This document shows positions 1 to 64,000 of a stretch of DNA of 64,000 nucleotides, one piece after another. Each line of letters opens with the position of its first letter. Position 1 is the stretch's first letter. The notes under the pieces were generated by a model. That model saw only the letters and a program-made list of their open reading frames with translations, did no database searches and had not been told where the DNA came from. The stretch is taken from positions 1,302,001 to 1,366,000 of the forward strand of contig NZ_CP046244.1 in the NCBI RefSeq assembly GCF_009735625.1. The letters are read 5' to 3'. Position numbers and translations under genes: made by a program. The DNA is from Moorella glycerini (GTDB lineage Bacteria > Bacillota > DSM-521 > Neomoorellales > Neomoorellaceae).

Positions 1-648
1 GGAGCCGGTAAGACCTTTGCCTTGCGGGTCTTTTGTGCTAATTTAAACCCGGCCCTCTTTAAGGTTATTTATTTGCCCCTGGCCACAGGGACGGTCATGG
101 ATTTTTACCGCGGTTTGGCCCGGGGCCTGGGGGAAGAACCGTCTTTCCGCAAGATTGACCTTTTTCACCAGATCCAGCAGGCGGTCCAGGTGTTCTTCCG
201 GGATAAAAAGATTACGCCCGTCTTCATCCTGGATGAGATGCACCTGGCTAACCCCAAATTCCTGCTGGACCTGGCCCTGCTCTTTAATTTCGCCATGGAC
301 GCCTTTAATCCTTTTATCCTGGTCCTGGCCGGCTTGCCTTTTTTGTTGAGCCGCTTGGAGTTGAACCAGACCCAGTCTCTGGCCCAACGCCTGGTGGTTC
401 GCTTCCAGGTGGAACCTTTAAACCGTGAGGAGGTGGGCGCCTACCTGGAGCACCATTTATCCCTGGTGGGGGCTACCAGGCCTTTATTTGAGCCGCCTGC
501 CGTCGAGGCCATCGCTTCTCGCTCCCGCGGCTGGCCGCGCCTGGTGAACAACCTGGCCCTGACTTCCCTCCTCTGGGGCGCCCAGCTTAAAGCCCAGCTG
601 ATTAGTGCTGATGTGGTCCGCCAGGCAGCTGCCGAAATTGGCCTCTAA
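1..648 (+). CDS. ExeA/TniB-type AAA+ ATPase, 5' truncated by window edge
   Basis: The reading frame is open from base 1 and begins inside the Walker A loop (GAGKTFA), so the first part of the gene lies outside the window. Walker B is visible as VFILDEMHLA around residues 73-82. The C-terminal half has the helical lid typical of ExeA/MuB/TniB ATPases. Proteins of this family bind target DNA and stimulate a DDE transposase of the Mu/Tn7/Tn552 group; this is family knowledge. The small gene that follows 11 bases later and the AT-rich repeats up to base 1136 fit a transposon right end. The transposase itself would lie upstream, outside the window. A secretion ATPase is unlikely because no pilus or secretion genes are nearby. 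Confidence 0.75.
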   Translation, partial: GAGKTFALRVFCANLNPALFKVIYLPLATGTVMDFYRGLARGLGEEPSFRKIDLFHQIQQAVQVFFRDKKITPVFILDEMHLANPKFLLDLALLFNFAMDAFNPFILVLAGLPFLLSRLELNQTQSLAQRLVVRFQVEPLNREEVGAYLEHHLSLVGATRPLFEPPAVEAIASRSRGWPRLVNNLALTSLLWGAQLKAQLISADVVRQAAAEIGL

Positions 649-659
649 GGGTGGTGGCT

Positions 660-962
660 ATGCTTAAGCTTGCTTCCCCCAGAGACGTGGAAAGTCTCCT
701 GGAGATCCTGGCTTTCGTCCTCTGGGCGAATACTTCTGGTTCCTACGGTGAGGAATTGGAACGCCCGGTATTGGATTTCGCCCGCGACCTTTACGCTGAA
801 TTGCTAAAATACCTGGAGTCTTTCTATACCGCCCGCGAGGAACCCCATTATTACAGCTTTATTTGCCAGTTGCAACTGGAACAAGGATTTGATTTCCAGA
901 GAAAACGCCTGGCTGCCCTTGATAAAAAATTGGCGGAACGGTTCAAGGCCCCTTCTTTTTAG
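660..962 (+). CDS. Small unknown protein of transposon module
   Basis: A 100-residue ORF. I chose ATG 660 because an AAGGGTGG ribosome-binding site lies just before it; GTG 651 is the other possibility. I do not recognise a domain. The protein is mostly helical by eye, rich in Glu, Leu and Phe, with no signal peptide or membrane segment. It follows the ATPase by 11 bases and is closed by a good terminator, so both genes probably share a transcript. An accessory role in the same transposon is inferred from position alone. Confidence 0.55.
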   Translation: MLKLASPRDVESLLEILAFVLWANTSGSYGEELERPVLDFARDLYAELLKYLESFYTAREEPHYYSFICQLQLEQGFDFQRKRLAALDKKLAERFKAPSF

Positions 963-983
963 GCCGCGTTGAGCGGCTTTTTT
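963..983 (+). terminator. Rho-independent terminator after transposon genes
   Basis: Stem GCCGC/GCGGC with a five-base loop (GTTGA), followed directly by six T. It begins one base after the stop of the small ORF and ends the ATPase transcript. Confidence 0.75.
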
Positions 984-998
984 CTTTGTGGCTTTTAT

Positions 999-1136
999 TG
1001 TGCTAATGTGCAATTCCTGAGAATTTGGGGTGCTGTAATTTGATAATCTTGCAGTTTGTGCCGGCGGCGTGAGTTACTTTAATTTGAAAAACGGTGGTTA
1101 ATTTAATGTGCTAAATGACACTTTATCACAGTCACA
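999..1136 (+). mobile_element. Candidate right end of a Mu/Tn7-like transposon
   Basis: This AT-rich gap holds related short repeats: TGTGCTAATG at 999-1008 and TGTGCTAAATG at 1107-1117. Read inward from the far side it begins TGTGATAAAGTGTCATT (complement of 1130-1114), which has the 5'-TGT...ACA-3' form and the subterminal repeats seen at ends bound by TnsB/TniA-type transposases. The exact terminus could be 1130 (TCACA) or 1136 (GTCACA). The other end is outside the window, so no terminal inverted repeat or target duplication could be checked. The remainder of the gap, to base 1325, holds a second terminator and the DeoR promoter. Confidence 0.4.
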
Positions 1137-1189
1137 GGATCTTTCTGGGACTTATTTGTCCTGTCAATTGCAAGACATGAAGATTGATT

Positions 1190-1216
1190 AAGGCAGCCGG
1201 TAATGGTTGCCTTTTT
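1190..1216 (+). terminator. Second terminator upstream of the sugar island
   Basis: A nine-pair stem (AAGGCAGCC with GGTTGCCTT, one G-T pair) around a six-base loop GGTAAT, followed by a short T-run. It would stop readthrough from the transposon into the DeoR gene. Confidence 0.55.
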
Positions 1217-1226
1217 AACTATTAAG

Positions 1227-1281
1227 TTACGATTTTTTTCGTTAAAATGATCTTGACATCAAAAGTAAATAATCGTAAACT
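1227..1281 (+). promoter_or_regulatory. Promoter with flanking inverted repeat for the DeoR gene
   Basis: TTGACA at 1253-1258, a 17-base spacer and TAAACT at 1276-1281 form a sigma-A promoter. The eight-base inverted repeat TTACGATT (1227-1234) and AATCGTAA (1271-1278) brackets it, with the right arm overlapping the -10 box. This is a plausible autoregulatory operator for the adjacent DeoR-family repressor, inferred from position. Confidence 0.5.
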
Positions 1282-1325
1282 ATAAGCGAAGAAAATGAAA
1301 AAATATGAAAGGTATAAAGCAATAT

Positions 1326-2102
1326 ATGTTCGCAAGCGAACGCAAACAAAAGATAATAGAAATCCTGGAACATACACCGGCAGTGAGAGTAGCGGAATTA
1401 AGCGAGCTCTTTCAAGTTTCCGAAGTAACCATCCGACGTGATCTCCAGGAATTAGAAGCGGCCGGCCTCCTGAAACGTACCCACGGCGGTGCCGTGAGCA
1501 TTACCACGGCTTCCTTTGAACCAACTCTTATAGAGAAAGAAGAAGAACACCTGGAAGAGAAAAAGGCCATCGCGCGGGCCGCCCTGGATTTGATTGCTGA
1601 CGGCGATACTATTTTACTGGATGCCGGTTCCACCACCTTACAGCTGGCCCGCTTGCTGAAGGCGAATAAAAAACAGGCCCTCACAGTGGTGACCAACGCC
1701 CTCAATGTAGCCTGGGAACTGGCCTTCGTTGAAGCCATCGATTTAATTCTCACCGGCGGCCACCTGCGTCACCGCACCCTTTCTTCCGTCGGTCCCATTG
1801 CCGACAATACCCTGCTGGGTTTATACGTCGATAAAGTGTTCCTGGCTACCAATAGCTTAGATGTCGAGCGGGGCCTGACTACGCCCAATATCTACGAGGC
1901 GCAGACCAAACAGAATATGGTCAAAGCTGGCCGCGAGGTTATTGTCCTGGCCGACCACAGCAAGTTCGGCCGCACCTCACTGGGATTTGTTTGCCCCATA
2001 ACGGCCATTCACCGGCTCATTACCGATCCCGGTGCCCCGCAAGAGGACCTGGCGCGCCTGAAGGAACGCGGCGTGGAAGTAATCGTCGCCGCCAGAGATT
2101 GA
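1326..2102 (+). CDS. DeoR-family transcriptional regulator of sugar catabolism
   Basis: A 258-residue protein with the DeoR layout. The N-terminal winged helix-turn-helix contains VSEVTIRRDLQELEAAG and the C-terminal DeoRC sensor domain has DGDTILLDAGSTT, ADHSKFG and the family's NALN/TGG signatures. DeoRC domains bind sugar phosphates, and members usually repress the adjacent operon; that is family knowledge. ATG 1326 gives the family's usual N-terminus; ATG 1305 is in frame but has no ribosome-binding site. It is followed by a PfkB kinase after 20 bases, so it probably controls the kinase and the first UroD-like gene in response to a phosphorylated sugar. The effector is unknown. Confidence 0.85.
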   Translation: MFASERKQKIIEILEHTPAVRVAELSELFQVSEVTIRRDLQELEAAGLLKRTHGGAVSITTASFEPTLIEKEEEHLEEKKAIARAALDLIADGDTILLDAGSTTLQLARLLKANKKQALTVVTNALNVAWELAFVEAIDLILTGGHLRHRTLSSVGPIADNTLLGLYVDKVFLATNSLDVERGLTTPNIYEAQTKQNMVKAGREVIVLADHSKFGRTSLGFVCPITAIHRLITDPGAPQEDLARLKERGVEVIVAARD

Positions 2103-2122
2103 ACTACCAGGAGGGGTCATTA

Positions 2123-3106
2123 TTGCCTGCACCCATCATTACGGTTACTTTGAACCCGGCCCTGGACAAGACGGTTGTCGTCGAAAACTTTGAGCCTGCC
2201 AAAACAAACCGTGCCCGTTTGGTGTGTTACGAGCCTGGCGGGAAAGGAATTAATGTTGCTAAATTTTTACATAAGCTGAATTATCCGGTTATTGCCACCG
2301 GTTTCCTGGCCGGCCATAACGGTATTCTGATTAAAGAGGCCTTACAGGAGAGAGGCATTCTTGCGGATTTCATTGAAGTCGAAGGAGAAACCAGGATCAA
2401 CCTGAAGGTCATTGATCCTGTCAAAAATACTGAAACGGAAATCAATGAAAACGGGTTTATCGTCAGGAAGGAAGATTTAACCGCTCTGGAGCAGAAGCTC
2501 GATGCATTGCTGTCCCGTTGCCGGTTGCTGGTATTATCGGGCAGTTTGCCCGGGGGCGTCCCTGGCGATTTCTATGCCACCTTAATTCGCCAGGGACAGA
2601 AATACGGCATTGCTGTCATCCTGGATGCCGAGGGGAAGGCCCTGGAGTACGGCCTGGCGGCCAGGCCCCTGCTGGTAAAACCCAACAAGTATGAAGCCGA
2701 AACCCTGCTGGGCGAGCATATCTCTACACCTGAAGACGCCGCCCGCGCCGGGATAAAAATCCGGCAGGCCGGGGCGGCAATGGTGGTCATTTCCCTGGGC
2801 GCCCTGGGGGCGGTGGCTGTGGACGGGCACCAGGCCCTGTGGGCGCAGCCGCCCCTGCTGGCGGTTGGTAGCACCGTTGGCGCCGGTGACGCGATGGTAG
2901 CCGTCCTGGCTCGGGCTGTATGTATAGAGACCGGCCTGGCGGAGGCCGTGCCCCTGGCGGTGGCCGCCGGCACCTGGCTTGCCGCCCGCCGCACCGGGCC
3001 CCAGAACAGCATCAGCCTGGAAACCCTGGCCCGCCAGGTTCAAGTAATACACATTAAAACCCGTCCAGCTAGATGGGCTGCCCCGGAAATGAGGGTTTCC
3101 GGTTAA
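2123..3106 (+). CDS. 1-phosphofructokinase / tagatose-6-phosphate kinase family (PfkB)
   Basis: A 327-residue ribokinase-fold kinase. The N-terminus ITVTLNPALDKTV is characteristic of the FruK/LacC branch, which phosphorylates fructose 1-phosphate or tagatose 6-phosphate to a bisphosphate. The catalytic GAGDAM motif is near residues 254-259, preceded by the usual GGSLP-like (SGSLPGGVP) and NKYEAE signatures. TTG 2123 is the start: AGGAGGGG precedes it and the protein begins exactly at the conserved strand. It lies in the DeoR operon. A bisphosphate-forming kinase would suit the class II aldolase encoded 12 kb downstream, but the true substrate is not visible from sequence. Confidence 0.8.
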   Translation: MPAPIITVTLNPALDKTVVVENFEPAKTNRARLVCYEPGGKGINVAKFLHKLNYPVIATGFLAGHNGILIKEALQERGILADFIEVEGETRINLKVIDPVKNTETEINENGFIVRKEDLTALEQKLDALLSRCRLLVLSGSLPGGVPGDFYATLIRQGQKYGIAVILDAEGKALEYGLAARPLLVKPNKYEAETLLGEHISTPEDAARAGIKIRQAGAAMVVISLGALGAVAVDGHQALWAQPPLLAVGSTVGAGDAMVAVLARAVCIETGLAEAVPLAVAAGTWLAARRTGPQNSISLETLARQVQVIHIKTRPARWAAPEMRVSG

Positions 3107-3129
3107 GCAGGGAAAAGGAGGAAGTTAAT

Positions 3130-4179
3130 TTGAATTCCTACGAACGCGCCGTGGCTACCCTGAAAGGGGAAATCCCCGACCGGGTGCCAACCTTTGAACT
3201 GATGATCGACCCGGCGGTCATGCAGGCTATCACCGGTAGCGACGATTATGCTGATTTCTGTGAATACGTGGGCCTGGATATAGTCGTCACCGGTACCCCT
3301 TCTAAACTATATGCCGAAAAGGTTATTGATCCTGCCAGCCGCACTATTATCAACGAATGGGGCATTGTCCGCCGCTACAGCGAGCAGGTGGTTTCCATCC
3401 CCCTGGAAGGCCCCATCAAGAAACCTGCCGATATTGAAAATTACACCCCGCCCGATCCCTATGATGAAAGGCGCTATGTCCAGCTCAAAGCCCTGCTGCA
3501 GCGCTTTAAGGGCAAAAAGCTGGTAGGCATGCACCTCCACGACTCTTTTAACTACCCCGTTTACCTGCGGGGCATGGAACAGCTCTTCATGGACCTGATT
3601 ATAAACCCGGAATTGGTGCAAAAACTGGTGCGGATTTCCGTGGATCACAACATCGCCATCGCTGAACGGGCCATCGACCTCGGCGCTGACTTTATCATCC
3701 TGGGCGACGATTACGGCAGCAGCACCAGCACCCTGGTATCGCCGCAGCATTTCCGCGAGTTTTTCCTGCCGGGATTAAAGGAAGTAGTCCAGGCCGTCAA
3801 GGCCAAAGGCGCCTTTTGCCTGAAACACTGCTGTGGTAACATCAACGCCATTGTCGATGATATGGTGACCACCGGCCTGGACGGCCTGCATCCCCTGGAC
3901 CCCGGCGCCGGCATGGACATGCTGGCCGTGAAAAACCGCCATCCGCAACTGACGGTTATCGGCGGCATCAGCTGCGCCGAGCCCCTGACGGAGTACAGCG
4001 TCGAGGAATTGAAGCAGGAGGTCAAAAGGGTGATTGACCGGGTAGCCCCCGGCGGCCGTTATATCCTGGCTTCCAGCAATTCTATCCACAGTAAAGTGAA
4101 ACCGGAAAATTTCCTGGCCATGCAGGAAGCAGCGCGAGAATACGGGAACTATGGAAAGTCCGGTAAGCAGTCAGGGTAG
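3130..4179 (+). CDS. UroD/MtaA-fold protein, paralogue 1
   Basis: A 349-residue protein of the uroporphyrinogen decarboxylase superfamily. The N-terminal PDRVPTFELM motif and overall length fit the methyltransferase branch (MtaA, CmuA and relatives) rather than HemE. TTG 3130 is chosen because AGGAGG lies eight bases before it. Methyltransferase members bind zinc through His-x-Cys and a distal Cys. Here H233-C-C235 is present (HCCGN), but the distal position reads LASSNSIHSKVKPEN, with no Cys. It may therefore use another ligand or do other chemistry. No corrinoid protein gene is adjacent. It ends the DeoR-kinase operon. Two paralogues lie at 7696 and 12540. Confidence 0.75.
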   Translation: MNSYERAVATLKGEIPDRVPTFELMIDPAVMQAITGSDDYADFCEYVGLDIVVTGTPSKLYAEKVIDPASRTIINEWGIVRRYSEQVVSIPLEGPIKKPADIENYTPPDPYDERRYVQLKALLQRFKGKKLVGMHLHDSFNYPVYLRGMEQLFMDLIINPELVQKLVRISVDHNIAIAERAIDLGADFIILGDDYGSSTSTLVSPQHFREFFLPGLKEVVQAVKAKGAFCLKHCCGNINAIVDDMVTTGLDGLHPLDPGAGMDMLAVKNRHPQLTVIGGISCAEPLTEYSVEELKQEVKRVIDRVAPGGRYILASSNSIHSKVKPENFLAMQEAAREYGNYGKSGKQSG

Positions 4180-4282
4180 TAGTAATCGCCCGGATACAGG
4201 AGTAGAAGAACGGATTAATCAAGGAAGGTTATTTTGACTGGAAAGGTAACCACGTTAAAGCTTTCCCTGCATACCAATTTCA

Positions 4283-4315
4283 CTTACCAATATAGATTGG
4301 CAAGAAGTTTTTTTT
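4283..4315 (+). terminator. Terminator after UroD paralogue 1
   Basis: Stem CTTACCAAT (4283-4291) and ATTGGCAAG (4296-4304), one mismatch, loop ATAG, then a run of eight T from 4308. It separates the DeoR operon from the LacI gene. Confidence 0.7.
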
Positions 4316-4365
4316 CAAAAAAAATTACAGAGTAGCAGGAATCCCGAAGGTGACGTCGAATATAT

Positions 4366-4393
4366 GACAACGATAGTTATCGACAACGTTATC
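4366..4393 (+). promoter_or_regulatory. Tandem LacI-type operator candidate
   Basis: Two copies of GACAACG lie here, in GACAACGATAG and GACAACGTTATC (4382-4393), with the short palindrome CGATA-GT-TATCG between them. The AACGTT core is the usual centre of LacI-family operators. The same GACAACGTT string recurs right after the LacI gene at 5497. The site is 24 bases upstream of the LacI start, so it fits autoregulation. Confidence 0.5.
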
Positions 4394-4416
4394 AAGTCAG
4401 AGGAGTAAAGTTTATT

Positions 4417-5478
4417 TTGATAAATAGGAATGATTCGCCTAAAGGGCTGCCTACTATTAAAGACGTGGCTGCTGCCGCCGGGGTTTCCTTGAAAACTGTT
4501 TCCCGGGTCATCAACGGCGACGAGCACGTCCGCGAGCAGACCAGGGAAAAGGTCCTGGCGGCCATCAAGGCTGTGGGTTACCAGCCGAACGCCATTGCCA
4601 GGAGTTTACGGGTTAAAAAAACTTATACCATCGGCGTCATCATCGCCGATATAACTAACAACTTTTACAGCGCTATTGTCCGGGGTATCGAAGACATCGC
4701 CACTAGTAAAAACTACAGCCTCCTGATTGCTAATTCTGACGAGATGCTGAAGAAAGAAAAACAGTATACCCGCATCTTTGTGGAAAAACAGGTGGAGGGC
4801 ATGATTATCGTCCCGGCGGGCGGCTCCCACCAGTATCTAGAGCACCTGGCCGGGCACCTGCCCCTGGTCTTTGTGGACCGGCAACCGGAAGATTTTAAGG
4901 GCGCCTCCATTGTTAAGGTGGAAAATAGCCAGGGTGCCTATAATCTAACTTGCCATTTACTTCAACACGGCTACCGGGAAATTGCCTATATCGGCCATAT
5001 CGCCAGTTTAACAACTGGGGAAGAACGCTTCGCCGGTTTTAAAAAAGCCATGGAGGAATATGGCCAGGAGATTAAACCTTTCCTGGTGCGGATGGGTAGT
5101 AAAACGGTAATGGATGCTTTCCGGGCCACCCAGGAGGTTTTAACGGAACAGCCGCGCCGGCCCCAGGCCATCTTTGCTACCAACAATATCATGGTGCTGG
5201 GAGCCTTACGGGCCCTGACCTATCTGGGCCTGGAGGTGCCGCGGGATATAGCCCTGGTGGGTTTTGATGATTTTGAAACTGCGGATACCTGTCGGCCGCG
5301 CCTGACCGTCGTTTCCCAGCCAGCCTACGCCATGGGCCGGGAGGCGGCTATTATGTTGTTCCGCCAGATGGAAGGAGCTGCTGCCGGGCAGGAAATTACC
5401 TTGCCGACGGAGTTGATAATCCGGGAATCCTGCGGCTGCCTGGGGCAATTCCACGACAGCCCGGAAAGGAGAAGATAA
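4417..5478 (+). CDS. LacI-family transcriptional regulator
   Basis: A 353-residue repressor. The N-terminal helix-turn-helix and hinge helix are clear: TIKDVAAAAGVSLKTVSRVI and then PNAIARSLR near residues 51-59. A periplasmic-binding-protein-like effector domain follows (TIGVIIADITNNFYSAIVRG to the C-terminus). The start is TTG 4417, eleven bases after GAGGAG. Members of this family bind free or phosphorylated sugars. Repeated GACAACGTT motifs before and after the gene are its likely operators. It probably controls the kinase, isomerase and transporter genes downstream. The effector cannot be read from sequence. Confidence 0.9.
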   Translation: MINRNDSPKGLPTIKDVAAAAGVSLKTVSRVINGDEHVREQTREKVLAAIKAVGYQPNAIARSLRVKKTYTIGVIIADITNNFYSAIVRGIEDIATSKNYSLLIANSDEMLKKEKQYTRIFVEKQVEGMIIVPAGGSHQYLEHLAGHLPLVFVDRQPEDFKGASIVKVENSQGAYNLTCHLLQHGYREIAYIGHIASLTTGEERFAGFKKAMEEYGQEIKPFLVRMGSKTVMDAFRATQEVLTEQPRRPQAIFATNNIMVLGALRALTYLGLEVPRDIALVGFDDFETADTCRPRLTVVSQPAYAMGREAAIMLFRQMEGAAAGQEITLPTELIIRESCGCLGQFHDSPERRR

Positions 5479-5494
5479 GCTAAATTAGCATCAA

Positions 5495-5507
5495 TTGACA
5501 ACGTTGT
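5495..5507 (+). promoter_or_regulatory. Second LacI operator candidate before kinase operon
   Basis: TTGACAACGTTGT contains the perfect ten-base palindrome ACAACGTTGT (5498-5507). It shares GACAACGTT with the site at 4382. It lies 17 bases after the LacI stop and about 80 bases before the next gene, as expected for an operator of the downstream operon. TTGACA at 5495-5500 could double as a -35 box, but I see no good -10 at normal distance. Confidence 0.5.
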
Positions 5508-5588
5508 TTTTTTGTCGAAGAAGCTGCCGCATTAATATTTCAAAATTAGCGCTTATGTAACCGGAGCCTTTTAGCGAGGTGGCTGTTG

Positions 5589-6533
5589 ATGCCGGAAGTA
5601 ATCTGCCTGGGGATTATGGTAGTCGATTTAGTGGGCCGGCCGGTGCGCGTCATACCGGAAAAAGGGAAGTTAACCCTGGTAGATACCATGGAACTGCATA
5701 CCGGCGGCTGTGCCGTCAATACCGGGCGAGCCTTGAGCAGGCTGGGGGTTAAAACGGGCGTTATTGGCAAAGTAGGAACCGATGCCCTGGGCGACTTTAT
5801 CATCAAGGAACTGGAAGTTGCCGGTATTGATACCCGGGGCATCAGGCGGGCCGCCGGAGTCAATACTTCAGCGACCATGGTTATGGTCAGTGAAGACGGC
5901 GAACGCTCTTTTATCCACTATATCGGCGCCAATGCTACTTTAAAGCCGGAGGATATTGACTGGGATCTGGTAAAGGGCGCGCGCCTGCTGCACCTGGCCG
6001 GCAGTTTAGTAATGCCGGGTTTTGATGGTGAGCCGGCAGCCGGGGTGCTAAAAAGGGCGCAGGAGATGGGCTGCCTGACCAGCATCGATACGGCCTGGGA
6101 CGCCACCGGCCGCTGGCGGAAGCTCATTGATCCCTGCCTGCCTTATACCGATGTCTTTTTACCCAGCCTGGACGAGGCGCGAATGCTATCCGGCTATGAG
6201 GAACCCGAAGCGATAGCGGCCAGCTTCCTACAAAGGGGGGTGAAGATAGTCGGTATTAAGATGGGTGCCGCCGGTTCTTATGTAGCTTCGGCGAAGGAGA
6301 GCATCCTGATGCCGCCCTTTAAAGTCCAGGCCGTTGATGCCACCGGGGCCGGCGATGCCTTTGTAGCCGGTTTCCTGGCAGGGCTGGTGCGGGGCCTTGA
6401 TTTAAAAGAAACAGCCCGGCTGGCCAATGCCGTCGGGGCCCTGGCCGTCACCGCCGTTGGCGCCTCCAGCGGCATCCGTAGCTGGGAAGAAACTCAAGGA
6501 TTTATTACGGCAAATTATAATAACACCAACTAA
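5589..6533 (+). CDS. PfkB/ribokinase-family carbohydrate kinase
   Basis: A 314-residue sugar kinase. The N-terminal GGCAVNTGRALSRLG and KVGTDALGDF signatures and the C-terminal VDATGAGDAFVAGFLAGL anion hole with the catalytic Asp mark the ribokinase branch, which usually phosphorylates a free sugar or sugar acid at a primary hydroxyl. ATG 5589 has GAGGTGG about seven bases upstream; TTG 5586 is the codon before it. It is the first gene after the operator at 5495 and is followed after 18 bases by an isomerase-like gene. It is the second of three PfkB kinases in the island and is closer to ribokinase than to FruK. Substrate unknown. Confidence 0.85.
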   Translation: MPEVICLGIMVVDLVGRPVRVIPEKGKLTLVDTMELHTGGCAVNTGRALSRLGVKTGVIGKVGTDALGDFIIKELEVAGIDTRGIRRAAGVNTSATMVMVSEDGERSFIHYIGANATLKPEDIDWDLVKGARLLHLAGSLVMPGFDGEPAAGVLKRAQEMGCLTSIDTAWDATGRWRKLIDPCLPYTDVFLPSLDEARMLSGYEEPEAIAASFLQRGVKIVGIKMGAAGSYVASAKESILMPPFKVQAVDATGAGDAFVAGFLAGLVRGLDLKETARLANAVGALAVTAVGASSGIRSWEETQGFITANYNNTN

Positions 6534-6551
6534 CAAAGGAGTCATAGTAGT

Positions 6552-7646
6552 ATGCTTTATCCATTAAAATTTCGCCCCCATTTACGCTTTTATCCCTACG
6601 GCGGCTACCGCATTGCCCGCATGTTTGCCAAAGAGGATATTCCCACTGACAGGACCGTAGCGGAAAGCTGGGAAATCAGCGCCTGTCCCGGGTCGGAAGG
6701 GATTATTAAAAACGGCCCTCTGGCGGGCTTAAACCTGCAGGAGGCAGTGGATAAATTCCAGGCTGACCTGGTAGGGGAAACGGTCTGGCAGCAATATGGG
6801 AATTACTTTCCCCTGTTAATCAAGTTTCTCGACTGTGCCAAGGACCTGCCGCCTCAGGTCCACCCCGATGACGAGTATGCTGCGAAAGTAAACCTGCCCT
6901 ACCGGGGCAAGACCGAGGCCTGGTATGTCCTGGCTGCCGAGGAAGGAGCCAGCCTCTGGTGCGGTAGCAAGCCGGGATTGACGGTAGAGGAATTTCGCAC
7001 CCTTATCGAGAGGGGCGATACCTTTGCCCCCATGAAAAAGGTGCCCAGCAAGGTAGGAGCCACCTACTTTATCCCCGGCGGCCATCTCCACGCCATCGGC
7101 GCCGGCAACTTTATCGTGGAAGTGCAGCAGAACAGCGACGCCATCTTTGCCTGGGACTGGCTGGACTGGGATTTTGATGAAGAACGCCGTAAGAGCGATA
7201 TTGAACACAGCCTGCAGGCGGCCGTCATCCAGGATGGCGATCCCGAGGATATCGCCCCTATCACTTTAGAAAAAGGGAAAAACCTCCATGAATATCTTTG
7301 CGCCTGCCGTTACTTTACCATGGAACGGCTGAGCCTTAAGGAACCCTGGGCTGAAGGCGGGGATCCAAGGCGATTTACCGCCCTGATCCCGGTAGCGGGC
7401 CAGGGGCAGTTGAAGTACGACGGCGGAGCGGAGCAGGTTAAAGCCGGGGAATCCCTGCTTTTACCGGCGAAGATGGGCGCCTGGACCCTGGAACCTGAAG
7501 GAGATCTGGTCTTAATTCGCGCCCTGGTGCCGGTAGATTTGCGGGAGGATATCATCCAGCCCCTACGAGCGGCTGGGATAAACGATGAGAGAATTATATC
7601 CCTTGGTGGTTATGGCATCCAGAATGACTTGCGCGGCCTGATATAG
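6552..7646 (+). CDS. Class I mannose-6-phosphate isomerase-like protein
   Basis: A 364-residue cupin-fold protein of the type I phosphomannose isomerase family, which interconverts aldose and ketose 6-phosphates with zinc. The metal ligands are recognisable: PPQVHPDD (Gln and His), KTEAWYVL (Glu) and GGHLHAIG (His), followed by NSDAIFAWDWLD. The C-terminal second cupin domain is present, so it looks complete. The start ATG 6552 follows AAGGAG. Between a sugar kinase and an importer, it probably isomerises the phosphorylated imported sugar. It could act on mannose, or on another aldose phosphate given the unusual neighbours. Confidence 0.8.
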   Translation: MLYPLKFRPHLRFYPYGGYRIARMFAKEDIPTDRTVAESWEISACPGSEGIIKNGPLAGLNLQEAVDKFQADLVGETVWQQYGNYFPLLIKFLDCAKDLPPQVHPDDEYAAKVNLPYRGKTEAWYVLAAEEGASLWCGSKPGLTVEEFRTLIERGDTFAPMKKVPSKVGATYFIPGGHLHAIGAGNFIVEVQQNSDAIFAWDWLDWDFDEERRKSDIEHSLQAAVIQDGDPEDIAPITLEKGKNLHEYLCACRYFTMERLSLKEPWAEGGDPRRFTALIPVAGQGQLKYDGGAEQVKAGESLLLPAKMGAWTLEPEGDLVLIRALVPVDLREDIIQPLRAAGINDERIISLGGYGIQNDLRGLI

Positions 7647-7695
7647 GGCATCTGCGGCTTTAATACATCGAATTTTCTTGAGGAGGTCATTGAAA

Positions 7696-8751
7696 ATGGG
7701 AAAAATGACGAGCCGTGAGCGTTTCCTAAAAGCTGTTTGCGGCGAGCGACCTGATCGAGTGCCGATTTTTGACTTCCTTTTCCAGAAGGATATCTATGAA
7801 GCCACTATTGGACGTCGTCCCAAAAGTTATAATGCCCGGGATGCAGTAGAATGTACTTTGGCCTTAGATCTGGATGCCGTATGGGTGCCTTTTGGAGGTT
7901 TTCAGGGATGGGAACCCAAATACCTTTCTGAGAATATTTACCAAGATGAATGGGGCACCACTCTACAAGTAAGCGAATCTGCGTGGCCGATTGACGCTCC
8001 CATTGATTTCCCGATTAAAGATCGCAAAGACCTCCAGGCATATAAAGCACCCGATCCTCTGGCCCCGGGCCGCCTACAGGAAGTAAAGACTGCGTTAGAC
8101 ATGGTTGGGGGCAAGATAGCCGTATTGGGTGGAGTCCAGGGTCCCCTAACTACTGCATGGTTAATTATGGGGCCCACCAAAATCATGTATAGTTTTTATG
8201 ATGATCCCCAGTTATTACGCGATGTCTTCAAACTTTCTAATGACTTTTTCATCGAAGCAGCGAGGTTATTGGAAGAGGCAGGGATTGATGCCATCTTCGT
8301 CAGTGAAGATTTAGGCGCTAGTGCCGGTCCTCTATTTTCCCTGCAGATGTTCCGGGAATTTATCTTGCCCTACTTTGTCGAACTGGTGTCTTCCATCCAT
8401 GTTCCTGTTTTACTTCATAGCTGCGGTAACATAAATATTTTCCTTGATGACCTGGTAGCCACAGGTATTAAGGCCATCCATCCCCTGCAGCGCACAGCCG
8501 GCATGGATTTAAAGACCGTTAAAGAAAAGTACGGGAATAAAATAGCCATTATCGGTAACGTCGACTCTTCCCGCACCCTGCCGGAAGGGACGGAAGAAGA
8601 TGTGGAACGAGAAGTGCAAGAATGCATCGAAATTGCCGCTCCCGGCGGTGGCTATGTTTTAGCCTCCGATCACTCCCTCCATGATGGCATTCCGGTTAAA
8701 AACATCCTGAAAATGATCGAAGCGGGTAAGAAGTATGGTGTTTATGAATAA
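7696..8751 (+). CDS. UroD/MtaA-fold protein, paralogue 2
   Basis: A 351-residue member of the UroD superfamily. PDRVPIFDFLF near the N-terminus and HSCGNINIFLDDL around residue 241 match the methyltransferase branch. His241-x-Cys243 is kept. The distal zinc-Cys position reads LASDHSLHDGIPVKN, again without Cys, as in paralogue 1. ATG 7696 is chosen because AGGAGG (7681-7686) lies nine bases before it. Codon use is visibly more AT-rich than in neighbours, which may reflect separate acquisition. It stands just before the ABC importer genes. The substrate is unknown; a methyl transfer or a C-C/C-O cleavage on an imported methylated compound is only a guess. Confidence 0.75.
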   Translation: MGKMTSRERFLKAVCGERPDRVPIFDFLFQKDIYEATIGRRPKSYNARDAVECTLALDLDAVWVPFGGFQGWEPKYLSENIYQDEWGTTLQVSESAWPIDAPIDFPIKDRKDLQAYKAPDPLAPGRLQEVKTALDMVGGKIAVLGGVQGPLTTAWLIMGPTKIMYSFYDDPQLLRDVFKLSNDFFIEAARLLEEAGIDAIFVSEDLGASAGPLFSLQMFREFILPYFVELVSSIHVPVLLHSCGNINIFLDDLVATGIKAIHPLQRTAGMDLKTVKEKYGNKIAIIGNVDSSRTLPEGTEEDVEREVQECIEIAAPGGGYVLASDHSLHDGIPVKNILKMIEAGKKYGVYE

Positions 8752-8784
8752 AGCTCTTTAGGTTAAAGAAAGGAGGGGTAAAAT

Positions 8785-10293
8785 TTGCCTGATAGCCCCT
8801 ATATCCTGGAAATGCGATCCATTTGCAAAAGTTTTCCAGGTGTCCAGGCTTTAAAAAATGTCGACCTAAAAGTGAAACGGGGCGAAATTCACTGCCTTCT
8901 GGGGGAGAATGGTGCCGGGAAGTCGACCCTTATTAAGATTCTCGCCGGTGTCTATCCCATGGATGCCGGGCAAATAATCGTGAACGGCCATGAAGTTACT
9001 ATTAACAGCCGTCGTGACGCCCAGAATTTGGGTATCAGCTTTATCTTCCAGGAACTTAATGTCGTTAATCAGCTAACAGCCGCTCAGAACCTGACCTTGG
9101 GAGAAGAAAAACACCGTTGGGGCGTTATTAGCCGGCGGGAAGAAATAGCCATTGCCCGCAGCCATTTGCAGGAGCTAGGTATCGAACTTGACCTGCAGGC
9201 CAGGGTAGGTAACATGACTACCTCTCAGAAACAGATGCTCCTCATCGCCAAAGCGGTATCGACCCAGGCCAAGATAATTGTTATGGATGAGCCCACAGCA
9301 GCCCTGCCGGAAAAAGAAGTGGCCATCCTGTTTAATACCGTTAAAAGGTTGCAGCGTAAAGGAATTACTTTTATTTTCGTATCCCACCGCCTGCAGGACA
9401 TCTTCCAGATAGGGGAAAGCTTCACGGTATTGCGGGATGGGGAAAATGTAGGCACGGGTCGGATTGCCGAAATTACGGAAACGGAACTCATCAACCTGAT
9501 GGTCGGCCGTAAAATAGAAAGCCTCTATTATTGGGAACCCCGGCCAATAGGACGAGAGGTATTGCGATTGGAAAACCTCTCCGCCGTCAGCCTGTTGCAG
9601 GATATCAGCTTTAGCTTACACGCAGGTGAAATATTGGGGGTGGCCGGGTTGGCAGGCAGCGGTAAAAGCGAACTGGCCAAAGCCATTTTTGGCGTCAACA
9701 GGATAACCGGCGGCAGGATGTACTTGGACGGACAGCCCTTCCTTCCGGGAAGCCCGCGCGAGGCTATTGTTAGGGGCATCGCCCTGGTGCCCGAAGAAAG
9801 GCGTAGCGAAGGTATTGTCGGCGTTTTAAGCGTGCAGGACAACTTGTGCCTGGCCTGTCCGGGGCAAATCAGTTCTGTCGGCGTTTTAAAGAAAAAAGCC
9901 GAAAAAGCCCGTGCCCTCAACTTGATCAGGAAGCTGGATATCAAAACCCATAGCCCGCAGCAGCAGGTAGCCAACTTGAGCGGAGGTAACCAGCAGAAGG
10001 TGGTATTAGGTAAATGGCTGGAAAGCAGCACCCGTATCTACCTTATGGATGAACCTACAAGGGGGATAGACGTCGGCGCCAAGGGCGAGATCTACAAGCT
10101 AATCAATAATCTGGCGCGGGAGGGGGCGGCCGTTCTCATCTGTTCATCGGAGCTACCCGAACTCTTGGGCGTGTGCGACCGTATTTTGGTTATGCGTGAA
10201 GGCAGGTTGGCGGGCATCCTCTCCCGCGAAGAAGCAAACCAGGCCCGCATCTTGAGCCTGGCTATTGGAGGAGAACAAAAAAATGCGAGTTAA
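8785..10293 (+). CDS. Sugar ABC transporter ATP-binding protein (RbsA/MglA type)
   Basis: A 502-residue protein with two fused ABC domains, as in RbsA, XylG and MglA. The first has GENGAGKST (Walker A), a degenerate signature region and IVMDEPTAAL (Walker B). The second has GLAGSGKSE, the LSGGNQQKV signature and YLMDEPTRGID. In this family the second site is usually the degenerate one for hydrolysis. It drives import with the permease and binding protein that follow. TTG 8785 is preceded by AGGAGGGG. The next gene overlaps it by 11 bases, showing translational coupling. Confidence 0.93.
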   Translation: MPDSPYILEMRSICKSFPGVQALKNVDLKVKRGEIHCLLGENGAGKSTLIKILAGVYPMDAGQIIVNGHEVTINSRRDAQNLGISFIFQELNVVNQLTAAQNLTLGEEKHRWGVISRREEIAIARSHLQELGIELDLQARVGNMTTSQKQMLLIAKAVSTQAKIIVMDEPTAALPEKEVAILFNTVKRLQRKGITFIFVSHRLQDIFQIGESFTVLRDGENVGTGRIAEITETELINLMVGRKIESLYYWEPRPIGREVLRLENLSAVSLLQDISFSLHAGEILGVAGLAGSGKSELAKAIFGVNRITGGRMYLDGQPFLPGSPREAIVRGIALVPEERRSEGIVGVLSVQDNLCLACPGQISSVGVLKKKAEKARALNLIRKLDIKTHSPQQQVANLSGGNQQKVVLGKWLESSTRIYLMDEPTRGIDVGAKGEIYKLINNLAREGAAVLICSSELPELLGVCDRILVMREGRLAGILSREEANQARILSLAIGGEQKNAS

Positions 10294-11299
10294 AGGTAAA
10301 AACCTAAACCAATTAATGCTAGTGGCGATCCTCATCGGTATCTCTGCCATCTTCAGCGCTTTATCTCCGTCGTTTTTAACCACCGTCAATGTCATGAATA
10401 CCATCCGTCAGGTAGCAATGATTTCTATTGTCGCTTCGGCGGCCACTCTGGTCATGATTGCCCGCGGCCTGGATATTTCTGTGGGCGGTACCTTGGCCTT
10501 AACCGGCGTTATCTATGCCAGCCTGGCCACTAAAGGCGTCCCACTGAGTTTAGCCCTGTTAGTAGCCTGCTTGGCCGGCACGATGGTAGGAGTTATCAAC
10601 GGCGCACTGACAGTAGGTTTAAAGATTAATCCTGTCATCGCCACCTTGGGCACAATGTATGCCACCCGCGGCCTGGCTTTCCTGTATTCCGGGGGTGTGG
10701 CTGTGGTCAACGGCTTACCGGCCAACTTCAGCAACCTGGGCCGGGGTTATATAGGGCCATTTCCTACGCCTATCATTATTATGCTGATTGTTTTCCTTAT
10801 CTTCCACTTTCTCCTCAATAACACCCTGCTGGGCAAATATACCTATGCTGTCGGGGGCAACCCGGAAACAGCCATTCTTTCCGGCATCCCGGTAGCTATG
10901 GTAACCTTTATTCTCTACACCCTTGTTGGATTAATGACAGGTTTAAGTGGGGCGATAATGGCCTCTCGTTTGGGTTCCGGCCAGCCCAACATCGGTATGG
11001 GTTTTGAATTTGACATTATTCTGGCCGTTCTCCTGGGCGGTACCAGCCTTGCCGGCGGCGAAGGCACGGTGTTAGGTACCCTTATCGCCACGGTAATCGT
11101 CGGCGTCCTGGCCAATGGGCTCAATCTTCTGGGTGTGCATACCTTCTACCAATACATTATCAAAGGCGTGGTCCTAGTAGCGGCCGTGGTCATTGACATG
11201 CAGCTCAAGGGCCAGGGCGTCATTCGCGTGGGTAAAATGGTACCGGCAGGGAAGTTCAAACTTGAGGGGGGTGAGGCGCTGAAGGAAAAAAATAGGTAA
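10283..11299 (+). CDS. Sugar ABC transporter permease (RbsC type)
   Basis: A 338-residue integral membrane protein with eight or more hydrophobic segments from residue 9 on. It contains the family loop ARGLDISVGGTLALTG and the glycine-rich GGTSLAGGEGTVLG coupling region typical of BPD_transp_2 (RbsC/XylH/MglC) permeases. ATG 10283 is chosen because GGAGGAG lies within the end of the ATPase gene at normal spacing. It forms the membrane channel of the importer. A hydrophilic C-terminal tail of about 30 residues is unremarkable. Confidence 0.92.
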   Translation: MRVKGKNLNQLMLVAILIGISAIFSALSPSFLTTVNVMNTIRQVAMISIVASAATLVMIARGLDISVGGTLALTGVIYASLATKGVPLSLALLVACLAGTMVGVINGALTVGLKINPVIATLGTMYATRGLAFLYSGGVAVVNGLPANFSNLGRGYIGPFPTPIIIMLIVFLIFHFLLNNTLLGKYTYAVGGNPETAILSGIPVAMVTFILYTLVGLMTGLSGAIMASRLGSGQPNIGMGFEFDIILAVLLGGTSLAGGEGTVLGTLIATVIVGVLANGLNLLGVHTFYQYIIKGVVLVAAVVIDMQLKGQGVIRVGKMVPAGKFKLEGGEALKEKNR

Positions 11300-11397
11300 A
11301 TACGAGCAGGCAAGGTTGTAGAATGTAAAGGTTTATTCAGGAATGGTAGGAACAAGTACAGGACCCAATCCGAATATTGTTATGGGGAGGTTTCACT

Positions 11398-12468
11398 ATG
11401 AAAAATGCCAAATGGGTTTTATTGACCCTCGTAGTAGCTTTATTAGTAGCCTTGATAGTTGGATGCGGCCAGAAACAGGCTTCGAATTCCGGTACATCGG
11501 GGCCACAGCAAGCACAGCAAACGCAGAAAAAGCTCAAGATTGGCTATATTTATTTAACCCTGGAGCATCCGTATTACCAGGCTCATCAGAAATGGACGCA
11601 GAAATGGGCTAAAGATATGGGGATTGATCTAGTCGAACTCGACGGTAAAATGGATGCCGGTACAATGACCAACCAGATTGAAAACCTAGTGGCACAAAAA
11701 GTTGATGGGATTGTTTATTGTTTGGTCAATCCTGCCTCCGGCGCTTCTGATATTAATTATGCCCAACAAAACGGCATCCCCATAATTAGTTTCGCCATTA
11801 AGCACGGCAACGCGGCTAAAGCTCCTTTCGTTGGCATTGATGAATTAACGGCAGGGAAAATGGTTGGTAAAGCAGCAGCGGAAAAATTTAAACAGCTTTT
11901 CCCGAATAAAAAAGCTAAAATAGCTTTAATTAGAATGCCGGGTGTGGAGGCTACCGAGAACCGGGCCAACGGTTTCGTAGAAGGCTTTAAATCGGTTATT
12001 AGCGATGCTACTGTAGTTGCTGAAGTTGATGGTGGCGGTGTTCGTGATAAGTCTATGGCTGGTATGGAAGCTATTATCCAAGCGCATCCGGAGCTAAATG
12101 TGGTATATGGGATTAATGGTGATAGTGCGCTGGGCGCTCTGGCAGCATTGGAAGGAGCCGGTAGAGGAACTATAAAGACTGAATTGGTAGTTAGTCATGA
12201 TGGCTCCGAACCGGAAATATTGAAGTTAATCAACCCGGATAGTGCGCTGAAAGTATCTATTGCTAACCAACCCAAAGAATTATCTAAGGCCACATTGGAT
12301 ACTATCTTAGAAGTCATTAACAAAAAGCGGGATATGAAAAATACGGATAACATTTATGTTCCCGCCAAAGTACTGGAGCCTGATATTGATAAGTTACAGC
12401 AGTTTATTAAAGAAGAATACTGGTCGACTACCGACCTTAAAGCAGAAGCAGCGAAGTTCAAAAAATAG
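11398..12468 (+). CDS. Sugar ABC transporter substrate-binding lipoprotein (RbsB type)
   Basis: A 356-residue secreted lipoprotein. A positively charged start is followed by a hydrophobic stretch and the lipobox LIVGC at about residues 18-22, so the mature protein is anchored outside the cell membrane. The rest is a type 1 periplasmic binding fold (KIGYIYLTLEHPYYQAHQKW, VDGIVYCLVNPAS, ENRANGFVEGF), the sugar-binding cluster B class. ATG 11398 follows GGGGAGG. Codon use is AT-richer than in the permease gene. A strong stem-loop after the stop probably protects this part of the transcript. The ligand is not evident; ribose-type pentoses, galactose, inositol and autoinducer-2 are all bound by this family. 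Confidence 0.92.
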   Translation: MKNAKWVLLTLVVALLVALIVGCGQKQASNSGTSGPQQAQQTQKKLKIGYIYLTLEHPYYQAHQKWTQKWAKDMGIDLVELDGKMDAGTMTNQIENLVAQKVDGIVYCLVNPASGASDINYAQQNGIPIISFAIKHGNAAKAPFVGIDELTAGKMVGKAAAEKFKQLFPNKKAKIALIRMPGVEATENRANGFVEGFKSVISDATVVAEVDGGGVRDKSMAGMEAIIQAHPELNVVYGINGDSALGALAALEGAGRGTIKTELVVSHDGSEPEILKLINPDSALKVSIANQPKELSKATLDTILEVINKKRDMKNTDNIYVPAKVLEPDIDKLQQFIKEEYWSTTDLKAEAAKFKK

Positions 12469-12489
12469 TTTTTCGCGCGCCTAAAATGC

Positions 12490-12520
12490 AGCGGCCTATG
12501 TTATAAACATAGGCCGCTTT
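12490..12520 (+). terminator. Intra-operon stem-loop after the binding protein gene
   Basis: A perfect 13-pair stem (AGCGGCCTATGTT at 12490-12502, complement at 12506-12518) with a three-base loop and only a short T-run. Such elements after binding-protein genes usually give partial termination or shield the 3' end, raising the binding protein over downstream genes. Confidence 0.6.
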
Positions 12521-12539
12521 AAAACAAGGGGTGACGCAC

Positions 12540-13619
12540 ATGCAAACCCTGACTTCCCTTGAACGTTGTCTAGCCGCTCTCCGTTTTGAGGTCCCGGACC
12601 GGGTGCCGGTGGTGCCCCAGTCGTTTATGGTGGCCTGCGCTACGGCCGGGTACAAAATCGGCGCAATCAATAAAAGCGGCAGGCTCATGGCCGAAACACA
12701 TCTTGTCAGCCAGGCCAAATACGGCTACGACGGCGTCGTCATCGATATAGATGATGCCACCCTGGCGGAGGCCTGCGGCGCCAAAGTTATCTGGCGGGAA
12801 AATGATGTGGCTATAGTGGATGAGGAAGATGTGGTTTTAAAGGACCTGCGGCAGATTGACGACCTCCCTTTGCCTGATCCCTACAGTTCCGGGCGCCTGC
12901 CGGAATGGCTGGAGGCCACCCGGATTTTGCGGGAAAAGATCGGCGACCATGTTTTCATTATGGGACGGGCCGATCAGGGCCCTTTTGACCTGGCCTGCCT
13001 CCTCCGGGGGGCGCAGCAGTTTATGATTGACCTGGTAACCGAACCGCCGGAACTCATCTGGAAGGTCCTGGACTACTGCCGGCGGGCCGGGACGCTATTT
13101 GCCAAGGCCCAGAAGGATGCCGGGGCCCACGCCACTTCCATTGGCGATTCTTTTGCCGGCCCCAACCTCATTTCCCCGGCCATGTTCCGCCAGTTCGCCC
13201 TGGAGCATGAGATTACCATGACTAAAGAAGTCCAGGATTACGGCATTCCTTTCTCCATTCATATTTGCGGTGATACGACGGCCATCCTGGAAGATATGGC
13301 CTCTACCGGCGCCCGGATCCTGGAGCTTGACTGGCAGGTCGATATGGGCTATGCCAAACGAGTAGTTGGTAACCGGGCCGTTCTTATGGGCAATATCAAT
13401 CCCAGCGATCCCCTGGTCTGGGGCACACCGGAAGCTATTGAAGCCCAGGCAAAGAATATCATTGAGGCCACCGGGGGTATTGGTCTTTTCCTGAGTTCGG
13501 GCTGTGCCATGGGTTACAATACACCGGCGGCCAATATGCGGGCCTTGTGTGAGGCCGGTAAAAAGTATGGTAGCTATGAACGGTTAATGGAGTTGGAGGA
13601 GAAAAGGAGTAAGGCTTAA
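12540..13619 (+). CDS. UroD/MtaA-fold methyltransferase-like protein, paralogue 3
   Basis: A 359-residue member of the UroD superfamily. Unlike its two neighbours it keeps a full His-x-Cys-xn-Cys set: H241-I-C243 (HICGD) and C322 in LSSGCAMGYNTPAANM. These are the zinc ligands that activate a thiol in MtaA/MtbA-type corrinoid methyltransferases, so methyl-transfer chemistry is plausible here. PDRVPVVPQSF marks the N-terminus. ATG 12540 follows AAGGGGTGA; GTG 12531 overlaps that site and is less likely. Its stop overlaps the start of the DUF4432 gene (TAATG). No corrinoid protein or CoM pathway gene is adjacent, so the methyl donor and acceptor are unknown. Confidence 0.75.
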   Translation: MQTLTSLERCLAALRFEVPDRVPVVPQSFMVACATAGYKIGAINKSGRLMAETHLVSQAKYGYDGVVIDIDDATLAEACGAKVIWRENDVAIVDEEDVVLKDLRQIDDLPLPDPYSSGRLPEWLEATRILREKIGDHVFIMGRADQGPFDLACLLRGAQQFMIDLVTEPPELIWKVLDYCRRAGTLFAKAQKDAGAHATSIGDSFAGPNLISPAMFRQFALEHEITMTKEVQDYGIPFSIHICGDTTAILEDMASTGARILELDWQVDMGYAKRVVGNRAVLMGNINPSDPLVWGTPEAIEAQAKNIIEATGGIGLFLSSGCAMGYNTPAANMRALCEAGKKYGSYERLMELEEKRSKA

Positions 13620-14695
13620 TGGCGCACCTTTTTGACCGGGAATTTACCCGCCGGGATATCCGGCGCTACTTTGGCAGCCTGGAGCAGGTGGCCGGCCTCC
13701 GCCCCTTTACCTACGGCGAGGGAAGGGCTGAGGGCCTCAAGGCGGTTGAGGTCAGGACGGGGAGCGGTTTCCGGTTTGTCGTCCTGCCGGGGCGGGGCCT
13801 GGATATCGGCCTGGCCGAGTACCGGGGCCTGCCCCTGGCCTTTCGTTCGGCAGTGGGTGAGAGCGGCCCCCAGTATTTCGAACCGGCCGGCCTGGGATGG
13901 TTGAGGAACTTTGGCGGCGGCCTCCTGGTTACCTGCGGCCTGACCTACCTGGGCTCTCCCTGCCAGGATGCCGGGGAGGAACTGGGCCTTCACGGCCGCA
14001 TTAACAACGTTCCGGCCGAGGAGTTGGGTACGGCGACTGCCTGGGAGGGGGATGAGTGCATCTTTACCATTAAGGGCCGGGTACGGGAGGCTGTAGCCGT
14101 CTTTGGCCCCAACGTACTCCTGGAAAGGACCATCCGGGCGCGCCTGGGGGAGAACCGCCTGTTTATCCACGACGTGGTAACCAATGAGGGCTGGCAGCCG
14201 GCGCCCCATATGATCCTTTATCACATTAATCTGGGTTATCCCGTCCTGGATGCCGGTTCCGAACTGCTGGCTGCCAGCCGGGAGGTAAAACCCCGGGACG
14301 AAGTGGCTGCCCGGGGGTTAGCCTCTTACCGCATTTACGAGGGCCCGACGCCTGGTTTCCCCGATACTGTCTTTTATCACGACCTCCAGCCTGATGCCAA
14401 AGGATGGTGCCAGGCCGCCCTGGTCAACCGCCGGCTAAACCTGGGTGTATATGTCCGTTATGAACGCCAGAACCTGCCCAACTTTATCCAGTGGAAGTTT
14501 ACCGGCGAAGGCGACTATGTGGCCGGTCTGGAGCCGGCCAACTGCCTGGTGGAAGGGCGGGCTAGAGAGCGGCAACGCGGTACCCTGGTGTACCTGGCGC
14601 CAGGGGAGGTCCGGGAATACCGCCTGGAGATTGGTGTCCTGACCACGGCAGAGGAAATAGACGCCTTTGCCAGGGCCCTGCCGGCTATTTCATAA
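13619..14695 (+). CDS. DUF4432 aldose-1-epimerase-like protein
   Basis: A 358-residue protein matching the DUF4432 family of the galactose-mutarotase-like beta-sandwich fold. VLPGRGLDIGLAEYRG near residues 58-73 and GLTYLGSPCQDAGEELGLHGRI near 110-130 are recognisable, with the conserved His in LHGRI. Relatives occur in sugar and sugar-acid operons and are thought to epimerise or bind carbohydrates, but no reaction is settled. The start ATG shares its A with the preceding stop, so translation is coupled to UroD paralogue 3. The pairing suggests they act on the same substrate. Confidence 0.7.
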   Translation: MAHLFDREFTRRDIRRYFGSLEQVAGLRPFTYGEGRAEGLKAVEVRTGSGFRFVVLPGRGLDIGLAEYRGLPLAFRSAVGESGPQYFEPAGLGWLRNFGGGLLVTCGLTYLGSPCQDAGEELGLHGRINNVPAEELGTATAWEGDECIFTIKGRVREAVAVFGPNVLLERTIRARLGENRLFIHDVVTNEGWQPAPHMILYHINLGYPVLDAGSELLAASREVKPRDEVAARGLASYRIYEGPTPGFPDTVFYHDLQPDAKGWCQAALVNRRLNLGVYVRYERQNLPNFIQWKFTGEGDYVAGLEPANCLVEGRARERQRGTLVYLAPGEVREYRLEIGVLTTAEEIDAFARALPAIS

Positions 14696-14758
14696 GCCGA
14701 TGGCGGAAGCGGCATTAATTAAAGGCCAGGCAGGTCGGGAGAAAACGAGGAGCACGGA

Positions 14759-15061
14759 GTGATTTTTTTGCGTCCAGCAGTAGGTATTATTGAAGCCATT
14801 GGTTTAACGGCAGCCATCCAGGCGGCCGATACGGCCGTCAAGGCGGCTGACGTTCAGCTCCTGGGTTATGAACTTTCCAAGGGCAAGGGTATGGTTACGG
14901 TACGCTTCAGCGGCGATGTCGGCGCCGTTACGGCGGCCCTGGAGGCCGCCGTGGCGGCAGCCAGGGAAGTAAGTGGCGTTTATGCCTCGCTAGTTCTCCC
15001 CAAACCCCATGAAGAACTGGACAAGCTATTGTACCGTCAGAAGAAGGATAATGTTGACTAG
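14759..15061 (+). CDS. Bacterial microcompartment shell protein, hexamer type (BMC-H 1)
   Basis: A 100-residue protein with a single BMC domain: AVGIIEAIGLTAAIQAADTAVKAA, then FSGDVGAVTAALEAA, then VLPKPHEELDKLL. Six copies form a flat hexamer that tiles shell facets. The start is either GTG 14759 (AGGAG just upstream) or TTG 14768, which gives an N-terminus closer to other BMC-H proteins. The C-terminus extends about ten residues past the fold. It is the first gene of the shell/enzyme operon and is followed by the aldolase after 18 bases. Confidence 0.93.
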   Translation: MIFLRPAVGIIEAIGLTAAIQAADTAVKAADVQLLGYELSKGKGMVTVRFSGDVGAVTAALEAAVAAAREVSGVYASLVLPKPHEELDKLLYRQKKDNVD

Positions 15062-15079
15062 GAAAAGGGGGAGCACTAA

Positions 15080-16105
15080 ATGCCACTAATGACTCTAAAA
15101 GAAGTCCTGGCTGACGCCGACCGGCGCCATTACGGCGTGGGGGCCTTTAATGTCCTTAACGTCGAGATGCTGAATGCCATTGTAAGCGCGGCTGAGGAAG
15201 AGCAGGCGCCGGTGATCCTGGCTTTTGCCGAGGTGCACCAGAAGTATATCGCCATGGAAACCATTGCGCCGCTGATGCTTAAAGTCGCCCGGGAAGCCAC
15301 GGTGCCGGTGGTGGTTCATTACGACCACGGCCAGCAGTTTGAAAACATTATCAAGATCATGCATTACGGTTTTACCTCGGTAATGTTTGACGGCTCGACC
15401 CTGCCCTATGAAGAGAATGTCCGCCGCACCCAGGAAGTGGTGCGGATCGCCAGGATCCTGGGCGTTTCCGTGGAGGCCGAACTGGGGCATGTCGGCGGGG
15501 CGGAAGGGGGGCCGGGCGGGGAAGATGACCCGCAGGCCTGTTATACTGATGTCAACCAGGCGGCCGATTTCGTGGCCCGGACCGGTGTCGATGCCCTGGC
15601 GGTAGCCATCGGTACCGCCCACGGCGTTTACCGTACCCGCCCAAAGCTCGATTTGGAGCGCCTGGCGGCCATCAAAAAACGGGTGGGGATCCCCCTGGTC
15701 CTTCACGGCGGTTCGGGGTTGAGTGACGACGATTTTCGCCAGGCCATTGCCCGGGGGATAGCCAAGATCAATATCTTTACCGATATGTCCCTGGCAGCCG
15801 TCGATCAATTGAAAACGAAGTTGTGCACCTGTAGCCAGGGTAGCTGCGATGCGTCCTGTGCTGACAACTGCCTGCTCCAGCGTGATTACAGCGACGGTTT
15901 GCCCGGGGACAGCATGGAAGACCTGGTCCAGCGGGTAGTGGTCCGGGTATTGCGGGAGTTGGCGCAGAAAGAGAAAGCCCAGGCCCACCCGGTACAAAGT
16001 TACCCGGATTTGATTTTAGCGACCACGGCCGGGATTAAAGCCGAGGTTAAACGTAAGATGCGCCTTTTTGGCAGTAACGGCAAGGCCCTTGCCTTTGGCA
16101 AGTAG
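15080..16105 (+). CDS. Class II fructose/tagatose-bisphosphate-type aldolase with internal insert
   Basis: A 341-residue class II aldolase of the FbaA/GatY/IolJ superfamily, which cleaves a ketose phosphate to dihydroxyacetone phosphate and an aldehyde using zinc. VVVHYDHG (Asp82, zinc His83), VEAELGHVGG, GTAHGVY (zinc His181) and LVLHGGSG (zinc His209) are intact. The usual C-terminus IKAEVKRKMRLFGSNGKA is present. Between NIFTDMS and that end lies an insert of roughly 45 residues not seen in ordinary family members. It has five Cys (249, 251, 256, 260, 264) and then SMEDLVQRVVVRVLREL (279-295), an amphipathic helix resembling encapsulation peptides. It sits between two shell genes, so it is very likely BMC cargo. 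The aldehyde product is unknown; lactaldehyde, acetaldehyde, glycolaldehyde and malonate semialdehyde are options. Confidence 0.9.
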   Translation: MPLMTLKEVLADADRRHYGVGAFNVLNVEMLNAIVSAAEEEQAPVILAFAEVHQKYIAMETIAPLMLKVAREATVPVVVHYDHGQQFENIIKIMHYGFTSVMFDGSTLPYEENVRRTQEVVRIARILGVSVEAELGHVGGAEGGPGGEDDPQACYTDVNQAADFVARTGVDALAVAIGTAHGVYRTRPKLDLERLAAIKKRVGIPLVLHGGSGLSDDDFRQAIARGIAKINIFTDMSLAAVDQLKTKLCTCSQGSCDASCADNCLLQRDYSDGLPGDSMEDLVQRVVVRVLRELAQKEKAQAHPVQSYPDLILATTAGIKAEVKRKMRLFGSNGKALAFGK

Positions 16106-16168
16106 AATGCGGTGGGACTTGCTACATTTTGCTTAAGCAAAAACATTTGTTTAAGGAGGCATTTTCCA

Positions 16169-16447
16169 ATGATTAATGGTGCTCTGGGTATGGTGGAAAC
16201 CAAGGGTTTGACCGCGGCTATTGAGGCGGCCGATGCTATGGTGAAGGCAGCCAGCGTCAGCTTGCTGGGTATGGAGAAGATCGGCTCCGGGATGGTGACG
16301 GTTTTCGTGGCCGGCGATGTCGGTGCGGTCAAGGCAGCCACCGAAGTCGGCGCCCAGGCCGCCCAGAAGGTTGGCGAGCTGATAGCCGTCCATGTCATTC
16401 CCCGGCCCCATGCTGACCTGGAAAAAATCCTGCCGGCCATGGCATAG
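16169..16447 (+). CDS. Bacterial microcompartment shell protein, hexamer type (BMC-H 2)
   Basis: A 92-residue single BMC-domain protein very close to PduA/EutM/Ccm[41 protein letters not shown], and [14 protein letters not shown]. It is likely the main facet hexamer. ATG 16169 follows AAGGAGG. The segment after the KIGSG turn lines the central pore of such hexamers. It is followed by pduL after 31 bases. Confidence 0.95.
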
Positions 16448-16478
16448 TTCTGTCCTCATAAAGTGAGGGAGCGATAAA

Positions 16479-17114
16479 GTGCTGCCACAGGAAGAATTAC
16501 TGGCCATCATCACCAGGGCGGTCCTGGCTGAACTAAAGGAGCAAAAGCGTTTCATCCCGGTAGGTGTTTCCGCCCGCCATCTCCACATCAGCCGCGCCGA
16601 CCTGGATGTCCTGTATGGCCCTGGTTATCAATTAAAAAAGTTAAGGCCCCTCATGGCCGGTGAGTTTGCTGCCGAGGAGACAGTGACCCTGGTGGGTCCT
16701 AATATGCGGGCCCTGGAGCACGTCCGTATCCTCGGGCCGGAGCGCCAACAGACCCAGGTCGAGCTGGCCCGGACGGATGCCGTCCGCTTAGGGCTCAATC
16801 CCCCGGTGCGCCAGTCGGGGGACCTGGCAGGTTCAGCGGGGTTAGTAATTGTAGGCCCTAAGGGAGCCGTGGTCCTGCGGGAAGGTTGCATTATTGCCAA
16901 CCGCCACATTCATATGACCCCGGCTGATGCCCGGGCCCTGGGCCTGAAAGATAATGTCTACGTTGATGTACGTGCCGTAGGGGAAAAGGGTGCCGTTTTA
17001 CACCAGGTACAGGTACGGGTTCATGAAAAGTTTCGTACCGAACTGCACATCGACACCGATGATGCCAACGCCCTGGGGTTACGCTGCGGCGACCGCGTCA
17101 TGGTGGTAGCGTGA
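16479..17114 (+). CDS. pduL: Phosphate acyltransferase PduL (phosphotransacylase)
   Basis: A 211-residue PduL-family phosphotransacylase, which turns acyl-CoA plus phosphate into acyl phosphate and frees CoA inside the compartment. The two beta-barrel domains each show a zinc His-x-His: SARHLHIS (H34, H36) and ANRHIHMTPADA (H143, H145). Residues 1-21 (QEELLAIITRAVLAELKEQK) form an amphipathic helix like an encapsulation peptide, as in BMC-associated PduL. GTG 16479 follows GAGGGAG. Its partners are the aldehyde dehydrogenase at 17431 and the acetate kinase at 20844. Confidence 0.94.
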   Translation: MLPQEELLAIITRAVLAELKEQKRFIPVGVSARHLHISRADLDVLYGPGYQLKKLRPLMAGEFAAEETVTLVGPNMRALEHVRILGPERQQTQVELARTDAVRLGLNPPVRQSGDLAGSAGLVIVGPKGAVVLREGCIIANRHIHMTPADARALGLKDNVYVDVRAVGEKGAVLHQVQVRVHEKFRTELHIDTDDANALGLRCGDRVMVVA

Positions 17115-17129
17115 AAGCTGGCGAGATAA

Positions 17130-17399
17130 ATGTTAATCGGTAAAGTTATCGGCTCAGTAGTATCCACCCGGAAACACGACGGCCTGGTAGGCTTGAAGCT
17201 CCTGATCATCAGGCCGTTAAACAGCCGCTCCCGGCACCAGGACCTGGTAGCTGTCGACAATATTGGCGCCGGCACAGGAGAAACCGTGCTGGTGACCACA
17301 GGCAGCAGCGCCCGCCTGGCGATCGATAACCCCCGGGCGCCGGTAGATGCCGCCGTGGTAGGCATTGTCGACAACCCGGCCGGGCTGTCGTCCGGGTAA
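17130..17399 (+). CDS. EutN/CcmL-type microcompartment vertex protein (BMC-P)
   Basis: An 89-residue protein of the EutN/CcmL/PduN family. MLIGKVIGSVVSTRKHDGLVG, KLLIIRP, LVAVDNIGAGTGETVLVTTGSSAR and DAAVVGIVD are all hallmarks. Pentamers cap the vertices of the shell. It starts 15 bases after pduL with only a weak ribosome-binding site and ends 31 bases before the aldehyde dehydrogenase start. It is the only vertex protein in the locus. Confidence 0.94.
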   Translation: MLIGKVIGSVVSTRKHDGLVGLKLLIIRPLNSRSRHQDLVAVDNIGAGTGETVLVTTGSSARLAIDNPRAPVDAAVVGIVDNPAGLSSG

Positions 17400-17430
17400 C
17401 TACTGCTGCCTTTTAAAAGGGGTAATAACT

Positions 17431-18867
17431 TTGCAGGCAGGAGAAGAACGGATTGCCCAGATTGTAGCGGAAGTGCTAAAAAAATTACAGCCCTATCTGC
17501 TTCCCGGCCAGCCGGTACCCGCACAGCCGGCGGCCGCAGCGGCGCCGGCTAATCTACCCGGTGAACAAGGCATCTTTAATGATCTGGAAGCGGCCCTGGC
17601 GGCAGCCAAAAAGGCCCAGGCCGAATTGATGGCCCTGGACAGGGAAACCAGGGAGAAGATTATCGCCGCCATCCGCCAGATCTTCCTGGAAAATGCCGAG
17701 AAGCTGGCCCGCCTGGCGGTGGAAGAAACCGCCATGGGACGTTATGAAGATAAGATCGTCAAGAATAAGAACGCGGCTTTGCTGACGCCGGGTATGGAGG
17801 ATTTGGAGCAAAGGGTCGACGCCGGTACGACGGGGATGATTTTTAGCGAGCGCGGTCCCTTTGGCTTGATAGTCTCTATTGAGCCGACCACCAACCCGGT
17901 GGCTTCGCCGGTCAATCATGGCCTGGCCATGATTGCCGCCGGCAACAGCGTTTGCTTTGCTCCCCATCCCCGGGCCGTCAAATGCTGCCACGAGGTGGTA
18001 CGCCTTTTTAACGAGGCGATCTATAAGGCCGGCGGTCCCGTTAATTTAGTTGTAACTACCCGTGATGTCAGCCTGGATAACGTCCACCGGGCCATGGCCT
18101 CACCCCTGGTAAACCTGATCGTAGCCACCGGCGGCCACGCCCTGGTGGAGGCTGCCTTGGCCAGCGGGAAGAAATGCATTGCCGGCGGTCCCGGCAACCC
18201 GCCGGTGGTGGTGGATGAAACGGCCGACATTGAGCTGGCGGCCCGGAATATCATTCTGGGGGCGGCCTTTGATAATAACCTCCTCTGTATCGCGGAGAAA
18301 GAGGTTTTTGTCGTGGACCAGGTGGCGGATGCCCTGCTGCTGGCCATGCAGCGCCAGGGCAATTATGTGGCCAACAACCTGGAAATCCAGCAACTGACCA
18401 AACTCCTGGTGGTGGACGGTAAGATTAACAGCCGCTTTATCGGCCAGAATCCATCCCGGATCTTAAAAGAGATCGGGGTCCGGGTTGGGGATGAGGTGCG
18501 GGCGGTAGTTATGGAAGTACCCCTGGATCACCCCCTCGTTACCCTGGAACAGCTGATGCCCGTTCTGCCGGTGGTCAGGGTCAAGGATTTTGCCACGGCA
18601 TTAAAAATTTCCCGGGAAGTGGAACACGGCTTCCGGCATACGGCCGCCATTTACACCCGCGATTATACCCGGGCGGCGGCCTTCGCCCGGGCCATGGAAG
18701 CCACCCTGACGGTGGTCAATGTGCCCACCTATGCCGGCCTGGGCGGCGAAGGCATCGGCAAGCCAACCATGACCGTGGCCGGCCCCACAGGGGAGGGTAT
18801 TACTTCACCCCGGACTTATACCCGCGAGCGTAACGTCGTCTTTGGTGGCCAGTTAACAATCGTTTAG
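17431..18867 (+). CDS. CoA-acylating aldehyde dehydrogenase (PduP/EutE type)
   Basis: A 478-residue aldehyde dehydrogenase that oxidises an aldehyde to acyl-CoA with NAD. Residues 1-20 (EERIAQIVAEVLKKLQPYL) form an amphipathic helix joined by an Ala/Pro linker (PVPAQPAAAAAP), the classic encapsulation peptide of BMC signature enzymes. The catalytic Cys is C286 in NNLLCIAEK, and PTTNPVASPVNHGL and GGPGNPPVVVDE are family motifs. TTG 17431 is chosen because it follows AAAGGGGT and gives the peptide at the very start. It would oxidise the aldehyde released by the aldolase. PduP versus EutE cannot be separated by eye. Confidence 0.93.
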   Translation: MQAGEERIAQIVAEVLKKLQPYLLPGQPVPAQPAAAAAPANLPGEQGIFNDLEAALAAAKKAQAELMALDRETREKIIAAIRQIFLENAEKLARLAVEETAMGRYEDKIVKNKNAALLTPGMEDLEQRVDAGTTGMIFSERGPFGLIVSIEPTTNPVASPVNHGLAMIAAGNSVCFAPHPRAVKCCHEVVRLFNEAIYKAGGPVNLVVTTRDVSLDNVHRAMASPLVNLIVATGGHALVEAALASGKKCIAGGPGNPPVVVDETADIELAARNIILGAAFDNNLLCIAEKEVFVVDQVADALLLAMQRQGNYVANNLEIQQLTKLLVVDGKINSRFIGQNPSRILKEIGVRVGDEVRAVVMEVPLDHPLVTLEQLMPVLPVVRVKDFATALKISREVEHGFRHTAAIYTRDYTRAAAFARAMEATLTVVNVPTYAGLGGEGIGKPTMTVAGPTGEGITSPRTYTRERNVVFGGQLTIV

Positions 18868-18882
18868 ACCGGAGTGAGCTTA

Positions 18883-20226
18883 ATGACCGGGCCGGAATTA
18901 GTAGCCAAAGTTTTTCAGGCGGGAGTGGTCGGGGCCGGCGGGGCCGGGTTTCCAACCCATTTTAAAATTAAAAACCGGGCGGAAATCGTCATTGCCAACG
19001 GGGCCGAGTGCGAGCCCCTCCTCCAGGTGGACCAGCAGCTCCTGGTCAGGGAGCGAAGGGCAGTTTTAAGGGCTCTGCAGGCAATAAAAGAGGCTGTAGG
19101 GGCCACGGAAGCTTACCTGGCCTTGAAACCCAAGTATAAAGAAGCAGTCAGTGCTTTAGAAGCAGTTTTGCCGGGGTATCCGGGCCTGACGATCAAGTTG
19201 CTGCCCGATGTTTACCCGGCCGGGGACGAGCAGGTGCTGGTGTACGAGGTCACCGGGCGGGTTGTCCCTCCGGGGGGAATTCCCCTCCAGGTAGGCGTGG
19301 TGGTTTTGAACATCGAAACCCTGGTTAATGTATATGCAGCCATGCATGACGAACCGGTAACAGCGAAGTATCTTACCGTTGCCGGCGCGGTGGCCCGCCC
19401 CGTGACCGTCCGGGTTCCGGTGGGAACACCGGTGAAGGAGGTCCTGGACCTGGCCGGCGGCCCGCAGGTAGAAGATTTTTTGGTCCTGGACGGCGGCCCC
19501 ATGATGGGTAAGCCAATCGCCCCTGAACACGATGTGGTGACCAAGACCACCAAGGGGCTACTGGTGCTTCCGGCCAGCCATCCCCTGGCGGCGAAAAAGC
19601 AATTGACCCTGGCCAGGGCCCTGGGGCGAACAATGGCGGCCTGTTGCCAGTGCCGGGAATGTACCGACCTTTGCCCCCGCTACCTGCTGGGTCACCCCCT
19701 GGAACCCCACCGGACCATGCGGGCGGTGGCTTATGGGATTACCAGTGATAGCCGGGGTATTACCGGGGCTATGTTGTGTTCCGAGTGCGGGTTGTGTGAA
19801 CTTTTCGCCTGCACCCTGGAACTCTCGCCCCGCCAGGTTAATGTCGCCATAAAAAAGGAACTGCGGCGCCAGGGCTACCGGCCGGGCCGGCCAGGGCAGC
19901 AACCCCTAGTTAACCCCTGGCGGGACGGGCGCCAGGTACCTACCGGCCGCCTGGTAGCCAGGCTGGGGCTGGGGGCTTATAACCGTAAAGCCCCCCTGAC
20001 CCTGGAATTGTACCGTCCCCGGCTGGTGAGGTTGCCTTTACAGCAAGGCTCTGGTGTGGCCGCCACTCCGCTGGTCAAGAGCGGTGACCGGGTGGCCAGG
20101 GGCCAGCTCATCGCTGCTGTTTCCGAAGAGCAAATCGGGGCCAACCTCCATGCCAGCATTGCCGGTACCGTCCAGGCGGTGGGCGAGGCCATCATAATCC
20201 GGGCCGGGGAGGTGGGTGAAGATTGA
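18883..20226 (+). CDS. PduS/RnfC-like Fe-S flavoprotein of the microcompartment
   Basis: A 447-residue protein with the RnfC/PduS layout. The N-terminal glycine-rich GVVGAGGAGFPTHFK and NGAECEPLLQVDQ bind flavin and NADH in RnfC and Nqo1-like proteins. An SLBB region follows, then two 4Fe-4S motifs: CCQCRECTDLCP near residues 252-263 and CSECGLCELFAC near 297-308. PduS is described as a cobalamin reductase that binds PduT. Here no B12-dependent diol dehydratase is encoded, so a role in passing electrons out of the lumen is at least as likely. ATG 18883 follows GGAG. Its stop overlaps the start of the PduT-like gene. Confidence 0.88.
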   Translation: MTGPELVAKVFQAGVVGAGGAGFPTHFKIKNRAEIVIANGAECEPLLQVDQQLLVRERRAVLRALQAIKEAVGATEAYLALKPKYKEAVSALEAVLPGYPGLTIKLLPDVYPAGDEQVLVYEVTGRVVPPGGIPLQVGVVVLNIETLVNVYAAMHDEPVTAKYLTVAGAVARPVTVRVPVGTPVKEVLDLAGGPQVEDFLVLDGGPMMGKPIAPEHDVVTKTTKGLLVLPASHPLAAKKQLTLARALGRTMAACCQCRECTDLCPRYLLGHPLEPHRTMRAVAYGITSDSRGITGAMLCSECGLCELFACTLELSPRQVNVAIKKELRRQGYRPGRPGQQPLVNPWRDGRQVPTGRLVARLGLGAYNRKAPLTLELYRPRLVRLPLQQGSGVAATPLVKSGDRVARGQLIAAVSEEQIGANLHASIAGTVQAVGEAIIIRAGEVGED

Positions 20227-20771
20227 AACACGCCATCGGTTTATTGGAATTGAACAGCCTGGCCGCGGGGGTCATGGCAGCCGACACCATGGTCAAAACG
20301 GCGGCGGTGGATCTCCTCCAGGCCACCATCATGTGCCCGGGGAAATATATCATCTTAGTTGCCGGGGATGTCAGCGCGGTCCAGAGCGCCGTCGCAGCAG
20401 GTAAAGCAGGGTTCGCGGCGAACATCATCAGCAGCCTGATCCTGGCCAACGTGCACCCGGATGTCTTCCCGGCCCTCAGGGGGGCGGTAGCAGCGACGGC
20501 AATGGGTGCCCTGGGTTTGATCGAATCCTTTTCGGTGGCGGCGGCCATCCAGGCCGCCGATGCCGCGGCCAAAGCGGCCGTAGTGCAACTCCTGGAGATT
20601 CGCCTGGCCCGGGGTATGGGCGGCAAAGCCTTTGTTCTTTTTACGGGGGATGTAGGTGCGGTCACAGTGGCGGTGGCCGCCGGCGCCCGCCAGGCGGAGG
20701 CCGAGGGTATGCTGGCCGGCACGGCGGTAATTGCCAATCCCGACGCCCGGGTCTGGGAGCAGGTGCTGTAG
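20223..20771 (+). CDS. Tandem-domain shell protein of PduT type (BMC-T)
   Basis: A 182-residue protein with two BMC domains: residues about 1-90 (AIGLLELNSLAAGVMAADTM) and 93-182 (ALGLIESFSVAAAIQAADAA). Trimers of such proteins are pseudo-hexamers. Cys38 lies in QATIMCPGKYI, the position at which PduT trimers hold a 4Fe-4S cluster in the pore. With the PduS-like gene just upstream and overlapping (the TTG start at 20223 lies over the TGA stop), this pair probably forms an electron conduit through the shell. GGGGAGGTGG is its ribosome-binding site. Confidence 0.92.
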   Translation: MKHAIGLLELNSLAAGVMAADTMVKTAAVDLLQATIMCPGKYIILVAGDVSAVQSAVAAGKAGFAANIISSLILANVHPDVFPALRGAVAATAMGALGLIESFSVAAAIQAADAAAKAAVVQLLEIRLARGMGGKAFVLFTGDVGAVTVAVAAGARQAEAEGMLAGTAVIANPDARVWEQVL

Positions 20772-20843
20772 AAGGTTAAACTGGCGGGCGGGTAGGGAAA
20801 GTATAAGTAAGTGCTGCTAGCTACCAGTGAAAGAGGGTTTTGG

Positions 20844-22052
20844 ATGCAGATTTTAGTTCTCAATTGCGGCGGTTCATCCATGAAGTACCAGCTTCTGGCC
20901 ATGCCGGCAGAAAGGGTACTGGCCAAAGGGAGCATTGACCGGCTGTTTAGCCCCCGGGCAGAGATCAGCCACCAGGTGGCGGGCCGGGAAGCAGCCCGGG
21001 AGCCCTTGCCCGGCGCGACTTTTGCCGACGGCATCCGCTGGCTGGTTACCGCATTGCGGGAGGAGGGTATCATTGCCGGGGTCACGGATATTGAAGCCAT
21101 TGCCCATAAACTGGCCCACGGCGGGGAGAAATTCCAGCAGCCGGTGTTGATTGACGACGAAGTCCTGGCTACCCTTACCAGCCTCTCCAGCCTGGCGCCG
21201 GTTCACCTACCCCCGGCGGTGGCAGGCATCAGGGTGTGCCAGGAATTGTTGCCGGGGGTACCCCAGTATGCTGTCTTTGAAACCAACTTCCACCAGACTG
21301 TACCGCCTTACGCCTATATCTACGGCCTGCCCTACGAGTGGTACGAACAGTACGGCATTCGCAAGTATGGCTTCCACGGTACCTCCCACCGCTATGTAGC
21401 AGAGACGGCAGCTGGAATCCTGGGACGGGAACTCCGGGAATTAAAGCTTATCTCCTGCCACCTGGGCAGCGGCACCTCCGTGGCGGCCATCAAATACGGC
21501 CGGTCGGTAGACATCAGTAGCGGACTGACACCCCAGTCGGGGACCATTATGTCCACGCGGCCGGGGGATTTTGACCCCTGGGTCTTTCCCTTGATCATGG
21601 AACTGACCGGCATGACGCCCGCCGCAGTTAATGAAGTCATGGTTAAAAAGGGCGGCCTGCTGGGTATTTCCGGCTTGAGCGGCGATATGCGCGACCTGGA
21701 GGCCGCGGCCAGAGAAGGCCACCAGCGGGCCCAACTGGCTATCGATGTCTTTTGCTACCAGGTAAAGAAGTATATCGGTGCCTTTGCCGCCGCCATGAAC
21801 GGGCTGGACGCCTTAATATTTACCGGCGGCATCGGCGAACGGTCCCCTGCCATCCGCGCCGGGATCTGCCGGGATCTTGATTTTTTGGGGATTGAGTTAG
21901 ACGAAGAGAAAAACAAACACCGGCCCCGGCTGGATATCCTCTCCAGGGACAGTGCCCCGGTGGCCATCCTGGCCATTGACAGCAACGAAGAATTGATGGT
22001 GGCCCGGCAGGTAATTGATTTTAGGCATACTTTATGCTCCATATGTCCATAA
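20844..22052 (+). CDS. ackA: Acetate kinase
   Basis: A 402-residue acetate/propionate kinase of usual length. LVLNCGGSSMKYQLL at the N-terminus, YGIRKYGFHGTSHRYV, CHLGSGTSVAAIKYGRSVDIS and TGGIGERSP are the family signatures. It converts acyl phosphate from PduL to the acid and ATP. ATG 20844 follows AGAGGG. As the last gene of the BMC run it gives the energy yield of the pathway, probably in the cytosol, since I see no N-terminal targeting helix. It could also serve the general acetyl-phosphate pool. Confidence 0.95.
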   Translation: MQILVLNCGGSSMKYQLLAMPAERVLAKGSIDRLFSPRAEISHQVAGREAAREPLPGATFADGIRWLVTALREEGIIAGVTDIEAIAHKLAHGGEKFQQPVLIDDEVLATLTSLSSLAPVHLPPAVAGIRVCQELLPGVPQYAVFETNFHQTVPPYAYIYGLPYEWYEQYGIRKYGFHGTSHRYVAETAAGILGRELRELKLISCHLGSGTSVAAIKYGRSVDISSGLTPQSGTIMSTRPGDFDPWVFPLIMELTGMTPAAVNEVMVKKGGLLGISGLSGDMRDLEAAAREGHQRAQLAIDVFCYQVKKYIGAFAAAMNGLDALIFTGGIGERSPAIRAGICRDLDFLGIELDEEKNKHRPRLDILSRDSAPVAILAIDSNEELMVARQVIDFRHTLCSICP

Positions 22053-22217
22053 AGCGGAGAGGGTCCGGAATAAGGCGTTAAGTATAGTTTAATTTATAGT
22101 AGCTTTGCAAGGGCAGCCCAACTTTAAACTGCTTATGGTAGTCCTGCGATAAACAAGTTATGGGATAGGAAGGACTTGTTTCGCCAGCAAAATTCTATCA
22201 CCTTGGAGGAAGGTTTC

Positions 22218-23228
22218 ATGCCGGCAAAAACCCTCGATGTCGTCTCCGTAGGCGAGATTTTAATTGATTTCGTGGGCAGCCCCAAAGGGTGTCCGCTGGC
22301 GGAAGTGACCGATTTTCGCCGCGCTGCCGGCGGCGGGCCGGCCAACGTTGCCGTGGGGGTGGCGCGCCTGGGCGGCCGCGCCGGTTTCATCGGTAAGGTG
22401 GGCCGGGACGCCTTCGGGGACCATTTACAGAAGGTCCTGGAGGAAAACAATGTGGATACGCGGGGCCTCCTGCGGGACAGGGAGGCCAACACCACCCTGG
22501 TTTTTGTTGCCCTGAATGAAAAGGCGGTGCCGGAGTTCGTCTTCTTCCGTCACGGGACAGCCGACACCAGGCTGGACCCGGCCGAACTGCCGCGGGAGGT
22601 CCTGGCGGCGACCCAGATCCTGCACTTCAGCTCCGTTTCCCTGACGGTGGAACCGGCTAGGAGCGCCACCCTGGAGGCCGTCCGCCTGGCCAGGGCGGCC
22701 GGGGCAGTTATATCCTTTGACCCCAACCTGCGCCTGTCCCTCTGGCCGGACCGGGAGACGGCCAGAAGAAACATCCTGCAGGCCGCCGCTAGAGCGGACA
22801 TCATCAAGCTCAACGCAGAAGAGCTGGTATTTTTAACCGGTTGTCCGGAGATGGCCGCTGGAATAGCAGCGCTGTTGTCCGGGATAGCGCCGGGGCCGCG
22901 GCTAATCGCTGTTACCCGGGGCGCGGCCGGGGCCGTCCTGGCCCGACAGGGGTTGCAGGTAGAGATACCGGCCCTACCGGTAACCGCTGTGGATACCACC
23001 GGTGCCGGGGATGCCTTCATGGCCGGAATGCTAACCGCCCTGGCCGGGATTTCAGGGGAGGGCCGGGATTTAACGGATCTGGAAGAAAGGGAACTGCACC
23101 ATGCCGGTCGCCTGGCAGCCACTGCCGCGGCCCTTGCCTGCACCCGCCCGGGCGCCATCCCGGCGTTGCCGACGCAAGCGGAAGTGGAAGAAGAGATACA
23201 GCGTAACTTAAGAAGAGTAGGGTTTTAA
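22218..23228 (+). CDS. PfkB-family carbohydrate kinase (fructokinase-like)
   Basis: A 336-residue ribokinase-fold kinase. SVGEILIDFVG, GGGPANVAVGVARLGG, GKVGRDAFGDH and DTTGAGDAFMAGML place it with fructokinases and 2-keto-3-deoxygluconate kinases. ATG 22218 is preceded by TTGGAGGAAGG at good spacing. It lies 165 bases beyond acetate kinase and may be transcribed separately, though I see no clear promoter. Its 3' end overlaps the convergent vapC gene by 21 bases. Substrate unknown. Confidence 0.87.
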   Translation: MPAKTLDVVSVGEILIDFVGSPKGCPLAEVTDFRRAAGGGPANVAVGVARLGGRAGFIGKVGRDAFGDHLQKVLEENNVDTRGLLRDREANTTLVFVALNEKAVPEFVFFRHGTADTRLDPAELPREVLAATQILHFSSVSLTVEPARSATLEAVRLARAAGAVISFDPNLRLSLWPDRETARRNILQAAARADIIKLNAEELVFLTGCPEMAAGIAALLSGIAPGPRLIAVTRGAAGAVLARQGLQVEIPALPVTAVDTTGAGDAFMAGMLTALAGISGEGRDLTDLEERELHHAGRLAATAAALACTRPGAIPALPTQAEVEEEIQRNLRRVGF

Positions 23229-23603
23229 AGTTAATAATCCTTCAACAGGCTCAAAGTGCTTCGTATTCCTCGTCACCAGTATGGCTGTCAGGTCTAAAGA
23301 GGTACTGGCAATAATGGCGTCTACCGGGGCAAGTCCATTAGCTCTGTATTTTCGTAAAAGCTCTCCGGCACGCCGGGCAATATTAGACGATACGGGAATG
23401 GCATTAAAATGCTTAAGCAGACTCTCTATCTGCTCTTTTTCGCCTTTTTTGGGCATAGTACCAGCCAGCAATTCCATTTCCGTAAGTACAGATATATGGC
23501 CCGTAAACTCGCCCTGAAAGATGCGTAACAAAAAATCTGTGGCCGGCTGAAAGCCCCGGAGGTGATCAATGAGGATATCGGAGTCAATTACAATGCTATT
23601 CAT
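23208..23603 (-). CDS. vapC: PIN-domain toxin, VapC type
   Basis: A 131-residue PIN-domain ribonuclease. The acidic active-site residues are visible: Asp in VIDSDILIDHL at the N-terminus, Glu in TEMELLAGT, and Asp in PVDAIIAST; TRNTKHF is the usual C-terminal motif with a His where many have Asp. VapC toxins cut tRNA or rRNA and are held inactive by VapB. The ATG at 23603 overlaps the end of the antitoxin gene by eight bases, giving coupled translation. A longer in-frame start exists inside the antitoxin gene and is unlikely. Its 3' end overlaps the convergent kinase. Confidence 0.85.
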   Translation of the reverse strand: MNSIVIDSDILIDHLRGFQPATDFLLRIFQGEFTGHISVLTEMELLAGTMPKKGEKEQIESLLKHFNAIPVSSNIARRAGELLRKYRANGLAPVDAIIASTSLDLTAILVTRNTKHFEPVEGLLTLKPYSS

Positions 23604-23880
23604 TGAGCAATTCCTCCAGGCGTCTATGATCTGATTTACGTAGTTCTCGGATGAAATTCTCATTAATATCAGTTCTGTCTTTCCATAAACCCGCCGTAGC
23701 TTTAAGTATATCTTCGCTTGTACCCTGGCTACCAGTTAAGGCCTTCTTTTTTACCTCAAGTATAATACTGTTTTCCCCGATCGCTTTGACCAGCAGGGCA
23801 TCACCAGTATGAATCTTTAACTGGCGTCGAATCTCTGAAGGTATGGTTATTTGTCCTTTGGAAGAAATGCGTGTTTCCAT
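23596..23880 (-). CDS. vapB: AbrB/MazE-type antitoxin, VapB
   Basis: A 94-residue protein. Residues 1-45 form a swapped-hairpin AbrB domain (TRISSKGQITIPSEIRRQL and TGDALLVKAIGENSIIL), which binds DNA. The C-terminal half (LWKDRTDINENFIRELR) is the toxin-binding tail. It precedes vapC in a coupled pair and probably represses its own promoter. ATG 23880 has AAGGAGG about ten bases upstream; TTG 23886 is the alternative. Confidence 0.85.
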   Translation of the reverse strand: METRISSKGQITIPSEIRRQLKIHTGDALLVKAIGENSIILEVKKKALTGSQGTSEDILKATAGLWKDRTDINENFIRELRKSDHRRLEELLNE

Positions 23881-23943
23881 AAACAATCTGCCTCCTTGCC
23901 AACTCCTTACTCTCCATAGTTTATCATACCTGGTAAAGCAACG

Positions 23944-25107
23944 TCAAGAAAGGAAACGCTCCAGCCGGTCGAGGCCTTCTTTGATGTTTTCCAGGGAGTT
24001 GGCATAGGAGAGACGCAGGTACCCCTCGCAGTTGCGGCCGAAGTCGATGCCCGGGGTGACGGCAACCCGGGCTTTTTCCAGGATTTCAAAGGCAAAAGAA
24101 TAGGAGTCGCCGGTATATTCCTTAACGTTGGCCAGGGCGTAGAAAGCGCCGGTAGGCTCAACCCGGGTGGCCAGGCCCATGGCTTTGAGGCGCGCCAAAA
24201 GATAACGGCGGCGCTCGTCGTAAGTGGCGACCATTTGCGCCACGTGTTCGTCGCATTCCCGCAGGGCGGCGATGCCTGCGGCCTGGATGAAAGAACCGGC
24301 GCAGATAAAGAGGTTCTGCTGCAGCTTTTGTAAAGGCCGGACAAATTCCGGCGGGGCGATACAATAGCCCAGGCGCCAGCCGGTCATGGCGTAGAGCTTG
24401 GAGAAACCATTGATGACAAAGGCCCGGTCGGTAAACTCCAGGATGGTATGCTCCCGGCCTTCGTAGACCAGGCCGTGGTAGATTTCATCGGCAATGATAT
24501 AGGGTCCCAGGCCGGCCAGGGCTTCTAATTCCGCTGCCGTAAAGACGGCGCCGGTGGGATTGGCCGGGGAATTGACCATAATGGCTCTGGTCCTGGAGCC
24601 GATGCCCGCCCGGATGGCAGGTAGGCTGTATTTGAAACCGTCTTCTTCCTGTACCGGGATAAAAACCGGCCTGCCGCCGTGATAACGGATGAAATTGGGG
24701 TAGCAGGCGTAGTAGGGATCGGGGAGGATGACCTCGTCCCCCCGCTCCAGGAGGACGCCGAAGGTCAGGAGCATAGCCGGCGAGGTGCCGGAAGTTACGA
24801 TGATTTGATCGGGCGAGATGCTGACCCCGTACTTGCGCAGGTAGTAGCGGGCGATTTCTTCCCTGAGTTCCGGCTTGCCCAGGCTGTGGGTGTAGTGGGT
24901 GTCACCGTCCCGGAGGGCCCGCCGGGCGGCTTCTTTGATGGGTTCAGGGGTGTCAAAATCAGGTTCGCCGATTTCCAGGTGGATGATTTTCTCTCCCCTG
25001 GCTTCCATTTCTTTGGCCTTTTCCAGGATGTCCATGACGATAAAGGGCGGCATTTCCCGCGCCCTGGTGGCAATACCTTTTTCTCTGTCAGGCAAGTAGC
25101 TCACCAA
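23944..25107 (-). CDS. Class I pyridoxal-phosphate aminotransferase
   Basis: A 387-residue aminotransferase of fold type I. VTSGTSPAMLLTF, NSPANPTGAVF, IADEIYHGLVYEG and NGFSKLYAMTGWRLGY carry the cofactor-binding Asn, Asp, Tyr and Lys; C-terminal YLRLSYANS supplies the substrate Arg. It resembles aspartate/aromatic aminotransferases of the 1-gamma subgroup. The start is uncertain: TTG 25107 or GTG 25104, with a poor ribosome-binding site. It stands alone on the minus strand. The amino donor and acceptor cannot be fixed by eye. Confidence 0.88.
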   Translation of the reverse strand: MVSYLPDREKGIATRAREMPPFIVMDILEKAKEMEARGEKIIHLEIGEPDFDTPEPIKEAARRALRDGDTHYTHSLGKPELREEIARYYLRKYGVSISPDQIIVTSGTSPAMLLTFGVLLERGDEVILPDPYYACYPNFIRYHGGRPVFIPVQEEDGFKYSLPAIRAGIGSRTRAIMVNSPANPTGAVFTAAELEALAGLGPYIIADEIYHGLVYEGREHTILEFTDRAFVINGFSKLYAMTGWRLGYCIAPPEFVRPLQKLQQNLFICAGSFIQAAGIAALRECDEHVAQMVATYDERRRYLLARLKAMGLATRVEPTGAFYALANVKEYTGDSYSFAFEILEKARVAVTPGIDFGRNCEGYLRLSYANSLENIKEGLDRLERFLS

Positions 25108-25222
25108 CTTTAAAGCAAGGTATTGTTTCTTTTTTCGCCGGAAAAAGCCTGTAATCCTGCCAGCCAGGGGTTTCGGGAATAAAAAAGTGAGTTATGATAT
25201 AATAACTTGTGGTGATGCAGCA

Positions 25223-25831
25223 ATGGATAGGAAACTAACGGAAATAATCAAAAAGCGCTATAATCGCACGGCCCTCTTTTACGATTGGATGGACCGGATG
25301 ATCGCCACCGACTGGCGCCGGCGAGTGTGGCGGGAAGCCCGGGGCCGGGTGCTGGAAGTTGGGGTAGGTACAGGGGCTAATTTTCCTTTTTACCCACCGG
25401 GATGCCAGGTGACGGCCATTGATTTCAGCCCGGGGATGCTGGCGCGGGCCAGGCAGAAGCTGCACCTGGCTAGGGTCGCGGTGGATTTAAAGGAGATGGA
25501 TGTCCAGCACCTGGAATTTACAGACAACAGTTTTGATACGGTGGTAGCCACCTGTGTTTTTTGTACGGTCCCCGATCCGGTGCAGGGGTTAAAGGAGGTA
25601 CGCCGGGTCTGCCGTCCGGATGGCAGGATTGTCCTCCTGGAGCATGTCCGCAGCGAGCACTGGTTGCTCGGCCCCCTGATGGATATCCTGAACCCGCTGG
25701 TCCTGTATCTGATCGGGTCCAACATTAACCGCCGTACAGTGGCCAACGTCAGGAAGGCCGGGATCGAGATTGAACGGGAGGAGGATCTGGCGGGAAAGAT
25801 CGTTAAATTAATTATCGGGCATCCCGGGTAA
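25223..25831 (+). CDS. SAM-dependent class I methyltransferase
   Basis: A 202-residue Rossmann methyltransferase. Motif I is VLEVGVGTGANFPFYP (residues about 45-60), AIDFSPGMLARARQKL follows, and FDTVVATCVFCTVPDP and LLEHVR are later motifs. This is the UbiE/PMT-like branch, which methylates quinones, phospholipids or small molecules. ATG 25223 is chosen; a TATAAT at 25198-25203 would start transcription just before it, which rules out the longer frame from 25187. It is monocistronic. Phosphatidylethanolamine methyltransferase is one possible role. Confidence 0.8.
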   Translation: MDRKLTEIIKKRYNRTALFYDWMDRMIATDWRRRVWREARGRVLEVGVGTGANFPFYPPGCQVTAIDFSPGMLARARQKLHLARVAVDLKEMDVQHLEFTDNSFDTVVATCVFCTVPDPVQGLKEVRRVCRPDGRIVLLEHVRSEHWLLGPLMDILNPLVLYLIGSNINRRTVANVRKAGIEIEREEDLAGKIVKLIIGHPG

Positions 25832-25887
25832 ATTTAAAGTTTTGCCTACAACTTTCTTTAAGAATTTGTTAAATATCTCTCCGGGCC

Positions 25888-25916
25888 TTGCGTTCTGCGC
25901 CGTGGTATGCTATTAT
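25888..25916 (+). promoter_or_regulatory. Promoter of the T-box leader
   Basis: TTGCGT at 25888-25893, a 17-base spacer and TATTAT at 25911-25916. It lies about 30 bases before the T-box stem I. Confidence 0.55.
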
Positions 25917-25939
25917 AACTCCAAATTAGTTAGGCCAAA

Positions 25940-26190
25940 GCGATGAGGGGGAGTGCCGGCGGCCCACTCCGGTAGGCGAGAGAGCTGGTGGCCGGTGGGA
26001 ACCAGCCCGGAGGCTGTCGGGAGGCACCCCTGAGTACCCGGCGAGAAATCCTGTTGCGGGAAAAAGTCGGGGCGGTCATGTCCGTTATGCATGCAGAGGG
26101 GGCCAGGTTTGGCTTTATTAACCTGGTCAATTAGGGTGGCACCGCGGGTGAAACTCTCGTCCCTTTTGATAAGGGGACGAGAGTTTTTAT
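25940..26190 (+). promoter_or_regulatory. T-box leader with terminator/antiterminator
   Basis: The conserved T-box AGGGTGGCACCGCGGG lies at 26133-26148, followed by a long terminator (stem 26151-26166 with 26171-26186, then T-run). Upstream, AGAGAG and CTGGT...ACCAG (25985-26005) form the conserved distal part of stem I. T-boxes let uncharged tRNA block the terminator. The acceptor-pairing TGGC predicts a tRNA with G at position 73, which fits the serine tRNAs in this window and the serine genes downstream. The specifier triplet is unresolved: my fold places GAGGCA in the specifier loop (26021-26026). Confidence 0.9.
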
Positions 26191-26401
26191 TTTGAGCTGG
26201 TTAAAAAAGGGAGGTGAGCCGATCTCCACTACCAGGCCTGGGCCAAGTCCTGAATACCAGGTCCGGAACGGATGCTGCCCTCCAGCCAGCGGCAAATTTT
26301 GAAGCCTCTTACTACCGCTGTTTTAGTTCTTTCGATTGTGTTGATAGCAGGCCATTATGAAAAGTGTCTTCCATTGATAAAATCAGGAAAGGGTGATTTC
26401 C

Positions 26402-27583
26402 ATGACTGACAAGCAGATTTTACTCCTCCCCGGGCCAACGCCGGTGCCGCCACAGGTGGCCCTGGCCATGGCGCGGCCGGCTATCAACCACCGCGGCCCG
26501 GAGTTTAAAGCCTTATGGGAAGAAGTAACGGAGGGGCTGAAGGATGTTTTCCAGACCCGCTCCGAGGTGGTCATTTTGACGGCTTCGGGTACCGGCGGCA
26601 TGGAAGCCGCGGTGGCCAACCTCATTTCCCCTGGGGAAAAGGTGCTGGCCGTGACCATTGGCGCCTTTGGGGAGCGTTTCGTCCAGATTTGCTGCGCCTT
26701 TGGCGTTGAAACGGAGGTTATGGCCTTCCCCTATGGCCAGGCGGCCGACCCCCGGGCCATAGCTGGGCGCCTGGCGGCCGACACTAAACATGAAATCAAG
26801 GCCATCCTGGTCCAGCATAATGAGACTTCGACCGGGGTTTTAAATGACATCCAGGCCATTAGCCGGGCGCGGGGAAGCCACCCGGCCCTGCTCATTGTGG
26901 ACAGCATCAGCGGCCTGGCGGCGGCCGATTTACCTATGGACGCCTGGCAGGTTGATGTTGTCATTGCTGGTTCCCAGAAAGCCTTTATGCTGCCGCCGGG
27001 ATTAACCATGCTGGCCGTAGGCGAGCGCGCCTGGCAGGCAGCTGAAAAGTGCACCAACCATCGTTTTTACCTGGATATTAAAAAGGCGAGAAACTCGGGC
27101 TTGAAGGGCCAGACGCCCTTTACACCGGCCGTACCCCTGCTCTACGGTCTAAAGGAATCCTTACGCCTCCTGCAGGCTGAAACCCTGGCCGGCAGCTTTG
27201 CCCGCCATGCCCTGATGCGGGATATGGTACGGGCGGGGGTCCGTGCCCTGGGGTTAAAGCTCCTGGCTGACGAGACAATAGCCTCACCGGCAGTGACGGC
27301 CGTATGTGTCCCGGAGGGGATGAAACCGGCGGATATAATCAAACCCTTGCGGGAAAAATTCGGCGTGGTTGTGGCCGGGGGGCAGGGTGAGGTCAAGGAC
27401 AGGGTCTTCCGCATCGGCCACCTGGGTTATGTAAGTTTCAGCGACATCCTGGCCGGCCTGGCCGCCCTGGAAAATGTCCTCTTTGATGCCGGTATACCCG
27501 TGAGCCGTGGTGCAGCGGTGGCTGCAGCCGGGGCCATATTAAGCGCAGGAATGCCTGCCGGCGTGGAAACCCTGGCTAGCTAG
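26402..27583 (+). CDS. Class V aminotransferase (serine-pyruvate/alanine-glyoxylate type)
   Basis: A 393-residue pyridoxal-phosphate enzyme. LLLPGPTPVPPQVALAM at the N-terminus, TASGTGGMEAAVANLI, LLIVDSISGLAAADLPMD and the Lys in VIAGSQKAFMLPPGL mark the alanine-glyoxylate/serine-pyruvate family. ATG 26402 follows AGGAAAGG. Sitting between a T-box and serA, it probably supplies the transamination step of serine synthesis in place of SerC. That is an inference from context, and glycine/glyoxylate metabolism is the alternative. The 210-base stretch before it, after the T-box terminator, holds no convincing gene. Confidence 0.87.
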   Translation: MTDKQILLLPGPTPVPPQVALAMARPAINHRGPEFKALWEEVTEGLKDVFQTRSEVVILTASGTGGMEAAVANLISPGEKVLAVTIGAFGERFVQICCAFGVETEVMAFPYGQAADPRAIAGRLAADTKHEIKAILVQHNETSTGVLNDIQAISRARGSHPALLIVDSISGLAAADLPMDAWQVDVVIAGSQKAFMLPPGLTMLAVGERAWQAAEKCTNHRFYLDIKKARNSGLKGQTPFTPAVPLLYGLKESLRLLQAETLAGSFARHALMRDMVRAGVRALGLKLLADETIASPAVTAVCVPEGMKPADIIKPLREKFGVVVAGGQGEVKDRVFRIGHLGYVSFSDILAGLAALENVLFDAGIPVSRGAAVAAAGAILSAGMPAGVETLAS

Positions 27584-27696
27584 GTAGAGGAGCCGCTTAT
27601 AGGGGCTAAGCGCCCGCTCCAACAAGCATGAAAATGTAGGTTGAGGCAAGCTGAATTACATGGCAGAACCCATTTCCGAGGGAGGGGATAACCAAA

Positions 27697-29274
27697 ATGC
27701 GTGTTTTAGCCCTGGACGGCATCGATCCCCGTGGGCTGGCTATCCTCCAGGAGGCCGGCCTGGAAGTTACGGCCGCCGGCAAAATGAATGAGGAAGAACT
27801 CAAAGATGCTATCCGTGACTGTGAAGCCTTAATCGTCCGCAGCTCTACCCGGGTAACGGCGGCAGCCATCAACGCCGCCAAAAAGTTAAAGATTATCGGC
27901 CGGGCCGGCGTAGGCACCGATAATATCGATGTCACCGCCGCCACCGAGAGGGGCATCGTAGTAGTCAATGCCCCCGAGGGCAACACCGTCGCCGCTGCCG
28001 AACATACCATGGCCATGATGCTGGCCCTGGCCCGCAATATTCCCCAGGCCAGCGCCACCTTAAAGCAGGGCATCTGGGAGAAAAAGAAGTATGTTGGCGT
28101 TGAGCTGCGGGGGAAAACGCTGGGTATAATCGGCCTGGGCAAAATCGGCCGCGAGGTGGCCCGCCGCGCCCGGGGCATGGAAATGAAGGTGAAGGCCTAT
28201 GATCCCTACGTCGACCCGGAACAGGCCGCCCACCTGGAGGTCGAACTGGCCTCCCTGGAGACAGTCCTGCAAGCCGCCGACTTTGTCACCGTCCACCTGC
28301 CCCTGACGAAGGAAACCCGGCACCTCCTGGGGCGGGAGGAGTTGCAGCTCATCAAACCCGGGGCACGGCTATTAAATGTCGCCCGCGGGGGTATTATTGA
28401 CGAGGCGGCCCTCTATGAAGCCCTGAAAGGCGGGCATCTGGCCGGGGCGGCCCTGGATGTCTTTGAAGAGGAGCCCTTAAAGGCCAGCCCCCTGCTGGAA
28501 CTGGACAACGTCATTGTCACCCCCCACCTGGGCGCCTCGACAGAAGAAGCCCAGGTGGCCGTAGCTGTGGAGGTCGCCCACGATGTCGTGCGCTGCCTTA
28601 AAGGAGAACCGGTTTTGAACGCCGTCAATATCCCGGTGGTGCGGGGCCATATAGCCGCGATCTTAAGGCCTTACCTGCAACTGGCGGAAAAACTGGGCAG
28701 CTTCCTGGCTCAGCTCATGGAGAGTCCTATCATTGCGGCGGAAATCTGCTGCAACGGCGAGCTGGCCCAGTATGACCTGGCCCCCCTGACCAGCTCCTTC
28801 TTGAAAGGGTTACTGCGCCCCCTCCTGGCCGATGCCGTCAACTATGTCAACGCGCCCCTGGTGGCGCAAAAGCGGGGCATCCGCATCCGGGAAAAGAAGA
28901 GCCGGGAGATGGAGTACTTCGCCAACCTCATTAGCGTTAAGGTGGAGGGACGGCGGGAGAGCCACCTCCTGGCCGGCACCGTCAACCAGGCCGGGGAACC
29001 CCGCCTGGTCAACCTGGACGGCTACAGCATCGACGCCTGCCCGGCAGGGCACATGCTGGTCGTACCGCACCTGGACCGGCCGCGGATAATCGGCCCGGTG
29101 GCCCTGGCCATAGGGGATCATAAGGTTAATATCGCCGCCATGCAGGTAGGGCGGCAGGAAAGAGGCGGGGAAGCCGTGATGCTCATGAGCATTGATTCCG
29201 AGGTCCCGCGGGAAGCCCTGCAGTCCATTCGCCAGGTGGACGGCGTCCTGGACGTGCGTTATATTTACCTTTAA
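27697..29274 (+). CDS. serA: D-3-phosphoglycerate dehydrogenase
   Basis: A 525-residue SerA of the long form. The catalytic/NAD part has RSSTRVTAAAIN, GRAGVGTDNIDV, TLGIIGLGKIGREVARRA (NAD Rossmann), NVARGGIIDEAAL and the catalytic His in VTPHLGASTEEAQ. An intervening domain and a C-terminal ACT domain (GDHKVNIAAMQVGRQ, about residues 450-525) follow; ACT domains give feedback inhibition by serine. It oxidises 3-phosphoglycerate to 3-phosphohydroxypyruvate. It is downstream of the same T-box as the aminotransferase. Confidence 0.96.
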   Translation: MRVLALDGIDPRGLAILQEAGLEVTAAGKMNEEELKDAIRDCEALIVRSSTRVTAAAINAAKKLKIIGRAGVGTDNIDVTAATERGIVVVNAPEGNTVAAAEHTMAMMLALARNIPQASATLKQGIWEKKKYVGVELRGKTLGIIGLGKIGREVARRARGMEMKVKAYDPYVDPEQAAHLEVELASLETVLQAADFVTVHLPLTKETRHLLGREELQLIKPGARLLNVARGGIIDEAALYEALKGGHLAGAALDVFEEEPLKASPLLELDNVIVTPHLGASTEEAQVAVAVEVAHDVVRCLKGEPVLNAVNIPVVRGHIAAILRPYLQLAEKLGSFLAQLMESPIIAAEICCNGELAQYDLAPLTSSFLKGLLRPLLADAVNYVNAPLVAQKRGIRIREKKSREMEYFANLISVKVEGRRESHLLAGTVNQAGEPRLVNLDGYSIDACPAGHMLVVPHLDRPRIIGPVALAIGDHKVNIAAMQVGRQERGGEAVMLMSIDSEVPREALQSIRQVDGVLDVRYIYL

Positions 29275-29285
29275 ATTTCTTTATG

Positions 29286-29312
29286 GGGGCGGCAACGCCC
29301 CTGAAGTTTTTT
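29286..29312 (+). terminator. Terminator between serA and serS
   Basis: GGGGCG (29286-29291), loop GCAA, CGCCCC (29296-29301), then TGAAG and six T. The short gap before the T-run may make it leaky. Confidence 0.5.
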
Positions 29313-29322
29313 CTCTCCGGGT

Positions 29323-29351
29323 TTGCCCCTGGCTGTTAATCGTGGCATAAT
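29323..29351 (+). promoter_or_regulatory. Promoter of serS
   Basis: TTGCCC at 29323-29328, a 17-base spacer and CATAAT at 29346-29351, followed 47 bases later by the serS start. Together with the terminator just upstream it suggests that serS is transcribed on its own rather than under the T-box. Confidence 0.5.
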
Positions 29352-29382
29352 AGTGGCAGGATTATCCACACTAAGCGGATGA

Positions 29383-30681
<1,299 letters not shown>

Positions 30682-30694
30682 CCAGGAGCGGTAT

Positions 30695-32158
30695 ATGAAC
30701 CCTTCCCTCCACTTCCTCACCAGGGATAACTGGTACTGGTCCTTACTTTTGTTTGTTTACGGCCTGTCTTTTTTCCTTATGGGTTTTGGCATCATAATCC
30801 AGGCGCGGCGGGGGAGCGACCTGCGCCTGGGGAGGCGCTTGCCCTTGCTGGCCGTCTTCGGCCTTTTGCATGGCCTGGTAGAGTGGGGTTACATTTTTAT
30901 TCCCACTGCTATAGTTGCTGAAGGCTGGCAGACCATGAGGGGGATGGCCGTCAACGGCGGCCATGCCCTGCTCCTGGCCCTTTCCTACCTTTTTCTGCTG
31001 GCCTTCGGCATCAATCTCCTGGCGGATACCAGGGGATGGCCGGCCTGGATGAGGTTTCTGCCCCTTGCCTGTTTCGGCGGATGGCTGCTGTTTTCTGCCC
31101 TGTCTTTGCCGCAGCAAAGCACGGCTGTCGCTTCCTGGTTGATCCTTATTGAAATTACAGCGCGTTATTTACTGGCCGCCCCCGGGGCGGCGGCAAGCGG
31201 GCTGGCCATCCTGGCCCAGGGGGATGAGCTGCGGCATTTAAGGCGCGGCTCTTTAAGATTTTTCCTGGCGGGTGCTGCCGGGGCCTTATTCCTTTATGCC
31301 TTTGGCGGGGGATTGATCGTTCCGCCGGCACCTTTTTTCCCGGCCAGTTTTCTTAATACTTCCCTGCTGTTGCGCCTGGGCCTGCCAGCCCAGGCCCTGC
31401 GCATCCTCAGCAGCATCCTGGTCGCCTTCTTTATTTTCCGGCTCCTGGACGTTTACGATGCTGAGGAAAGGCACTACCGGGAGACGGCCAGGGAGCGGGA
31501 AATGATCTGGCGGGAAAGGGAAAGAATCCGGCGGGACCTCCATGACGGTTTGATCCAGTCCATCTACGGGCTGGCCCTGGGCCTGGAACACAGCCGTTCC
31601 CTGCTGGCCGAAAACCCGGCGGTGGCGGCAGAGAGGCTCGCTGTGTTGAAACACCAGGCGGAAGAGGTGATTTCCGGCCTCAGGGGATACCTGGCCGGCC
31701 TGCACCTGGGGCGGGAACTGCCGGCCGACCCGGTGGCCCTGATGAAAAGAGTGGTGACCGAGCGGGTCGGCGGTACCGGCTTAAAGGTTAACTGGTGCAT
31801 CCGGGGTAACGGCCGGCCTCACCTGGATGCCGACCAGCGGGATCATCTTTATCACATGCTGATTGAGATTTTAAGCAATATACGCCGCCATGCCGGGGCC
31901 AGCGAGGCCTGGATCGGCATTGACCTGGGGGCCGGCGGTTTCAGGGTGGAAATTAAAGATAATGGTACCGGCCTTCCTGCCAAAGTGCCTGCCGGCGGTC
32001 TGGGCCTGGAAAACCTGCGGCAGCGGGCGGCCCTGGCCGGAGGCTGGCTGGAAATTGAAGGCTGGCCCGGGGCGGGAACAACCGTAACCTTCTGGCTGCC
32101 CTATGGAGGCGATGGGGAGGGGAGAGACCATGGCCATTCGCGTGGTGCTGGTAGATGA
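30695..32158 (+). CDS. NarL-type membrane sensor histidine kinase
   Basis: A 487-residue kinase. The first 255 residues hold about seven hydrophobic segments (for example WSLLLFVYGLSFFLMGFGII), a membrane sensor domain. A HisKA_3 dimerisation helix follows with phospho-acceptor His283 in RRDLHDGLIQSIYGLALGLE. A short HATPase_c domain ends with GGLGLENLRQRAALAGG and GAGTTVTFWLPYG. ATG 30695 follows AGGAGCGG. Its 3' end overlaps the response regulator gene by 29 bases. The signal is unknown; a terminal quinone or membrane state would suit the adjacent DoxX-like protein. Confidence 0.9.
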   Translation: MNPSLHFLTRDNWYWSLLLFVYGLSFFLMGFGIIIQARRGSDLRLGRRLPLLAVFGLLHGLVEWGYIFIPTAIVAEGWQTMRGMAVNGGHALLLALSYLFLLAFGINLLADTRGWPAWMRFLPLACFGGWLLFSALSLPQQSTAVASWLILIEITARYLLAAPGAAASGLAILAQGDELRHLRRGSLRFFLAGAAGALFLYAFGGGLIVPPAPFFPASFLNTSLLLRLGLPAQALRILSSILVAFFIFRLLDVYDAEERHYRETAREREMIWRERERIRRDLHDGLIQSIYGLALGLEHSRSLLAENPAVAAERLAVLKHQAEEVISGLRGYLAGLHLGRELPADPVALMKRVVTERVGGTGLKVNWCIRGNGRPHLDADQRDHLYHMLIEILSNIRRHAGASEAWIGIDLGAGGFRVEIKDNGTGLPAKVPAGGLGLENLRQRAALAGGWLEIEGWPGAGTTVTFWLPYGGDGEGRDHGHSRGAGR

Positions 32159-32795
32159 TCATGTCGTAGTCCGGGAGGGGCTGCGGGCCCTCCTGGCCGG
32201 GGAAAAGGATATTGAGGTGGTAGGGGAAACCGGCAGCGTCGCCGAATTACTGGACCTGGTGGAAGAAGCCCGGCCGGAAGTGCTGGTCATGGACCTCCAG
32301 CTGGGCAACGGCCAGAACGGGGTGGAGGCTACCAGGACCTTATTGCAGAGATGGCCTGACCTCAAAGTCGTTATTTTAAGCATGTACGACGACCGCGAAC
32401 TCGTTTTCCGCGCCTTGGAGGCCGGGGCAATGGGCTATGTTTTAAAGCGGGCCGGGGTGGAGGACCTGATCCGGGCCATACGCCTGGTGGTCAGGGGCGA
32501 GGCCTTTCTCGATCCCCAGATTGCCCGGCGGGTTATTGACGGCCTGCAGCAGGGGTTGCCGGCAAACAGGGTCGATGGGGACGAGAGGGTGGAATTGACC
32601 GACAGGGAGATTGAGGTCCTGCGCCTGGCTGCCGAGGGCCTGACCAATGCCGAGATTGCCCGGCGCCTGTTTATCAGCGTCAAGACCGTCCAGGCCCACC
32701 GGGCCAGCCTGATGCAAAAGCTGGGTCTCCATGACCGCGTGGACCTGGTTAAGTATGCCATCAAAAAAGGCATTCTAAAATTGGATGCTGATTAA
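32130..32795 (+). CDS. NarL/LuxR-family response regulator
   Basis: A 221-residue regulator. The receiver domain has the acidic pair VDDH, phospho-acceptor Asp55 in LVMDLQLG and Lys in VLKRAGVEDL. The C-terminal LuxR helix-turn-helix is LTDREIEVLRLAAEGLTNAE through ISVKTVQAHRASLMQKLG. The gene overlaps the kinase gene and surely forms a pair with it. ATG 32130 follows GGGGAGAG. Inverted repeats upstream of the next gene (32805-32850) are candidate binding sites. Confidence 0.93.
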   Translation: MAIRVVLVDDHVVVREGLRALLAGEKDIEVVGETGSVAELLDLVEEARPEVLVMDLQLGNGQNGVEATRTLLQRWPDLKVVILSMYDDRELVFRALEAGAMGYVLKRAGVEDLIRAIRLVVRGEAFLDPQIARRVIDGLQQGLPANRVDGDERVELTDREIEVLRLAAEGLTNAEIARRLFISVKTVQAHRASLMQKLGLHDRVDLVKYAIKKGILKLDAD

Positions 32796-32804
32796 CGCGG
32801 GTTA

Positions 32805-32873
32805 TAGGGTTTAGACCCTAGGAAAAAATCGGGTCACCAACCTATGGGTTCTTTCTCCCCCTGGAGTTATAGT
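32805..32873 (+). promoter_or_regulatory. Candidate response-regulator-controlled promoter of the DoxX gene
   Basis: A perfect inverted repeat TAGGGT-TTAG-ACCCTA lies at 32805-32820, and a second imperfect one, AACCTATGGGTT, at 32839-32850. A -10 box TATAGT is at 32868-32873, with a poor -35 (TGGGTT) 17 bases before it. A weak -35 and upstream palindromes suggest activation by the adjacent NarL-type regulator; this is inference. Confidence 0.45.
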
Positions 32874-32908
32874 AAATATGGAGACTATCACGAAGGGGGA
32901 GAGGGAAG

Positions 32909-33433
32909 ATGCGTAACTTTCTGCGCGACCGGCGTTTAAGCATTGTCTGGACCCTTTTGCGGATATGGCTAGGCTGGCAGTGGCTGGAGGCCGGCCTGCA
33001 CAAGTTTAGTGATCCTAAATGGATGCAAACCGGTGAAGCATTGAAAGGTTTCTGGGCCAAGGCCGTCGGGGCCTTGCCGGGGACCACATCAGCCATTAAG
33101 TATGGCTGGTATGAAGCATTTATCCGTTCATTACTAAACGGCGGCCATTATACCTGGTTTGCCAAGCTGGTAGTTGCCGGTGAGATTTTAACGGGTATTG
33201 CCCTGATTCTTGGAGCGGCAACCGTATTTTCCCTGTGCATAAGCGCCTTTATGAACCTTAATTTTATGCTGGCCGGTAGCGCCAGCACCAACCCGGTGCT
33301 GTACACGGTGGCCATTATTCTGCTGGTGGCCGGAAGCTCTGCCTACTATTACGGTATCGACCGGCTGGCATTAAACTACTGGCAGCGCAATAAGGAAAAA
33401 GTAACGGGCGAGCCACTTTCGGCCCATAAGTAA
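32909..33433 (+). CDS. DoxX/DoxD-like integral membrane protein
   Basis: A 174-residue protein with about four hydrophobic segments (WTLLRIWLGWQWLEAGLHKF, LVVAGEILTGIALILGAATV, FMNLNFMLAGS, VAIILLVAGSSAYYYGIDRL). The first matches the DoxX family motif RxxLGxxWLxAGxxKF. Family members include the small subunit of thiosulfate:quinone oxidoreductase and thiol-stress membrane proteins. ATG 32909 follows GGGAGAGGGAAG. It is followed by a strong terminator and lies next to the two-component system that may control it. Confidence 0.82.
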   Translation: MRNFLRDRRLSIVWTLLRIWLGWQWLEAGLHKFSDPKWMQTGEALKGFWAKAVGALPGTTSAIKYGWYEAFIRSLLNGGHYTWFAKLVVAGEILTGIALILGAATVFSLCISAFMNLNFMLAGSASTNPVLYTVAIILLVAGSSAYYYGIDRLALNYWQRNKEKVTGEPLSAHK

Positions 33434-33442
33434 AGAAAAACT

Positions 33443-33473
33443 AAAGCCCCGGTAGCCAAGTTACCGGGGCTTT
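33443..33473 (+). terminator. Terminator after the DoxX gene
   Basis: A 12-pair stem, AAAGCCCCGGTA at 33443-33454 and its complement at 33462-33473, with a seven-base loop. It ends in TTTGTATT. Confidence 0.75.
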
Positions 33474-33537
33474 GTATTCCATTGCGGGAGTTGCTTCAAG
33501 CACCACTGTTTTTAACATACGTCTATTTCACATTTAA

Positions 33538-33567
33538 TTGACAGCAGAGGTAGGGGTGTGTTATACT
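33538..33567 (+). promoter_or_regulatory. Promoter of tRNA-Ser genes
   Basis: TTGACA at 33538-33543, an 18-base spacer and TATACT at 33562-33567, 15 bases before the first tRNA. The strong boxes fit a stable-RNA promoter. Confidence 0.75.
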
Positions 33568-33582
33568 ATCCTTGCCAGTTAC

Positions 33583-33673
33583 GGAGGGGTGTCCGAGCGG
33601 TTTAAGGAGCTGGTCTTGAAAACCAGTGATGCTCTTACGGGCACCGTGGGTTCGAATCCCACCCCCTCCGCCA
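33583..33673 (+). tRNA. tRNA-Ser (anticodon TGA)
   Basis: Acceptor GGAGGGG pairs with CCCCTCC; CCA is encoded and the discriminator is G. The anticodon loop CTTGAAA sits between CTGGT and ACCAG, giving TGA. The long variable arm is typical of tRNA-Ser. GGTTCGAATCC is the T-loop region. Confidence 0.96.
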
Positions 33674-33689
33674 GTTACAAAAAAGGCGT

Positions 33690-33785
33690 GGAGAGATGGC
33701 CGAGTAGGTCGAAGGCGATCGCCTGCTAAGCGATTGTACGGGACTAAAACCTGTACCGTGGGTTCGAATCCCACTCTCTCCGCCA
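33690..33785 (+). tRNA. tRNA-Ser (anticodon GCT)
   Basis: Acceptor GGAGAGA pairs with TCTCTCC; CCA is encoded. The anticodon loop CTGCTAA between ATCGC and GCGAT gives GCT. A long variable arm (GTACGGG...CCTGTAC) confirms the serine class. It lies 16 bases after the previous tRNA and probably shares its transcript. Confidence 0.96.
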
Positions 33786-33792
33786 GAGGATG

Positions 33793-33814
33793 CCGGCGCC
33801 GGGAGGCGCCGGTT
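33793..33814 (+). terminator. Short terminator after the first tRNA pair
   Basis: CCGGCGCC (33793-33800), loop GGGA, GGCGCCGG (33805-33812), then TTTGACTTT. A GC-rich eight-pair stem with a weak T-run. Confidence 0.45.
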
Positions 33815-33827
33815 TGACTTTACGGCC

Positions 33828-33856
33828 TTGACTTAAGCCGGCATCTCTGCTACAAT
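33828..33856 (+). promoter_or_regulatory. Promoter of tRNA-Arg genes and tadA
   Basis: TTGACT at 33828-33833, a 17-base spacer and TACAAT at 33851-33856. The first tRNA-Arg begins 29 bases later. Confidence 0.7.
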
Positions 33857-33884
33857 AAACGGTGCCAGCAGAAAGAGAGATTGT

Positions 33885-33961
33885 GCGCCCGTAGCTCAAC
33901 GGGATAGAGTAACTGGCTACGAACCAGGAGGTTGGGGGTTCGAGTCCCTCCGGGCGCGCCA
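33885..33961 (+). tRNA. tRNA-Arg (anticodon ACG)
   Basis: Acceptor GCGCCCG pairs with CGGGCGC; CCA is encoded. The anticodon loop CTACGAA gives ACG, the arginine tRNA whose A34 is converted to inosine by TadA. The tadA gene follows 116 bases later, after another tRNA-Arg. Confidence 0.95.
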
Positions 33962-33974
33962 TTTTTTTATCCGT

Positions 33975-34051
33975 GCGTCTGTAGCTCAGGTGGATAGAGC
34001 AGCGGTTTCCTAAACCGCGTGGCGGGGGTTCGAGTCCCTCCAGGCGCACCA
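33975..34051 (+). tRNA. tRNA-Arg (anticodon CCT)
   Basis: Acceptor GCGTCTG pairs with CAGGCGC (one G-T pair); CCA is encoded. The anticodon loop TTCCTAA between GCGGT and ACCGC gives CCT. It lies 13 bases after the ACG tRNA, so the two are probably co-transcribed. Confidence 0.95.
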
Positions 34052-34076
34052 GAGATTATCAGCGAGGGGGTCCCAT

Positions 34077-34532
34077 GTGGACCACCGTTTCTATATGGGG
34101 GAAGCCCTGGCCGAGGCGGAAAAGGCCTTTACCCTGGGGGAAATCCCCATTGGTGCCGTTATAGTAGACGGGGAGCGGGTCATTGCCCGGGCCGGCAACC
34201 GGCGGGAAACATGGGGTGACCCCACGGCCCATGCCGAGATTATCGCCTTAAGGGAAGCTGCCCGGGTACGGGGTAACTGGCGGTTGACGGGTACTACCCT
34301 GTACGTTACCCTGGAACCCTGTCCCATGTGCGCCGGGGCCCTGGTGCAGGCCCGGGTAAGCCGGCTGGTTTATGGCGCGGCGGATTTACGTGCCGGGGCC
34401 GTAGATTCGGTAGTCAACCTGGTGGAGAATTCCCATTTTAACCACCAGGTGGAGGTTATCCCCGGCATCCGGGAAGAGGAATGCCGGGAGTTGTTAAAAC
34501 GCTTTTTCCAGCAGTTGCGGAGAGATGGCTGA
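34077..34532 (+). CDS. tadA: tRNA-specific adenosine deaminase
   Basis: A 151-residue zinc deaminase. The catalytic motif is PTAHAEIIAL (His ligand and proton-shuttle Glu) and PCPMCAGALVQA (two Cys ligands). It deaminates A34 to inosine in tRNA-Arg(ACG), encoded just upstream. GTG 34077 lies seven bases after GAGGGGG and gives the normal N-terminus. The last 14 bases, including the TGA stop, lie inside the tRNA-Ser(CGA) gene, so a transcript processed to tRNA cannot also keep the complete tadA message. Confidence 0.95.
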   Translation: MDHRFYMGEALAEAEKAFTLGEIPIGAVIVDGERVIARAGNRRETWGDPTAHAEIIALREAARVRGNWRLTGTTLYVTLEPCPMCAGALVQARVSRLVYGAADLRAGAVDSVVNLVENSHFNHQVEVIPGIREEECRELLKRFFQQLRRDG

Positions 34533-34614
34533 GCTGGTTGAAGGCGCTCGACTCGAAATCGAGTAGGCGGCTGAAGAAGTCGTCTCGTGGGTTCGAATCC
34601 CACTCTCTCCGCCA
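34519..34614 (+). tRNA. tRNA-Ser (anticodon CGA)
   Basis: Acceptor GGAGAGA pairs with TCTCTCC; CCA is encoded with discriminator G. The anticodon loop CTCGAAA between CTCGA and TCGAG gives CGA. The long variable arm is present. Its first 14 bases overlap the end of tadA, and no promoter is obvious, so it depends on readthrough from upstream. Confidence 0.95.
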
Positions 34615-34627
34615 GCAAAAGGTAATG

Positions 34628-34665
34628 AAGGGGTGCTGCAGTTATGAATAGCCTCCCCTTTTTAT
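34628..34665 (+). terminator. Terminator after tadA / tRNA-Ser(CGA)
   Basis: AAGGGG (34628-34633) pairs with CCCCTT (34655-34660) over a 21-base loop with partial inner pairing; TTTTTA follows. Confidence 0.5.
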
Positions 34666-34701
34666 TTTACCAAACTCCAGGTTTTGATCTTCTGTAACGG
34701 C

Positions 34702-34730
34702 TTGCATTTAGCCGCAGTTAGCTGTATAAT
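34702..34730 (+). promoter_or_regulatory. Promoter of tRNA-Ser(GGA)
   Basis: TTGCAT at 34702-34707, a 17-base spacer and a consensus TATAAT at 34725-34730, 23 bases before the tRNA. It may also drive the SRP RNA gene just downstream. Confidence 0.8.
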
Positions 34731-34753
34731 TTATACGACCACCAGATTTGCGC

Positions 34754-34849
34754 GGAGAGATGGCTGAGCTGGTCGAAGGCGCTCGCCTGGAGAGCGAGTA
34801 GACGGGTCACAAACTCGTCTCGTGGGTTCGAATCCCACTCTCTCCGCCA
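34754..34849 (+). tRNA. tRNA-Ser (anticodon GGA)
   Basis: Acceptor GGAGAGA pairs with TCTCTCC; CCA is encoded with discriminator G. The anticodon loop CTGGAGA between CTCGC and GCGAG gives GGA. With TGA, GCT and CGA nearby, this completes the four isoacceptors needed to read all serine codons. Confidence 0.96.
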
Positions 34850-34868
34850 TTTTAATTTTTATAGCTTT

Positions 34869-35137
34869 GACCGTGCTAGACGGGGAGGTAGCGGTGCCCT
34901 GTAACCCGCAAACCGCTATAGCGGGGTCGAAGTCCCACTGGCGGGCCTGACCTGTGGGGTCCGGCCGGTGTAAGGGGCGAAGAGAGCCGGGTCCTGCGCG
35001 ACGAGAACTCATGAACCCCGTCAGGTCCGGGAGGAAGCAGCGGTAAGTGAGCACCCTCGGGTGCCGCGGGAGCGCCTGGTTGGAGTTACCTGCGCCGGTA
35101 ACGCCCGGAGGCCATGTTCAACAGTGGGTGCACGGTC
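34869..35137 (+). ncRNA. ffs: Signal recognition particle RNA, long Firmicutes type
   Basis: About 269 bases. The ends pair (GACCGTGC at 34869-34876 with GCACGGTC at 35130-35137). The 5' part has the Alu-domain sequence GGGGAGGTAGCGG and CCCTGTAACCCGCAA. The S-domain tip contains the conserved GGTCCGGGAGGAAGCAGC at 35024-35041, bound by Ffh. The RNA directs ribosomes making membrane or secreted proteins to the membrane. It lies just before dnaX, as in many Firmicutes. Confidence 0.93.
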
Positions 35138-35152
35138 ACCTAAAGAGACGGG

Positions 35153-35187
35153 AAGGGATTATTCGGCAGGGGAATAATCCCTTTTTT
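35153..35187 (+). terminator. Terminator after SRP RNA
   Basis: A 12-pair stem, AAGGGATTATTC (35153-35164) and GAATAATCCCTT (35172-35183), loop of seven, followed by T to 35187. Confidence 0.9.
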
Positions 35188-35207
35188 AATAGGAAAAGAA
35201 GGTGAGG

Positions 35208-36947
35208 ATGTTGGCCCAGTACCAGGCCCTGTACCGCCAATGGCGGCCGCGCACCTTTGCTGAGATAGTGGGACAGGAACATATTACCCGCACCCTGCTC
35301 AATGCCCTGCGCAACCATCGCCTGGTCCACGCCTACCTTTTCTGCGGTCCCCGGGGCACCGGTAAAACCAGTACCGCCAAAATCCTGGCCAAAGCCGTCA
35401 ATTGCCAGTCGCCCCGGGAGGGAGAACCGTGCAATGAGTGTCCCAATTGCCGGCGCATCAATGCCGGTAACTCCCTGGATGTCCTGGAAATCGACGCTGC
35501 CTCCAACCGGGGCATCGATGAGATCCGCGAGTTAATTGAAAAGATCCCCCTGGGGCCGGTAGAGGGCCGCTACAAGGTTTATATTATCGATGAAGTCCAT
35601 ATGCTGACGCCGGAGGCCTTTAATGCCCTGTTAAAAACCCTGGAAGAGCCGCCGGTCCATGCCGTCTTTATCCTGGCCACCACGGAGCCGCGCAAGGTTT
35701 TACCAACCATCCTTTCCCGCTGCCAGCGTTTTGATTTTCATCCCCTGACGGTAGCGGCCATCAGCGGGCGCCTGCAGGAAGTGGCGGCGGCCAATAAAGT
35801 CCAGATCGAGCCGGCGGCCTTAAGCCTTTTAGCCCGCAAGGCTGCCGGGGGGTTACGCGATGCTTTAAGCCTTTTGGACCAGATCCTGTCCACCGGCAAC
35901 CAGGAGATCATTACTGCGGCGCAGGTAGCCGCTACCCTGGGTACGGCGCGCCTGGATATCCTCCTGGCCTTGACTGATGCCCTGGCTGCCGGCGATGGGG
36001 CCGCCATGCTCCGTCTGGTAGATACGGCCCTGCAGTCGGGGGTGGAACCCCAGCGGCTGCTGGAGGACCTGCTGGAGCATACCCGCAACCTCCTTCTTTT
36101 GCATATGGACCCCCGGGCGGGGGAATTTACCGGCCTCCTGCCGGAAGAAGTGGAACAGGTAGCGGCCCAGGCGCAAAAATTTACCCCCCGGCGCCTGTTA
36201 GACCTCATGGAACGGCTGCAGGAGGGAGGAGCAGCCCTGCGCTGGAACAACCAGCCCCGGGTCCTGCTGGAGATGACCCTGGCCGGCTTCCTGGTCGACC
36301 CCGGCCCTTCCCTGGACGACCTGGCCCGCCGGGTGGAGGAATTGGAAAAAAGCCTGGCCGCCCTGGCAGGCAGGGGGGAGGTAGCAGCGGGCCGGCAACC
36401 GGCAGCAGGGAGGCCGGCAGGACCGACCGGGCCGGGTACCCACGATCGGGGGCACGCTGCTGCAGTTATGAAGGCGGCAATGCGGCCGGTCGACAGGCTG
36501 GGGGTAGCACCGCTTCCCGCCAGCCAGGCCGGGCCGGAGCCGGGAAACCAGGCCCGGCCGGTGGCAGGAACGGCAGGGGGAGCGGAAAAAGACCCGGGGT
36601 CATCGGAAACCCAGTTAGAATTATTTACCGTCCAGGAGCGCTGGCCGGAGGTCCTGGCAGCGGCCCGCCGGGAAAGCGTTCACCTCCAGGCTTATTTACG
36701 GGCCGGGGAGCCGGCGGCTGTCAGTGGGGATAGCCTGACCCTGGAAGTCAAAACGGATTTCCACCGCGGCATGCTGGAACAGCCCGCCAACCGGCAGAAG
36801 GTGGAAGCAGTCCTGGCCAGGGTTTTCGGCCGGCCCCTCAAGCTCGTTATTACGGCGGGGAGGCCACCTGTGGACGGGGTGAGCCAGGAAGTATTAGCTA
36901 AGCTGGTAGAATATTTCGGCCCCGACAAAGTGGAGATCAAGGATTAA
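35208..36947 (+). CDS. dnaX: DNA polymerase III subunits gamma/tau
   Basis: A 579-residue clamp-loader ATPase. Walker A is FCGPRGTGKTSTAKI; a zinc module CNECPNCRRI follows; Walker B is YIIDEVHML; sensor 1 is FILATTEP; the arginine-finger region is PTILSRCQRFDFH. Residues about 390-480 form a Pro/Ala/Gly-rich linker, and the C-terminal tau part ends the protein. The start is ATG 35208 or TTG 35211; both follow GAAGGTGAGG closely. It starts a conserved run with ybaB and recR. Confidence 0.95.
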   Translation: MLAQYQALYRQWRPRTFAEIVGQEHITRTLLNALRNHRLVHAYLFCGPRGTGKTSTAKILAKAVNCQSPREGEPCNECPNCRRINAGNSLDVLEIDAASNRGIDEIRELIEKIPLGPVEGRYKVYIIDEVHMLTPEAFNALLKTLEEPPVHAVFILATTEPRKVLPTILSRCQRFDFHPLTVAAISGRLQEVAAANKVQIEPAALSLLARKAAGGLRDALSLLDQILSTGNQEIITAAQVAATLGTARLDILLALTDALAAGDGAAMLRLVDTALQSGVEPQRLLEDLLEHTRNLLLLHMDPRAGEFTGLLPEEVEQVAAQAQKFTPRRLLDLMERLQEGGAALRWNNQPRVLLEMTLAGFLVDPGPSLDDLARRVEELEKSLAALAGRGEVAAGRQPAAGRPAGPTGPGTHDRGHAAAVMKAAMRPVDRLGVAPLPASQAGPEPGNQARPVAGTAGGAEKDPGSSETQLELFTVQERWPEVLAAARRESVHLQAYLRAGEPAAVSGDSLTLEVKTDFHRGMLEQPANRQKVEAVLARVFGRPLKLVITAGRPPVDGVSQEVLAKLVEYFGPDKVEIKD

Positions 36948-36967
36948 AAAGGAGGACGGTTAAGCCC

Positions 36968-37282
36968 GTGGGTATGAACAATATCAACAAGATGATGAAG
37001 CAGATGCAAAAGATGCAGGCCCAGATCGCCAAACTCCAGGACGAGCTGGGGGAAAAGACAGTGGAAGCAGCCGCCGGCGGCGGTGCCGTCGTGGTTGTGG
37101 CCAACGGCCGCCAGGAAATTGTCAGTATTAAAATTGACCCGGTTGCTGTCGATCCTGAAGATGTGGAGATGCTCCAGGACCTGATCCTGGCCGCTGTCAA
37201 CGAAGCCCTGCGCCAGTCCCAGGAAATGGTGGCCAGGGAAATGGGAAAAATTACCGGTAATATGCGGCTGCCGGGGTTTTAA
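36968..37282 (+). CDS. ybaB: YbaB/EbfC nucleoid-associated protein
   Basis: A 104-residue small DNA-binding protein. The N-terminal helix is rich in Met, Gln and Lys (MKQMQKMQAQIAKLQDELG), followed by the conserved sheet VVVVANGRQEIVSIKIDP and DLILAAVNEAL. It dimerises and coats DNA. GTG 36968 follows GGAGG. Its position between dnaX and recR is conserved across bacteria. Confidence 0.95.
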   Translation: MGMNNINKMMKQMQKMQAQIAKLQDELGEKTVEAAAGGGAVVVVANGRQEIVSIKIDPVAVDPEDVEMLQDLILAAVNEALRQSQEMVAREMGKITGNMRLPGF

Positions 37283-37285
37283 AAG

Positions 37286-37885
37286 ATGTATTACCCGGAA
37301 CCCCTGAACAAACTGATTGTAGCCCTGGGCAAACTGCCGGGGGTGGGGCCTAAAACCGCCCAGCGCCTGGCCTTCCATCTCCTTAACGCCCCGGCGGCAG
37401 AGGCGGAAAACCTGGCAGCAGCCATCCTGGAGGCCCGCCGGAAGACCCATTATTGCTCTGTATGCGGTAACCTGACCGACCGCGATCCCTGCCTCCTGTG
37501 CACCGATCCGGAAAGGGATCAGGGCATCATCTGCGTGGTGGAGGAGGCGCGGGACATTGTGGCCCTGGAAAAAACCCGCCAGTACCGGGGATTGTACCAT
37601 GTTTTGCAGGGCTCCATTTCGCCCGTGGACGGGATAGGGCCGGACCAGCTCAGGGTTAAAGAGCTTTTACGGCGTCTCCAGGGAGGGAAGGTCAAAGAAG
37701 TAGTCCTGGCCACCAATGCCGATGTGGAAGGAGAGGCTACGGCCCTTTATCTGGCGCGGTTATTAAAACCCATGGCCGTCAGGGTAACCCGCCTGGCTTA
37801 TGGCCTGCCGGTGGGGAGCGATCTGGAATACGCCGATGAAATTACCCTGGCCCGGGCCTTCAGCGGCCGCCACGAAATGGAATAA
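37286..37885 (+). CDS. recR: Recombination mediator RecR
   Basis: A 199-residue protein. A helix-hairpin-helix (LGKLPGVGPKTAQRLAFHLL), a four-Cys zinc finger (CSVCGNLTDRDPCLLC), a Toprim domain (IICVVEEARDI, ATNADVEGEATALYL) and a C-terminal Walker-B-like stretch are all present. With RecF and RecO it loads RecA at gaps. It starts three bases after ybaB. Confidence 0.97.
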   Translation: MYYPEPLNKLIVALGKLPGVGPKTAQRLAFHLLNAPAAEAENLAAAILEARRKTHYCSVCGNLTDRDPCLLCTDPERDQGIICVVEEARDIVALEKTRQYRGLYHVLQGSISPVDGIGPDQLRVKELLRRLQGGKVKEVVLATNADVEGEATALYLARLLKPMAVRVTRLAYGLPVGSDLEYADEITLARAFSGRHEME

Positions 37886-37951
37886 AAAGTAGGCAAGAAA
37901 TTATTCCCAGCTGCATATTTTATAAGCAAATGGCAGTTGGGAGGTGGCCGC

Positions 37952-38218
37952 ATGCAGGAGTGGAGCCTGAACGCAGACCTGGAAGTGCTGGCCGAAGCTA
38001 TCAGGGAGGCCCGGGCAGAATGGTGGGCGGCCCAGCGCTTTTTTGCCGAGGTAACGGAATCCGATCTGGTGGATCAGGCCATCTACCGTCTGGAGGCGGC
38101 AGAAAGGAAATATATGTACCTGTGGAAGCTGGCTCGTAACCGGCAACAAAAAGACGGCCTGCAAACGCAAGCCTGTGGCGGGGAAAGCGGGTTAAGGAGT
38201 GGTACCTGTGGGCGGTGA
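37952..38218 (+). CDS. YaaL-like DUF2508 protein
   Basis: An 88-residue helical protein resembling the YaaL/DUF2508 family found between recR and bofA in Bacillus and Clostridia. WWAAQRFFAEVTESDLVDQA and IYRLEAAERKYMYLWKLA are the conserved core. ATG 37952 follows GGGAGGTGG. The function is unknown. Its end overlaps the bofA start by 11 bases. Confidence 0.75.
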   Translation: MQEWSLNADLEVLAEAIREARAEWWAAQRFFAEVTESDLVDQAIYRLEAAERKYMYLWKLARNRQQKDGLQTQACGGESGLRSGTCGR

Positions 38219-38483
38219 TACCGTACAGCTTATACTGGCCGGTGTTTTCTTGTTATTTCTTGTTTATCTTATAGGCGGCCTTTTATTAAAACCCTTGAAG
38301 TTAGTTTTTAAGATTGTTGTTAACTCCTTGTTCGGGCTTCTCCTCCTCTGGGCCTTTAACTTTTTTGGCGCCTATTTTCATTTTTTTATCCCCCTGAACT
38401 GGCTCACTGTTTTAATCGCCGGTTTCCTGGGCCTGCCCGGGTTAATCCTGCTGATTTTTTTGCGCCTGGTCCTGGGGACGTGA
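38208..38483 (+). CDS. bofA: BofA-family sigma-K processing inhibitor
   Basis: A 91-residue membrane protein with two or three hydrophobic segments (LILAGVFLLFLVYLIGGLLL, WLTVLIAGFLGLPGLILLIF) and the family motif NSLFGLLLLWAFN. In Bacillus, BofA holds the SpoIVFB protease inactive in the forespore membrane until pro-sigma-K must be cut. GTG 38208 follows AAGGAGTGG. It supports a spore-forming host. Confidence 0.85.
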   Translation: MGGDTVQLILAGVFLLFLVYLIGGLLLKPLKLVFKIVVNSLFGLLLLWAFNFFGAYFHFFIPLNWLTVLIAGFLGLPGLILLIFLRLVLGT

Positions 38484-38519
38484 GGGAGGGATGCACCAGC
38501 GTTGGCCCGTAGCACCGGC

Positions 38520-38544
38520 AGTCCGGTTAAAGCCGGGCTTTTTT
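38520..38544 (+). terminator. Terminator after bofA
   Basis: AGTCCGG (38520-38526) and CCGGGCT (38533-38539) with a six-base loop, followed by a T-run. Confidence 0.7.
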
Positions 38545-38640
38545 ATTTTTAGGCGGTCTTTCAAAGCGGGTGGCATGCCTCATTCGGGAGTATGCTATTC
38601 TTGCAGGAGCGCATACTAACCACCGGGGTGAAGAAAAGCG

Positions 38641-39297
38641 CGTATCGTTGAGGCATACCTGGGGGAATACGGCAGCGGCAAGTCGGAAAACGCCGTTAAC
38701 CGGGCTATTTTTTTACGGGAGCAGGGCCGGCAGGTGACCCTGGCCGACCTGGATACCGTGGAACCATGTTATACTTTACGACCCCTTAAACCCAAGCTGG
38801 AAGCCATGGGCCTCAAGGTACTGGGCTGGGAAACGCGGCAGGTCACCGGCTGGGGTGAAGCCGGGACGGTCCTGCACCCGGCCGTCCGCTGGGCCCTGCA
38901 CCGGGAAGGGGACGTGATCATCGATGTCGGCTACGGCACGGCCGGGGCCGGTATATTGCATTTACTGGAAGGAGCGGAAACGGCCCCCGATCTCCGGGCC
39001 CTGGCTGTGATCAATACTGCCCGCCCGGCGACGGCCACGGTTGAGGATATTATCGCCCACGTCCGCTCTTTAGGCCGGGTGGACGGCCTGCTGAACAACA
39101 CCCACCTGGGGGAAGAGACAACGGTAGACCTCATCCAGGCCGGGGCCAGGAAGGTAACTGCTGCGGCCCGGGAATTAAACCTCCCGGTAGTGGCCACGGC
39201 AGTATTGTTCGAGATGGCCCCTTTAATCGGCGAGCGCGATATTTGTGGTAACCCTGTCCGGGCAATCAAACGCTACATGCCCCTGGCATTCTGGTAA
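38641..39297 (+). CDS. P-loop NTPase (MinD/CooC-like) with no normal start codon
   Basis: The frame is open from 38632 and encodes RIVEAYLGEYGSGKSENAVN, a Walker A with the lysine-rich MinD/CooC flavour, followed by VTLADLDTVEP (switch I) and DVIIDVGYGTAGAG. The first ATG/GTG/TTG in frame is GTG 38734, which would cut off the P-loop. A GTG at 38628 would read MKKARIVEAYLGEYGSGKS if one A of AAAA (38634-38637) were absent. So either a one-base frameshift or a non-standard start is present. It is followed by the 2-oxoacid oxidoreductase genes. The role is unknown; cofactor insertion is one possibility. Confidence 0.65.
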   Translation, partial: RIVEAYLGEYGSGKSENAVNRAIFLREQGRQVTLADLDTVEPCYTLRPLKPKLEAMGLKVLGWETRQVTGWGEAGTVLHPAVRWALHREGDVIIDVGYGTAGAGILHLLEGAETAPDLRALAVINTARPATATVEDIIAHVRSLGRVDGLLNNTHLGEETTVDLIQAGARKVTAAARELNLPVVATAVLFEMAPLIGERDICGNPVRAIKRYMPLAFW

Positions 39298-39327
39298 AAT
39301 TATTTTTCGCAGGAACGGGGTGTATTT

Positions 39328-40410
39328 ATGGCAACCAGGCCTGTTACGGGCGAGCAGCGGGCCTTCATGACCGGCAACGAGGTGGTGGCCTGGGCGGCCC
39401 TGGCCGCCGGGGCCGACATCATGTACGGCTACCCCATTACGCCGCAGAATGAAATCATGCACTACTGGACCCGGATGGCGCCCAAATATGAACGGGGTTT
39501 TCTCCAGACGGAAGATGAAATCGCCGCCGGTTTTGCCACTGTCGGGGGCGTCCTGGCCGGTAAAAGGGCCTTTACGGCCACGGCCGGGCCGGGCAACGTC
39601 CTGATGCAGGAAGCCATGGCCATGGCCGAGATGATGCGCCTGCCCACGGTAGTGGTGGTAACCCAGCGCGGCGGCCCTTCGACGGCCACGGTCATCTATT
39701 CCCAGCAGGAGCTCAATCTGACCTGTTTCGGCGGCAATGGCGAGGGCTTGAGGATCGTTTATTCCCCGGCCTCCCATGACGAGCTGTTTCTTTATACCAT
39801 TAAAGCCTTTAACAGTGCCTGGAAATACCGTTTCCCCACCTTTGTCCTGGGGGACGGGTATCAATCCAAAATGCGGGAACCGGTAACCATCTTCGACCCT
39901 GAAGCCCGGGGCATTACCATGGAACCGTGCCGCCCCATGGTGGGCCTGCCGGGGGAAAAACGCGACCCGGCCCACCTGCGCAATACCTATAACCTGGAAG
40001 ATGAGCTTTACGAGGTCCTCACGGCGGCCATTAAAGAATATGAAGCCATCTCTCCCCGGGTAGTCGAATGGGACACCTACGCCGTCGATGATGCCGACCT
40101 GCTTATTATTGCCCACGGGGTTGTTTCCCGGGCCGCCCGGGCGGCCGTTGTTTCCCTGCGGGAAGGAGGCTTCAAGGCCGGCTATTTCCGGCCCGTGACC
40201 TTAAGGCCCTTCCCGGAGGAAACCTTGAGGTCCCTGGCAGCCCGGGCCCGCAACCTCCTGGTGGTGGAATCGGCCTACGGCCAGCTAAAACGGCTGGTCC
40301 AGGTAAGCCTTTACGGCCTGGAGACGCCGGTCACCGGCTACCTGCGGCCGGGAATGGGGATTACGCCGGAAGAAATAGTGGAGTTTATCCATGCGAAGGA
40401 GCTGATCTAA
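39328..40410 (+). CDS. 2-oxoacid:ferredoxin oxidoreductase, alpha subunit
   Basis: A 360-residue subunit of the KorA/VorB type. The N-terminal pyrimidine-binding domain has GNEVVAWAALAAGADIMYGYPITPQNEIMHYW (seen in parts), then TATAGPGNVLMQEAMAMAEM and a domain II ending with RPVTLRPFPEE. The enzyme oxidises a 2-oxoacid to acyl-CoA, reducing ferredoxin. The start ATG is well placed. The stop overlaps the beta subunit start by one base. Substrate (2-oxoglutarate or branched 2-oxoacid) is unclear. Confidence 0.92.
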   Translation: MATRPVTGEQRAFMTGNEVVAWAALAAGADIMYGYPITPQNEIMHYWTRMAPKYERGFLQTEDEIAAGFATVGGVLAGKRAFTATAGPGNVLMQEAMAMAEMMRLPTVVVVTQRGGPSTATVIYSQQELNLTCFGGNGEGLRIVYSPASHDELFLYTIKAFNSAWKYRFPTFVLGDGYQSKMREPVTIFDPEARGITMEPCRPMVGLPGEKRDPAHLRNTYNLEDELYEVLTAAIKEYEAISPRVVEWDTYAVDDADLLIIAHGVVSRAARAAVVSLREGGFKAGYFRPVTLRPFPEETLRSLAARARNLLVVESAYGQLKRLVQVSLYGLETPVTGYLRPGMGITPEEIVEFIHAKELI

Positions 40411-41198
40411 TGGCCATCGCCGCCCAACCGCAAATGCCCCGGGTCTGGCGGGCGGAGACCAAGCCCCACAAGTTTTGCCCCGGCTGCGGCCACGGTATTG
40501 TCCTCAAGGCCCTGGGGGAAGCTATCGACGCCCTGGACATCCAGGAACGGACCGTCTTTGGTTGCGACATCGGCTGCTCCCTGCTTTCCTGGGACTTTTT
40601 CAACCTGGACACCGTCCAGACCCACCACGGCCGTACCACGCCGGTGCTGGTGGGCATCAAGCGGGCACGTCCGGAACTGGTGGTCGTTTCCTACATGGGC
40701 GACGGCGGCGCCTACGCTATCGGCGCCCAGCACCTGGTCAGCAGCGCCAGCCGTAACGACCTGGTGACGATTATCGTGGTCAACAATACCGTCTACGCCA
40801 TGACCGGCGGCCAGATGGCCCCGACCACCCTGCCGGGACAGAAGACGGAAACGACCCCCTATGGCCGCGACGCCAGGCTCACCGGCCGGCCCATCCTGGG
40901 CCCGGAACTGGTGGCGGCCATCGCCCCGCCGGGAGCCTACGTCGCCCGGGGGAGTATAGCCAATATCGTCCAGCTGAAAAACTTTATTCAGAAAGGCCTG
41001 CAGAACCAGCTGGAAGGCCGGGGAATTGCCTTTATCGAGGCCCTGTCGTCCTGCCCCACCAACTGGCACACCAATGCTGCCGCGACCTGGCGCTTTGTGG
41101 AAAAAGAAATGACGGCTTATTTCCCTGTGGGGGAACTAAGGATACCGGCAGAGAAACCGTCCGGCCGGTTCCAGGAGGTACCACCTTATGGGTCTTAA
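40410..41198 (+). CDS. 2-oxoacid:ferredoxin oxidoreductase, beta subunit
   Basis: A 262-residue thiamine-diphosphate-binding subunit. FCPGCGHGIVLKAL holds cluster Cys; VFGCDIGCS and the thiamine motif GDGGAYAIGAQHL...NND-like region ending VVNNTVYAMTGGQ are present. It pairs with the alpha subunit. Its start shares an A with the alpha stop, and its end overlaps the gamma gene by 11 bases. Confidence 0.93.
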   Translation: MAIAAQPQMPRVWRAETKPHKFCPGCGHGIVLKALGEAIDALDIQERTVFGCDIGCSLLSWDFFNLDTVQTHHGRTTPVLVGIKRARPELVVVSYMGDGGAYAIGAQHLVSSASRNDLVTIIVVNNTVYAMTGGQMAPTTLPGQKTETTPYGRDARLTGRPILGPELVAAIAPPGAYVARGSIANIVQLKNFIQKGLQNQLEGRGIAFIEALSSCPTNWHTNAAATWRFVEKEMTAYFPVGELRIPAEKPSGRFQEVPPYGS

Positions 41199-41772
41199 TC
41201 TCAAAATCGCCCTGGCCGGGGAAGGAGGGCAGGGGGTACAGTCGGTGGCCGAGATTATTACCGAGGCGGCCTATCAGGCCGGCTTCCAGGCCCTGTATAT
41301 CCCCAATTTTGGCGTCGAACAGCGGGGCGGCGTTTCGGTGGCCTTTGTCCAGATAAGCAGGGAGCCGGTGAGCGCGCCCAAGTTTACTACCGGTGATATT
41401 GTGGTAGCTTTGAGCCGCCGGGCCGTGGAACGGGTACGGCAGTATGTGGGCGAAAAGACTTTACTGGTTTATGAGGCCGGCCTGGAAGACGACGTGCGGC
41501 GGGTTTACGGGGAAGAACAGAGACGCCTGGCCGTCCCGGCCCTGGCCATAGCCCAGGAGGAAATGCACCCCAGGGTCTTTAACGTCATCATCCTGGGAGT
41601 ACTGGTGGGCGTAACGGGCTTTTTAGAGCGCCGGCATGTAGAACAGGCCCTGGAACGCCAGTTTGGCCATAAGTTTGCTCAGGACCCGGGCCTCAGGGAA
41701 TTAAACTACCGCGCCCTGGAAAGGGGGTACGAGATAGGAAGTGGGAAGCGAGAAGTGGGAAATGGGAGATGA
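41188..41772 (+). CDS. 2-oxoacid:ferredoxin oxidoreductase, gamma subunit
   Basis: A 194-residue subunit of the KorC/PorG type: IALAGEGGQGVQSVAEIITEAA, PNFGVEQRGGVSVAFVQIS and NVIILGVLVGVTGFLERRHVEQAL. The last dozen residues come from a purine-rich, repeat-like tract (GGAAGTGGGAAG repeats), probably a recent extension past the normal end. Confidence 0.92.
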   Translation: MGLNLKIALAGEGGQGVQSVAEIITEAAYQAGFQALYIPNFGVEQRGGVSVAFVQISREPVSAPKFTTGDIVVALSRRAVERVRQYVGEKTLLVYEAGLEDDVRRVYGEEQRRLAVPALAIAQEEMHPRVFNVIILGVLVGVTGFLERRHVEQALERQFGHKFAQDPGLRELNYRALERGYEIGSGKREVGNGR

Positions 41773-41875
41773 GATTATAGCCAAATGTATTTGCAGCATA
41801 ACCAGTTGTTTTGAACGAGTTTGGTACTGGGTACCCGCGCCTGCGAAAGAGTTATTTTAAAAGGAGCGAAAGCTT

Positions 41876-42181
41876 TTGAGCATTGTTTTTAAGGCCATTA
41901 CCACGGAAAACGGCAAAGGTATCTTTCACCTTTTCCCCGCCCTGTGTAAGGGATGCGGTTTATGTATTGAAAAATGCCCTGTAGACACCATCGGCTGGGC
42001 TAAACAACTGGGGGCCTTCGGCACCCCGGTGGTAGAGCCGGGTCACGGGAAACCCTGCATTGCCTGTAAAAAATGCCAGCTGGTCTGCCCCGATGCCGCC
42101 ATCTGGATCGAAAGGCGCGACGGCAAGGGCCGGGATACTAGCCTGACGGCTGCCCCGGAAAAGCATATCAAGCATAAGTAA
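41876..42181 (+). CDS. 2-oxoacid oxidoreductase ferredoxin-type subunit (delta)
   Basis: A 101-residue protein with two 4Fe-4S motifs: CKGCGLCIEKCPVDT and CIACKKCQLVCPDAA. It likely passes electrons from the thiamine subunit to free ferredoxin. TTG 41876 follows AAGGAGCG at good spacing. It is separated from gamma by 103 bases holding no promoter I can see. Confidence 0.88.
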   Translation: MSIVFKAITTENGKGIFHLFPALCKGCGLCIEKCPVDTIGWAKQLGAFGTPVVEPGHGKPCIACKKCQLVCPDAAIWIERRDGKGRDTSLTAAPEKHIKHK

Positions 42182-42744
42182 AAACCAGGCAATACCTACC
42201 CTTTGTTGCTACCGCCCGGCGCGTTGCTGGAGGCGGTTTATTGTTGTCCTGACCATGGCATAGATAACTTGCCGCGGAGTGCTACGGGCAATAAATTCCA
42301 GCAAAGGGCCTACTTTAGTAAACATCGCCCCTCACGAACGATTTAATTTTCGCGGCTTCCTTAGGATTGTTACTGTAGATATTCACGCTACTGACGGCAG
42401 GTTATAAGTTGATGCAGCAGCCAACCTAGCGCTCTGTTGGGCGTCCGACCGACCAGCTGGCTGGCCTGGTATCAGCCGGAAGCTCCCCGGGAGTTGTTGA
42501 AGGGTCTGTTGCCAAAATGGAAGGTACTTGTAATTGGGAGGTCGAATTATAAGGATGGATAATGGGGCCTTGCTAGAACTAAATCCAAAACTGGCCAGGG
42601 GAATGAACTTGTGAATAATAGGTTTATGGCTTTATTTAGATGGTTTGGGACGCGTACGGGCAGGCGAAACGAGACGATAAAACGAAACGAACAAAATTAG
42701 ATTTCAATTAGATTTCAACATTAGATTGGATTGGAGGTATGGCT
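42182..42744. other. Gene-poor gap of 560 bases
   Basis: No convincing gene. On the minus strand, 42209-42325 encodes a 38-residue ORF (MFTKVGPLLEFIARSTPRQV...) with GAGGGGCG before its ATG, preceded by another short open stretch; it may be a decayed gene. The last 150 bases are AT-rich with short repeats (GATTTCAATTAGATTTCAA) and end at the ribosome-binding site of the isochorismatase-like gene. No clear terminator or promoter was found. Confidence 0.4.
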
Positions 42745-43374
42745 ATGGGTAAAACTGCTTTGTTAATTATTGACATGCAAAATGATTTCTGTTTGCCAGG
42801 AGCACCTTTTGAGGTAAGTGGGGCTTTGAAAGTGGCAGCCAAGATTAAAGAGGCTTTGGAGGCCTGTCGTAAAAATGGTCTACCTATAGTCCATGTTATC
42901 CGTCACTACCGGCCTGATGGCAGCGATGTAGAAATTACCAGGTATGAGGCCTTTTTAAATGCAGGTGGAGCATTAATTCCAGGCAGTAAAGGGGCAAAAA
43001 TTATTGAGGAATTGAAGCCCATAGAGGGCGAATACCTGATTGTCAAACAGCGGTGGAGCGCTTTCTTCCAAACTGAACTGGATATATTATTAAAGCGCTT
43101 GGGTGTAGACCAAGTGGTCATAACCGGCGTTCAAACTCCAAATTGTATAAGAGGAACTGTTTGGGATGCCAATTCCCTAGATTATGAAGTTATTGTTCTA
43201 ACTGATGGAACCGGGGCTAAAACACCTGAAGTGCACGAAGCCAACCTTTTCGATATGAAAAACATTGGAGTAAAGTTAATGACCACGGAAGAATTTATTA
43301 AAAGTTTGCCTGCTCCCCCAAAGGAAAACTTGATAGCTAAAATACGAGGCGATATCGAAAAGAAAAAAGAATAA
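42745..43374 (+). CDS. Isochorismatase-family cysteine hydrolase
   Basis: A 209-residue hydrolase of the nicotinamidase/isochorismatase fold. The catalytic triad is visible: Asp in LLIIDMQNDF, Lys in VKQRWSAFFQT and Cys in TGVQTPNCIRGTVWDA, with a likely cis-peptide before it. Members hydrolyse amides such as nicotinamide or N-carbamoyl compounds. ATG 42745 has GGAGG seven bases before it; ATG 42739 is too close. Codon use is AT-richer than in the core genes around it, suggesting a separate history. It stands alone. Confidence 0.88.
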   Translation: MGKTALLIIDMQNDFCLPGAPFEVSGALKVAAKIKEALEACRKNGLPIVHVIRHYRPDGSDVEITRYEAFLNAGGALIPGSKGAKIIEELKPIEGEYLIVKQRWSAFFQTELDILLKRLGVDQVVITGVQTPNCIRGTVWDANSLDYEVIVLTDGTGAKTPEVHEANLFDMKNIGVKLMTTEEFIKSLPAPPKENLIAKIRGDIEKKKE

Positions 43375-43745
43375 GTAAAACACTCCCTTGCAGACAAAGA
43401 AGGTATTCACGGCAGGGCTTTTTGACCAGGTCAGGTGGTCGTGCCGCATATCCTTGGGGATTAGGCGAGTGGACCCGGTAGCCAGCCTTATTAGATAATA
43501 TAGCAGGTGTTTTGACAGTAAAAGGGGTTAAGCTATACTTAATTGTGAAAATAGACACAAAAGCGGAGTGGAAGTGGAGGAAAAGCGGAAAAGATACGGG
43601 GAATTAAGGGTTAAGTATAATTTAAATAGGGGGAAAAGCAGTCATACTAACTTTATTGTCTTTATTGATATTATGTAGCCTGATCGTGTAAAATTAGTGT
43701 ATCATAACTTCCGGGGGGTTTAAAGGTGCGTTTTGTGACCGTCCG
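43375..43745. other. AT-rich intergenic stretch with one promoter
   Basis: The first part has a weak hairpin (CCCTTGC with GCAGGG, T-run to about 43423) that may end the previous gene. A promoter with TTGACA (43512-43517), a 16-base spacer and TATACT (43534-43539) follows. It points to a 20-codon ORF (GTG 43546, MKIDTKAEWKW...) with no other support. The rest holds nothing I can identify. Confidence 0.4.
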
Positions 43746-43931
43746 GTGGCCGTACTTTCCAACATAGAAGAAAAATATCTGGAAGAGTACTTGCAAAACC
43801 TGCGCCGCCTCCGGGCAGTACTGGCTGTAAAAAATATGCAAGCAAGAGCCCGGGAAAAAGGATTGGATAAAATTAAGGACGCAGAAATTGAAGCTGAAAT
43901 TAAAGCCGTTAGACGGAGCCGCGGCCAATGA
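43746..43931 (+). pseudogene. Remnant of an antitoxin gene, with a broken toxin start behind it
   Basis: A 61-residue ORF (EEKYLEEYLQNLRRLRAVLA, then EAEIKAVRRSRGQ) that looks like the C-terminal half of a PIN-toxin antitoxin. Its TGA overlaps an ATG at 43928, the usual antitoxin-toxin junction. The next frame, MKIIILRNLSPFGEISNLNN, stops after 22 codons, so the toxin has been lost. The GTG start has no clear ribosome-binding site. The assignment rests on architecture and residue style only. Confidence 0.4.
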
Positions 43932-44240
43932 AAATTATCATCCTTCGGAATTTATCTCCCTTTGGTGAAATATCAAACCTGAATAATGCAGTTTAGCCTG
44001 GAGGGTTTTACGAGGAGAAAAGCAAAGTTCTAGGACGGGGACGGACCGCTCTCCGGTCGGAAAGACATAGTCTGAAGGAAGATAACAGCCTGGAGAAGAG
44101 CATATGGTCTGATAGCCTGATGGTTGCTCCGGAAAAGCATTGACAGGGATGGCGGTATGAGGATATATTAAATATAGAGGGAAAATTTATAACCACCTTC
44201 TGCCTGCCGGGATAGGGAAATATGGGAGGTGAGATGTTTT
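43932..44240. other. Intergenic stretch with promoter of the formyltransferase-like gene
   Basis: Several small inverted repeats (GACCG/CGGTC at 44044-44058, GAGC/GCTC around 44098-44129) suggest folding but match no RNA family I know. A promoter with TTGACA (44140-44145), an 18-base spacer and TATATT (44164-44169) lies 70 bases before the gene at 44241. No ORF is supported. Confidence 0.45.
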
Positions 44241-45164
44241 TTGCGTATTATCTTTATTGGCCAGGCGCCCTTTGGTAAAGATTGCCTGCAAGCCCTCCTT
44301 GACCAGGGGGAAGATATTGCAGGCGTCCTCACCGTCCCGGACCGGCCGGGGCAAAAGGGGCCCAATCCGGTTAAAGAACTGGCCCTGGAGCGCGGTTTAC
44401 CCCTCTTGCAGCCGGCGCGTTTGAAGGAACCGGAAGCCTTGACGTGGGTTAAAAACCTCCGGCCCGACCTGCTGGTGCTGGCCTTCGTAACCGATATTGT
44501 CCCCCGGACCATGATTGACCTGGCTACCTGCGGTGGCATTAATTATCACCCTTCATTACTACCTAAATACCGCGGCGGCAGTGCCATGAACTGGGCCATT
44601 ATCAACGGCGAAACGGAAACGGGCGTTACCATCCATCAGATTGATGCCGGTATTGATACGGGTCCCATTATTCTGCAGCAGAAAGTGGCCATCGACCCTG
44701 ATGATACGGTAAAGTCATTATACTTTGAGAAACTCTACCCCCTGGGCGTGCAAATGGTAGCCGAGGCCGTCCGTTTAATCCGGGAGGGGAAGGCCAATCC
44801 GGTGCCCCAGGATGAAAGGCAAGCTTCTTTCCAGCCGGTAATTAAAGAAGCAGATGTGAGAATTGACTGGCGGCAAAATGCCCAAAAGATTTACAACCTT
44901 ATCCGCGGTTCCAACCCCAACCCGGGGGCCTGGACTACCTTCCGGGGGGAAAAGCTAAAGATATGGGAAGCCACGTCCTGCCGGGGTCAGGGCGATCCGG
45001 GCACAATAATCGAAATCGCAGGAGAGGAAGGCTTTGTTATCGCTACAGGGGAGGGGGCCATTCTGGCCCGGCGGGTGCAGCACGGCAGCTCCCCTGACAA
45101 GATGCCCGCTACCCAGTTTGTAACTGCCGCCGCTATCCAGCCAGGTGAACAGGTGGGCATTTAA
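44241..45164 (+). CDS. Formyltransferase-family protein (Fmt-like)
   Basis: A 307-residue two-domain protein of the methionyl-tRNA formyltransferase fold. RIIFIGQAPFGKDCLQALLD begins it; the folate-dependent active site is GGINYHPSLLPKYRGGSAMNW and HQIDAGIDTGPI, with catalytic Asn, His and Asp in place. The C-terminal OB-like domain (PNPGAWTTFRGEKLKIWEA) also occurs in Fmt. TTG 44241 follows GGGAGGTG. It is not next to def or priA, where fmt usually lies, so it may formylate another amine, for instance a nucleotide-sugar or a small metabolite. Its own promoter is at 44140. Confidence 0.82.
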   Translation: MRIIFIGQAPFGKDCLQALLDQGEDIAGVLTVPDRPGQKGPNPVKELALERGLPLLQPARLKEPEALTWVKNLRPDLLVLAFVTDIVPRTMIDLATCGGINYHPSLLPKYRGGSAMNWAIINGETETGVTIHQIDAGIDTGPIILQQKVAIDPDDTVKSLYFEKLYPLGVQMVAEAVRLIREGKANPVPQDERQASFQPVIKEADVRIDWRQNAQKIYNLIRGSNPNPGAWTTFRGEKLKIWEATSCRGQGDPGTIIEIAGEEGFVIATGEGAILARRVQHGSSPDKMPATQFVTAAAIQPGEQVGI

Positions 45165-45475
45165 CAATATTTCCTGTCTGCTGGTTAGACCATAAGACAG
45201 GAAGCTAATGAATGAAAATGGGAGAAAAGGCTTTATCCAGGGGCTTTTCTTGCCTGCCTGAAGGGCATTATAAGCCAGACAATTCTTGACACCTGTCCAA
45301 AGTTACTGCTAGATTTAAATTAATGAATATTATACCTTTGTTATATTAATAACAAAATAGACGGGGGCTGGTACTGGCGAAAATATACTTTTTACCCTGG
45401 TCGCACCGCTGGAGAGTGGTGTTTAGATAGAGATCTGGCCCTGATTTTTAATGGAGAAGGGAGAGGGGTTTAATA
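45165..45475 (+). promoter_or_regulatory. Regulatory gap of the glycolate/lactate dehydrogenase operon
   Basis: A hairpin (TTCCTGTCT with AGACAGGAA, about 45171-45206) follows the formyltransferase gene but lacks a T-run. TTGACA (45286-45291), an 18-base spacer and TAGATT (45310-45315) form a promoter whose -35 lies in the near-palindrome TTGACACCTGTCCAA. A perfect inverted repeat TTTGTTAT-ATTA-ATAACAAA at 45337-45356 sits downstream of it, well placed for a repressor. No regulator gene is adjacent. Confidence 0.5.
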
Positions 45476-46870
45476 ATGGTCGATCAATCAACCCTTAACG
45501 AACTGGTGAGAATTGTCGGCAAAGAGAATGTACTTACCTCTAAAGTATCTTTGAATACCTATATGTATGATGCTTCCCTCGTTTACGGCCAGCCCGAAGT
45601 CATTGTCTATGTACAAAATGCCCGGCAGATAGCTGCTATTTTGAAACTGGCCAGCAGTAAAAAGATCCCGGTAACCCCCCGGGGGGGCGGTACATGCTTG
45701 AGCGGCGGTGCCGTACCGCAGCGCGGCGGGATAGTCATTGTCATGACCAGGATGAACCGTATCCTGGAGATTGATCCTGAAAACCGCGTGGCGGTGGTGG
45801 AACCGGGTGTTACCAATATGGAACTGCAAAAGGCCGTCGCTCCTTATGGTCTAGTTTACATGCCCGACCCGGCCAGCCAGAAGGTATCGACAATGGGAGG
45901 CAACCTGGGGGAGAACTCGGGCGGCATGCGCGGGATTAAATATGGCCTTACCAAGGACCATATTATCGGGATGGAGCTGGTTTTATCCAGCGGTGAAATT
46001 GTGCAAATCGGAGGCAAACTGGAACCGATAGCCCAGGAATTAAACCTCAATGCCCTCCTGATCGGTTCGGAAGGCAACCTGGGCATTGCTACCAAGATCA
46101 TTTGCAAGTTGACACCTGCACCCAGGGCCAACCGTACCATGCTGGCCTCTTATAAAACTCTCGAAGATGCAGGCACGACGGTTTCCGCCATCATTGCCCA
46201 CGGCATTATCCCCTGTACCCTGGAACTGATGGACAACAAGATCATCAATGCCGTTGAAGACTGGCTGCATATCGGTTTACCTGTAGACGCGGGAGCTATA
46301 CTCTTGATTGAGGTTGACGGCTGGGATGCCGGCCTGGACCGCCAGGCGCAGCAGATAATGCATATCTGCCGGGAGAACGGCGCTACCGATGTGAAGCTGG
46401 CCCAGAATGCCCGGGAACGGGATAACCTGTGGACGGCGCGGCGCATGGCCATTGGCGCCATTGGCCGCCTGGCCCCCAATTACGATATGGAAGATGCCAC
46501 CGTACCCCGCACCAAATTACCGGAAATCCTCAAGGAAGTTAACCGCTTGAGCCAGGAATTTAACGTCCCCATTGGCATGCTGGCCCATGCCGGCGACGGC
46601 AACCTGCATCCCCTGGTTCTTTTCGATGAGCGTAATAAAGAAGAAATGGAGCGGGTGGAAAAAGTCAGGGCCGCCCTTTTCCGCAAGGCCCTGGACCTGG
46701 GTGGCACCCTGTCGGGTGAACACGGCATTGGCCTGGCCAAACTAGAATTTATGCGCTGGGCCTTCAACCCGGAGGAACTCCAGTTTTTACGCCGGGAACG
46801 CCTGGCCTTTGATCCCAGTGAGATATTGAACGCCGGTAAAACTGTACCCGATACTGATACGGCGGCCTGA
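45476..46870 (+). CDS. glcD: FAD-linked glycolate/lactate dehydrogenase subunit (GlcD type)
   Basis: A 464-residue flavoprotein of the vanillyl-alcohol-oxidase fold. The FAD pocket shows VTPRGGGTCLSGGAVP, VVEPGVTNMELQ, STMGGNLGENSGG and GSEGNLGIATKI. The C-terminal substrate domain has GDGNLHPLVLFD and GEHGIGLAKLEFM. It oxidises a 2-hydroxyacid such as glycolate or D-lactate, passing electrons to the next two proteins. It starts the three-gene operon. The natural substrate is not fixed by sequence. Confidence 0.92.
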   Translation: MVDQSTLNELVRIVGKENVLTSKVSLNTYMYDASLVYGQPEVIVYVQNARQIAAILKLASSKKIPVTPRGGGTCLSGGAVPQRGGIVIVMTRMNRILEIDPENRVAVVEPGVTNMELQKAVAPYGLVYMPDPASQKVSTMGGNLGENSGGMRGIKYGLTKDHIIGMELVLSSGEIVQIGGKLEPIAQELNLNALLIGSEGNLGIATKIICKLTPAPRANRTMLASYKTLEDAGTTVSAIIAHGIIPCTLELMDNKIINAVEDWLHIGLPVDAGAILLIEVDGWDAGLDRQAQQIMHICRENGATDVKLAQNARERDNLWTARRMAIGAIGRLAPNYDMEDATVPRTKLPEILKEVNRLSQEFNVPIGMLAHAGDGNLHPLVLFDERNKEEMERVEKVRAALFRKALDLGGTLSGEHGIGLAKLEFMRWAFNPEELQFLRRERLAFDPSEILNAGKTVPDTDTAA

Positions 46871-46883
46871 GGAGGACGGCAAT

Positions 46884-48242
46884 ATGCGGCAAGAAATCAT
46901 TCATAAGCTGGAGAAGATCGTTGGCAGTGGGAATTGCCAGGTAGAGGTAAACATCCGGCGCCAGCACGGTTTCAGCGAAGCAGCCCTGCCGGATGCTGTT
47001 GTCTACCCGGAGAACAGCCAGCAGGTAGCTGGGGTTCTCAAAATAGCCGGCGAGGAGGGTATACCTGTGGTACCCTGGGGAGCTGGTACCATGGCCTGGC
47101 GGGGTCTGTTACCGCTGGCAGGGGGACTGGCTGTTAACCTCACCCGGATGAATAAAATTATTGAATATGACTATGAGAACATGACGGCCTATGTGGAAGC
47201 AGGTATCTCTTTAAAGGACCTGCGGGAAACCTTGCAGTCCCATAACCTGTACTGGCCCGTCGAGCCGGTAGAACCGGATACCTGCACCGTTGGGGGGTGT
47301 ATAGCTGCCGGTGCGGCAGGACCCAGCAAGCTCGGTTATGGCGATGTTAAATTCCATATTTTAGGCCTGGAAGTTGTTTTACCTACCGGTAAAATTATCC
47401 ACACCGGCGGTAAAACGGTTAAAAACGTCCAGGATTATGATAACACCCGCTTTCTGGCCGGCTCCTGGGGAGCCCTGGGCATTATCACAAAGGCCATGTT
47501 GAAATTAAGGCCCGTGCCGGAAAAGGAAACGACGGTTTTCTTGCCCTTTAAAGAACTGGCGGCAGCCATAGCGGCGGCCCGCACCCTCAGGAATGATACC
47601 TTACCTGTGGCCCTGGAATGGCTGGACGGCGCCGCCACGGCGGTACTGGCCCGGGCCGGGTGGAAACCCATTGGTGCAGGCCCCGGCGTCCTGGTAAGCT
47701 ACAATGGTTTTAGCGAACAGGTAGATACCCAGGTAGATTATGTTAAAAAACAATTTTCGGCAGCCGTTATCCTGGAAGGAGAAGCGGCCGCGGTCGCCTG
47801 GCAGGCCCGCCGGCAGCTCTTCCCGGTCTTTGCCAGCCAGAAAGGTGCCATCCTGGCCAGCGTGGCCGTACCTTTTACCGCCATGGAAGAATTTTTAACC
47901 CGGGCCCGCTCCGAACTGGACCAGAGCTGCAAAGAGGCAGCCCTGGCAGCTCATTTCGGCAACGGGCATATCCATATCCTCCTGGAGGCGGCTCCCGGCG
48001 CCTATGCCGGCGTCCAGGAAACTGTTAATCGCCTTGCCTCCCTGGCCGGTAACCTGGGCGGGCTCCTGATTGTAGATAATATCAATGACCTGACTTTAAC
48101 GCGGCGCTGGGTTGAGGCGCGGGGGAAAGCTGTGCTGGAACTCCTGGCCCGGCTTAAGGCTGCCTTCGACCCGCAGCGGATTATGGCCCCCAACAGCAAG
48201 GTCCTGGCGTATGTTATTGATACTACCAGGCTGGCATCCTGA
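46884..48242 (+). CDS. Second FAD-binding 2-hydroxyacid dehydrogenase subunit
   Basis: A 452-residue FAD-linked oxidase paralogous to GlcD: VVPWGAGTMAWRGLLPLAGG, YVEAGISLKDLRETL, TVGGCIAAGAAGPSKLGYGD and GSWGALGIITKAML. In Escherichia coli the partner GlcE is only about 350 residues; this one keeps a full C-terminal domain (HFGNGHIHILLEA). So the complex may have two complete flavin subunits. It follows GlcD after 13 bases with GGAGG before the start. Confidence 0.88.
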   Translation: MRQEIIHKLEKIVGSGNCQVEVNIRRQHGFSEAALPDAVVYPENSQQVAGVLKIAGEEGIPVVPWGAGTMAWRGLLPLAGGLAVNLTRMNKIIEYDYENMTAYVEAGISLKDLRETLQSHNLYWPVEPVEPDTCTVGGCIAAGAAGPSKLGYGDVKFHILGLEVVLPTGKIIHTGGKTVKNVQDYDNTRFLAGSWGALGIITKAMLKLRPVPEKETTVFLPFKELAAAIAAARTLRNDTLPVALEWLDGAATAVLARAGWKPIGAGPGVLVSYNGFSEQVDTQVDYVKKQFSAAVILEGEAAAVAWQARRQLFPVFASQKGAILASVAVPFTAMEEFLTRARSELDQSCKEAALAAHFGNGHIHILLEAAPGAYAGVQETVNRLASLAGNLGGLLIVDNINDLTLTRRWVEARGKAVLELLARLKAAFDPQRIMAPNSKVLAYVIDTTRLAS

Positions 48243-48260
48243 GACGAGGAGGAACAGGTC

Positions 48261-49556
48261 ATGGTCAAGACTTTTCGTCAATTTGAAGAGGATATCGTAC
48301 GTTGTAACCGGTGCGGCTTTTGTGAGGAGGTATGTCCTACCTACAAGGCAACGGGTGAAGAGTTTTCCCTGGCCCGGGGACGCAACCGGTTGATGCGCCA
48401 GTCCATGGAAGGCCACTTTGATTTAACCAAAGAGCCGGAGATAAACCACCATATTTACTCCTGCCTTCTTTGTGGCGCCTGCGTCGTCACCTGCCCCTCC
48501 TCCGTCATTACCGATACCCTGGTTAAGGCTGCCCGGGCAGAAATTACCCGCGCCAACGGTAATCCCTTCCCTATCCGCATGGCCCTGCACGGCGTCCTGG
48601 CCAGGCAGCGGCGCCTGACCCTGGGGGCGAAAGCCTTGCGCTTTTACCAGCGCAGCGGCGCCAGATGGCTCGCCCGCCATACCGGCTTCCTGGGTTTGCT
48701 GGGGTCCCTGGGTAAGGCTGAAGGGCTGCTACCTGACATTCCGGCCCGGACCTTAAGGGAGCGCTTGCCGGAAATTTTAAAGAAGCCCCTGAAACCCCGG
48801 CATAAAGTGGCCTATTTTGCCGGTTGCATGATGAACAACTTCTTCCCCCAGGTCGCTGAGGCGAGCTTGCGGGTTTTCCAGGAAAACGACATTGAGGTCG
48901 TAGTGCCAACTTCCAACTGTTGCGGTATTCCTCACGAAGCTTACGGCGAGACGGAAATGCAGATCAAACTGGCGAAAGAAAACCTGGATTCCTTTAAACG
49001 CTTTAATGTGGAAGCGGTGGTCACGGACTGCGCCAGCTGTGCTCACGGCCTGCATTATTACGCTGAACTCCTGAAAGATGACCCGCAATACGGCCCCCTG
49101 GCGCAGCAGTTTGCCGCCAAAGTAAAGGAAGCTTCCCAGTACCTGGCGGAAGTGGGCTTTAAGAAGGAAATGGGGCCGGTCAACGCTACCGTAACCTACC
49201 ATGATCCCTGCCACGCCGTCCGGGGCCTGAAGGTCAAGGATGAGCCGCGCCAGATTTTAAAGAGCATCCCGGGAGTCAAATTTGTGGAGATGAACGAGTC
49301 CGACTGGTGCTGTGGCGGTGCCGGCTCCTATAACGTTACCCATTATGATTTATCGCAGAGAATCCTGGCCCGTAAGATGGCAAACTTTAAGAAAACGGGG
49401 GCCCAGTACCTGGCTACCTCCTGCCCGGCCTGCCTGATGCAGCTGGCCCATGGGCTGGACGTCCACCAGCTACCCGGCCGGGCCATCCACGTCATGCAAC
49501 TCCTGGACCAGGCCTACCAGAACCGGGCTGTAAAAAGCGGCGCCAAAGCGGTCTGA
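48261..49556 (+). CDS. glcF: Fe-S subunit of glycolate/lactate dehydrogenase (GlcF type)
   Basis: A 431-residue protein. Two 4Fe-4S motifs lie near the N-terminus, CNRCGFCEEVCPTYK and CLLCGACVVTCPSS. Two CCG domains follow: GCMMNNFFPQVAEASLRVFQ with SNCCGIPHEAYG, and YHDPCHAVRGLKVKDEPR with DWCCGGAGSYN. It accepts electrons from the flavin subunits and passes them to quinone or another carrier. It ends the operon. Confidence 0.93.
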   Translation: MVKTFRQFEEDIVRCNRCGFCEEVCPTYKATGEEFSLARGRNRLMRQSMEGHFDLTKEPEINHHIYSCLLCGACVVTCPSSVITDTLVKAARAEITRANGNPFPIRMALHGVLARQRRLTLGAKALRFYQRSGARWLARHTGFLGLLGSLGKAEGLLPDIPARTLRERLPEILKKPLKPRHKVAYFAGCMMNNFFPQVAEASLRVFQENDIEVVVPTSNCCGIPHEAYGETEMQIKLAKENLDSFKRFNVEAVVTDCASCAHGLHYYAELLKDDPQYGPLAQQFAAKVKEASQYLAEVGFKKEMGPVNATVTYHDPCHAVRGLKVKDEPRQILKSIPGVKFVEMNESDWCCGGAGSYNVTHYDLSQRILARKMANFKKTGAQYLATSCPACLMQLAHGLDVHQLPGRAIHVMQLLDQAYQNRAVKSGAKAV

Positions 49557-49639
49557 TGGTCACCCCCCTGAAGGGGGGCACAAAAATGCCATCATATAGC
49601 AACCTCGCGCTGAATAGGATCATCTCGGGGGGTGAGGAG

Positions 49640-50416
49640 ATGATCCTGTTATGGCGCTGGCGCCGGGCACCCAACATCCTTATCCCGGCGCTGCTTTTTT
49701 TCCTGGGGCTCTATCTGGGTGCCAGGCTGGCCGATTATCAACCACTGGCGGTTATGGCCGGCCGGGCCAGGAAATTATTACCCATATACAGCGTTTACAC
49801 GACAGATAAAAAGGTGGCCCTTTCCTTTGATGCCACCTGGGGAGCAGAGTATACACCTAAATTGCTGGCCACCTTAAAACAATATAATGTTAAAACGACC
49901 TTCTTTTTAACCAATATCTGGCTCAAGAAATACCCCGAAGTTGCCAAACAGATCGCCGCCGCCAGTCATGAAATCGGCCTGCACTCGGCCACCCATCCCC
50001 ATTTTACCGCCCTGAGCGAGGCGGAAATGGAAAAAGAGCTGCAGGAAAATAGCCAGATGGTGCGGGAAATAACTGGCTATAAGGCAGAACTCTTCCGGCC
50101 TCCCTTTGGTGACTATAACGATACGGTGATCCGTACCGCGGAGCGCCTGGGGTACCGGGTTATCCAGTGGGATGTGGATTCCCTGGACTGGCAGGAAAAT
50201 ATGACGGCCGATGCCATCTTAAACCGGGTGCTGAAAAACATAAAACCAGGCTCCATTGTTCTCTTTCACAATAACGGACGCTATACGGCCGATGTCCTGG
50301 CTCCTCTCCTGGAAAAGCTCAAGGCCGACGGCTACCAGGTCGTGCCGGTAGGGGAGCTGATCATCAAGGGGGATTACTATATTGACCACGCCGGCGTGCA
50401 GCATCCCGGCCGTTGA
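49640..50416 (+). CDS. Polysaccharide deacetylase (PdaB-like)
   Basis: A 258-residue protein with one N-terminal membrane anchor (NILIPALLFFLGLYLGARLA) and a NodB deacetylase domain outside the membrane. VALSFDATWGAEYTPKLL carries the catalytic/metal Asp region, where the usual DDG reads DAT; IGLHSATHPHF holds the zinc His pair; LFRPPFGDYND and DVDSLDW follow. The D-to-A style change at the second Asp is shared by PdaB-like spore proteins. ATG 49640 follows GGGGTGAGG; longer frames to 49556 lack support. Confidence 0.85.
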   Translation: MILLWRWRRAPNILIPALLFFLGLYLGARLADYQPLAVMAGRARKLLPIYSVYTTDKKVALSFDATWGAEYTPKLLATLKQYNVKTTFFLTNIWLKKYPEVAKQIAAASHEIGLHSATHPHFTALSEAEMEKELQENSQMVREITGYKAELFRPPFGDYNDTVIRTAERLGYRVIQWDVDSLDWQENMTADAILNRVLKNIKPGSIVLFHNNGRYTADVLAPLLEKLKADGYQVVPVGELIIKGDYYIDHAGVQHPGR

Positions 50417-50434
50417 TAGATCCGAAAAAATATT

Positions 50435-50461
50435 TTGCAGGCCGGGGATGTGTGTTACAAT
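50435..50461 (+). promoter_or_regulatory. Possible promoter giving a leaderless decarboxylase transcript
   Basis: TTGCAG at 50435-50440, a 15-base spacer and TACAAT at 50456-50461. The expected start point, about 7 bases on, coincides with the GTG at 50468. The short spacer lowers confidence. Confidence 0.4.
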
Positions 50462-50467
50462 AACATC

Positions 50468-51898
50468 GTGAAGACCCAAGGGCAAGCGCCTCTCTGGGAG
50501 GCGCTTTTAAATTACCGGCGACAGCTACTTAATTCCTGGCATACGCCGGGTCATAAGGATGGAGCCTATACCTGGCCCTCCTGGCGGCAGGTCCTGGGGG
50601 AGGAAACCTTAGGGATGGACCTGACCGAGGTGCCGGGACTGGACAACCTGGCCTGTCCCGGCGGGGTGATCCGGGCGGCCCAGGAGAAGGCTGCTGCCTT
50701 TTACGGGGCGGCGCGGACCTTTTTCCTGGTGAACGGGGCCAGCAGCGGCCTCATGGCCGTTATCCTGGCTACCTGCCGGCCCGGGGATGAAGTTTTATTG
50801 CCCCGTTATGCCCACCGGGCTGTTTTTAATGGTTTGATCTTAAGCGGGGCCAGGCCGGTTTATTTAGAAACAGAATGGTTAACTTCACCAGGTCTCCCCC
50901 TGGGGGTAACCCCGGCAGTTTTAGCCAGGACTTTGCAGGCCCATCCCCGGACCAGGCTCCTGCTCCTGGTCCACCCCACCTACGAGGGCATCGTCCCCTG
51001 GAGCAAGGAACTAATCGCCCTGGCCCATGACCATGGCCTGGCCGTCCTGGTGGATGCTGCCCACGGCGCCCACTTCGGCCTTAACCCGATGCTACCGCCC
51101 TCACCCCTGGCCCTGGGGGGCGACTACGTGGTGCAGAGCACCCACAAGACCATGGGGGCCCTTACCCAGGCGGCCATGCTGCACCTGCGGGAAGCCGGGG
51201 CCGGAGATACGATAGCAGCGGCCTTAAACCTTTTACAGACCACCAGCCCTTCCTATTTACTCCTGGCTTCCCTGGACGTGGCCCGGCTCCTGGCGGAAGA
51301 GCGGGGCCGGCGGGACTGGGGCCGGGCTGTGGCCAGGGCGCTGCGGCTGCGGGAAAAACTGGCAGCAGCCGGCATACCCTGCCTGGCTCCTGCCGATGTG
51401 ACTGGACCTGCGGCCGCCGGCCTGGATGTCACCCGCCTGTTGCTGCCGGCGGCCCCCTTCGGTGCCAGCGGGTCGGAAGTAGCCGCCTTCTTACGACGCG
51501 CCGGTCAGGAAATAGAGCTGGCCGGGCCGGACTATATCCTGTTAATCATCACCCCCGGCGACGGCGCGGCCAAAATAAAATCTCTCCTGGCGGCCCTGCT
51601 GGCCCTGCCGCGGCCGGCCGGGCAGCTGCCACCGGCAGCAAATGATAAAGGGGGAGCAGGTCCCGGCCCCCGGATCGCCCAGCCCCGGCAGGCGCTGACG
51701 CCCCGGGAAGCCTGGCTGGCCCCCCGGCGGGAGATACCCTTAAGGGAGGCAGAAGGCTGGATTGCGGCAGAATTGATCGCCCCCTGTCCCCCCGGCCTGG
51801 CCCTGGTCGTACCGGGAGAGGTCCTGACCGGGGAAGTAATTGCCAGGCTGGTATACTTGCGGGGGCCGGAGGGTAAGGTGCTGGTAGTAGATGGATGA
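50468..51898 (+). CDS. Orn/Lys/Arg decarboxylase-family protein
   Basis: A 476-residue pyridoxal-phosphate protein of the basic amino-acid decarboxylase family. SWHTPGHKDG at the N-terminus, FLVNGASSGLMAVILAT, VDAAHGAHFG and the Lys in VQSTHKTMGALTQ are diagnostic. The Bacillus relative YaaO lies in the same tmk neighbourhood. Either GTG 50468 or TTG 50435 starts it; neither has a good ribosome-binding site. The region near residues 390-410 is Pro/Gly-rich. Its stop overlaps the longest tmk frame. Confidence 0.87.
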   Translation: MKTQGQAPLWEALLNYRRQLLNSWHTPGHKDGAYTWPSWRQVLGEETLGMDLTEVPGLDNLACPGGVIRAAQEKAAAFYGAARTFFLVNGASSGLMAVILATCRPGDEVLLPRYAHRAVFNGLILSGARPVYLETEWLTSPGLPLGVTPAVLARTLQAHPRTRLLLLVHPTYEGIVPWSKELIALAHDHGLAVLVDAAHGAHFGLNPMLPPSPLALGGDYVVQSTHKTMGALTQAAMLHLREAGAGDTIAAALNLLQTTSPSYLLLASLDVARLLAEERGRRDWGRAVARALRLREKLAAAGIPCLAPADVTGPAAAGLDVTRLLLPAAPFGASGSEVAAFLRRAGQEIELAGPDYILLIITPGDGAAKIKSLLAALLALPRPAGQLPPAANDKGGAGPGPRIAQPRQALTPREAWLAPRREIPLREAEGWIAAELIAPCPPGLALVVPGEVLTGEVIARLVYLRGPEGKVLVVDG

Positions 51899-51939
51899 GA
51901 AATGTTTATTCTTTAGGAAAAAGTGCAGGTGATTTTTAC

Positions 51940-52575
51940 GTGCCTGGCGGCCTGTTCATTACCCTGGAGGGGCCGGACGGCTCCGGTAAGACCACCCAGA
52001 TGGAACGCCTGGAATGTTTCTTACGCAGGCGGGGGTTTACCGTTGAATGTACCCGGGAACCCGGCGGGACGCCCCTGGCCGAAGCCATCCGGCAACTGCT
52101 CCTGGAACCGCGCTATGGCCCCATTGATGCCCGGGCCGAAATCCTGCTTTATGCTGCCGCCAGGGCCCAGCATGTAGCCGAACGCATCCGGCCGGCCCTG
52201 GCAGCAGGAAAAGTAGTCCTCTGCGACCGTTTTACGGATTCCAGCATCGCCTACCAGGGCTATGGCCGCAGGCTGGGGGTGGAACTGGTGCGCCAGGTTA
52301 ACAGCCTGGCTACCAGTGGCCTCCTACCGGATCTTACCCTCTTAATCGACGTGCCGGTAGAGTTAGGCCTGGCACGGCGCCGGGGGAAAAGCGCCGCCGA
52401 TCGCCTGGAGCGGGAGGACCTCGCCTTTCACCGGCGGGTACGCCAGGGTTACCTGGAATTGAGCCGCCTGGAGTCGCAGCGAGTCCACCTCATTGATGGT
52501 ACCGGGTCCCCGGATGCCGTGTGGTCGCAGATTGAAAAGGTAGTAGAACCTTTGCTGGAGTTGAGGAAAAGCTAA
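51940..52575 (+). CDS. tmk: Thymidylate kinase
   Basis: A 211-residue dTMP kinase. P-loop LEGPDGSGKTTQMERL, the DR motif CDRFTDSSIAYQGYGR and the lid region RRRGKSAADRLERED are present. GTG 51940 is chosen because AGGTGA lies eight bases before it and the protein then starts as family members do; ATG 51895 would add 15 foreign residues. It makes dTDP for DNA synthesis. holB follows directly. Confidence 0.95.
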   Translation: MPGGLFITLEGPDGSGKTTQMERLECFLRRRGFTVECTREPGGTPLAEAIRQLLLEPRYGPIDARAEILLYAAARAQHVAERIRPALAAGKVVLCDRFTDSSIAYQGYGRRLGVELVRQVNSLATSGLLPDLTLLIDVPVELGLARRRGKSAADRLEREDLAFHRRVRQGYLELSRLESQRVHLIDGTGSPDAVWSQIEKVVEPLLELRKS

Positions 52576-53448
52576 ATGGCAGCAGGAGAGCAGTTACCCA
52601 CCGCGAAGCCCCCAATTGCCATGACTGCCCGCCACCAGCTGCGGCAGGCCCTGCAAAGGGGGAAACTCGCCCATGCCTACCTCCTGGCAGGTGGCAGTGA
52701 GGCCGCGAGGTTGGAACTGGCTAGGTACCTGGCTGCGGCCCTGAACTGCCAGGAGCCCCGGGAGGGGGAGCCCTGCGGCCGCTGTCGTTCCTGCCAGCAG
52801 ATGGCTGGCGGCAACCACCCGGACTTTTATCTCTGCAAGCCCCAGGGCGTCACTCTAAAAATTGACCAGATCCGGGAACTGGAAAGGCAGTTGACCTTCC
52901 GGGCCTTCCAGGGAGGGGCCAGGGTGGCCGTCCTGGCCGGGGCCGATACCATGACCGAAGCAGCAGCCAACTGCCTGCTAAAGACCCTGGAAGAGCCCCC
53001 GGAAGGAGCCTATCTTATTTTACTGGCTGCCCAGCCGGACTTATTGCTGCCGACCATCCGTTCCCGCTGCCAGGAACTGCACCTGGGCGGGGAAGGCGGG
53101 GTGTCACCTGCCGGAGCTACCTACTGGAACCGCCTGGCAGGGGCCGGTTTAGTAGCTATGCTACAGGAAATCCTGCCCGAGCTGGAAAAGGAGGAGGATC
53201 TCCCGGCCGTTCTCCAGGCCATGGCCCTGGCCTGCCGGGACCAGCTGGTCTGGCAGTTAACAGGAACGGCAACACTATTACTGCAGCCAGGGTACCTTTT
53301 ACCGGTACCCCTGTCACCGGCGCAAGCCTGGCGCTGTTTCTGGCTTATCCAGGCTGCCCGGGCGGCCATTGAACGCAATGCCAACCGCCACCTGGCCCTG
53401 GAGGTCTTGATGTTTAACCTGCACCGGGAACTGGATAAACAGTATTAA
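52576..53448 (+). CDS. holB: DNA polymerase III delta prime subunit
   Basis: A 290-residue clamp-loader subunit. LRQALQRGKLAHAYLLAGG, a zinc module with CGRCRSCQQMAGGNHPDFY, VLAGADTMTEAAANCLLKTLE and PTIRSRCQELHL (SRC motif) are all seen. As in other delta-prime proteins the P-loop is degenerate. The tmk-holB-ricT-yabA order is common in Firmicutes. Confidence 0.93.
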   Translation: MAAGEQLPTAKPPIAMTARHQLRQALQRGKLAHAYLLAGGSEAARLELARYLAAALNCQEPREGEPCGRCRSCQQMAGGNHPDFYLCKPQGVTLKIDQIRELERQLTFRAFQGGARVAVLAGADTMTEAAANCLLKTLEEPPEGAYLILLAAQPDLLLPTIRSRCQELHLGGEGGVSPAGATYWNRLAGAGLVAMLQEILPELEKEEDLPAVLQAMALACRDQLVWQLTGTATLLLQPGYLLPVPLSPAQAWRCFWLIQAARAAIERNANRHLALEVLMFNLHRELDKQY

Positions 53449-53497
53449 TCCTTGGCTGGTGCTGCGTCAGCGGCATCTAAATTTACGGAGGTGAGGA

Positions 53498-54310
53498 ATT
53501 ATAGTTACTGTCATTGGCGTCAGGTTTAAAAAAGCGGGCAAGATTTATTACTTTGACCCGGGCGAACTGGAATTGAACCGCGGCGACCATGTTATTGTTG
53601 AGACGGCCAGGGGACTGGAGTACGGCGAGGTGGTCATCCCGCCCCGCCAGGTTGATGAAGGCCAGGTAGTGCAGCCTTTGCGGCCGGTTATCCGCCGGGC
53701 AACGGCGGCCGATACCGAACAGGCAAATATCAACCGCCAGAAGGAAAAGGAAGCATTTACCATTTGCCAGCAAAAAATTGCCGAGCACAGCCTGCCTATG
53801 AAATTAATTGACGTCGAATTTACCTTTGACGTCAGCAAAATCATTTTCTATTTTACGGCCGAAGGCCGGGTCGACTTTCGCGAACTGGTCAAAGACCTGG
53901 CGGCCGTTTTCCGCACCCGCATAGAATTACGCCAGATTGGTGTCCGGGATGAAGCCAAGATGCTGGGCGGGCTGGGTTGCTGCGGCCGGCCGGTTTGCTG
54001 TGCCACTTTTCTGGGTGAGTTTGACCCGGTTTCCATACGCATGGCCAAAGAACAAAACCTGTCTTTAAATCCTACCAAGATTTCGGGCCTGTGCGGCCGG
54101 CTCATGTGCTGCCTGCGCTACGAAAATGACGTTTATGAGGAGGCGCGACGCCACTTTCCTCCCTGTGGTGCCATGGTCCAGACACCGGCAGGTCCAGGCC
54201 GGGTAACAGGGCACAATATCCTTAAGGAAACCGTCATGGTCGAAATACCCGAGGATGGCACTATGGAATTTCCCCTGAAAAATATCAGGAGAGAAGATCA
54301 TGAGCAGTAA
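53498..54310 (+). CDS. ricT: PSP1-domain protein RicT (YaaT), probably with ATT or ATA start
   Basis: A protein of about 270 residues. It opens with VTVIGVRFKKAGKIYYFDPG, as RicT proteins do, but no ATG, GTG or TTG precedes this. The frame is closed by TGA at 53492, inside a GGAGGTGAGG ribosome-binding site (53487-53496). ATT 53498 and ATA 53501 are at proper distance. The first standard start, TTG 53573 (MNRGDHV), would lose 25 conserved residues. The Fe-S region GCCGRPVCCATFLGEFD and GLCGRLMCCLRYE is intact. RicT works with RicA and RicF in RNase Y control and sporulation. Confidence 0.88.
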   Translation: MIVTVIGVRFKKAGKIYYFDPGELELNRGDHVIVETARGLEYGEVVIPPRQVDEGQVVQPLRPVIRRATAADTEQANINRQKEKEAFTICQQKIAEHSLPMKLIDVEFTFDVSKIIFYFTAEGRVDFRELVKDLAAVFRTRIELRQIGVRDEAKMLGGLGCCGRPVCCATFLGEFDPVSIRMAKEQNLSLNPTKISGLCGRLMCCLRYENDVYEEARRHFPPCGAMVQTPAGPGRVTGHNILKETVMVEIPEDGTMEFPLKNIRREDHEQ

Positions 54311-54617
54311 TTTTGTGGATTCTCAAGGCAGTACCCTGGTCGTAGCCCTGGCTGAACTGGAAGGACACCTGAGTGAGGTTTTAAAGGAAGTGCGGCGCCT
54401 CCGGGCTTTAGCGCGGGCCCTGGAGGAAGAAAACCAGCGCCTCAGGACCATCATGTTCGCGGCCCAGGCCGGGGAAGGTGGTTACCAGCAGCTTTTACGC
54501 TTTTATGAGGAGGGTTTTCATGTATGCCCGCCCCATTTTGCCCGGGTGCGGGACGGTGATGGCTGCCTTTTTTGCCAGAGTTTCTTAGAGAAGAAGGGGT
54601 TACAGTCCCATGGCTAG
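54300..54617 (+). CDS. yabA: Replication initiation control protein YabA
   Basis: A 105-residue protein. The N-terminal half is a coiled coil (LSEVLKEVRRLRALARALEE), and the C-terminus has the zinc motif HVCPPHFARVRDGDGCLFC. In Bacillus YabA tetramers bind DnaA and DnaN and restrain initiation. It overlaps ricT by 11 bases and rsmI by 8 bases. Confidence 0.9.
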   Translation: MSSNFVDSQGSTLVVALAELEGHLSEVLKEVRRLRALARALEEENQRLRTIMFAAQAGEGGYQQLLRFYEEGFHVCPPHFARVRDGDGCLFCQSFLEKKGLQSHG

Positions 54618-55467
54618 CCTTTACCTGGTAGCCACGCCCATCGGTAACCTGGAGGACATTACCCTGCGGGCCTTAAGGATCCTGCAGGAGGTCGATTTAA
54701 TCGCTGCCGAGGATACCCGGCGTACCAGGGAACTCCTGGCCCATTATGACCTGCACACACCCCTGACCAGTTACCACCGCCACAACCAGGCCAGCAAAAC
54801 CCCTTATTTATTAAAGCTTCTCCAGGAAGGCAGGGATATCGCCCTTGTTTCCGATGCCGGCCTGCCGGGCATCAGCGACCCGGGGGAAGAGCTGGTGCGG
54901 CAGGCGGTAGCTGCCGGCATCACGGTAGTTCCCATTCCCGGCGCCAACGCCGCCCTCGCTGCCCTGGTGGCGTCCGGCTTACCGGCTGGCCGTTTCGTCT
55001 TTGAGGGTTTTTTGCCCCGGGCCGGCAAAGAACGCCGGAAGAGGATGGCGGCCCTGGCGGCAGAAGAACGAACCCTGATCTTCTACGAGGCTCCCCACCG
55101 CCTGGTGGCTACCCTGTCTGACTTGCTGGCCACCCTGGGAGAACGGCGGCTTGCCGTCGGCCGGGAGCTGACCAAAAAATTTGAGACCATCTGGCGAGGA
55201 ACGCTGCCGGAGGCGGTAGAGCATTTCCGGGCCAACCCGCCCCGGGGAGAGATCACCCTGGTAGTGGCCGGGGCCGGGCCGGCACCCCTGCCGGCTTATG
55301 ACCCGGCCCGGGTAGCAGCAGAGGTGGCGGAGCTGGAGGCGGCCGGCCTCGACCGTAAAGAGGCTATGGCCAGGGTAGCCCGGCGTTACGGCCAGCCCCG
55401 GCGGGAGATTTACCGTGCCTGCTTGCAGGCCCTCAAAAAAGGTGGCGAGGCCTCCCTGTCAAAATAA
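54610..55467 (+). CDS. rsmI: 16S rRNA 2'-O-ribose C1402 methyltransferase RsmI
   Basis: A 285-residue SAM-dependent enzyme of the tetrapyrrole-methylase fold. LVATPIGNLEDITLRALRIL, AAEDTRRTRELLAHY, ALVSDAGLPGISDPGEEL and PIPGANAALAALVASGL are the family signatures. It methylates the ribose of C1402 in 16S rRNA. It ends the tmk-to-rsmI run and is closed by a two-way terminator. Confidence 0.95.
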   Translation: MASLYLVATPIGNLEDITLRALRILQEVDLIAAEDTRRTRELLAHYDLHTPLTSYHRHNQASKTPYLLKLLQEGRDIALVSDAGLPGISDPGEELVRQAVAAGITVVPIPGANAALAALVASGLPAGRFVFEGFLPRAGKERRKRMAALAAEERTLIFYEAPHRLVATLSDLLATLGERRLAVGRELTKKFETIWRGTLPEAVEHFRANPPRGEITLVVAGAGPAPLPAYDPARVAAEVAELEAAGLDRKEAMARVARRYGQPRREIYRACLQALKKGGEASLSK

Positions 55468-55494
55468 AAAGGCGCCCCGAGGCGCCCCTTTTAC
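55465..55494 (+). terminator. Shared terminator of rsmI and abrB
   Basis: GGCGCC (55471-55476), loop CCGA, GGCGCC (55481-55486), with A on the left and CCTTTT on the right. It serves the plus-strand rsmI and, read on the other strand, the convergent abrB. Confidence 0.75.
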
Positions 55495-55499
55495 CTGAC

Positions 55500-55757
55500 T
55501 TAGACAGCCTTGGCCTGCTGGGTCATGGCTTCCAGGCATGCCCGGCAGACGTTTTTGCCATGGAAATTGACGATATCTTCCGCATTGCCGCAGAAAACAC
55601 AGCCGGGCTCATATTTTTTCAGGATAATTTTCTCGTGGTCGACGTAAATCTCCAGGGCGTCTTTTTCATCGATGCCCAGGGTACGCCGCAGCTCAATGGG
55701 AATGACTACCCGGCCGAGCTCGTCCACTTTACGTACCACACCCGTAGATTTAATCAT
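55500..55757 (-). CDS. abrB: Transition-state regulator AbrB with zinc-ribbon-like tail
   Basis: An 85-residue regulator. The DNA-binding half (MIKSTGVVRKVDELGRVVIP through IYVDHEKIILKKY) is nearly identical to Bacillus AbrB. The C-terminal half differs: CVFCGNAEDIVNFHGKNVCR plus ACLEAM gives C-x2-C-x14-C-x2-C, a likely zinc-binding multimerisation domain. On the minus strand TTGACT (55830-55825), 17 bases and TACCAT (55807-55802) form its promoter, and TTCAACATGTTTCGA just downstream is a possible self-binding site. It represses stationary-phase genes. Confidence 0.92.
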   Translation of the reverse strand: MIKSTGVVRKVDELGRVVIPIELRRTLGIDEKDALEIYVDHEKIILKKYEPGCVFCGNAEDIVNFHGKNVCRACLEAMTQQAKAV

Positions 55758-55879
55758 GGCTCTCCCCTCCCTATTTCAACATGTTTCGACAACCTGTCTA
55801 TATGGTACCAGTGTTTCCAGTAAAAGTCAACCATATTTTGGACAAAAAATTAGCCTTCTCGCGCCATTATAGCCAAAAC

Positions 55880-55909
55880 TTGACAACTTGCTCTTTTTTT
55901 TAATATAAT
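55880..55909 (+). promoter_or_regulatory. Promoter of metG-tatD
   Basis: TTGACA at 55880-55885, an 18-base T-rich spacer and TATAAT at 55904-55909, 33 bases before metG. Confidence 0.85.
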
Positions 55910-55941
55910 ACTCCTGAATTTGCCGAAAGGGGACGACCAGG

Positions 55942-57897
55942 ATGGGGGACAAGGTTTTTTACGTTACCACCCCTATTTATTATCCCAGCGATAAACTGCA
56001 TATTGGTCATGCCCTGACGACCACCATGGCCGATACCCTGGCCCGCTACAAGCGCCTGCGGGGTTATGACGTTTATTTTCTCACCGGTTCCGACGAGCAC
56101 GGCCAGAAAATCCAGCGCAAGGCCCGGGAAGCGGATCTACCGCCCCAAAAGTATGTCGACCGGATTGTGGCCACTTTCCAGGAACTCTGGCGCCGTCTTA
56201 ATATTTCTTATAACGACTTTATTCGCACCACCGAACCGCGCCATACGCGGGTCGTCCAGCATCTACTGCAGAAAATTTACGACCAGGGGGATATCTATAA
56301 GTCCACCTACGAGGGCTGGTACTGTACCCCCTGTGAAACCTTCTGGACGGAACGGCAGCTCAAGGACGGCAACTGCCCCGACTGCGGCCGGCCGGTGGAA
56401 CTGGTCAAAGAAGAAAGTTATTTCTTCCGGATGAGTAAATATGCCGATAGATTGCTGCAATATATAAAAGAACACCCTGACTTTATCCTGCCCCTTTCCC
56501 GGCGCAATGAGATGATCAGCTTTATCGAGGGTGGCCTGGAGGACCTGTGTATTTCCCGGACCACCTTTGACTGGGGTATACCGGTGCCCATGGATCCCAG
56601 GCACGTTACCTATGTCTGGTTTGATGCCCTCACCAACTACATCTCCGCCCTGGGTTACGGTACCGAAGATGATCACCTCTTTCGTAAATACTGGCCGGCC
56701 GCCGTGCACCTGGTGGGTAAAGATATCGTCCGCTTCCATACCATTATCTGGCCCATTATCCTCATGGCCGCCGGCATTGACCCGCCGCGCCAGGTCTTTG
56801 GCCACGGCTGGCTCCTGGTGGACGGCGGCAAGATGTCCAAATCCAAGGGCAATGTTGTCGATCCCATGGTGCTCATCGACCGCTACGGCGCCGACGCCAT
56901 CCGTTATTTCCTCCTGCGGGAAATGCCCTACGGCGCCGATGGTTACTACAGTGAAGAGGCTTTAATTACCCGCCTCAATACCGACCTGGCCAACGACTTT
57001 GGTAACCTCCTCAGCCGGACGACGGCCATGATTGAAAAATTTAACGGCGGGGTAATTGCGGCGCCCTCAGCCCCGGAGCCCCTGGATGAGGAGTTAAAGG
57101 CCATAGCCAGGGCTGTGCCGGATGAGGTGGACGCGGCCCTGAACAATTTTGAATTCGCGCGGGCCCTCACGGCCATCTGGCGCCTGGTTAACCGGGCCAA
57201 TAAATACATCGAGGAGACGGCTCCCTGGGCCCTGGCCAAAGACCCCTTAAAGAAACCGCGCCTGCAGACGGTCCTTTACAACCTGGCCGAGGCCATGCGC
57301 CAGGCTACCATCATGGTGGGGCCTTTTATGCCCGGCGTACCGGCCCGGGTGTGGGAGCAGCTGGGCCTTGAAGGTGTGCCCGCGGCCCTCACCTGGGAGA
57401 GCCTGGCCACCTGGGGGGGCATCCCTGCCGGTACCCGGGTGAGAAGGGGCCCGGCCCTCTTCCCCCGCATTGAACTTAACGAACAGGAAGGAGAAGGACC
57501 GGTGGCAGGACAGGAGACTCCGGCGGCAGCAGCGCCTGCAGTTAAAGAAGAAACGGCTGCTAAACCCGGGGAAGAAGAGATAACCATCGAGGAATTCGCT
57601 CGCATTAAACTAAGGGTGGCTGAAGTCCTGGCGGCGGAGAAGGTGGCCAACGCCGATAAGCTCCTGAAGCTGGAAGTTAAAGTTGGTGACGAGCGGCGGA
57701 CTATCGTGGCCGGCATCGCCCGCTACTACCGGCCGGAAGAACTGGTGGGCAAGAAGGTGGTTATTGTGGCTAATTTGAAGCCGGCCAAACTCAGGGGTAT
57801 TGTCTCCCAGGGGATGGTGCTGGCGGCCGTCGCTGACGATACCTTAAGCCTGGTAACACCGGAGCGGGCTATTCAGGACGGCGCCCAGGTGCGATAA
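55942..57897 (+). CDS. metG: Methionyl-tRNA synthetase with C-terminal tRNA-binding domain
   Basis: A 651-residue class I synthetase. TPIYYPSDKLHIGHALTT (HIGH motif) begins it; a zinc knuckle CTPCETFWTERQLKDGNCPD plus CG lies near residues 127-148; KMSKSKGN is the second active-site motif. After an Ala/Glu-rich linker, residues about 545-651 form an EMAP/Trbp111 domain (ARIKLRVAEVLAAEKVANAD, LKPAKLRGIVSQGM). It is followed without gap by tatD. Confidence 0.96.
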   Translation: MGDKVFYVTTPIYYPSDKLHIGHALTTTMADTLARYKRLRGYDVYFLTGSDEHGQKIQRKAREADLPPQKYVDRIVATFQELWRRLNISYNDFIRTTEPRHTRVVQHLLQKIYDQGDIYKSTYEGWYCTPCETFWTERQLKDGNCPDCGRPVELVKEESYFFRMSKYADRLLQYIKEHPDFILPLSRRNEMISFIEGGLEDLCISRTTFDWGIPVPMDPRHVTYVWFDALTNYISALGYGTEDDHLFRKYWPAAVHLVGKDIVRFHTIIWPIILMAAGIDPPRQVFGHGWLLVDGGKMSKSKGNVVDPMVLIDRYGADAIRYFLLREMPYGADGYYSEEALITRLNTDLANDFGNLLSRTTAMIEKFNGGVIAAPSAPEPLDEELKAIARAVPDEVDAALNNFEFARALTAIWRLVNRANKYIEETAPWALAKDPLKKPRLQTVLYNLAEAMRQATIMVGPFMPGVPARVWEQLGLEGVPAALTWESLATWGGIPAGTRVRRGPALFPRIELNEQEGEGPVAGQETPAAAAPAVKEETAAKPGEEEITIEEFARIKLRVAEVLAAEKVANADKLLKLEVKVGDERRTIVAGIARYYRPEELVGKKVVIVANLKPAKLRGIVSQGMVLAAVADDTLSLVTPERAIQDGAQVR

Positions 57898-58668
57898 ATG
57901 CCGGGACTCATTGACTCCCACGCCCACCTCAACGATCCGGCCTTTGCCGCCGACCTGGCCGGTGTCCTGGGCCGCCTGCAAGAGGCCGGCGTTGTAGCCG
58001 TAATCAACGTGGGTTATGATGTGCCATCTTCCCGGCGGGCGGTAGAGCAGGCCCACCGCTGGCAATTTATCTATGCCGCCGTGGCCATCCATCCCCACGA
58101 CGCCATGACCTTTGACTCCGAGGCAGAGGCTGCTATCCGCGGCCTGGCCGGGGATAGCCGGGTGGTGGCCATTGGCGAAACGGGGCTTGATTACTACCGC
58201 AACCTTTCGCCCCGGCAGCGCCAGCAGGAGGTCTTTCGCTGGCACCTGGAGCTGGCCCGATCTTTACGCCTGCCGGTAATTGTCCATGACCGTGACGCCC
58301 ATGAGGACACCCTGCAGATTTTAAAAAAGGCCGCGCCGCTGCCGGCCGGGGGTGTCCTCCACTGTTTCTCCGGCAGCTGGGAAATGGCCCGGGAGTGCCT
58401 GGGGCTGGGCTTTTATATTTCCTTTGCCGGCCCGGTGAGCTTTAAAAATGCCCACAAGCTCCGGGCCGTAGCGGCGCGGGTGCCCCTGGAGCGGCTGCTG
58501 ATTGAAACCGACTGCCCGTATCTCACCCCGGAACCCCACCGGGGCCGGCGTAACGAGCCGGCCTATGTCGGCCTGGTGGCCGACGCCATAGCCGCGGCCC
58601 GGGGCCTGGCACCGGAAGCCGTCAGCGAAGCCACCGCGGCCAACGCCCGGCGCCTGTTTGGGATTTGA
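57898..58668 (+). CDS. tatD: TatD-family metal-dependent DNase
   Basis: A 256-residue TIM-barrel nuclease. LIDSHAHLNDPAFAADL (first metal His pair), AIGETGLDYYRNLSPRQRQQ, PVIVHDRDAHEDTL, VLHCFSGSWEMA and LIETDCPYLTPEPHRGRRN carry the metal ligands. It starts right after the metG stop. Its stop TGA abuts the stop of the convergent ATPase gene, forming TGATCA. Confidence 0.94.
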   Translation: MPGLIDSHAHLNDPAFAADLAGVLGRLQEAGVVAVINVGYDVPSSRRAVEQAHRWQFIYAAVAIHPHDAMTFDSEAEAAIRGLAGDSRVVAIGETGLDYYRNLSPRQRQQEVFRWHLELARSLRLPVIVHDRDAHEDTLQILKKAAPLPAGGVLHCFSGSWEMARECLGLGFYISFAGPVSFKNAHKLRAVAARVPLERLLIETDCPYLTPEPHRGRRNEPAYVGLVADAIAAARGLAPEAVSEATAANARRLFGI

Positions 58669-59796
58669 TCAGAAAAATTCCCGCAGTACATAATCACGGA
58701 ACATCGGCTCAACGAATGTATAAGACCCGCGCCCCTTCTTCTCGATCACTGTTTTAGCCAGCAAATGATCTATCGTCCGCTTAATTTCATTAGGATTGGC
58801 GTTTTCTATGCTATAAATGCTGGTTCCTGTGGCAATGCGCTTTAATACCTGGCGTCCAGTGAAACTCAGGTTTAGATCGTCTAGTAATTCATCGTAGATG
58901 GGTGCAAGAGTCAGCAGGGCGCGATCATATCCCAAGCGTACAATCTCAAGGGATATGGTGTTCTGCCCGGCTTCAAGCAATGCGTAGTATAGTTCGGAAC
59001 ATACAACCATCGTGTCCTGGGGGTGCCCTCCGGTTTTACGGGTAATCTCCTTTATTGCTTCCGGGGTAGATGTGATTCCCCTGGTGCGGAACTTTTTGGC
59101 AATATATTCCACCCAGGCCGTTTCGGGAATCGAGGGTATGGGAAGAATAGTGGCGAACCGGTAAAAGGCTTCCTTTTTGTCAGCGAATAGGGTTTTCATC
59201 ATGCCCTCTTTTGATCCCAGGAACAAGTAGGCCACATCTTCTTGATTTTGAAAATAGGAACGCATCTTTTTATAGATTTCCGTCCCTGCTACCCGGGAAG
59301 CGTCTTGAAATTCATCGAACAAGATAACCACCGGCTTTTTATCCCGTTTAGCCAACACCCCGGGCAAGTTCAGCGCATAGTCAAGCAAGGCTTCATCGCT
59401 TTGCTCGCCTTGCGAAAGCCCCAAATCGAGTTCAAGGTCCTGGAGCTTAATTGCCAGTTTCGCAGTGCCGACAATGGTTTTAGTCCGGTCTTTCCACGCG
59501 TCGATTGTCTTGCGAATGCCAGTCCTGTTTTCCAGGCAAGCGTTAATCAGCGCAACAGCCAGATCGCGCTTGCTGGAAAGCCGGAAAAGATCAACTGAAG
59601 CGATATAAAAACCTTTTACCTTTAGCTGCCTTAGCACCTCATGGGCCAACGAGGTTTTTCCTATGCGCCGTGGGCCGTAAAGCATGACGCTTTGACCCTC
59701 AGAGAGCCTAGTTACAAGGGAGGTAATGAAGTCCTCCCTGTCGACGATATCTTCTTCTGCAACAGGACCGCCGATGGGAAATAGCTTACCTGGCAT
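58669..59796 (-). CDS. AAA+ ATPase of the ATPase_2 (archaeal) type
   Basis: A 375-residue STAND-like ATPase. Walker A is MLYGPRRIGKTSLAHEV, Walker B VVILFDEFQDAS, sensor motif YLFLGSKEGMMK. A winged-helix domain is likely at the C-terminus (GTSIYSIENANPNEIKRTID). ATG 59796 follows AAGGGGCG; TTG 59802 is too close. Such genes are common, mobile and mostly uncharacterised; some act in defence or mobile elements. It is AT-richer than its neighbours, faces against the conserved metG-tatD run and starts exactly at the tatD stop, so insertion is likely. Confidence 0.8.
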   Translation of the reverse strand: MPGKLFPIGGPVAEEDIVDREDFITSLVTRLSEGQSVMLYGPRRIGKTSLAHEVLRQLKVKGFYIASVDLFRLSSKRDLAVALINACLENRTGIRKTIDAWKDRTKTIVGTAKLAIKLQDLELDLGLSQGEQSDEALLDYALNLPGVLAKRDKKPVVILFDEFQDASRVAGTEIYKKMRSYFQNQEDVAYLFLGSKEGMMKTLFADKKEAFYRFATILPIPSIPETAWVEYIAKKFRTRGITSTPEAIKEITRKTGGHPQDTMVVCSELYYALLEAGQNTISLEIVRLGYDRALLTLAPIYDELLDDLNLSFTGRQVLKRIATGTSIYSIENANPNEIKRTIDHLLAKTVIEKKGRGSYTFVEPMFRDYVLREFF

Positions 59797-59827
59797 TATC
59801 AACGCCCCTTGATCTTATTATCCATGA

Positions 59828-59870
59828 TTATTACTTATTGTGTAATATTATATTACATAAGGCGTAATAA
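59828..59870. repeat. Nested AT-rich palindrome upstream of the ATPase gene
   Basis: Inner arms TGTAATA (59841-59847) and TATTACA (59851-59857) and outer arms TTATTAC (59828-59834) and GTAATAA (59864-59870) share one centre at 59849. The repeated TTAC/GTAA half-sites look like an operator for a dimeric or tetrameric regulator, possibly the ATPase itself, or an element end. Confidence 0.6.
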
Positions 59871-59944
59871 AGCAATATTTTCCCGGCCAATCCAAAACTC
59901 GCTCCAGGAAATAGGGGTATACCGCTTGAAATAACCTATAATCC

Positions 59945-59971
59945 CTCCTGCCTCAGGGCAGGAGTTTTTTT
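59945..59971 (+). terminator. Orphan plus-strand terminator
   Basis: Perfect stem CTCCTGCC (59945-59952) and GGCAGGAG (59957-59964), loop TCAG, seven T. No plus-strand gene ends nearby; the closest is tatD, 1.28 kb upstream beyond the minus-strand ATPase gene. Confidence 0.85.
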
Positions 59972-60035
59972 ACGGGTATAAAAGGCGAATATTCTGGCAA
60001 GGCTATAGCTGGCATAAAGTGGAAGGAGTGACGTC

Positions 60036-61022
60036 ATGTTCAAGATGTTACCCCCTTCCGGCCAGCGGCCTGCCCCTGGCCGGAGAAAGTCATTGCTGGC
60101 GCTGGCCTGCCTGCTGCTGGGGCTCCAGTCCCTGCTGCTGGCCGGCTGGACCAGTAATCGCGTCGATATTTTCACCGATGGCAGCGCCAGGCAGGTAGCC
60201 ACCGGCCAGTGGTACCTGGGCGACAGCCGGGGCCCGACCGGTTGCCAGGTACGGATAGGCGACTGGGTTTTACCCCTGCCCGGTGCCTGGTTCTGGCCGG
60301 GCTTAAAACTGACCATGGCCGGCGTAGTACCGGTAGCGGCCGAGATTGCCGGCCAGCCTCTCTGGTCCCAGGTACCGCTGCCGGCAGTAGCCGGAATCCT
60401 GGCCCAGGAGGGCATAACCCTGGGTCCTGAAGACAGGGTAGATAGCAACCTGGGCAGCAATGACCCTTACCAGTATATCCGGGTCATCAGGGTGGAAAAT
60501 ACCATTGAACTGCGCCAGGAAGCAGTACCGCCTCCCCTGGTGCGCCGGCCGGATCGGACTTTACGGCCGGGGAAGGAAAAAGTGGTCCAGGAAGGCCAGC
60601 CGGGAGTACGTTATTATAAATACCAGGTAAAGAAAGAGAATGGCGTCGAAGTCGAGCGCCAGCTCCTGGAGACCTGGATCGAAGTCCAGCCCCAGCCGCG
60701 GATAGTGGCCTACGGTAGCCGTGCCTACCCGGCAGTTACGGCGGCCCGGGCGGGGGATACCCTGAAGGTGATAGCTACGGCCTATACCCATACCGGCAAC
60801 CGGACGGCTACCGGCATTTGGCCCTACCGGGGAATAGTTGCCGTCGATCCCCGGGTCATACCCCTGGGAACCAGGCTTTACGTAGAAGGCTACGGCTATG
60901 CCGTGGCCCAGGACACGGGCGGCCTGATTAAGGGCAACCGCATTGATATCTTTGTAGATAGCGAGGCCGAAGCCATCCAGTGGGGTCGGCGGCCGGTTAC
61001 GGTGCGGATTCTCGGTTATTAG
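60036..61022 (+). CDS. 3D-domain cell-wall protein, YabE-like copy 1
   Basis: A 328-residue secreted or anchored protein. A hydrophobic signal (LLALACLLLGLQSLLLAGW) is at residues 19-37. A degenerate DUF348-like region and a G5-like part (KVVQEGQPGVRYYKYQVKKE) precede the C-terminal 3D domain, where ATAYTHTGNRTATGIWPYRG, VIPLGTRLYVEGYG and DTGGLIKGNRIDIFV carry the three Asp. Such domains act like lytic transglycosylases (MltA, Rpf-like). ATG 60036 follows GGAAGGAG. A paralogue follows. Confidence 0.87.
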   Translation: MFKMLPPSGQRPAPGRRKSLLALACLLLGLQSLLLAGWTSNRVDIFTDGSARQVATGQWYLGDSRGPTGCQVRIGDWVLPLPGAWFWPGLKLTMAGVVPVAAEIAGQPLWSQVPLPAVAGILAQEGITLGPEDRVDSNLGSNDPYQYIRVIRVENTIELRQEAVPPPLVRRPDRTLRPGKEKVVQEGQPGVRYYKYQVKKENGVEVERQLLETWIEVQPQPRIVAYGSRAYPAVTAARAGDTLKVIATAYTHTGNRTATGIWPYRGIVAVDPRVIPLGTRLYVEGYGYAVAQDTGGLIKGNRIDIFVDSEAEAIQWGRRPVTVRILGY

Positions 61023-61180
61023 GTAAAAAATTCCAGGCGCGGGGGCAGGAAAATCTTGCCCCCGCGTCGAAGTATTTATAGAGACTTCTTCCGGGCGCAA
61101 CCAGCGTCCGGAGGCAACCTCCCCTCCAATGGCAGTAAAGCTGTATTAGATTTTAAATTTAAATTAGCAAGAGGTGACTC

Positions 61181-62182
61181 ATGGACGGGTGGATTACTTA
61201 CTGGCGCCAGAAGAATTCCCGGGGGCGCCGCCGGCCCTGGCTCTGGCTCCTGGTGGCGGTATCAGTGCTTTTTGCCGGCACCGGGTGGGGAGTAATGAAC
61301 TTTGCCTGGAAGCAGGTAACCCTCCAGGTAGACGGGCGGGAGAGCGTAGCCCGGACCTTTGCCGGCCAGGTAGGGCGATTTTTAAATGAGCAGCAAATTA
61401 CCCTGGGGCCAGAGGATGTTGTTCTTCCTGCCCTGGACGCACCTGTGACTAAAGGTATGGTGGTGACGGTCAAAAGGGCCGTCCTGGTAAAGATAATTGC
61501 CGACGGGCAGGAAAGGGAAATATGGACTCCTCCGGTGACGGTGGCCGAGGTTTTAAACAAGGCGGGGGTAACTTTGCAGCCGGAAGACCGGGTTACCCCG
61601 GGTGTAACTGCCACCGTAAGGGCAGGAGACACAATTAAAGTTACCAGGGTCACCTACAAAATGGAAACGGTTAAGAGCGAAATTAACTACCGGGTGGAGC
61701 GTCGACCCGACGGGGAGATAGAAAAAGGCATTACCCGCCTGGTGCAGAGGGGGCAGAAGGGCCTCCAGGAAGAAACTTACCGGATCGTCTATGAAGACGG
61801 GCAGGAAGCAGGCCGCGAACTGGTGGCAACTAAGGTCGTTAAAGAACCTGTACCGGAAATAATAGCTGTAGGAGCCCTGGATATGGCTTCCCGCGGGGGG
61901 TACAGTTTCCGCTTTGAGCGGGTTTTCTGGGCCGTTGCTACGGCTTATACCCACTCGGGCTCACGGACGGCGACGGGGGTTTATCCCCGGGTAGGTACCA
62001 TTGCCGTTGACCCGGATGTAATTCCCCTGGGTACCAGGCTCTACGTCGAAGGCTATGGCTTTGGCATTGCCCAGGATGTGGGCAGTGCCATCAAGGGTAA
62101 CCGCATTGACGTTTTCCTGGATACGGAGGCGGCTACGGCCCGCTGGGGCGTCCGCCGGGTGAAGGTTTACGTGTTGAAATAG
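61181..62182 (+). CDS. G5/3D-domain cell-wall protein, YabE-like copy 2
   Basis: A 333-residue protein with one N-terminal membrane segment (WLWLLVAVSVLFAGTGWGV), DUF348 repeats (VTLQVDGRESVARTFAGQVG and VLVKIIADGQEREIW), a G5 domain (TRLVQRGQKGLQEETYRIVY) and a 3D domain (ATAYTHSGSRTATGVYPRVG, DVGSAIKGNRIDVFLDTEA). This is the full YabE layout. ATG 61181 follows AGAGGTGA. It and copy 1 are tandem paralogues, with copy 1 more divergent outside the 3D domain. The 158-base gap holds a GC-rich hairpin (61038-61066) without T-run. Confidence 0.92.
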   Translation: MDGWITYWRQKNSRGRRRPWLWLLVAVSVLFAGTGWGVMNFAWKQVTLQVDGRESVARTFAGQVGRFLNEQQITLGPEDVVLPALDAPVTKGMVVTVKRAVLVKIIADGQEREIWTPPVTVAEVLNKAGVTLQPEDRVTPGVTATVRAGDTIKVTRVTYKMETVKSEINYRVERRPDGEIEKGITRLVQRGQKGLQEETYRIVYEDGQEAGRELVATKVVKEPVPEIIAVGALDMASRGGYSFRFERVFWAVATAYTHSGSRTATGVYPRVGTIAVDPDVIPLGTRLYVEGYGFGIAQDVGSAIKGNRIDVFLDTEAATARWGVRRVKVYVLK

Positions 62183-62236
62183 GCACCGGTACCGGCTCAG
62201 GCATTGCTGCTAGGGTAGCGGCATAAAATGGTAACT

Positions 62237-62266
62237 AACACCACCCCGCGAGGTGGTGTTTATTTT
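62237..62266 (+). terminator. Terminator after the YabE-like pair
   Basis: AACACCACC (62237-62245) and GGTGGTGTT (62252-62260), a six-base loop, followed by TATTTTT. Confidence 0.8.
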
Positions 62267-62307
62267 TGCTTTCCCACATCTCATAGGGTTTTTCCATTTA
62301 CATATAT

Positions 62308-62336
62308 TTGTACCATGGCTGCAGATGTAGTATAAT
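62308..62336 (+). promoter_or_regulatory. Promoter of rsmA
   Basis: TTGTAC at 62308-62313, a 17-base spacer and TATAAT at 62331-62336. The ribosome-binding site GGAGGG follows nine bases later. Confidence 0.8.
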
Positions 62337-62356
62337 ACCTCTATGGAGGGATTGGG

Positions 62357-63238
62357 GTGGATTCTGTAGCCACGCCAGGCAAAACCCTGGCCCTGGTCCG
62401 GGAAAAGGGGCTGGTACCCCGTAAATCCCGGGGCCAGAATTTTCTTGTGGATGTAAATATCGTGCGGAAAATTGCCGGGGCCGCTGGCCTTGGCCCTGAT
62501 GATACTGTTGTCGAGATAGGTCCCGGGCTGGGAGCCCTTACCCAGGAGCTGGCGGAACAGGCGGGACTGGTAATAGCCATTGAGATCGACCGGGATTTAA
62601 TATCTGCTCTAAAAGAAACCTTGAAGGATAAGGCCAATGTGCGCCTGGTTGCCGGCGATGCCTTAAAAGTTGATTTTGACGAATTAGTTGCCAGATTTAA
62701 GGGAAATGGAGGAGGAAGGTTGCCCACTTATAAGCTAGTGGCCAACCTTCCTTATTATATAACCACCCCCATCCTGATGCATTTACTGACCGGTAAATTT
62801 CAGATTACGGAACTTGTTTTAATGGTCCAGGCCGAAGTGGGCTACCGGATGCTGGCCTTACCGGGAAGCAAGGATTATGGCTCTTTGAGTGTAGTGGTCC
62901 AGTATTATACGAAACCGGCCATTATCTTGAAGGCACCGCGCACCGTCTTTTACCCGCGGCCGGAGGTCGACTCCCTGGTAGTGAAACTAACCCGCCGGCC
63001 GGAGCCGGCGGTACAGGTAGGGGATGAAGATTTCTTTTTCCAGGTAGTCCGGGCCGCCTTTAACCAGCGACGTAAAACCCTTTTAAACGCCCTGGGGAGC
63101 CTGGGACTGGAACGTCCCCTGTTACTAAAAGCTATGGCAGTTACCGGAGTGGAACCCCGGCGAAGGGGAGAAACCTTGACGATTGAAGAGTTTGCTAACT
63201 TGAGTAAAGCGTTACAGCAACAAATGGAAAGAAGGTGA
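62357..63238 (+). CDS. rsmA: 16S rRNA A1518/A1519 dimethyltransferase
   Basis: A 293-residue KsgA protein. SRGQNFLVDVNIVRKIA and VVEIGPGLGALTQELAEQ form the SAM site, LVANLPYYITTPILMHLL holds the NLPY catalytic motif, and FYPRPEVDSLVVKL and AFNQRRKTLLNAL complete the family signature. It dimethylates two adenines near the 3' end of 16S rRNA. GTG 62357 follows GGAGGG by six bases. Confidence 0.96.
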   Translation: MDSVATPGKTLALVREKGLVPRKSRGQNFLVDVNIVRKIAGAAGLGPDDTVVEIGPGLGALTQELAEQAGLVIAIEIDRDLISALKETLKDKANVRLVAGDALKVDFDELVARFKGNGGGRLPTYKLVANLPYYITTPILMHLLTGKFQITELVLMVQAEVGYRMLALPGSKDYGSLSVVVQYYTKPAIILKAPRTVFYPRPEVDSLVVKLTRRPEPAVQVGDEDFFFQVVRAAFNQRRKTLLNALGSLGLERPLLLKAMAVTGVEPRRRGETLTIEEFANLSKALQQQMERR

Positions 63239-63243
63239 TGCCG

Positions 63244-63720
63244 GTGTATTATATCAGTCCTACTAAGGGTCGCCTGACGGCTGAAGAAATGTTTGCCGAC
63301 ATGATGCAGTTTATCGAGGCCAATCCCGAGGCCCAGTACAAGATCATTATAGGCTCGGATTCCCAGGCCCGGGTCCGTACCTGCTTTGTCACGGCTGTCA
63401 TAGTCCACCAGGTAGGCCGGGGAGCTCGCTACTACTACAGTAAAAGGTACCAGCGCAAGATTACGTCCCTGCGCCAGAAGATCTTTTATGAAACGGCTTT
63501 GAGCCTGGAAACGGCCAGCTTTATCGCCCAGAAGCTGGCGGCCAACGGTCATGCTGATCTCAACCTGGAGATCCACCTGGACATCGGGCCCAACGGCAAT
63601 ACCAGGGAATTAATCCGGGAAATTGTCGGCATGGTGGTGGGCAGCGGTTTTGCCGCCAGGATCAAACCCTATTCCTGCGGGGCCTCCAAGGTAGCCGATA
63701 AGTACACCAAGAGCGGCTAA
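63244..63720 (+). CDS. YkuK-like DUF458 RNase H-fold protein
   Basis: A 158-residue protein of the DUF458/YkuK family, predicted to have an RNase H-like fold. YYISPTKGRLTAEEMFADMM, KIIIGSDSQAR and LEIHLDIGPNGNTRELIREI are the conserved parts. GTG 63244 lies eight bases after AGAAGG; ATG 63238 overlaps the rsmA stop and is the alternative. Function unknown; it may share the rsmA transcript. Confidence 0.82.
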   Translation: MYYISPTKGRLTAEEMFADMMQFIEANPEAQYKIIIGSDSQARVRTCFVTAVIVHQVGRGARYYYSKRYQRKITSLRQKIFYETALSLETASFIAQKLAANGHADLNLEIHLDIGPNGNTRELIREIVGMVVGSGFAARIKPYSCGASKVADKYTKSG

Positions 63721-63806
63721 GGGTGAAAATATGTGGAGCACGTCATAAATGTTAAATGGAGTCAGGAGTAAATTGCGGGTGCTTATATATTCGGGTGCTT
63801 ATATAA

Positions 63807-63846
63807 AAGAGGTGGCCACCCTTATCCCGCGGGGTTGCCACCTCTT
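63807..63846 (+). terminator. Stem-loop after ykuK
   Basis: A ten-pair stem AAGAGGTGGC (63807-63816) with GCCACCTCTT (63837-63846), loop of 20 with its own pairing, then CTAGTTTAA. The T-run is poor. Confidence 0.55.
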
Positions 63847-64000
63847 CTAGTTTAATAGACTGGTTCCGTACTTTTTAACCCAACTTTGACACTAAAACTT
63901 CTATTTCAAGGGCTTAAAGACCACCAAGACTAGTAATATCAACGATCTTTCTCTACCGAAGTCGGCAAAACGTAGTGAAAACAAATCTGCCTTAGAGTAT
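63847..64000. other. Window end, no firm gene
   Basis: On the minus strand a frame open from the window edge to a stop at 63901 reads ADLFSLRFADFGRERSLILL and ends after about 33 codons. It could be the tail of a gene outside the window, such as a transposase, but nothing in it is diagnostic. Confidence 0.25.

Follow-up and report, generated by a model that had tools for sequence, protein, structure and literature searches.

The 341-residue class II aldolase described here, encoded in a 64,000-nucleotide stretch of the Moorella glycerini genome (hereafter the window), is probably the signature enzyme of a bacterial microcompartment (BMC), a protein-walled organelle, for sugar phosphates, acting in the cleavage of a ketose 1-phosphate and carrying inside its chain both an encapsulation peptide (EP) and a cysteine-based metal knot. 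In the mechanism that we propose, the aldolase would split a ketose 1-phosphate to yield DHAP plus an aldehyde, and encapsulated AldDH, PduL, and AckA would convert the aldehyde to an acid and ATP. An amphipathic helix at residues 278-294 would be presented on a flexible loop between the post-TDMS helix and the last barrel helix, where it would bind shell proteins or other EPs in the manner of terminal EPs. A cysteine cluster in the same loop would bind a metal, as Fe-S or Zn, and so fix or oligomerise the tag.

A class II aldolase encoded in a BMC operon

The aldolase ORF (15080-16105) matches the PF01116 profile with an E-value of 4e-97 and a score of 325 bits against a cut-off of 25.5. Its catalytic (beta/alpha)8 core, residues 1-245 (15080..15814, + strand), retains all of the Zn-site and catalytic residues (D82, H83, H181, H209, G211/S212, and N231), and the ordinary C-terminal helix of the fold, placed by alignment, the AF2 model, and structure comparison, spans residues 308-336 (16001..16087, +). 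VIA-align aligns the enzyme to SqiA, Taq FBA, and YdjI with Z-scores of about 40; the solved YdjI and SqiA chains (6ofu, 8q57-8q5a) share its fold and active site but, unlike it, are without the insert described below and are not known to be linked to BMCs.

Family assignment bears upon the substrate. The aldolase passes the general subfamily model TIGR00167 (276.7 against a cut-off of 215.6) and passes none of the NCBIfam equivalogs for fructose/tagatose 1,6-bisphosphate aldolases, the best score being 336.7 against a cut-off of 406, a figure lowered somewhat by the insert itself. In the TDxR/K motif this aldolase has a serine (TDMS) where those paralogs of the genome that read TDIR or TELK retain a basic residue. 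Our reading of the substrate is based on the role of the TDxR arginine in class II aldolases; a literature search found no source for that role, sought in the Giardia aldolase. The TDMS serine and the failed bisphosphate equivalogs are in line with a ketose 1-phosphate and a neutral, non-phosphorylated aldehyde product, the chemistry that a metabolosome requires. Judged from sequence, the enzyme probably takes a ketose 1-phosphate as its substrate and releases DHAP and an aldehyde.

Moorella is an anaerobic acetogen genus; the present bacterium is heat-loving, and the closest relative of its genome is M. stamsii (97%). The aldolase sits in a complete BMC operon, read on the + strand throughout. 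Two BMC-H shell proteins (PF00936) lie to either side of it at 14759..15061 and 16169..16447, the latter starting at the ATG at 16169 behind an AAGGAGG site. Downstream are encoded the phosphotransacylase PduL (16479..17114, PF06130), a BMC-P (EutN/CcmL) shell protein (17130..17399, PF03319, E 4e-31), a CoA-acylating aldehyde dehydrogenase (AldDH; 17365..18867, NF011927, 544 bits against a cut-off of 403) whose true start probably lies inside this ORF, a PduS/RnfC-like flavin and Fe-S protein found by profile search (18874..20226), a PduT-like BMC-T shell protein with two PF00936 stretches and a CPGK pore motif (C-P-G-K-Y; 20223..20771), an acetate/propionate kinase (20811..22052, PF00871), and a PfkB-family sugar kinase (22176..23228, PF00294). 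The CPGK pore motif of PduT is described in PMC6325248. BMC-H, BMC-P, AldDH, and PTAC thus occur together, the combination that marks a BMC metabolosome locus. Both PduL and AldDH bear at their N termini the same kind of EP that we propose for the aldolase, namely QEELLAIITRAVLAEL (16488-16535, +, EP score 18.5) and GEERIAQIVAEVLKKL (17440-17487, +, EP score 26.9), respectively.

Upstream of the operon and on the same strand, profile searches reveal a series of sugar genes (4417..14695, +) encoding a LacI regulator, a PfkB kinase (5586-6533), a phosphomannose-isomerase-like protein, URO-D-family proteins, a ribose-type ABC importer, and a DUF4432 protein. This gene order is mostly retained in L062, the locus of a 70% identical aldolase. 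Two published BMC types were considered and rejected for the locus. The SPU type is defined by a pfam01791 DeoC-type aldolase and a pfam02502 RpiB (PMC8217296), neither of which is among the operon genes scanned; the PVM/GRM5 type calls for a pfam00596 aldolase, and that of the operon belongs to PF01116. The Moorella genome contains two further BMC loci, each with a pfam00596-like aldolase.

Several minor features of these regions deserve mention. Three URO-D/MtaA-family proteins are encoded in the sugar-BMC region of the window (3073-4179, 7678-8751, and 12531-13619). Adjoining the BMC operon on the minus strand (23208-23886) is encoded a PIN-domain protein (PF01850), with a small protein, AbrB-like by eye, upstream of it; the two could be a toxin-antitoxin pair. 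In the genome's third BMC locus (L065), PduS is divided between two overlapping ORFs (10485-11093 and 11057-11830), perhaps through a frameshift or an assembly error.

An internal helix resembling an encapsulation peptide

The insert consists of ~60 residues that lie after the TDMS strand and before the final helix of the aldolase and comprises, in order, the Cys cluster, a linker, the amphipathic helix, and a second linker; window positions 15824-15970 correspond to codons 249-297 of the ORF. An earlier, sequence-only reading of this DNA had placed the cysteines and the helix between the TDMS strand and the C-terminal helix, at a point where ordinary family members have a short loop. Alignments agree, as no insert was found in the genome's three aldolase paralogs (L002-L004) or in most sampled relatives, which possess a short loop instead. 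The first linker, residues 265-277 (15872..15910, +), is variable in sequence and has pLDDT values under 50 across residues 262-273, and the second, residues 295-307 (15962..16000, +), is likewise variable. In the AF2 model, a monomer built with 30 sequences, the mean pLDDT is 85 and the core lies mostly above 90; confidence is low for residues 249-273 of the insert (close to or below 50 in the Cys stretch and linker) and about 70 for the helix, predicted at 279-300. As modelled, this unplaced, floppy insert fits a tag and may be exposed, as the low model confidence would allow, although a monomer model is no proof of this.

The helix itself, SMEDLVQRVVVRVLREL, covers residues 278-294 (15911..15961, +). 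Its likeness to an EP, proposed in the sequence-only reading, is borne out by an EP motif model, although the residue numbers then given, 279-295, required correction. The hydrophobic moment of 0.61 falls in the top 0.5% of 18-mers. Briefly, the EP model is a 16-column motif derived from 39 AldDH N-termini, nearly all from other genomes and excluding sequences from the window, L062, and G049; AldDH-only N-termini were used because an initial motif run had settled on the core of PduL. The helix scores 14.5, which corresponds to about 1e-4 per 16-mer and a P of about 0.03 per protein, a modest value for a single sequence, and in some EP-less aldolases (L009) the ordinary C-terminal helix also scores near 10. 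The aligned helix stretch is the top EP-model match in all seven internal-EP aldolases. More telling than the single-sequence score, we suggest, is the conservation of the helix relative to its linkers. Identity to L062 is 12/17 in the helix versus 2/11 (residues 267-277) and 2/13 in the flanking linkers, and identity to L063 is 11/17 versus 1/11 and 1/13. The modest score of the single 16-mer might favor dismissing the insert as a product of chance or an assembly artefact, a reading to which we assign a negligible probability; it is already refuted by the relatives: in five genomes, at 67-97% identity, the frame stays open and both the Cys and the helix are conserved.

Published accounts (PMC8217296, PMC12339742) present EPs as helices at the N or C terminus. 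The aldolase helix agrees with this description in being short and amphipathic and in adjoining a flexible, poorly conserved linker, but departs from it in position, lying at residues 278-294 of 341. Terminal position is nonetheless a usual rather than a strictly defining property of EPs, because intramolecular exceptions have been published: PMC5311937 and PMC6325248 report one for the GRM3 glycyl radical enzyme (GRE) and predict others for GRM4/5. As portrayed there, the GRM3, GRM4, and GRM5 GREs resemble the aldolase in having an EP-like amphipathic helix surrounded by poorly conserved linkers inside a BMC signature enzyme and in the absence of the insert from a non-BMC relative; they differ in being an unrelated enzyme whose ~60-aa insert contains two helices and for which the relevant passages describe no Cys cluster. 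An internal EP is therefore not a new cargo design in principle, having been anticipated by the GRE; the aldolase extends the internal position to another enzyme family, as its second instance. A literature search, mostly of open-access main texts, found no internal EP in an aldolase, the EPs encountered being N- or C-terminal or GRE-intramolecular.

From its sequence features, the aldolase helix is very likely an internal EP, that is, a tag for packing into the BMC. If confirmed, this assignment would mean that EPs placed inside a compact single-domain enzyme are still usable, which would help in engineering cargo with buried ends.

Distribution of PF01116 aldolases with EP-like helices

Relatives with the internal EP are found in shell operons at L005 (97% identity), L062 of genome G016 (70%), L063 of genome G423 (68%), and L006 (67%). 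The internal-EP aldolase of L058 has shell genes on another contig, and a search for BMC genes in the 1.5 Mb, fragmentary, and incomplete genome of L007 detected none. A C-terminal EP-like helix occurs in four rumen clostridial relatives (L013 and L016-L018), and the aldolases of L060 and L061 possess a C-terminal Cys cluster plus an EP. These C-terminally tagged PF01116 enzymes share with the Moorella aldolase its fold, an EP in BMC-linked members, and, in two cases, a Cys cluster; unlike the Moorella aldolase, they carry the tag at the chain end.

Among 13 EP-bearing aldolases, 12 belong to genomes that have BMC shell genes and eight are encoded within a shell operon, whereas 5/14 of the EP-less aldolases tested come from BMC genomes and 0/14 stand beside shell genes. 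The genome-level linkage of EP and BMC has a p value of about 0.003, from hand counts that ignore kinship; class searches around G049 and G068 yielded one or two genomes only. The sequence-only reading had taken the insert to be EP-like, internal, and tied to BMCs, and had held that finding the same insert commonly outside BMC loci would speak against this. The match to the EP model and the counts above uphold it, and the reading is not refuted, because EP-bearing aldolases are mostly from BMC genomes and none of the EP-less ones stands beside shell genes.

In an aldolase tree built without the insert columns, the seven internal-EP aldolases form one group (support 88/88), as do its five Cys-bearing members (100/99), and the rumen clostridial C-terminal-EP group and L060/L061 lie apart from them. 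Because C-terminal-EP groups occur elsewhere in the tree, the EP was probably attached to the PF01116 fold more than once; these relationships point to repeated gain, probably once inside the chain. L014, which falls within the C-terminal-EP group, is without an EP, and no BMC genes were found in its genome when looked for.

The insert could instead be an oligomerisation or regulatory element rather than a packaging signal, its link to BMCs stemming from the shared ancestry of one clade. Because the internal-EP aldolases are one clade, their BMC linkages do not count as independent cases; neither L058 nor L007 is part of a shell operon, and PMC5311937 places the intramolecular EP of a GRM5 GRE in an oligomer interface. 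We consider this explanation unlikely: the aldolase helix matches an EP model derived from a different enzyme, and in other PF01116 clades the EP of BMC aldolases is C-terminal, which would not be expected of an interface element. The packaging tag remains the favored reading.

The aldolases of L058 and L061 lie outside shell operons in genomes with a BMC elsewhere. At L058 (G823:C3), the internal-EP aldolase is accompanied by PfkB and DUF4432 genes, away from the BMC locus L066 (G823:C13), in which no aldolase was found; this arrangement suggests that L058 is a satellite cargo locus. The L006 aldolase (3157-4209) lacks GTA before the Zn-ligand histidine and has HVGSG in place of HGGSG, differing in these respects from its near twin L063; either the MAG is in error or the enzyme is damaged.

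A cysteine cluster beside the probable tag

The cluster follows the pattern C-x-C-x4-C-x3-C-x3-C at residues 249-264 (15824..15871, +), exactly as first read from the sequence, and consists of C249, C251, C256, C260, and C264; C154 is the sole other cysteine of the aldolase. At the local Cys frequency, five cysteines within 16 residues are expected about 0.0004 times per protein of this length, and among 104 gene-like ORFs examined, the same density recurs only in PduS/RnfC-like ORFs of BMC loci. All five cysteines are kept in L062, and four of the five in L063 and L006, which have lost C260; C249, C251, C256, and C264 are conserved in 5/5 members of the Cys-bearing group. Across the Cys segment, 7/21 residues are identical to L063, and four of these seven identities are cysteines. 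The L006 and L063 aldolases also possess a second Cys-rich tail (CTHSGGCSCGC) after the last helix. The aldolases of L007 and L058 contain the internal helix without the cluster, which is dispensable for the helix because these two internal-EP enzymes lack the cysteines.

Most likely, the cluster binds a metal, as Fe-S or Zn, in a knot that would fix or oligomerise the tag. It is possible, if clearly less so, that the cysteines bind no metal and act as a redox switch or form disulfides that trap the cargo in the lumen, as happens in carboxysome scaffolds. Their spacing varies by lineage (C-x-C-x4-C-x3-C-x3-C, C-x6-C-x2-C-x2-C, and C-x2-C-x2-C), a range that is wide for a single, defined metal site, and some linkers have two or three cysteines only. 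However, spacings such as C-x2-C-x2-C and tetra-Cys commonly mark Fe-S and Zn sites, two products of the operon (PduS and the PduT-like BMC-T) belong to Fe-S protein families, and disulfides are unlikely in a cytosolic compartment of an anaerobic acetogen genus. A role as a [4Fe-4S] electron relay from the lumen to PduS/PduT, in place of a structural knot, seems to us somewhat improbable. PduS and PduT are encoded in the same operon, and PMC6325248 proposes lumen-to-cytosol electron transfer for PduS/PduT pairs; aldol cleavage, in contrast, is not a redox reaction, and the EP linkers of the operon's AldDH and PduL, as well as two internal-EP aldolases, contain no Cys cluster. The preferred reading, a structural metal knot, has a partial parallel in the tetracysteine C-terminal extension of PduK, where a BMC protein likewise bears a Cys cluster outside its main fold, proposed as an Fe-S ligand, although PduK (PMC6325248) is a shell protein rather than tagged cargo.

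The cluster is not unique to the Moorella aldolase, as it recurs beside the C-terminal EPs of other PF01116 aldolases and of pfam00596 aldolases. That it appears again in a second aldolase fold is the more interesting of these results. The pfam00596 aldolases of PVM, PVM-like, GRM5, and ACI BMCs resemble the Moorella enzyme as signature aldolases with DHAP chemistry and an EP (PMC8217296, PMC4207490); unlike it, they have an unrelated fold and a C-terminal EP. A further likeness emerges from the present analysis, namely a C-x2-C-x2-C triad between the catalytic domain and the C-terminal EP in 12/15 of the BMC-locus pfam00596 aldolases sampled (L064, L065, L069, L130-L134, and L137-L140); the triad was looked for and not found in L135, L163, and L165. 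HPGCxxCGAC-like triads are present in the aldolases of L064 (15427-16224, -), L065 (6969-7814, +), and L069 (5389-6156, -), two of which belong to the same Moorella genome as the window. PDB relatives of the pfam00596-like aldolase align to the catalytic part only, leaving the tail unmatched.

Similar Cys motifs follow the EP in the AldDH of L060 and in the PduL of L069 and L138, but are absent from most AldDHs. Cys-rich linkers as a general property of BMC cargo were rejected, the first 70 residues of AldDHs not being Cys-enriched (0.0100 vs 0.0134), and the strict motif occurs in 3/36 AldDH/PduL linkers in aldolase-type loci versus 0/38 elsewhere, a difference that is not significant (p 0.11). 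Since cysteines are found beside the EPs of several aldolases, the pairing recurs, within this sample, among BMC cargo of the aldolase type, and a literature search found no description of it.

We tentatively raise the idea, about which we are more doubtful than convinced, that a movable cassette of cysteine knot plus EP marks BMC signature aldolases, placing a metal (Fe-S or Zn) beside the EP in two unrelated aldolase folds and in some AldDH/PduL linkers, internally in one clade, where the metal would staple or cross-link tags at core assembly or sense redox state. If true, this reading would add an inorganic element to BMC assembly. A conserved Cys site beside the EPs of two unrelated aldolases would, if confirmed, render a metal role in BMC core assembly directly testable. 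Cys-rich linkers directly after N-terminal EPs of AldDH or PduL were also observed at L060 (6530-7954), L064 (12792-14261), L069 (3788-4480), and L138.

Follow-up and report, generated by a model that had tools for sequence, protein, structure and literature searches.

The 64-kb stretch of the Moorella glycerini genome analysed here (the window) contains a bacterial microcompartment (BMC) locus in which the genes for a PduS-like and a PduT-like protein lie side by side behind an aldehyde dehydrogenase (AldDH) gene. We propose, with a probability of roughly 0.5, that the locus encodes a metabolosome for a sugar 1-phosphate that has no NADH sink of its own, and that its electrons leave through PduS and PduT. 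Electron export by this pair from BMCs that lack an alcohol dehydrogenase (ADH) is an already published hypothesis, for other bacteria. New here are a host with three ADH-less BMCs, the pattern found in a survey of Bacillota, and a predicted signature aldolase of the PF01116 (YdjI-like) family with an internal insert resembling an encapsulation peptide.

The PduS-like and PduT-like proteins

The pduS-like gene is on the forward strand at 18883..20226. The open reading frame is 18874-20226, and the ATG at 18883 is the better start because a GGAG ribosome-binding site precedes it at good spacing. The protein contains PF01512, PF10531, PF13534 and PF13375, each above the Pfam cut-off, which are the four domains given in the literature as the definition of PduS (PMC6325248). 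It has the motifs GAGGAGFP (glycine-rich), NGAECEP, CCQCRECTDLCP and CSECGLCELFAC; both the FMN/NADH glycine motif and the two tetracysteine motifs are present. The closest solved structures are RnfC subunits (7zc6, E 2e-50), and the PduS of Moorella stamsii DSM 26217 is 97% identical. These features suggest a protein that would oxidise NADH and bind 4Fe-4S clusters. Its AlphaFold model was poor (mean pLDDT 46.7) and was left unused.

The pduT-like gene follows on the same strand at 20223..20771, with a TTG start and a four-base overlap with the stop of pduS. The product is a tandem (BMC-T) shell protein of two PF00936 domains, whose closest solved structures are 3nwg (E 7e-49) and PduT itself (3pac, 3n79). 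Cys38, in CPGKY, aligns with the PduT cysteine of 3pac, and the trimer may thus hold a 4Fe-4S cluster in its pore. The protein falls short of the TIGR02526 equivalog cut-off (114.5 vs 250.3 bits), and is therefore called PduT-like. The initial annotation had described 18883-20771 as a PduS/RnfC-like protein with flavin, NADH and two 4Fe-4S motifs, its gene overlapped by that of a tandem shell protein in which Cys38 occupies the Fe-S position of PduT. On re-reading, these positions proved exact, and the domains, motifs and match to 7zc6 agree with that description.

The adjacent pair is also present in M. stamsii and in the majority of the further loci retrieved for the survey described below, and is thus not a product of chance. 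Some variants were seen. The gene for PduS is frameshifted by a one-base deletion in another BMC locus of the host (locus C, L010 11470-12833), broken by 137 extra bases in L092 (7710-9244) and split in L100 (7783-9326); these may be decay or assembly errors, and intact copies are found in relatives. L095 (10747-18144) has two genes for PduS and three for PduT-like proteins; at the pore, one of the latter reads CPGY for CPGK. In a Moorella relative (G008), a pduS/pduT of the type of the window locus (locus A) survives just as fragments (L103 9189-9826), likely a remnant.

Organisation of the locus

All the genes of the locus are on the forward strand and were assigned using profiles, with a peptide matrix for the encapsulation-peptide-like stretches. 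In order, they encode a BMC-H shell protein (14759..15061), a class II aldolase of the fructose-bisphosphate type, the candidate signature enzyme (15080..16105), a second BMC-H (16112..16447), the phosphotransacylase PduL (16479..17114), a EutN/CcmL vertex protein (BMC-P, 17130..17399), a CoA-acylating AldDH of the EutE/PduP type (17365..18867, with the true start probably a GTG near 17419), PduS, PduT, a member of the acetate/propionate kinase family (20811..22052) and a PfkB-family sugar kinase (22176..23228). PduL and AldDH both have an N-terminal encapsulation-peptide-like stretch. Of the complete core, AldDH and phosphotransacylase are therefore present, and ADH is absent from the locus. 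Neither ferredoxin nor flavodoxin, nor a redox partner of another kind, was seen among the named products of the operon; the pair and its electron acceptor are therefore not encoded together.

Upstream lie a DUF4432 protein (PF14486, 13619..14695), a URO-D-like protein and a sugar ABC transporter (8785..12468), in which the ATPase and permease were recognised by reading the ORF list and the substrate-binding protein by profile. URO-D/MtaA-like proteins adjoin sugar BMC operons more than once (window 3073-4179, 7678-8751 and 12531-13619; L010 3447-4571 and 6843-7985), and our guess is that they demethylate O-methyl sugars. The order from BMC-H to acetate kinase is identical by profile in a genome from another genus of the same family (G374), with flanking ORFs that resemble those of the window as judged from their first residues, and the window-type order is also found in M. 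stamsii (L025 and L102, the same contig as judged by length).

The candidate signature aldolase

The window aldolase belongs to PF01116, and among solved structures it is most closely related to E. coli YdjI (6ofu, E 3e-60), which acts on ketose-1-phosphates. Compared to YdjI it has an insert at approximately residues 248-305, before the last helix, which contains five cysteines and a helix motif resembling an encapsulation peptide. The score of this stretch is 12.0, from a matrix that fails to set C-terminal peptides apart (genuine ones reach 2.5-6.0). The AlphaFold model was again poor (mean pLDDT 51.8) and was left unused. The G374 aldolase shares the insert. In another genome, G022, the enzyme is extended at its C-terminus by a segment that contains CQTCGAC and ends in a peptide-like sequence. 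A glycyl radical enzyme provides a precedent for internal encapsulation peptides (PMC5311937). A literature search outside supplementary files found no paper that joins microcompartment, fructose-bisphosphate aldolase and encapsulation peptide, and the word 'fructose' is absent from PMC8217296 and PMC4207490 as far as their main texts go.

Sixteen PF00596 enzymes from aldolase-type loci were read, 13 of them from the 17 aldolase-type loci of the survey and the host genome, with L104 and L105 of M. stamsii also included; 14 of the 16 have C-x2-C-x2-C before the C-terminal peptide, the exceptions being L095 and L096. The same pattern occurs in the PF01116 enzyme of L085. BMC aldolases with two folds that are unrelated to each other thus have a cysteine-rich linker next to a stretch resembling an encapsulation peptide (for example window 15080-16105, L009 15427-16224 and L085 12247-13293), and several Moorella AldDH linkers hold two to three cysteines.

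Survey of the Bacillota

A set of 398 genomes from the phylum was searched with the profile NF011927 (BMC-type AldDH). Matches above the cut-off were obtained in 44 genomes, giving 48 loci including the three of the host; the remaining 45 were all retrieved, in most cases with flanks of 10 kb, and screened by profiles. L083, which has a masked stretch, was excluded from the tree and from all counts. ADH was left unscored in L071, L086 and L099, which have less than 3.5 kb on one side, and in L082, where Fe-ADHs are at least 12.6 kb away; L058 was scored as ADH-less despite an AdhE 9.5 kb off, as were the short contigs L066, L079 and L089. The pair was left unscored in L076, L084 and L086. Going through the order of G083 added no further genomes to the aldolase sample. 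The ADH counts come only from a second screen, with profiles built to cover divergent Fe-ADHs. A first screen using tblastn, in which nearly all PduS/PduT loci appeared ADH-less, was discarded after a Pfam search exposed the divergent Fe-ADHs that it had missed.

An ADH is nearby in 16 of the 43 scorable loci and absent in 27, so that the premise of the initial annotation, that most aldehyde-oxidising BMCs have an internal ADH, fails for this sample. In the AldDH tree (47 rows) the 17 aldolase-type loci form a single clade (SH-aLRT 99); nine of them come from the window's own family. PduS and PduT are encoded in all 17. Only one of the 16 scorable aldolase loci has an ADH (L097, the enzyme having a peptide-like N-terminus). 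Among the loci with a dehydratase or a glycyl radical enzyme the figure is 14 of 23 (Fisher p 0.0007, with descent ignored). ADHs with peptide-like sequences are also found within L070 and L072.

Scorable loci with the pair comprise 11 with ADH and 26 without; for loci without the pair the numbers are four and zero (p 0.013, descent again ignored). Tree-corrected versions of the two tests had no power to reach significance, because they contain only 1 and 2 independent pairs. We count in favour of export that all four scorable pair-negative loci have an ADH, although in two of these (L068 and L087) the AldDH is at most 1.5 kb from a contig end and the absence of the pair is thus not firm, and that both proteins are present in 26 of the 27 scorable ADH-less loci, the exception being L084, which has PduT and no detected PduS. 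The genome G022 encodes the pair in an aldolase BMC that lacks ADH, and no Fe-ADH match at E 1e-20 was obtained anywhere in it (zinc-ADH was searched in the locus only). The pair is not simply a substitute for ADH, because the 11 scorable loci carry both, as does L026, where it lies beside both an MDR-ADH and an Fe-ADH; a general replacement of ADH by PduS/PduT is ruled out by the same loci. In six PduS from non-aldolase loci (L060, L062, L064, L065, L073 and L074), the pattern used for the second tetracysteine motif is not matched.

These loci could also be explained if NAD is recycled outside the organelle, with NADH and NAD+ crossing or leaking through the shell for re-oxidation in the cytosol, and with PduS and PduT merely tuning the redox state. 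It has been suggested that internal cofactor recycling is possibly not absolutely required (Axen et al., 2014, PMC4207490), and the host genome encodes many cytosolic oxidoreductases. However, such a role does not readily account for the retention of the pair throughout the aldolase clade, or for the pore cysteine, which is present in every PduT-like ORF read across the loci (46 of 47 match C-x-G-[KRSNTQ], and the remaining one is CPGY). We therefore consider recycling outside the shell to be unlikely. A broader proposal, which we make with some hesitation and regard as doubtful, is that the aldolase-type metabolosomes of the Bacillota are one lineage that has largely abandoned private NAD recycling. 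Each would function as a half-cell, in which aldehyde is oxidised inside and electrons rather than alcohol are delivered via the Fe-S cluster in the shell. The cysteine-rich aldolase linkers (CxxCGxC-like in the PF00596 enzymes and one PF01116 enzyme, and the five cysteines of the window aldolase) could then be additional luminal metal or cluster sites.

Alcohol dehydrogenases in the host genome

The host genome (3.56 Mb) has 14 matches to PF00936, which mark three BMC loci. All three are aldolase-type, all have PduS/PduT (one pduS being the frameshifted copy) and none has an ADH. Loci B (L009) and C (L010) each encode a PF00596 aldolase, AldDH, PduS, PduT and PduL, and locus C also encodes a fucose isomerase and an FGGY kinase. 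A segment of 2076 bp with two BMC-H genes and the AldDH is 99.76% identical in DNA between L009 and L010, in contrast to the surrounding genes, which are 82-88% alike; this points to a recent conversion or duplication. An aldehyde:ferredoxin oxidoreductase homologue flanks locus B (L009 1944-3665), and there is an AFOR-like gene near the BMC of L084.

Genome-wide there are five Fe-ADH matches (four above cut-off), nine ADH_N, eight SDR, two AKR and one LDH. All of these Fe-ADH, MDR-ADH, SDR, AKR and LDH genes lie outside the window and more than 35 kb from any BMC shell gene; the closest one, an Fe-ADH, is separated from locus C by about 37 kb. The original observation that the locus has no ADH thus extends to the whole window for five dehydrogenase families. 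The annotation had also asked for a search for a targeted ADH elsewhere in the genome: a recognisable N-terminal encapsulation peptide is present in none of the 13 ADH-family proteins (four Fe-ADH and nine ADH_N), in a scan that is weak for C-terminal peptides. Their N-terminal scores are at most 1.7, compared to 20-22 for PduL and 26-27 for the in-locus MDR proteins of L070 and L072. Only the N-terminal comparison was used; C-terminal peptides are not discriminated (the Fe-ADH C-terminus of L013 scores 8.2), and the null set of the matrix is contaminated by AldDHs.

These 13 proteins provide candidates for a cytosolic ADH or lactaldehyde reductase that enters the organelle by binding another enzyme, in which case the core would be complete after all. 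This possibility is counted against export, as is the lack of an acceptor gene in the locus. The missing peptide does not exclude recruitment, because PduQ, the ADH of the Pdu system, is reported to be packaged without a peptide of its own (PMC6325248), and ADHs with peptide-like sequences do occur in the loci L097, L070 and L072. Nevertheless, the distance of all 13 from the shell genes, their lack of an N-terminal peptide, and the genome of G022, where the Fe-ADH search gave no match at E 1e-20, make recruitment distinctly improbable.

Possible destination of the electrons

The host is a thermophilic acetogen, and its genome encodes an acetyl-CoA synthase (PF03598). RnfC_N was found there only in the three PduS, so that the host has no RnfC of an Rnf complex; this agrees with a published table in which M. 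glycerini lacks Rnf and has Ech, cytochrome b and menaquinone (PMC8578096). Across the survey, 14 of the scorable ADH-less loci are in genomes with acetyl-CoA synthase and 13 in genomes without it, the corresponding numbers for loci with ADH being five and 11. By family, the ADH-less loci divide into five with and 10 without, and those with ADH into five and eight (counted from the printed table, with f22 and f38 falling in both groups). A connection between absence of ADH and acetogenesis was thus rejected, since ADH-less loci occur with nearly equal frequency in genomes that have acetyl-CoA synthase and in those that do not.

The reduction of ferredoxin, CO2 or methylene-THF requires potentials too negative for a donor at +99 mV. 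That is the value for the cluster of PduT, the sole natural one measured, and the FMN of PduS lies at -150 mV (PMC6325248), which argues against the reductive acetyl-CoA pathway as the destination, unless the Moorella cluster differs; an engineered BMC-T cluster has -370 mV (PMC6325248). Authors working on Bilophila consider +99 mV insufficient even for sulfite reduction (PMC8667426). Of the original suggestion that electrons are passed out to the reductive acetyl-CoA pathway, we therefore retain export through the pair, which is plausible, and find that the genome counts give the destination no support and that the potential is against it.

Proposed function

On the basis of these observations, we hypothesise that a sugar is imported by the ABC transporter and then phosphorylated, and that the encapsulated YdjI-like aldolase would cleave the ketose-1-phosphate to DHAP and a short aldehyde. 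AldDH would convert the aldehyde to acyl-CoA with formation of NADH, and PduL and the acetate-kinase homologue would yield the acid and ATP. PduS, seated on PduT, would oxidise the luminal NADH, using FMN and then 4Fe-4S clusters, and the pore cluster of PduT would hand the electrons to a cytosolic acceptor encoded outside the locus. In the Pdu system, NADH reduces the FMN and one cluster of PduS, PduS binds PduT, and PduT has been discussed as a possible conduit for export (PMC6325248). That PduS instead retains an older role, in corrinoid reduction (it is the cobalamin reductase of Pdu, PMC6325248, and URO-D/MtaA-like proteins occur in the operon) or in a GRM5-type reduction of lactaldehyde to propanediol (a propanediol-oxidoreductase function was once proposed, PMC3557285), is very improbable, given that no diol dehydratase or glycyl radical enzyme is present in any of the three loci of the genome and no adenosyltransferase among the window products scanned.

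Judging from the survey, many BMCs of the Bacillota are likely to be ADH-less, and the aldolase lineage does not seem to follow the usual core model.

Comparison with known systems

Among the closest known systems are the PVM-like and MIC metabolosomes (Axen et al., 2014; Sutter et al., 2021), which have an aldolase-type signature enzyme, AldDH and an incomplete core without AlcDH; PVM-like loci are described as being mostly in Firmicutes. These use a class II aldolase of PF00596, whereas that of the window is PF01116, and loci B and C of the host fit the PVM-like type better. With regard to the PVM-like regulator, a DeoR-type gene is located at 1305-2102, about 12.6 kb upstream of the locus. 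The scan of the locus proteins found neither of the two SPU enzymes, the DeoC-type aldolase (PF01791) and RpiB (PF02502). PVM-like, MIC, SPU and SPU-like loci are described in PMC4207490, current BMC types in PMC8217296 and PMC8156839, and related work in PMC11328732 and PMC6776118.

Within the group of RnfC/NuoF NADH modules, PduS shares its FMN, NADH and Fe-S modules with RnfC, but unlike the RnfC of Rnf it has no partners from an Rnf complex. A rnfC-like gene is reported in the eut cluster of Thermacetogenium (PMC6436200). The eut BMC of Listeria also has surplus NADH and a PduT-like protein suspected to be a redox carrier, and is genetically linked to extracellular electron transfer; it differs in having the ADH EutG, a genetic link to Ndh2, and Fe(III) as acceptor (PMC8547011).

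The isethionate BMC of Bilophila wadsworthia likewise has no ADH gene and has PduS and PduT homologues, and its authors propose that electrons are transferred out through the pair. It has a glycyl radical enzyme, an AdhE-type acetaldehyde dehydrogenase and a sulfite-respiring host, and its PduS was found with BMCs by proteomics (PMC8667426).

The PDU metabolosome matches the pair itself in the four domains and two tetracysteine motifs of PduS, the adjacency of the genes and the pore Cys38. It also has the ADH PduQ and a B12-dependent dehydratase served by PduS, which the window locus does not. The ADH of PDU and the B12 role of its PduS tend to blur the question whether electrons cross the BMC shell via PduT. 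The Moorella host could test the pair without those confounders, because it has three aldolase-type BMCs, no nearby ADH gene and no other RnfC.
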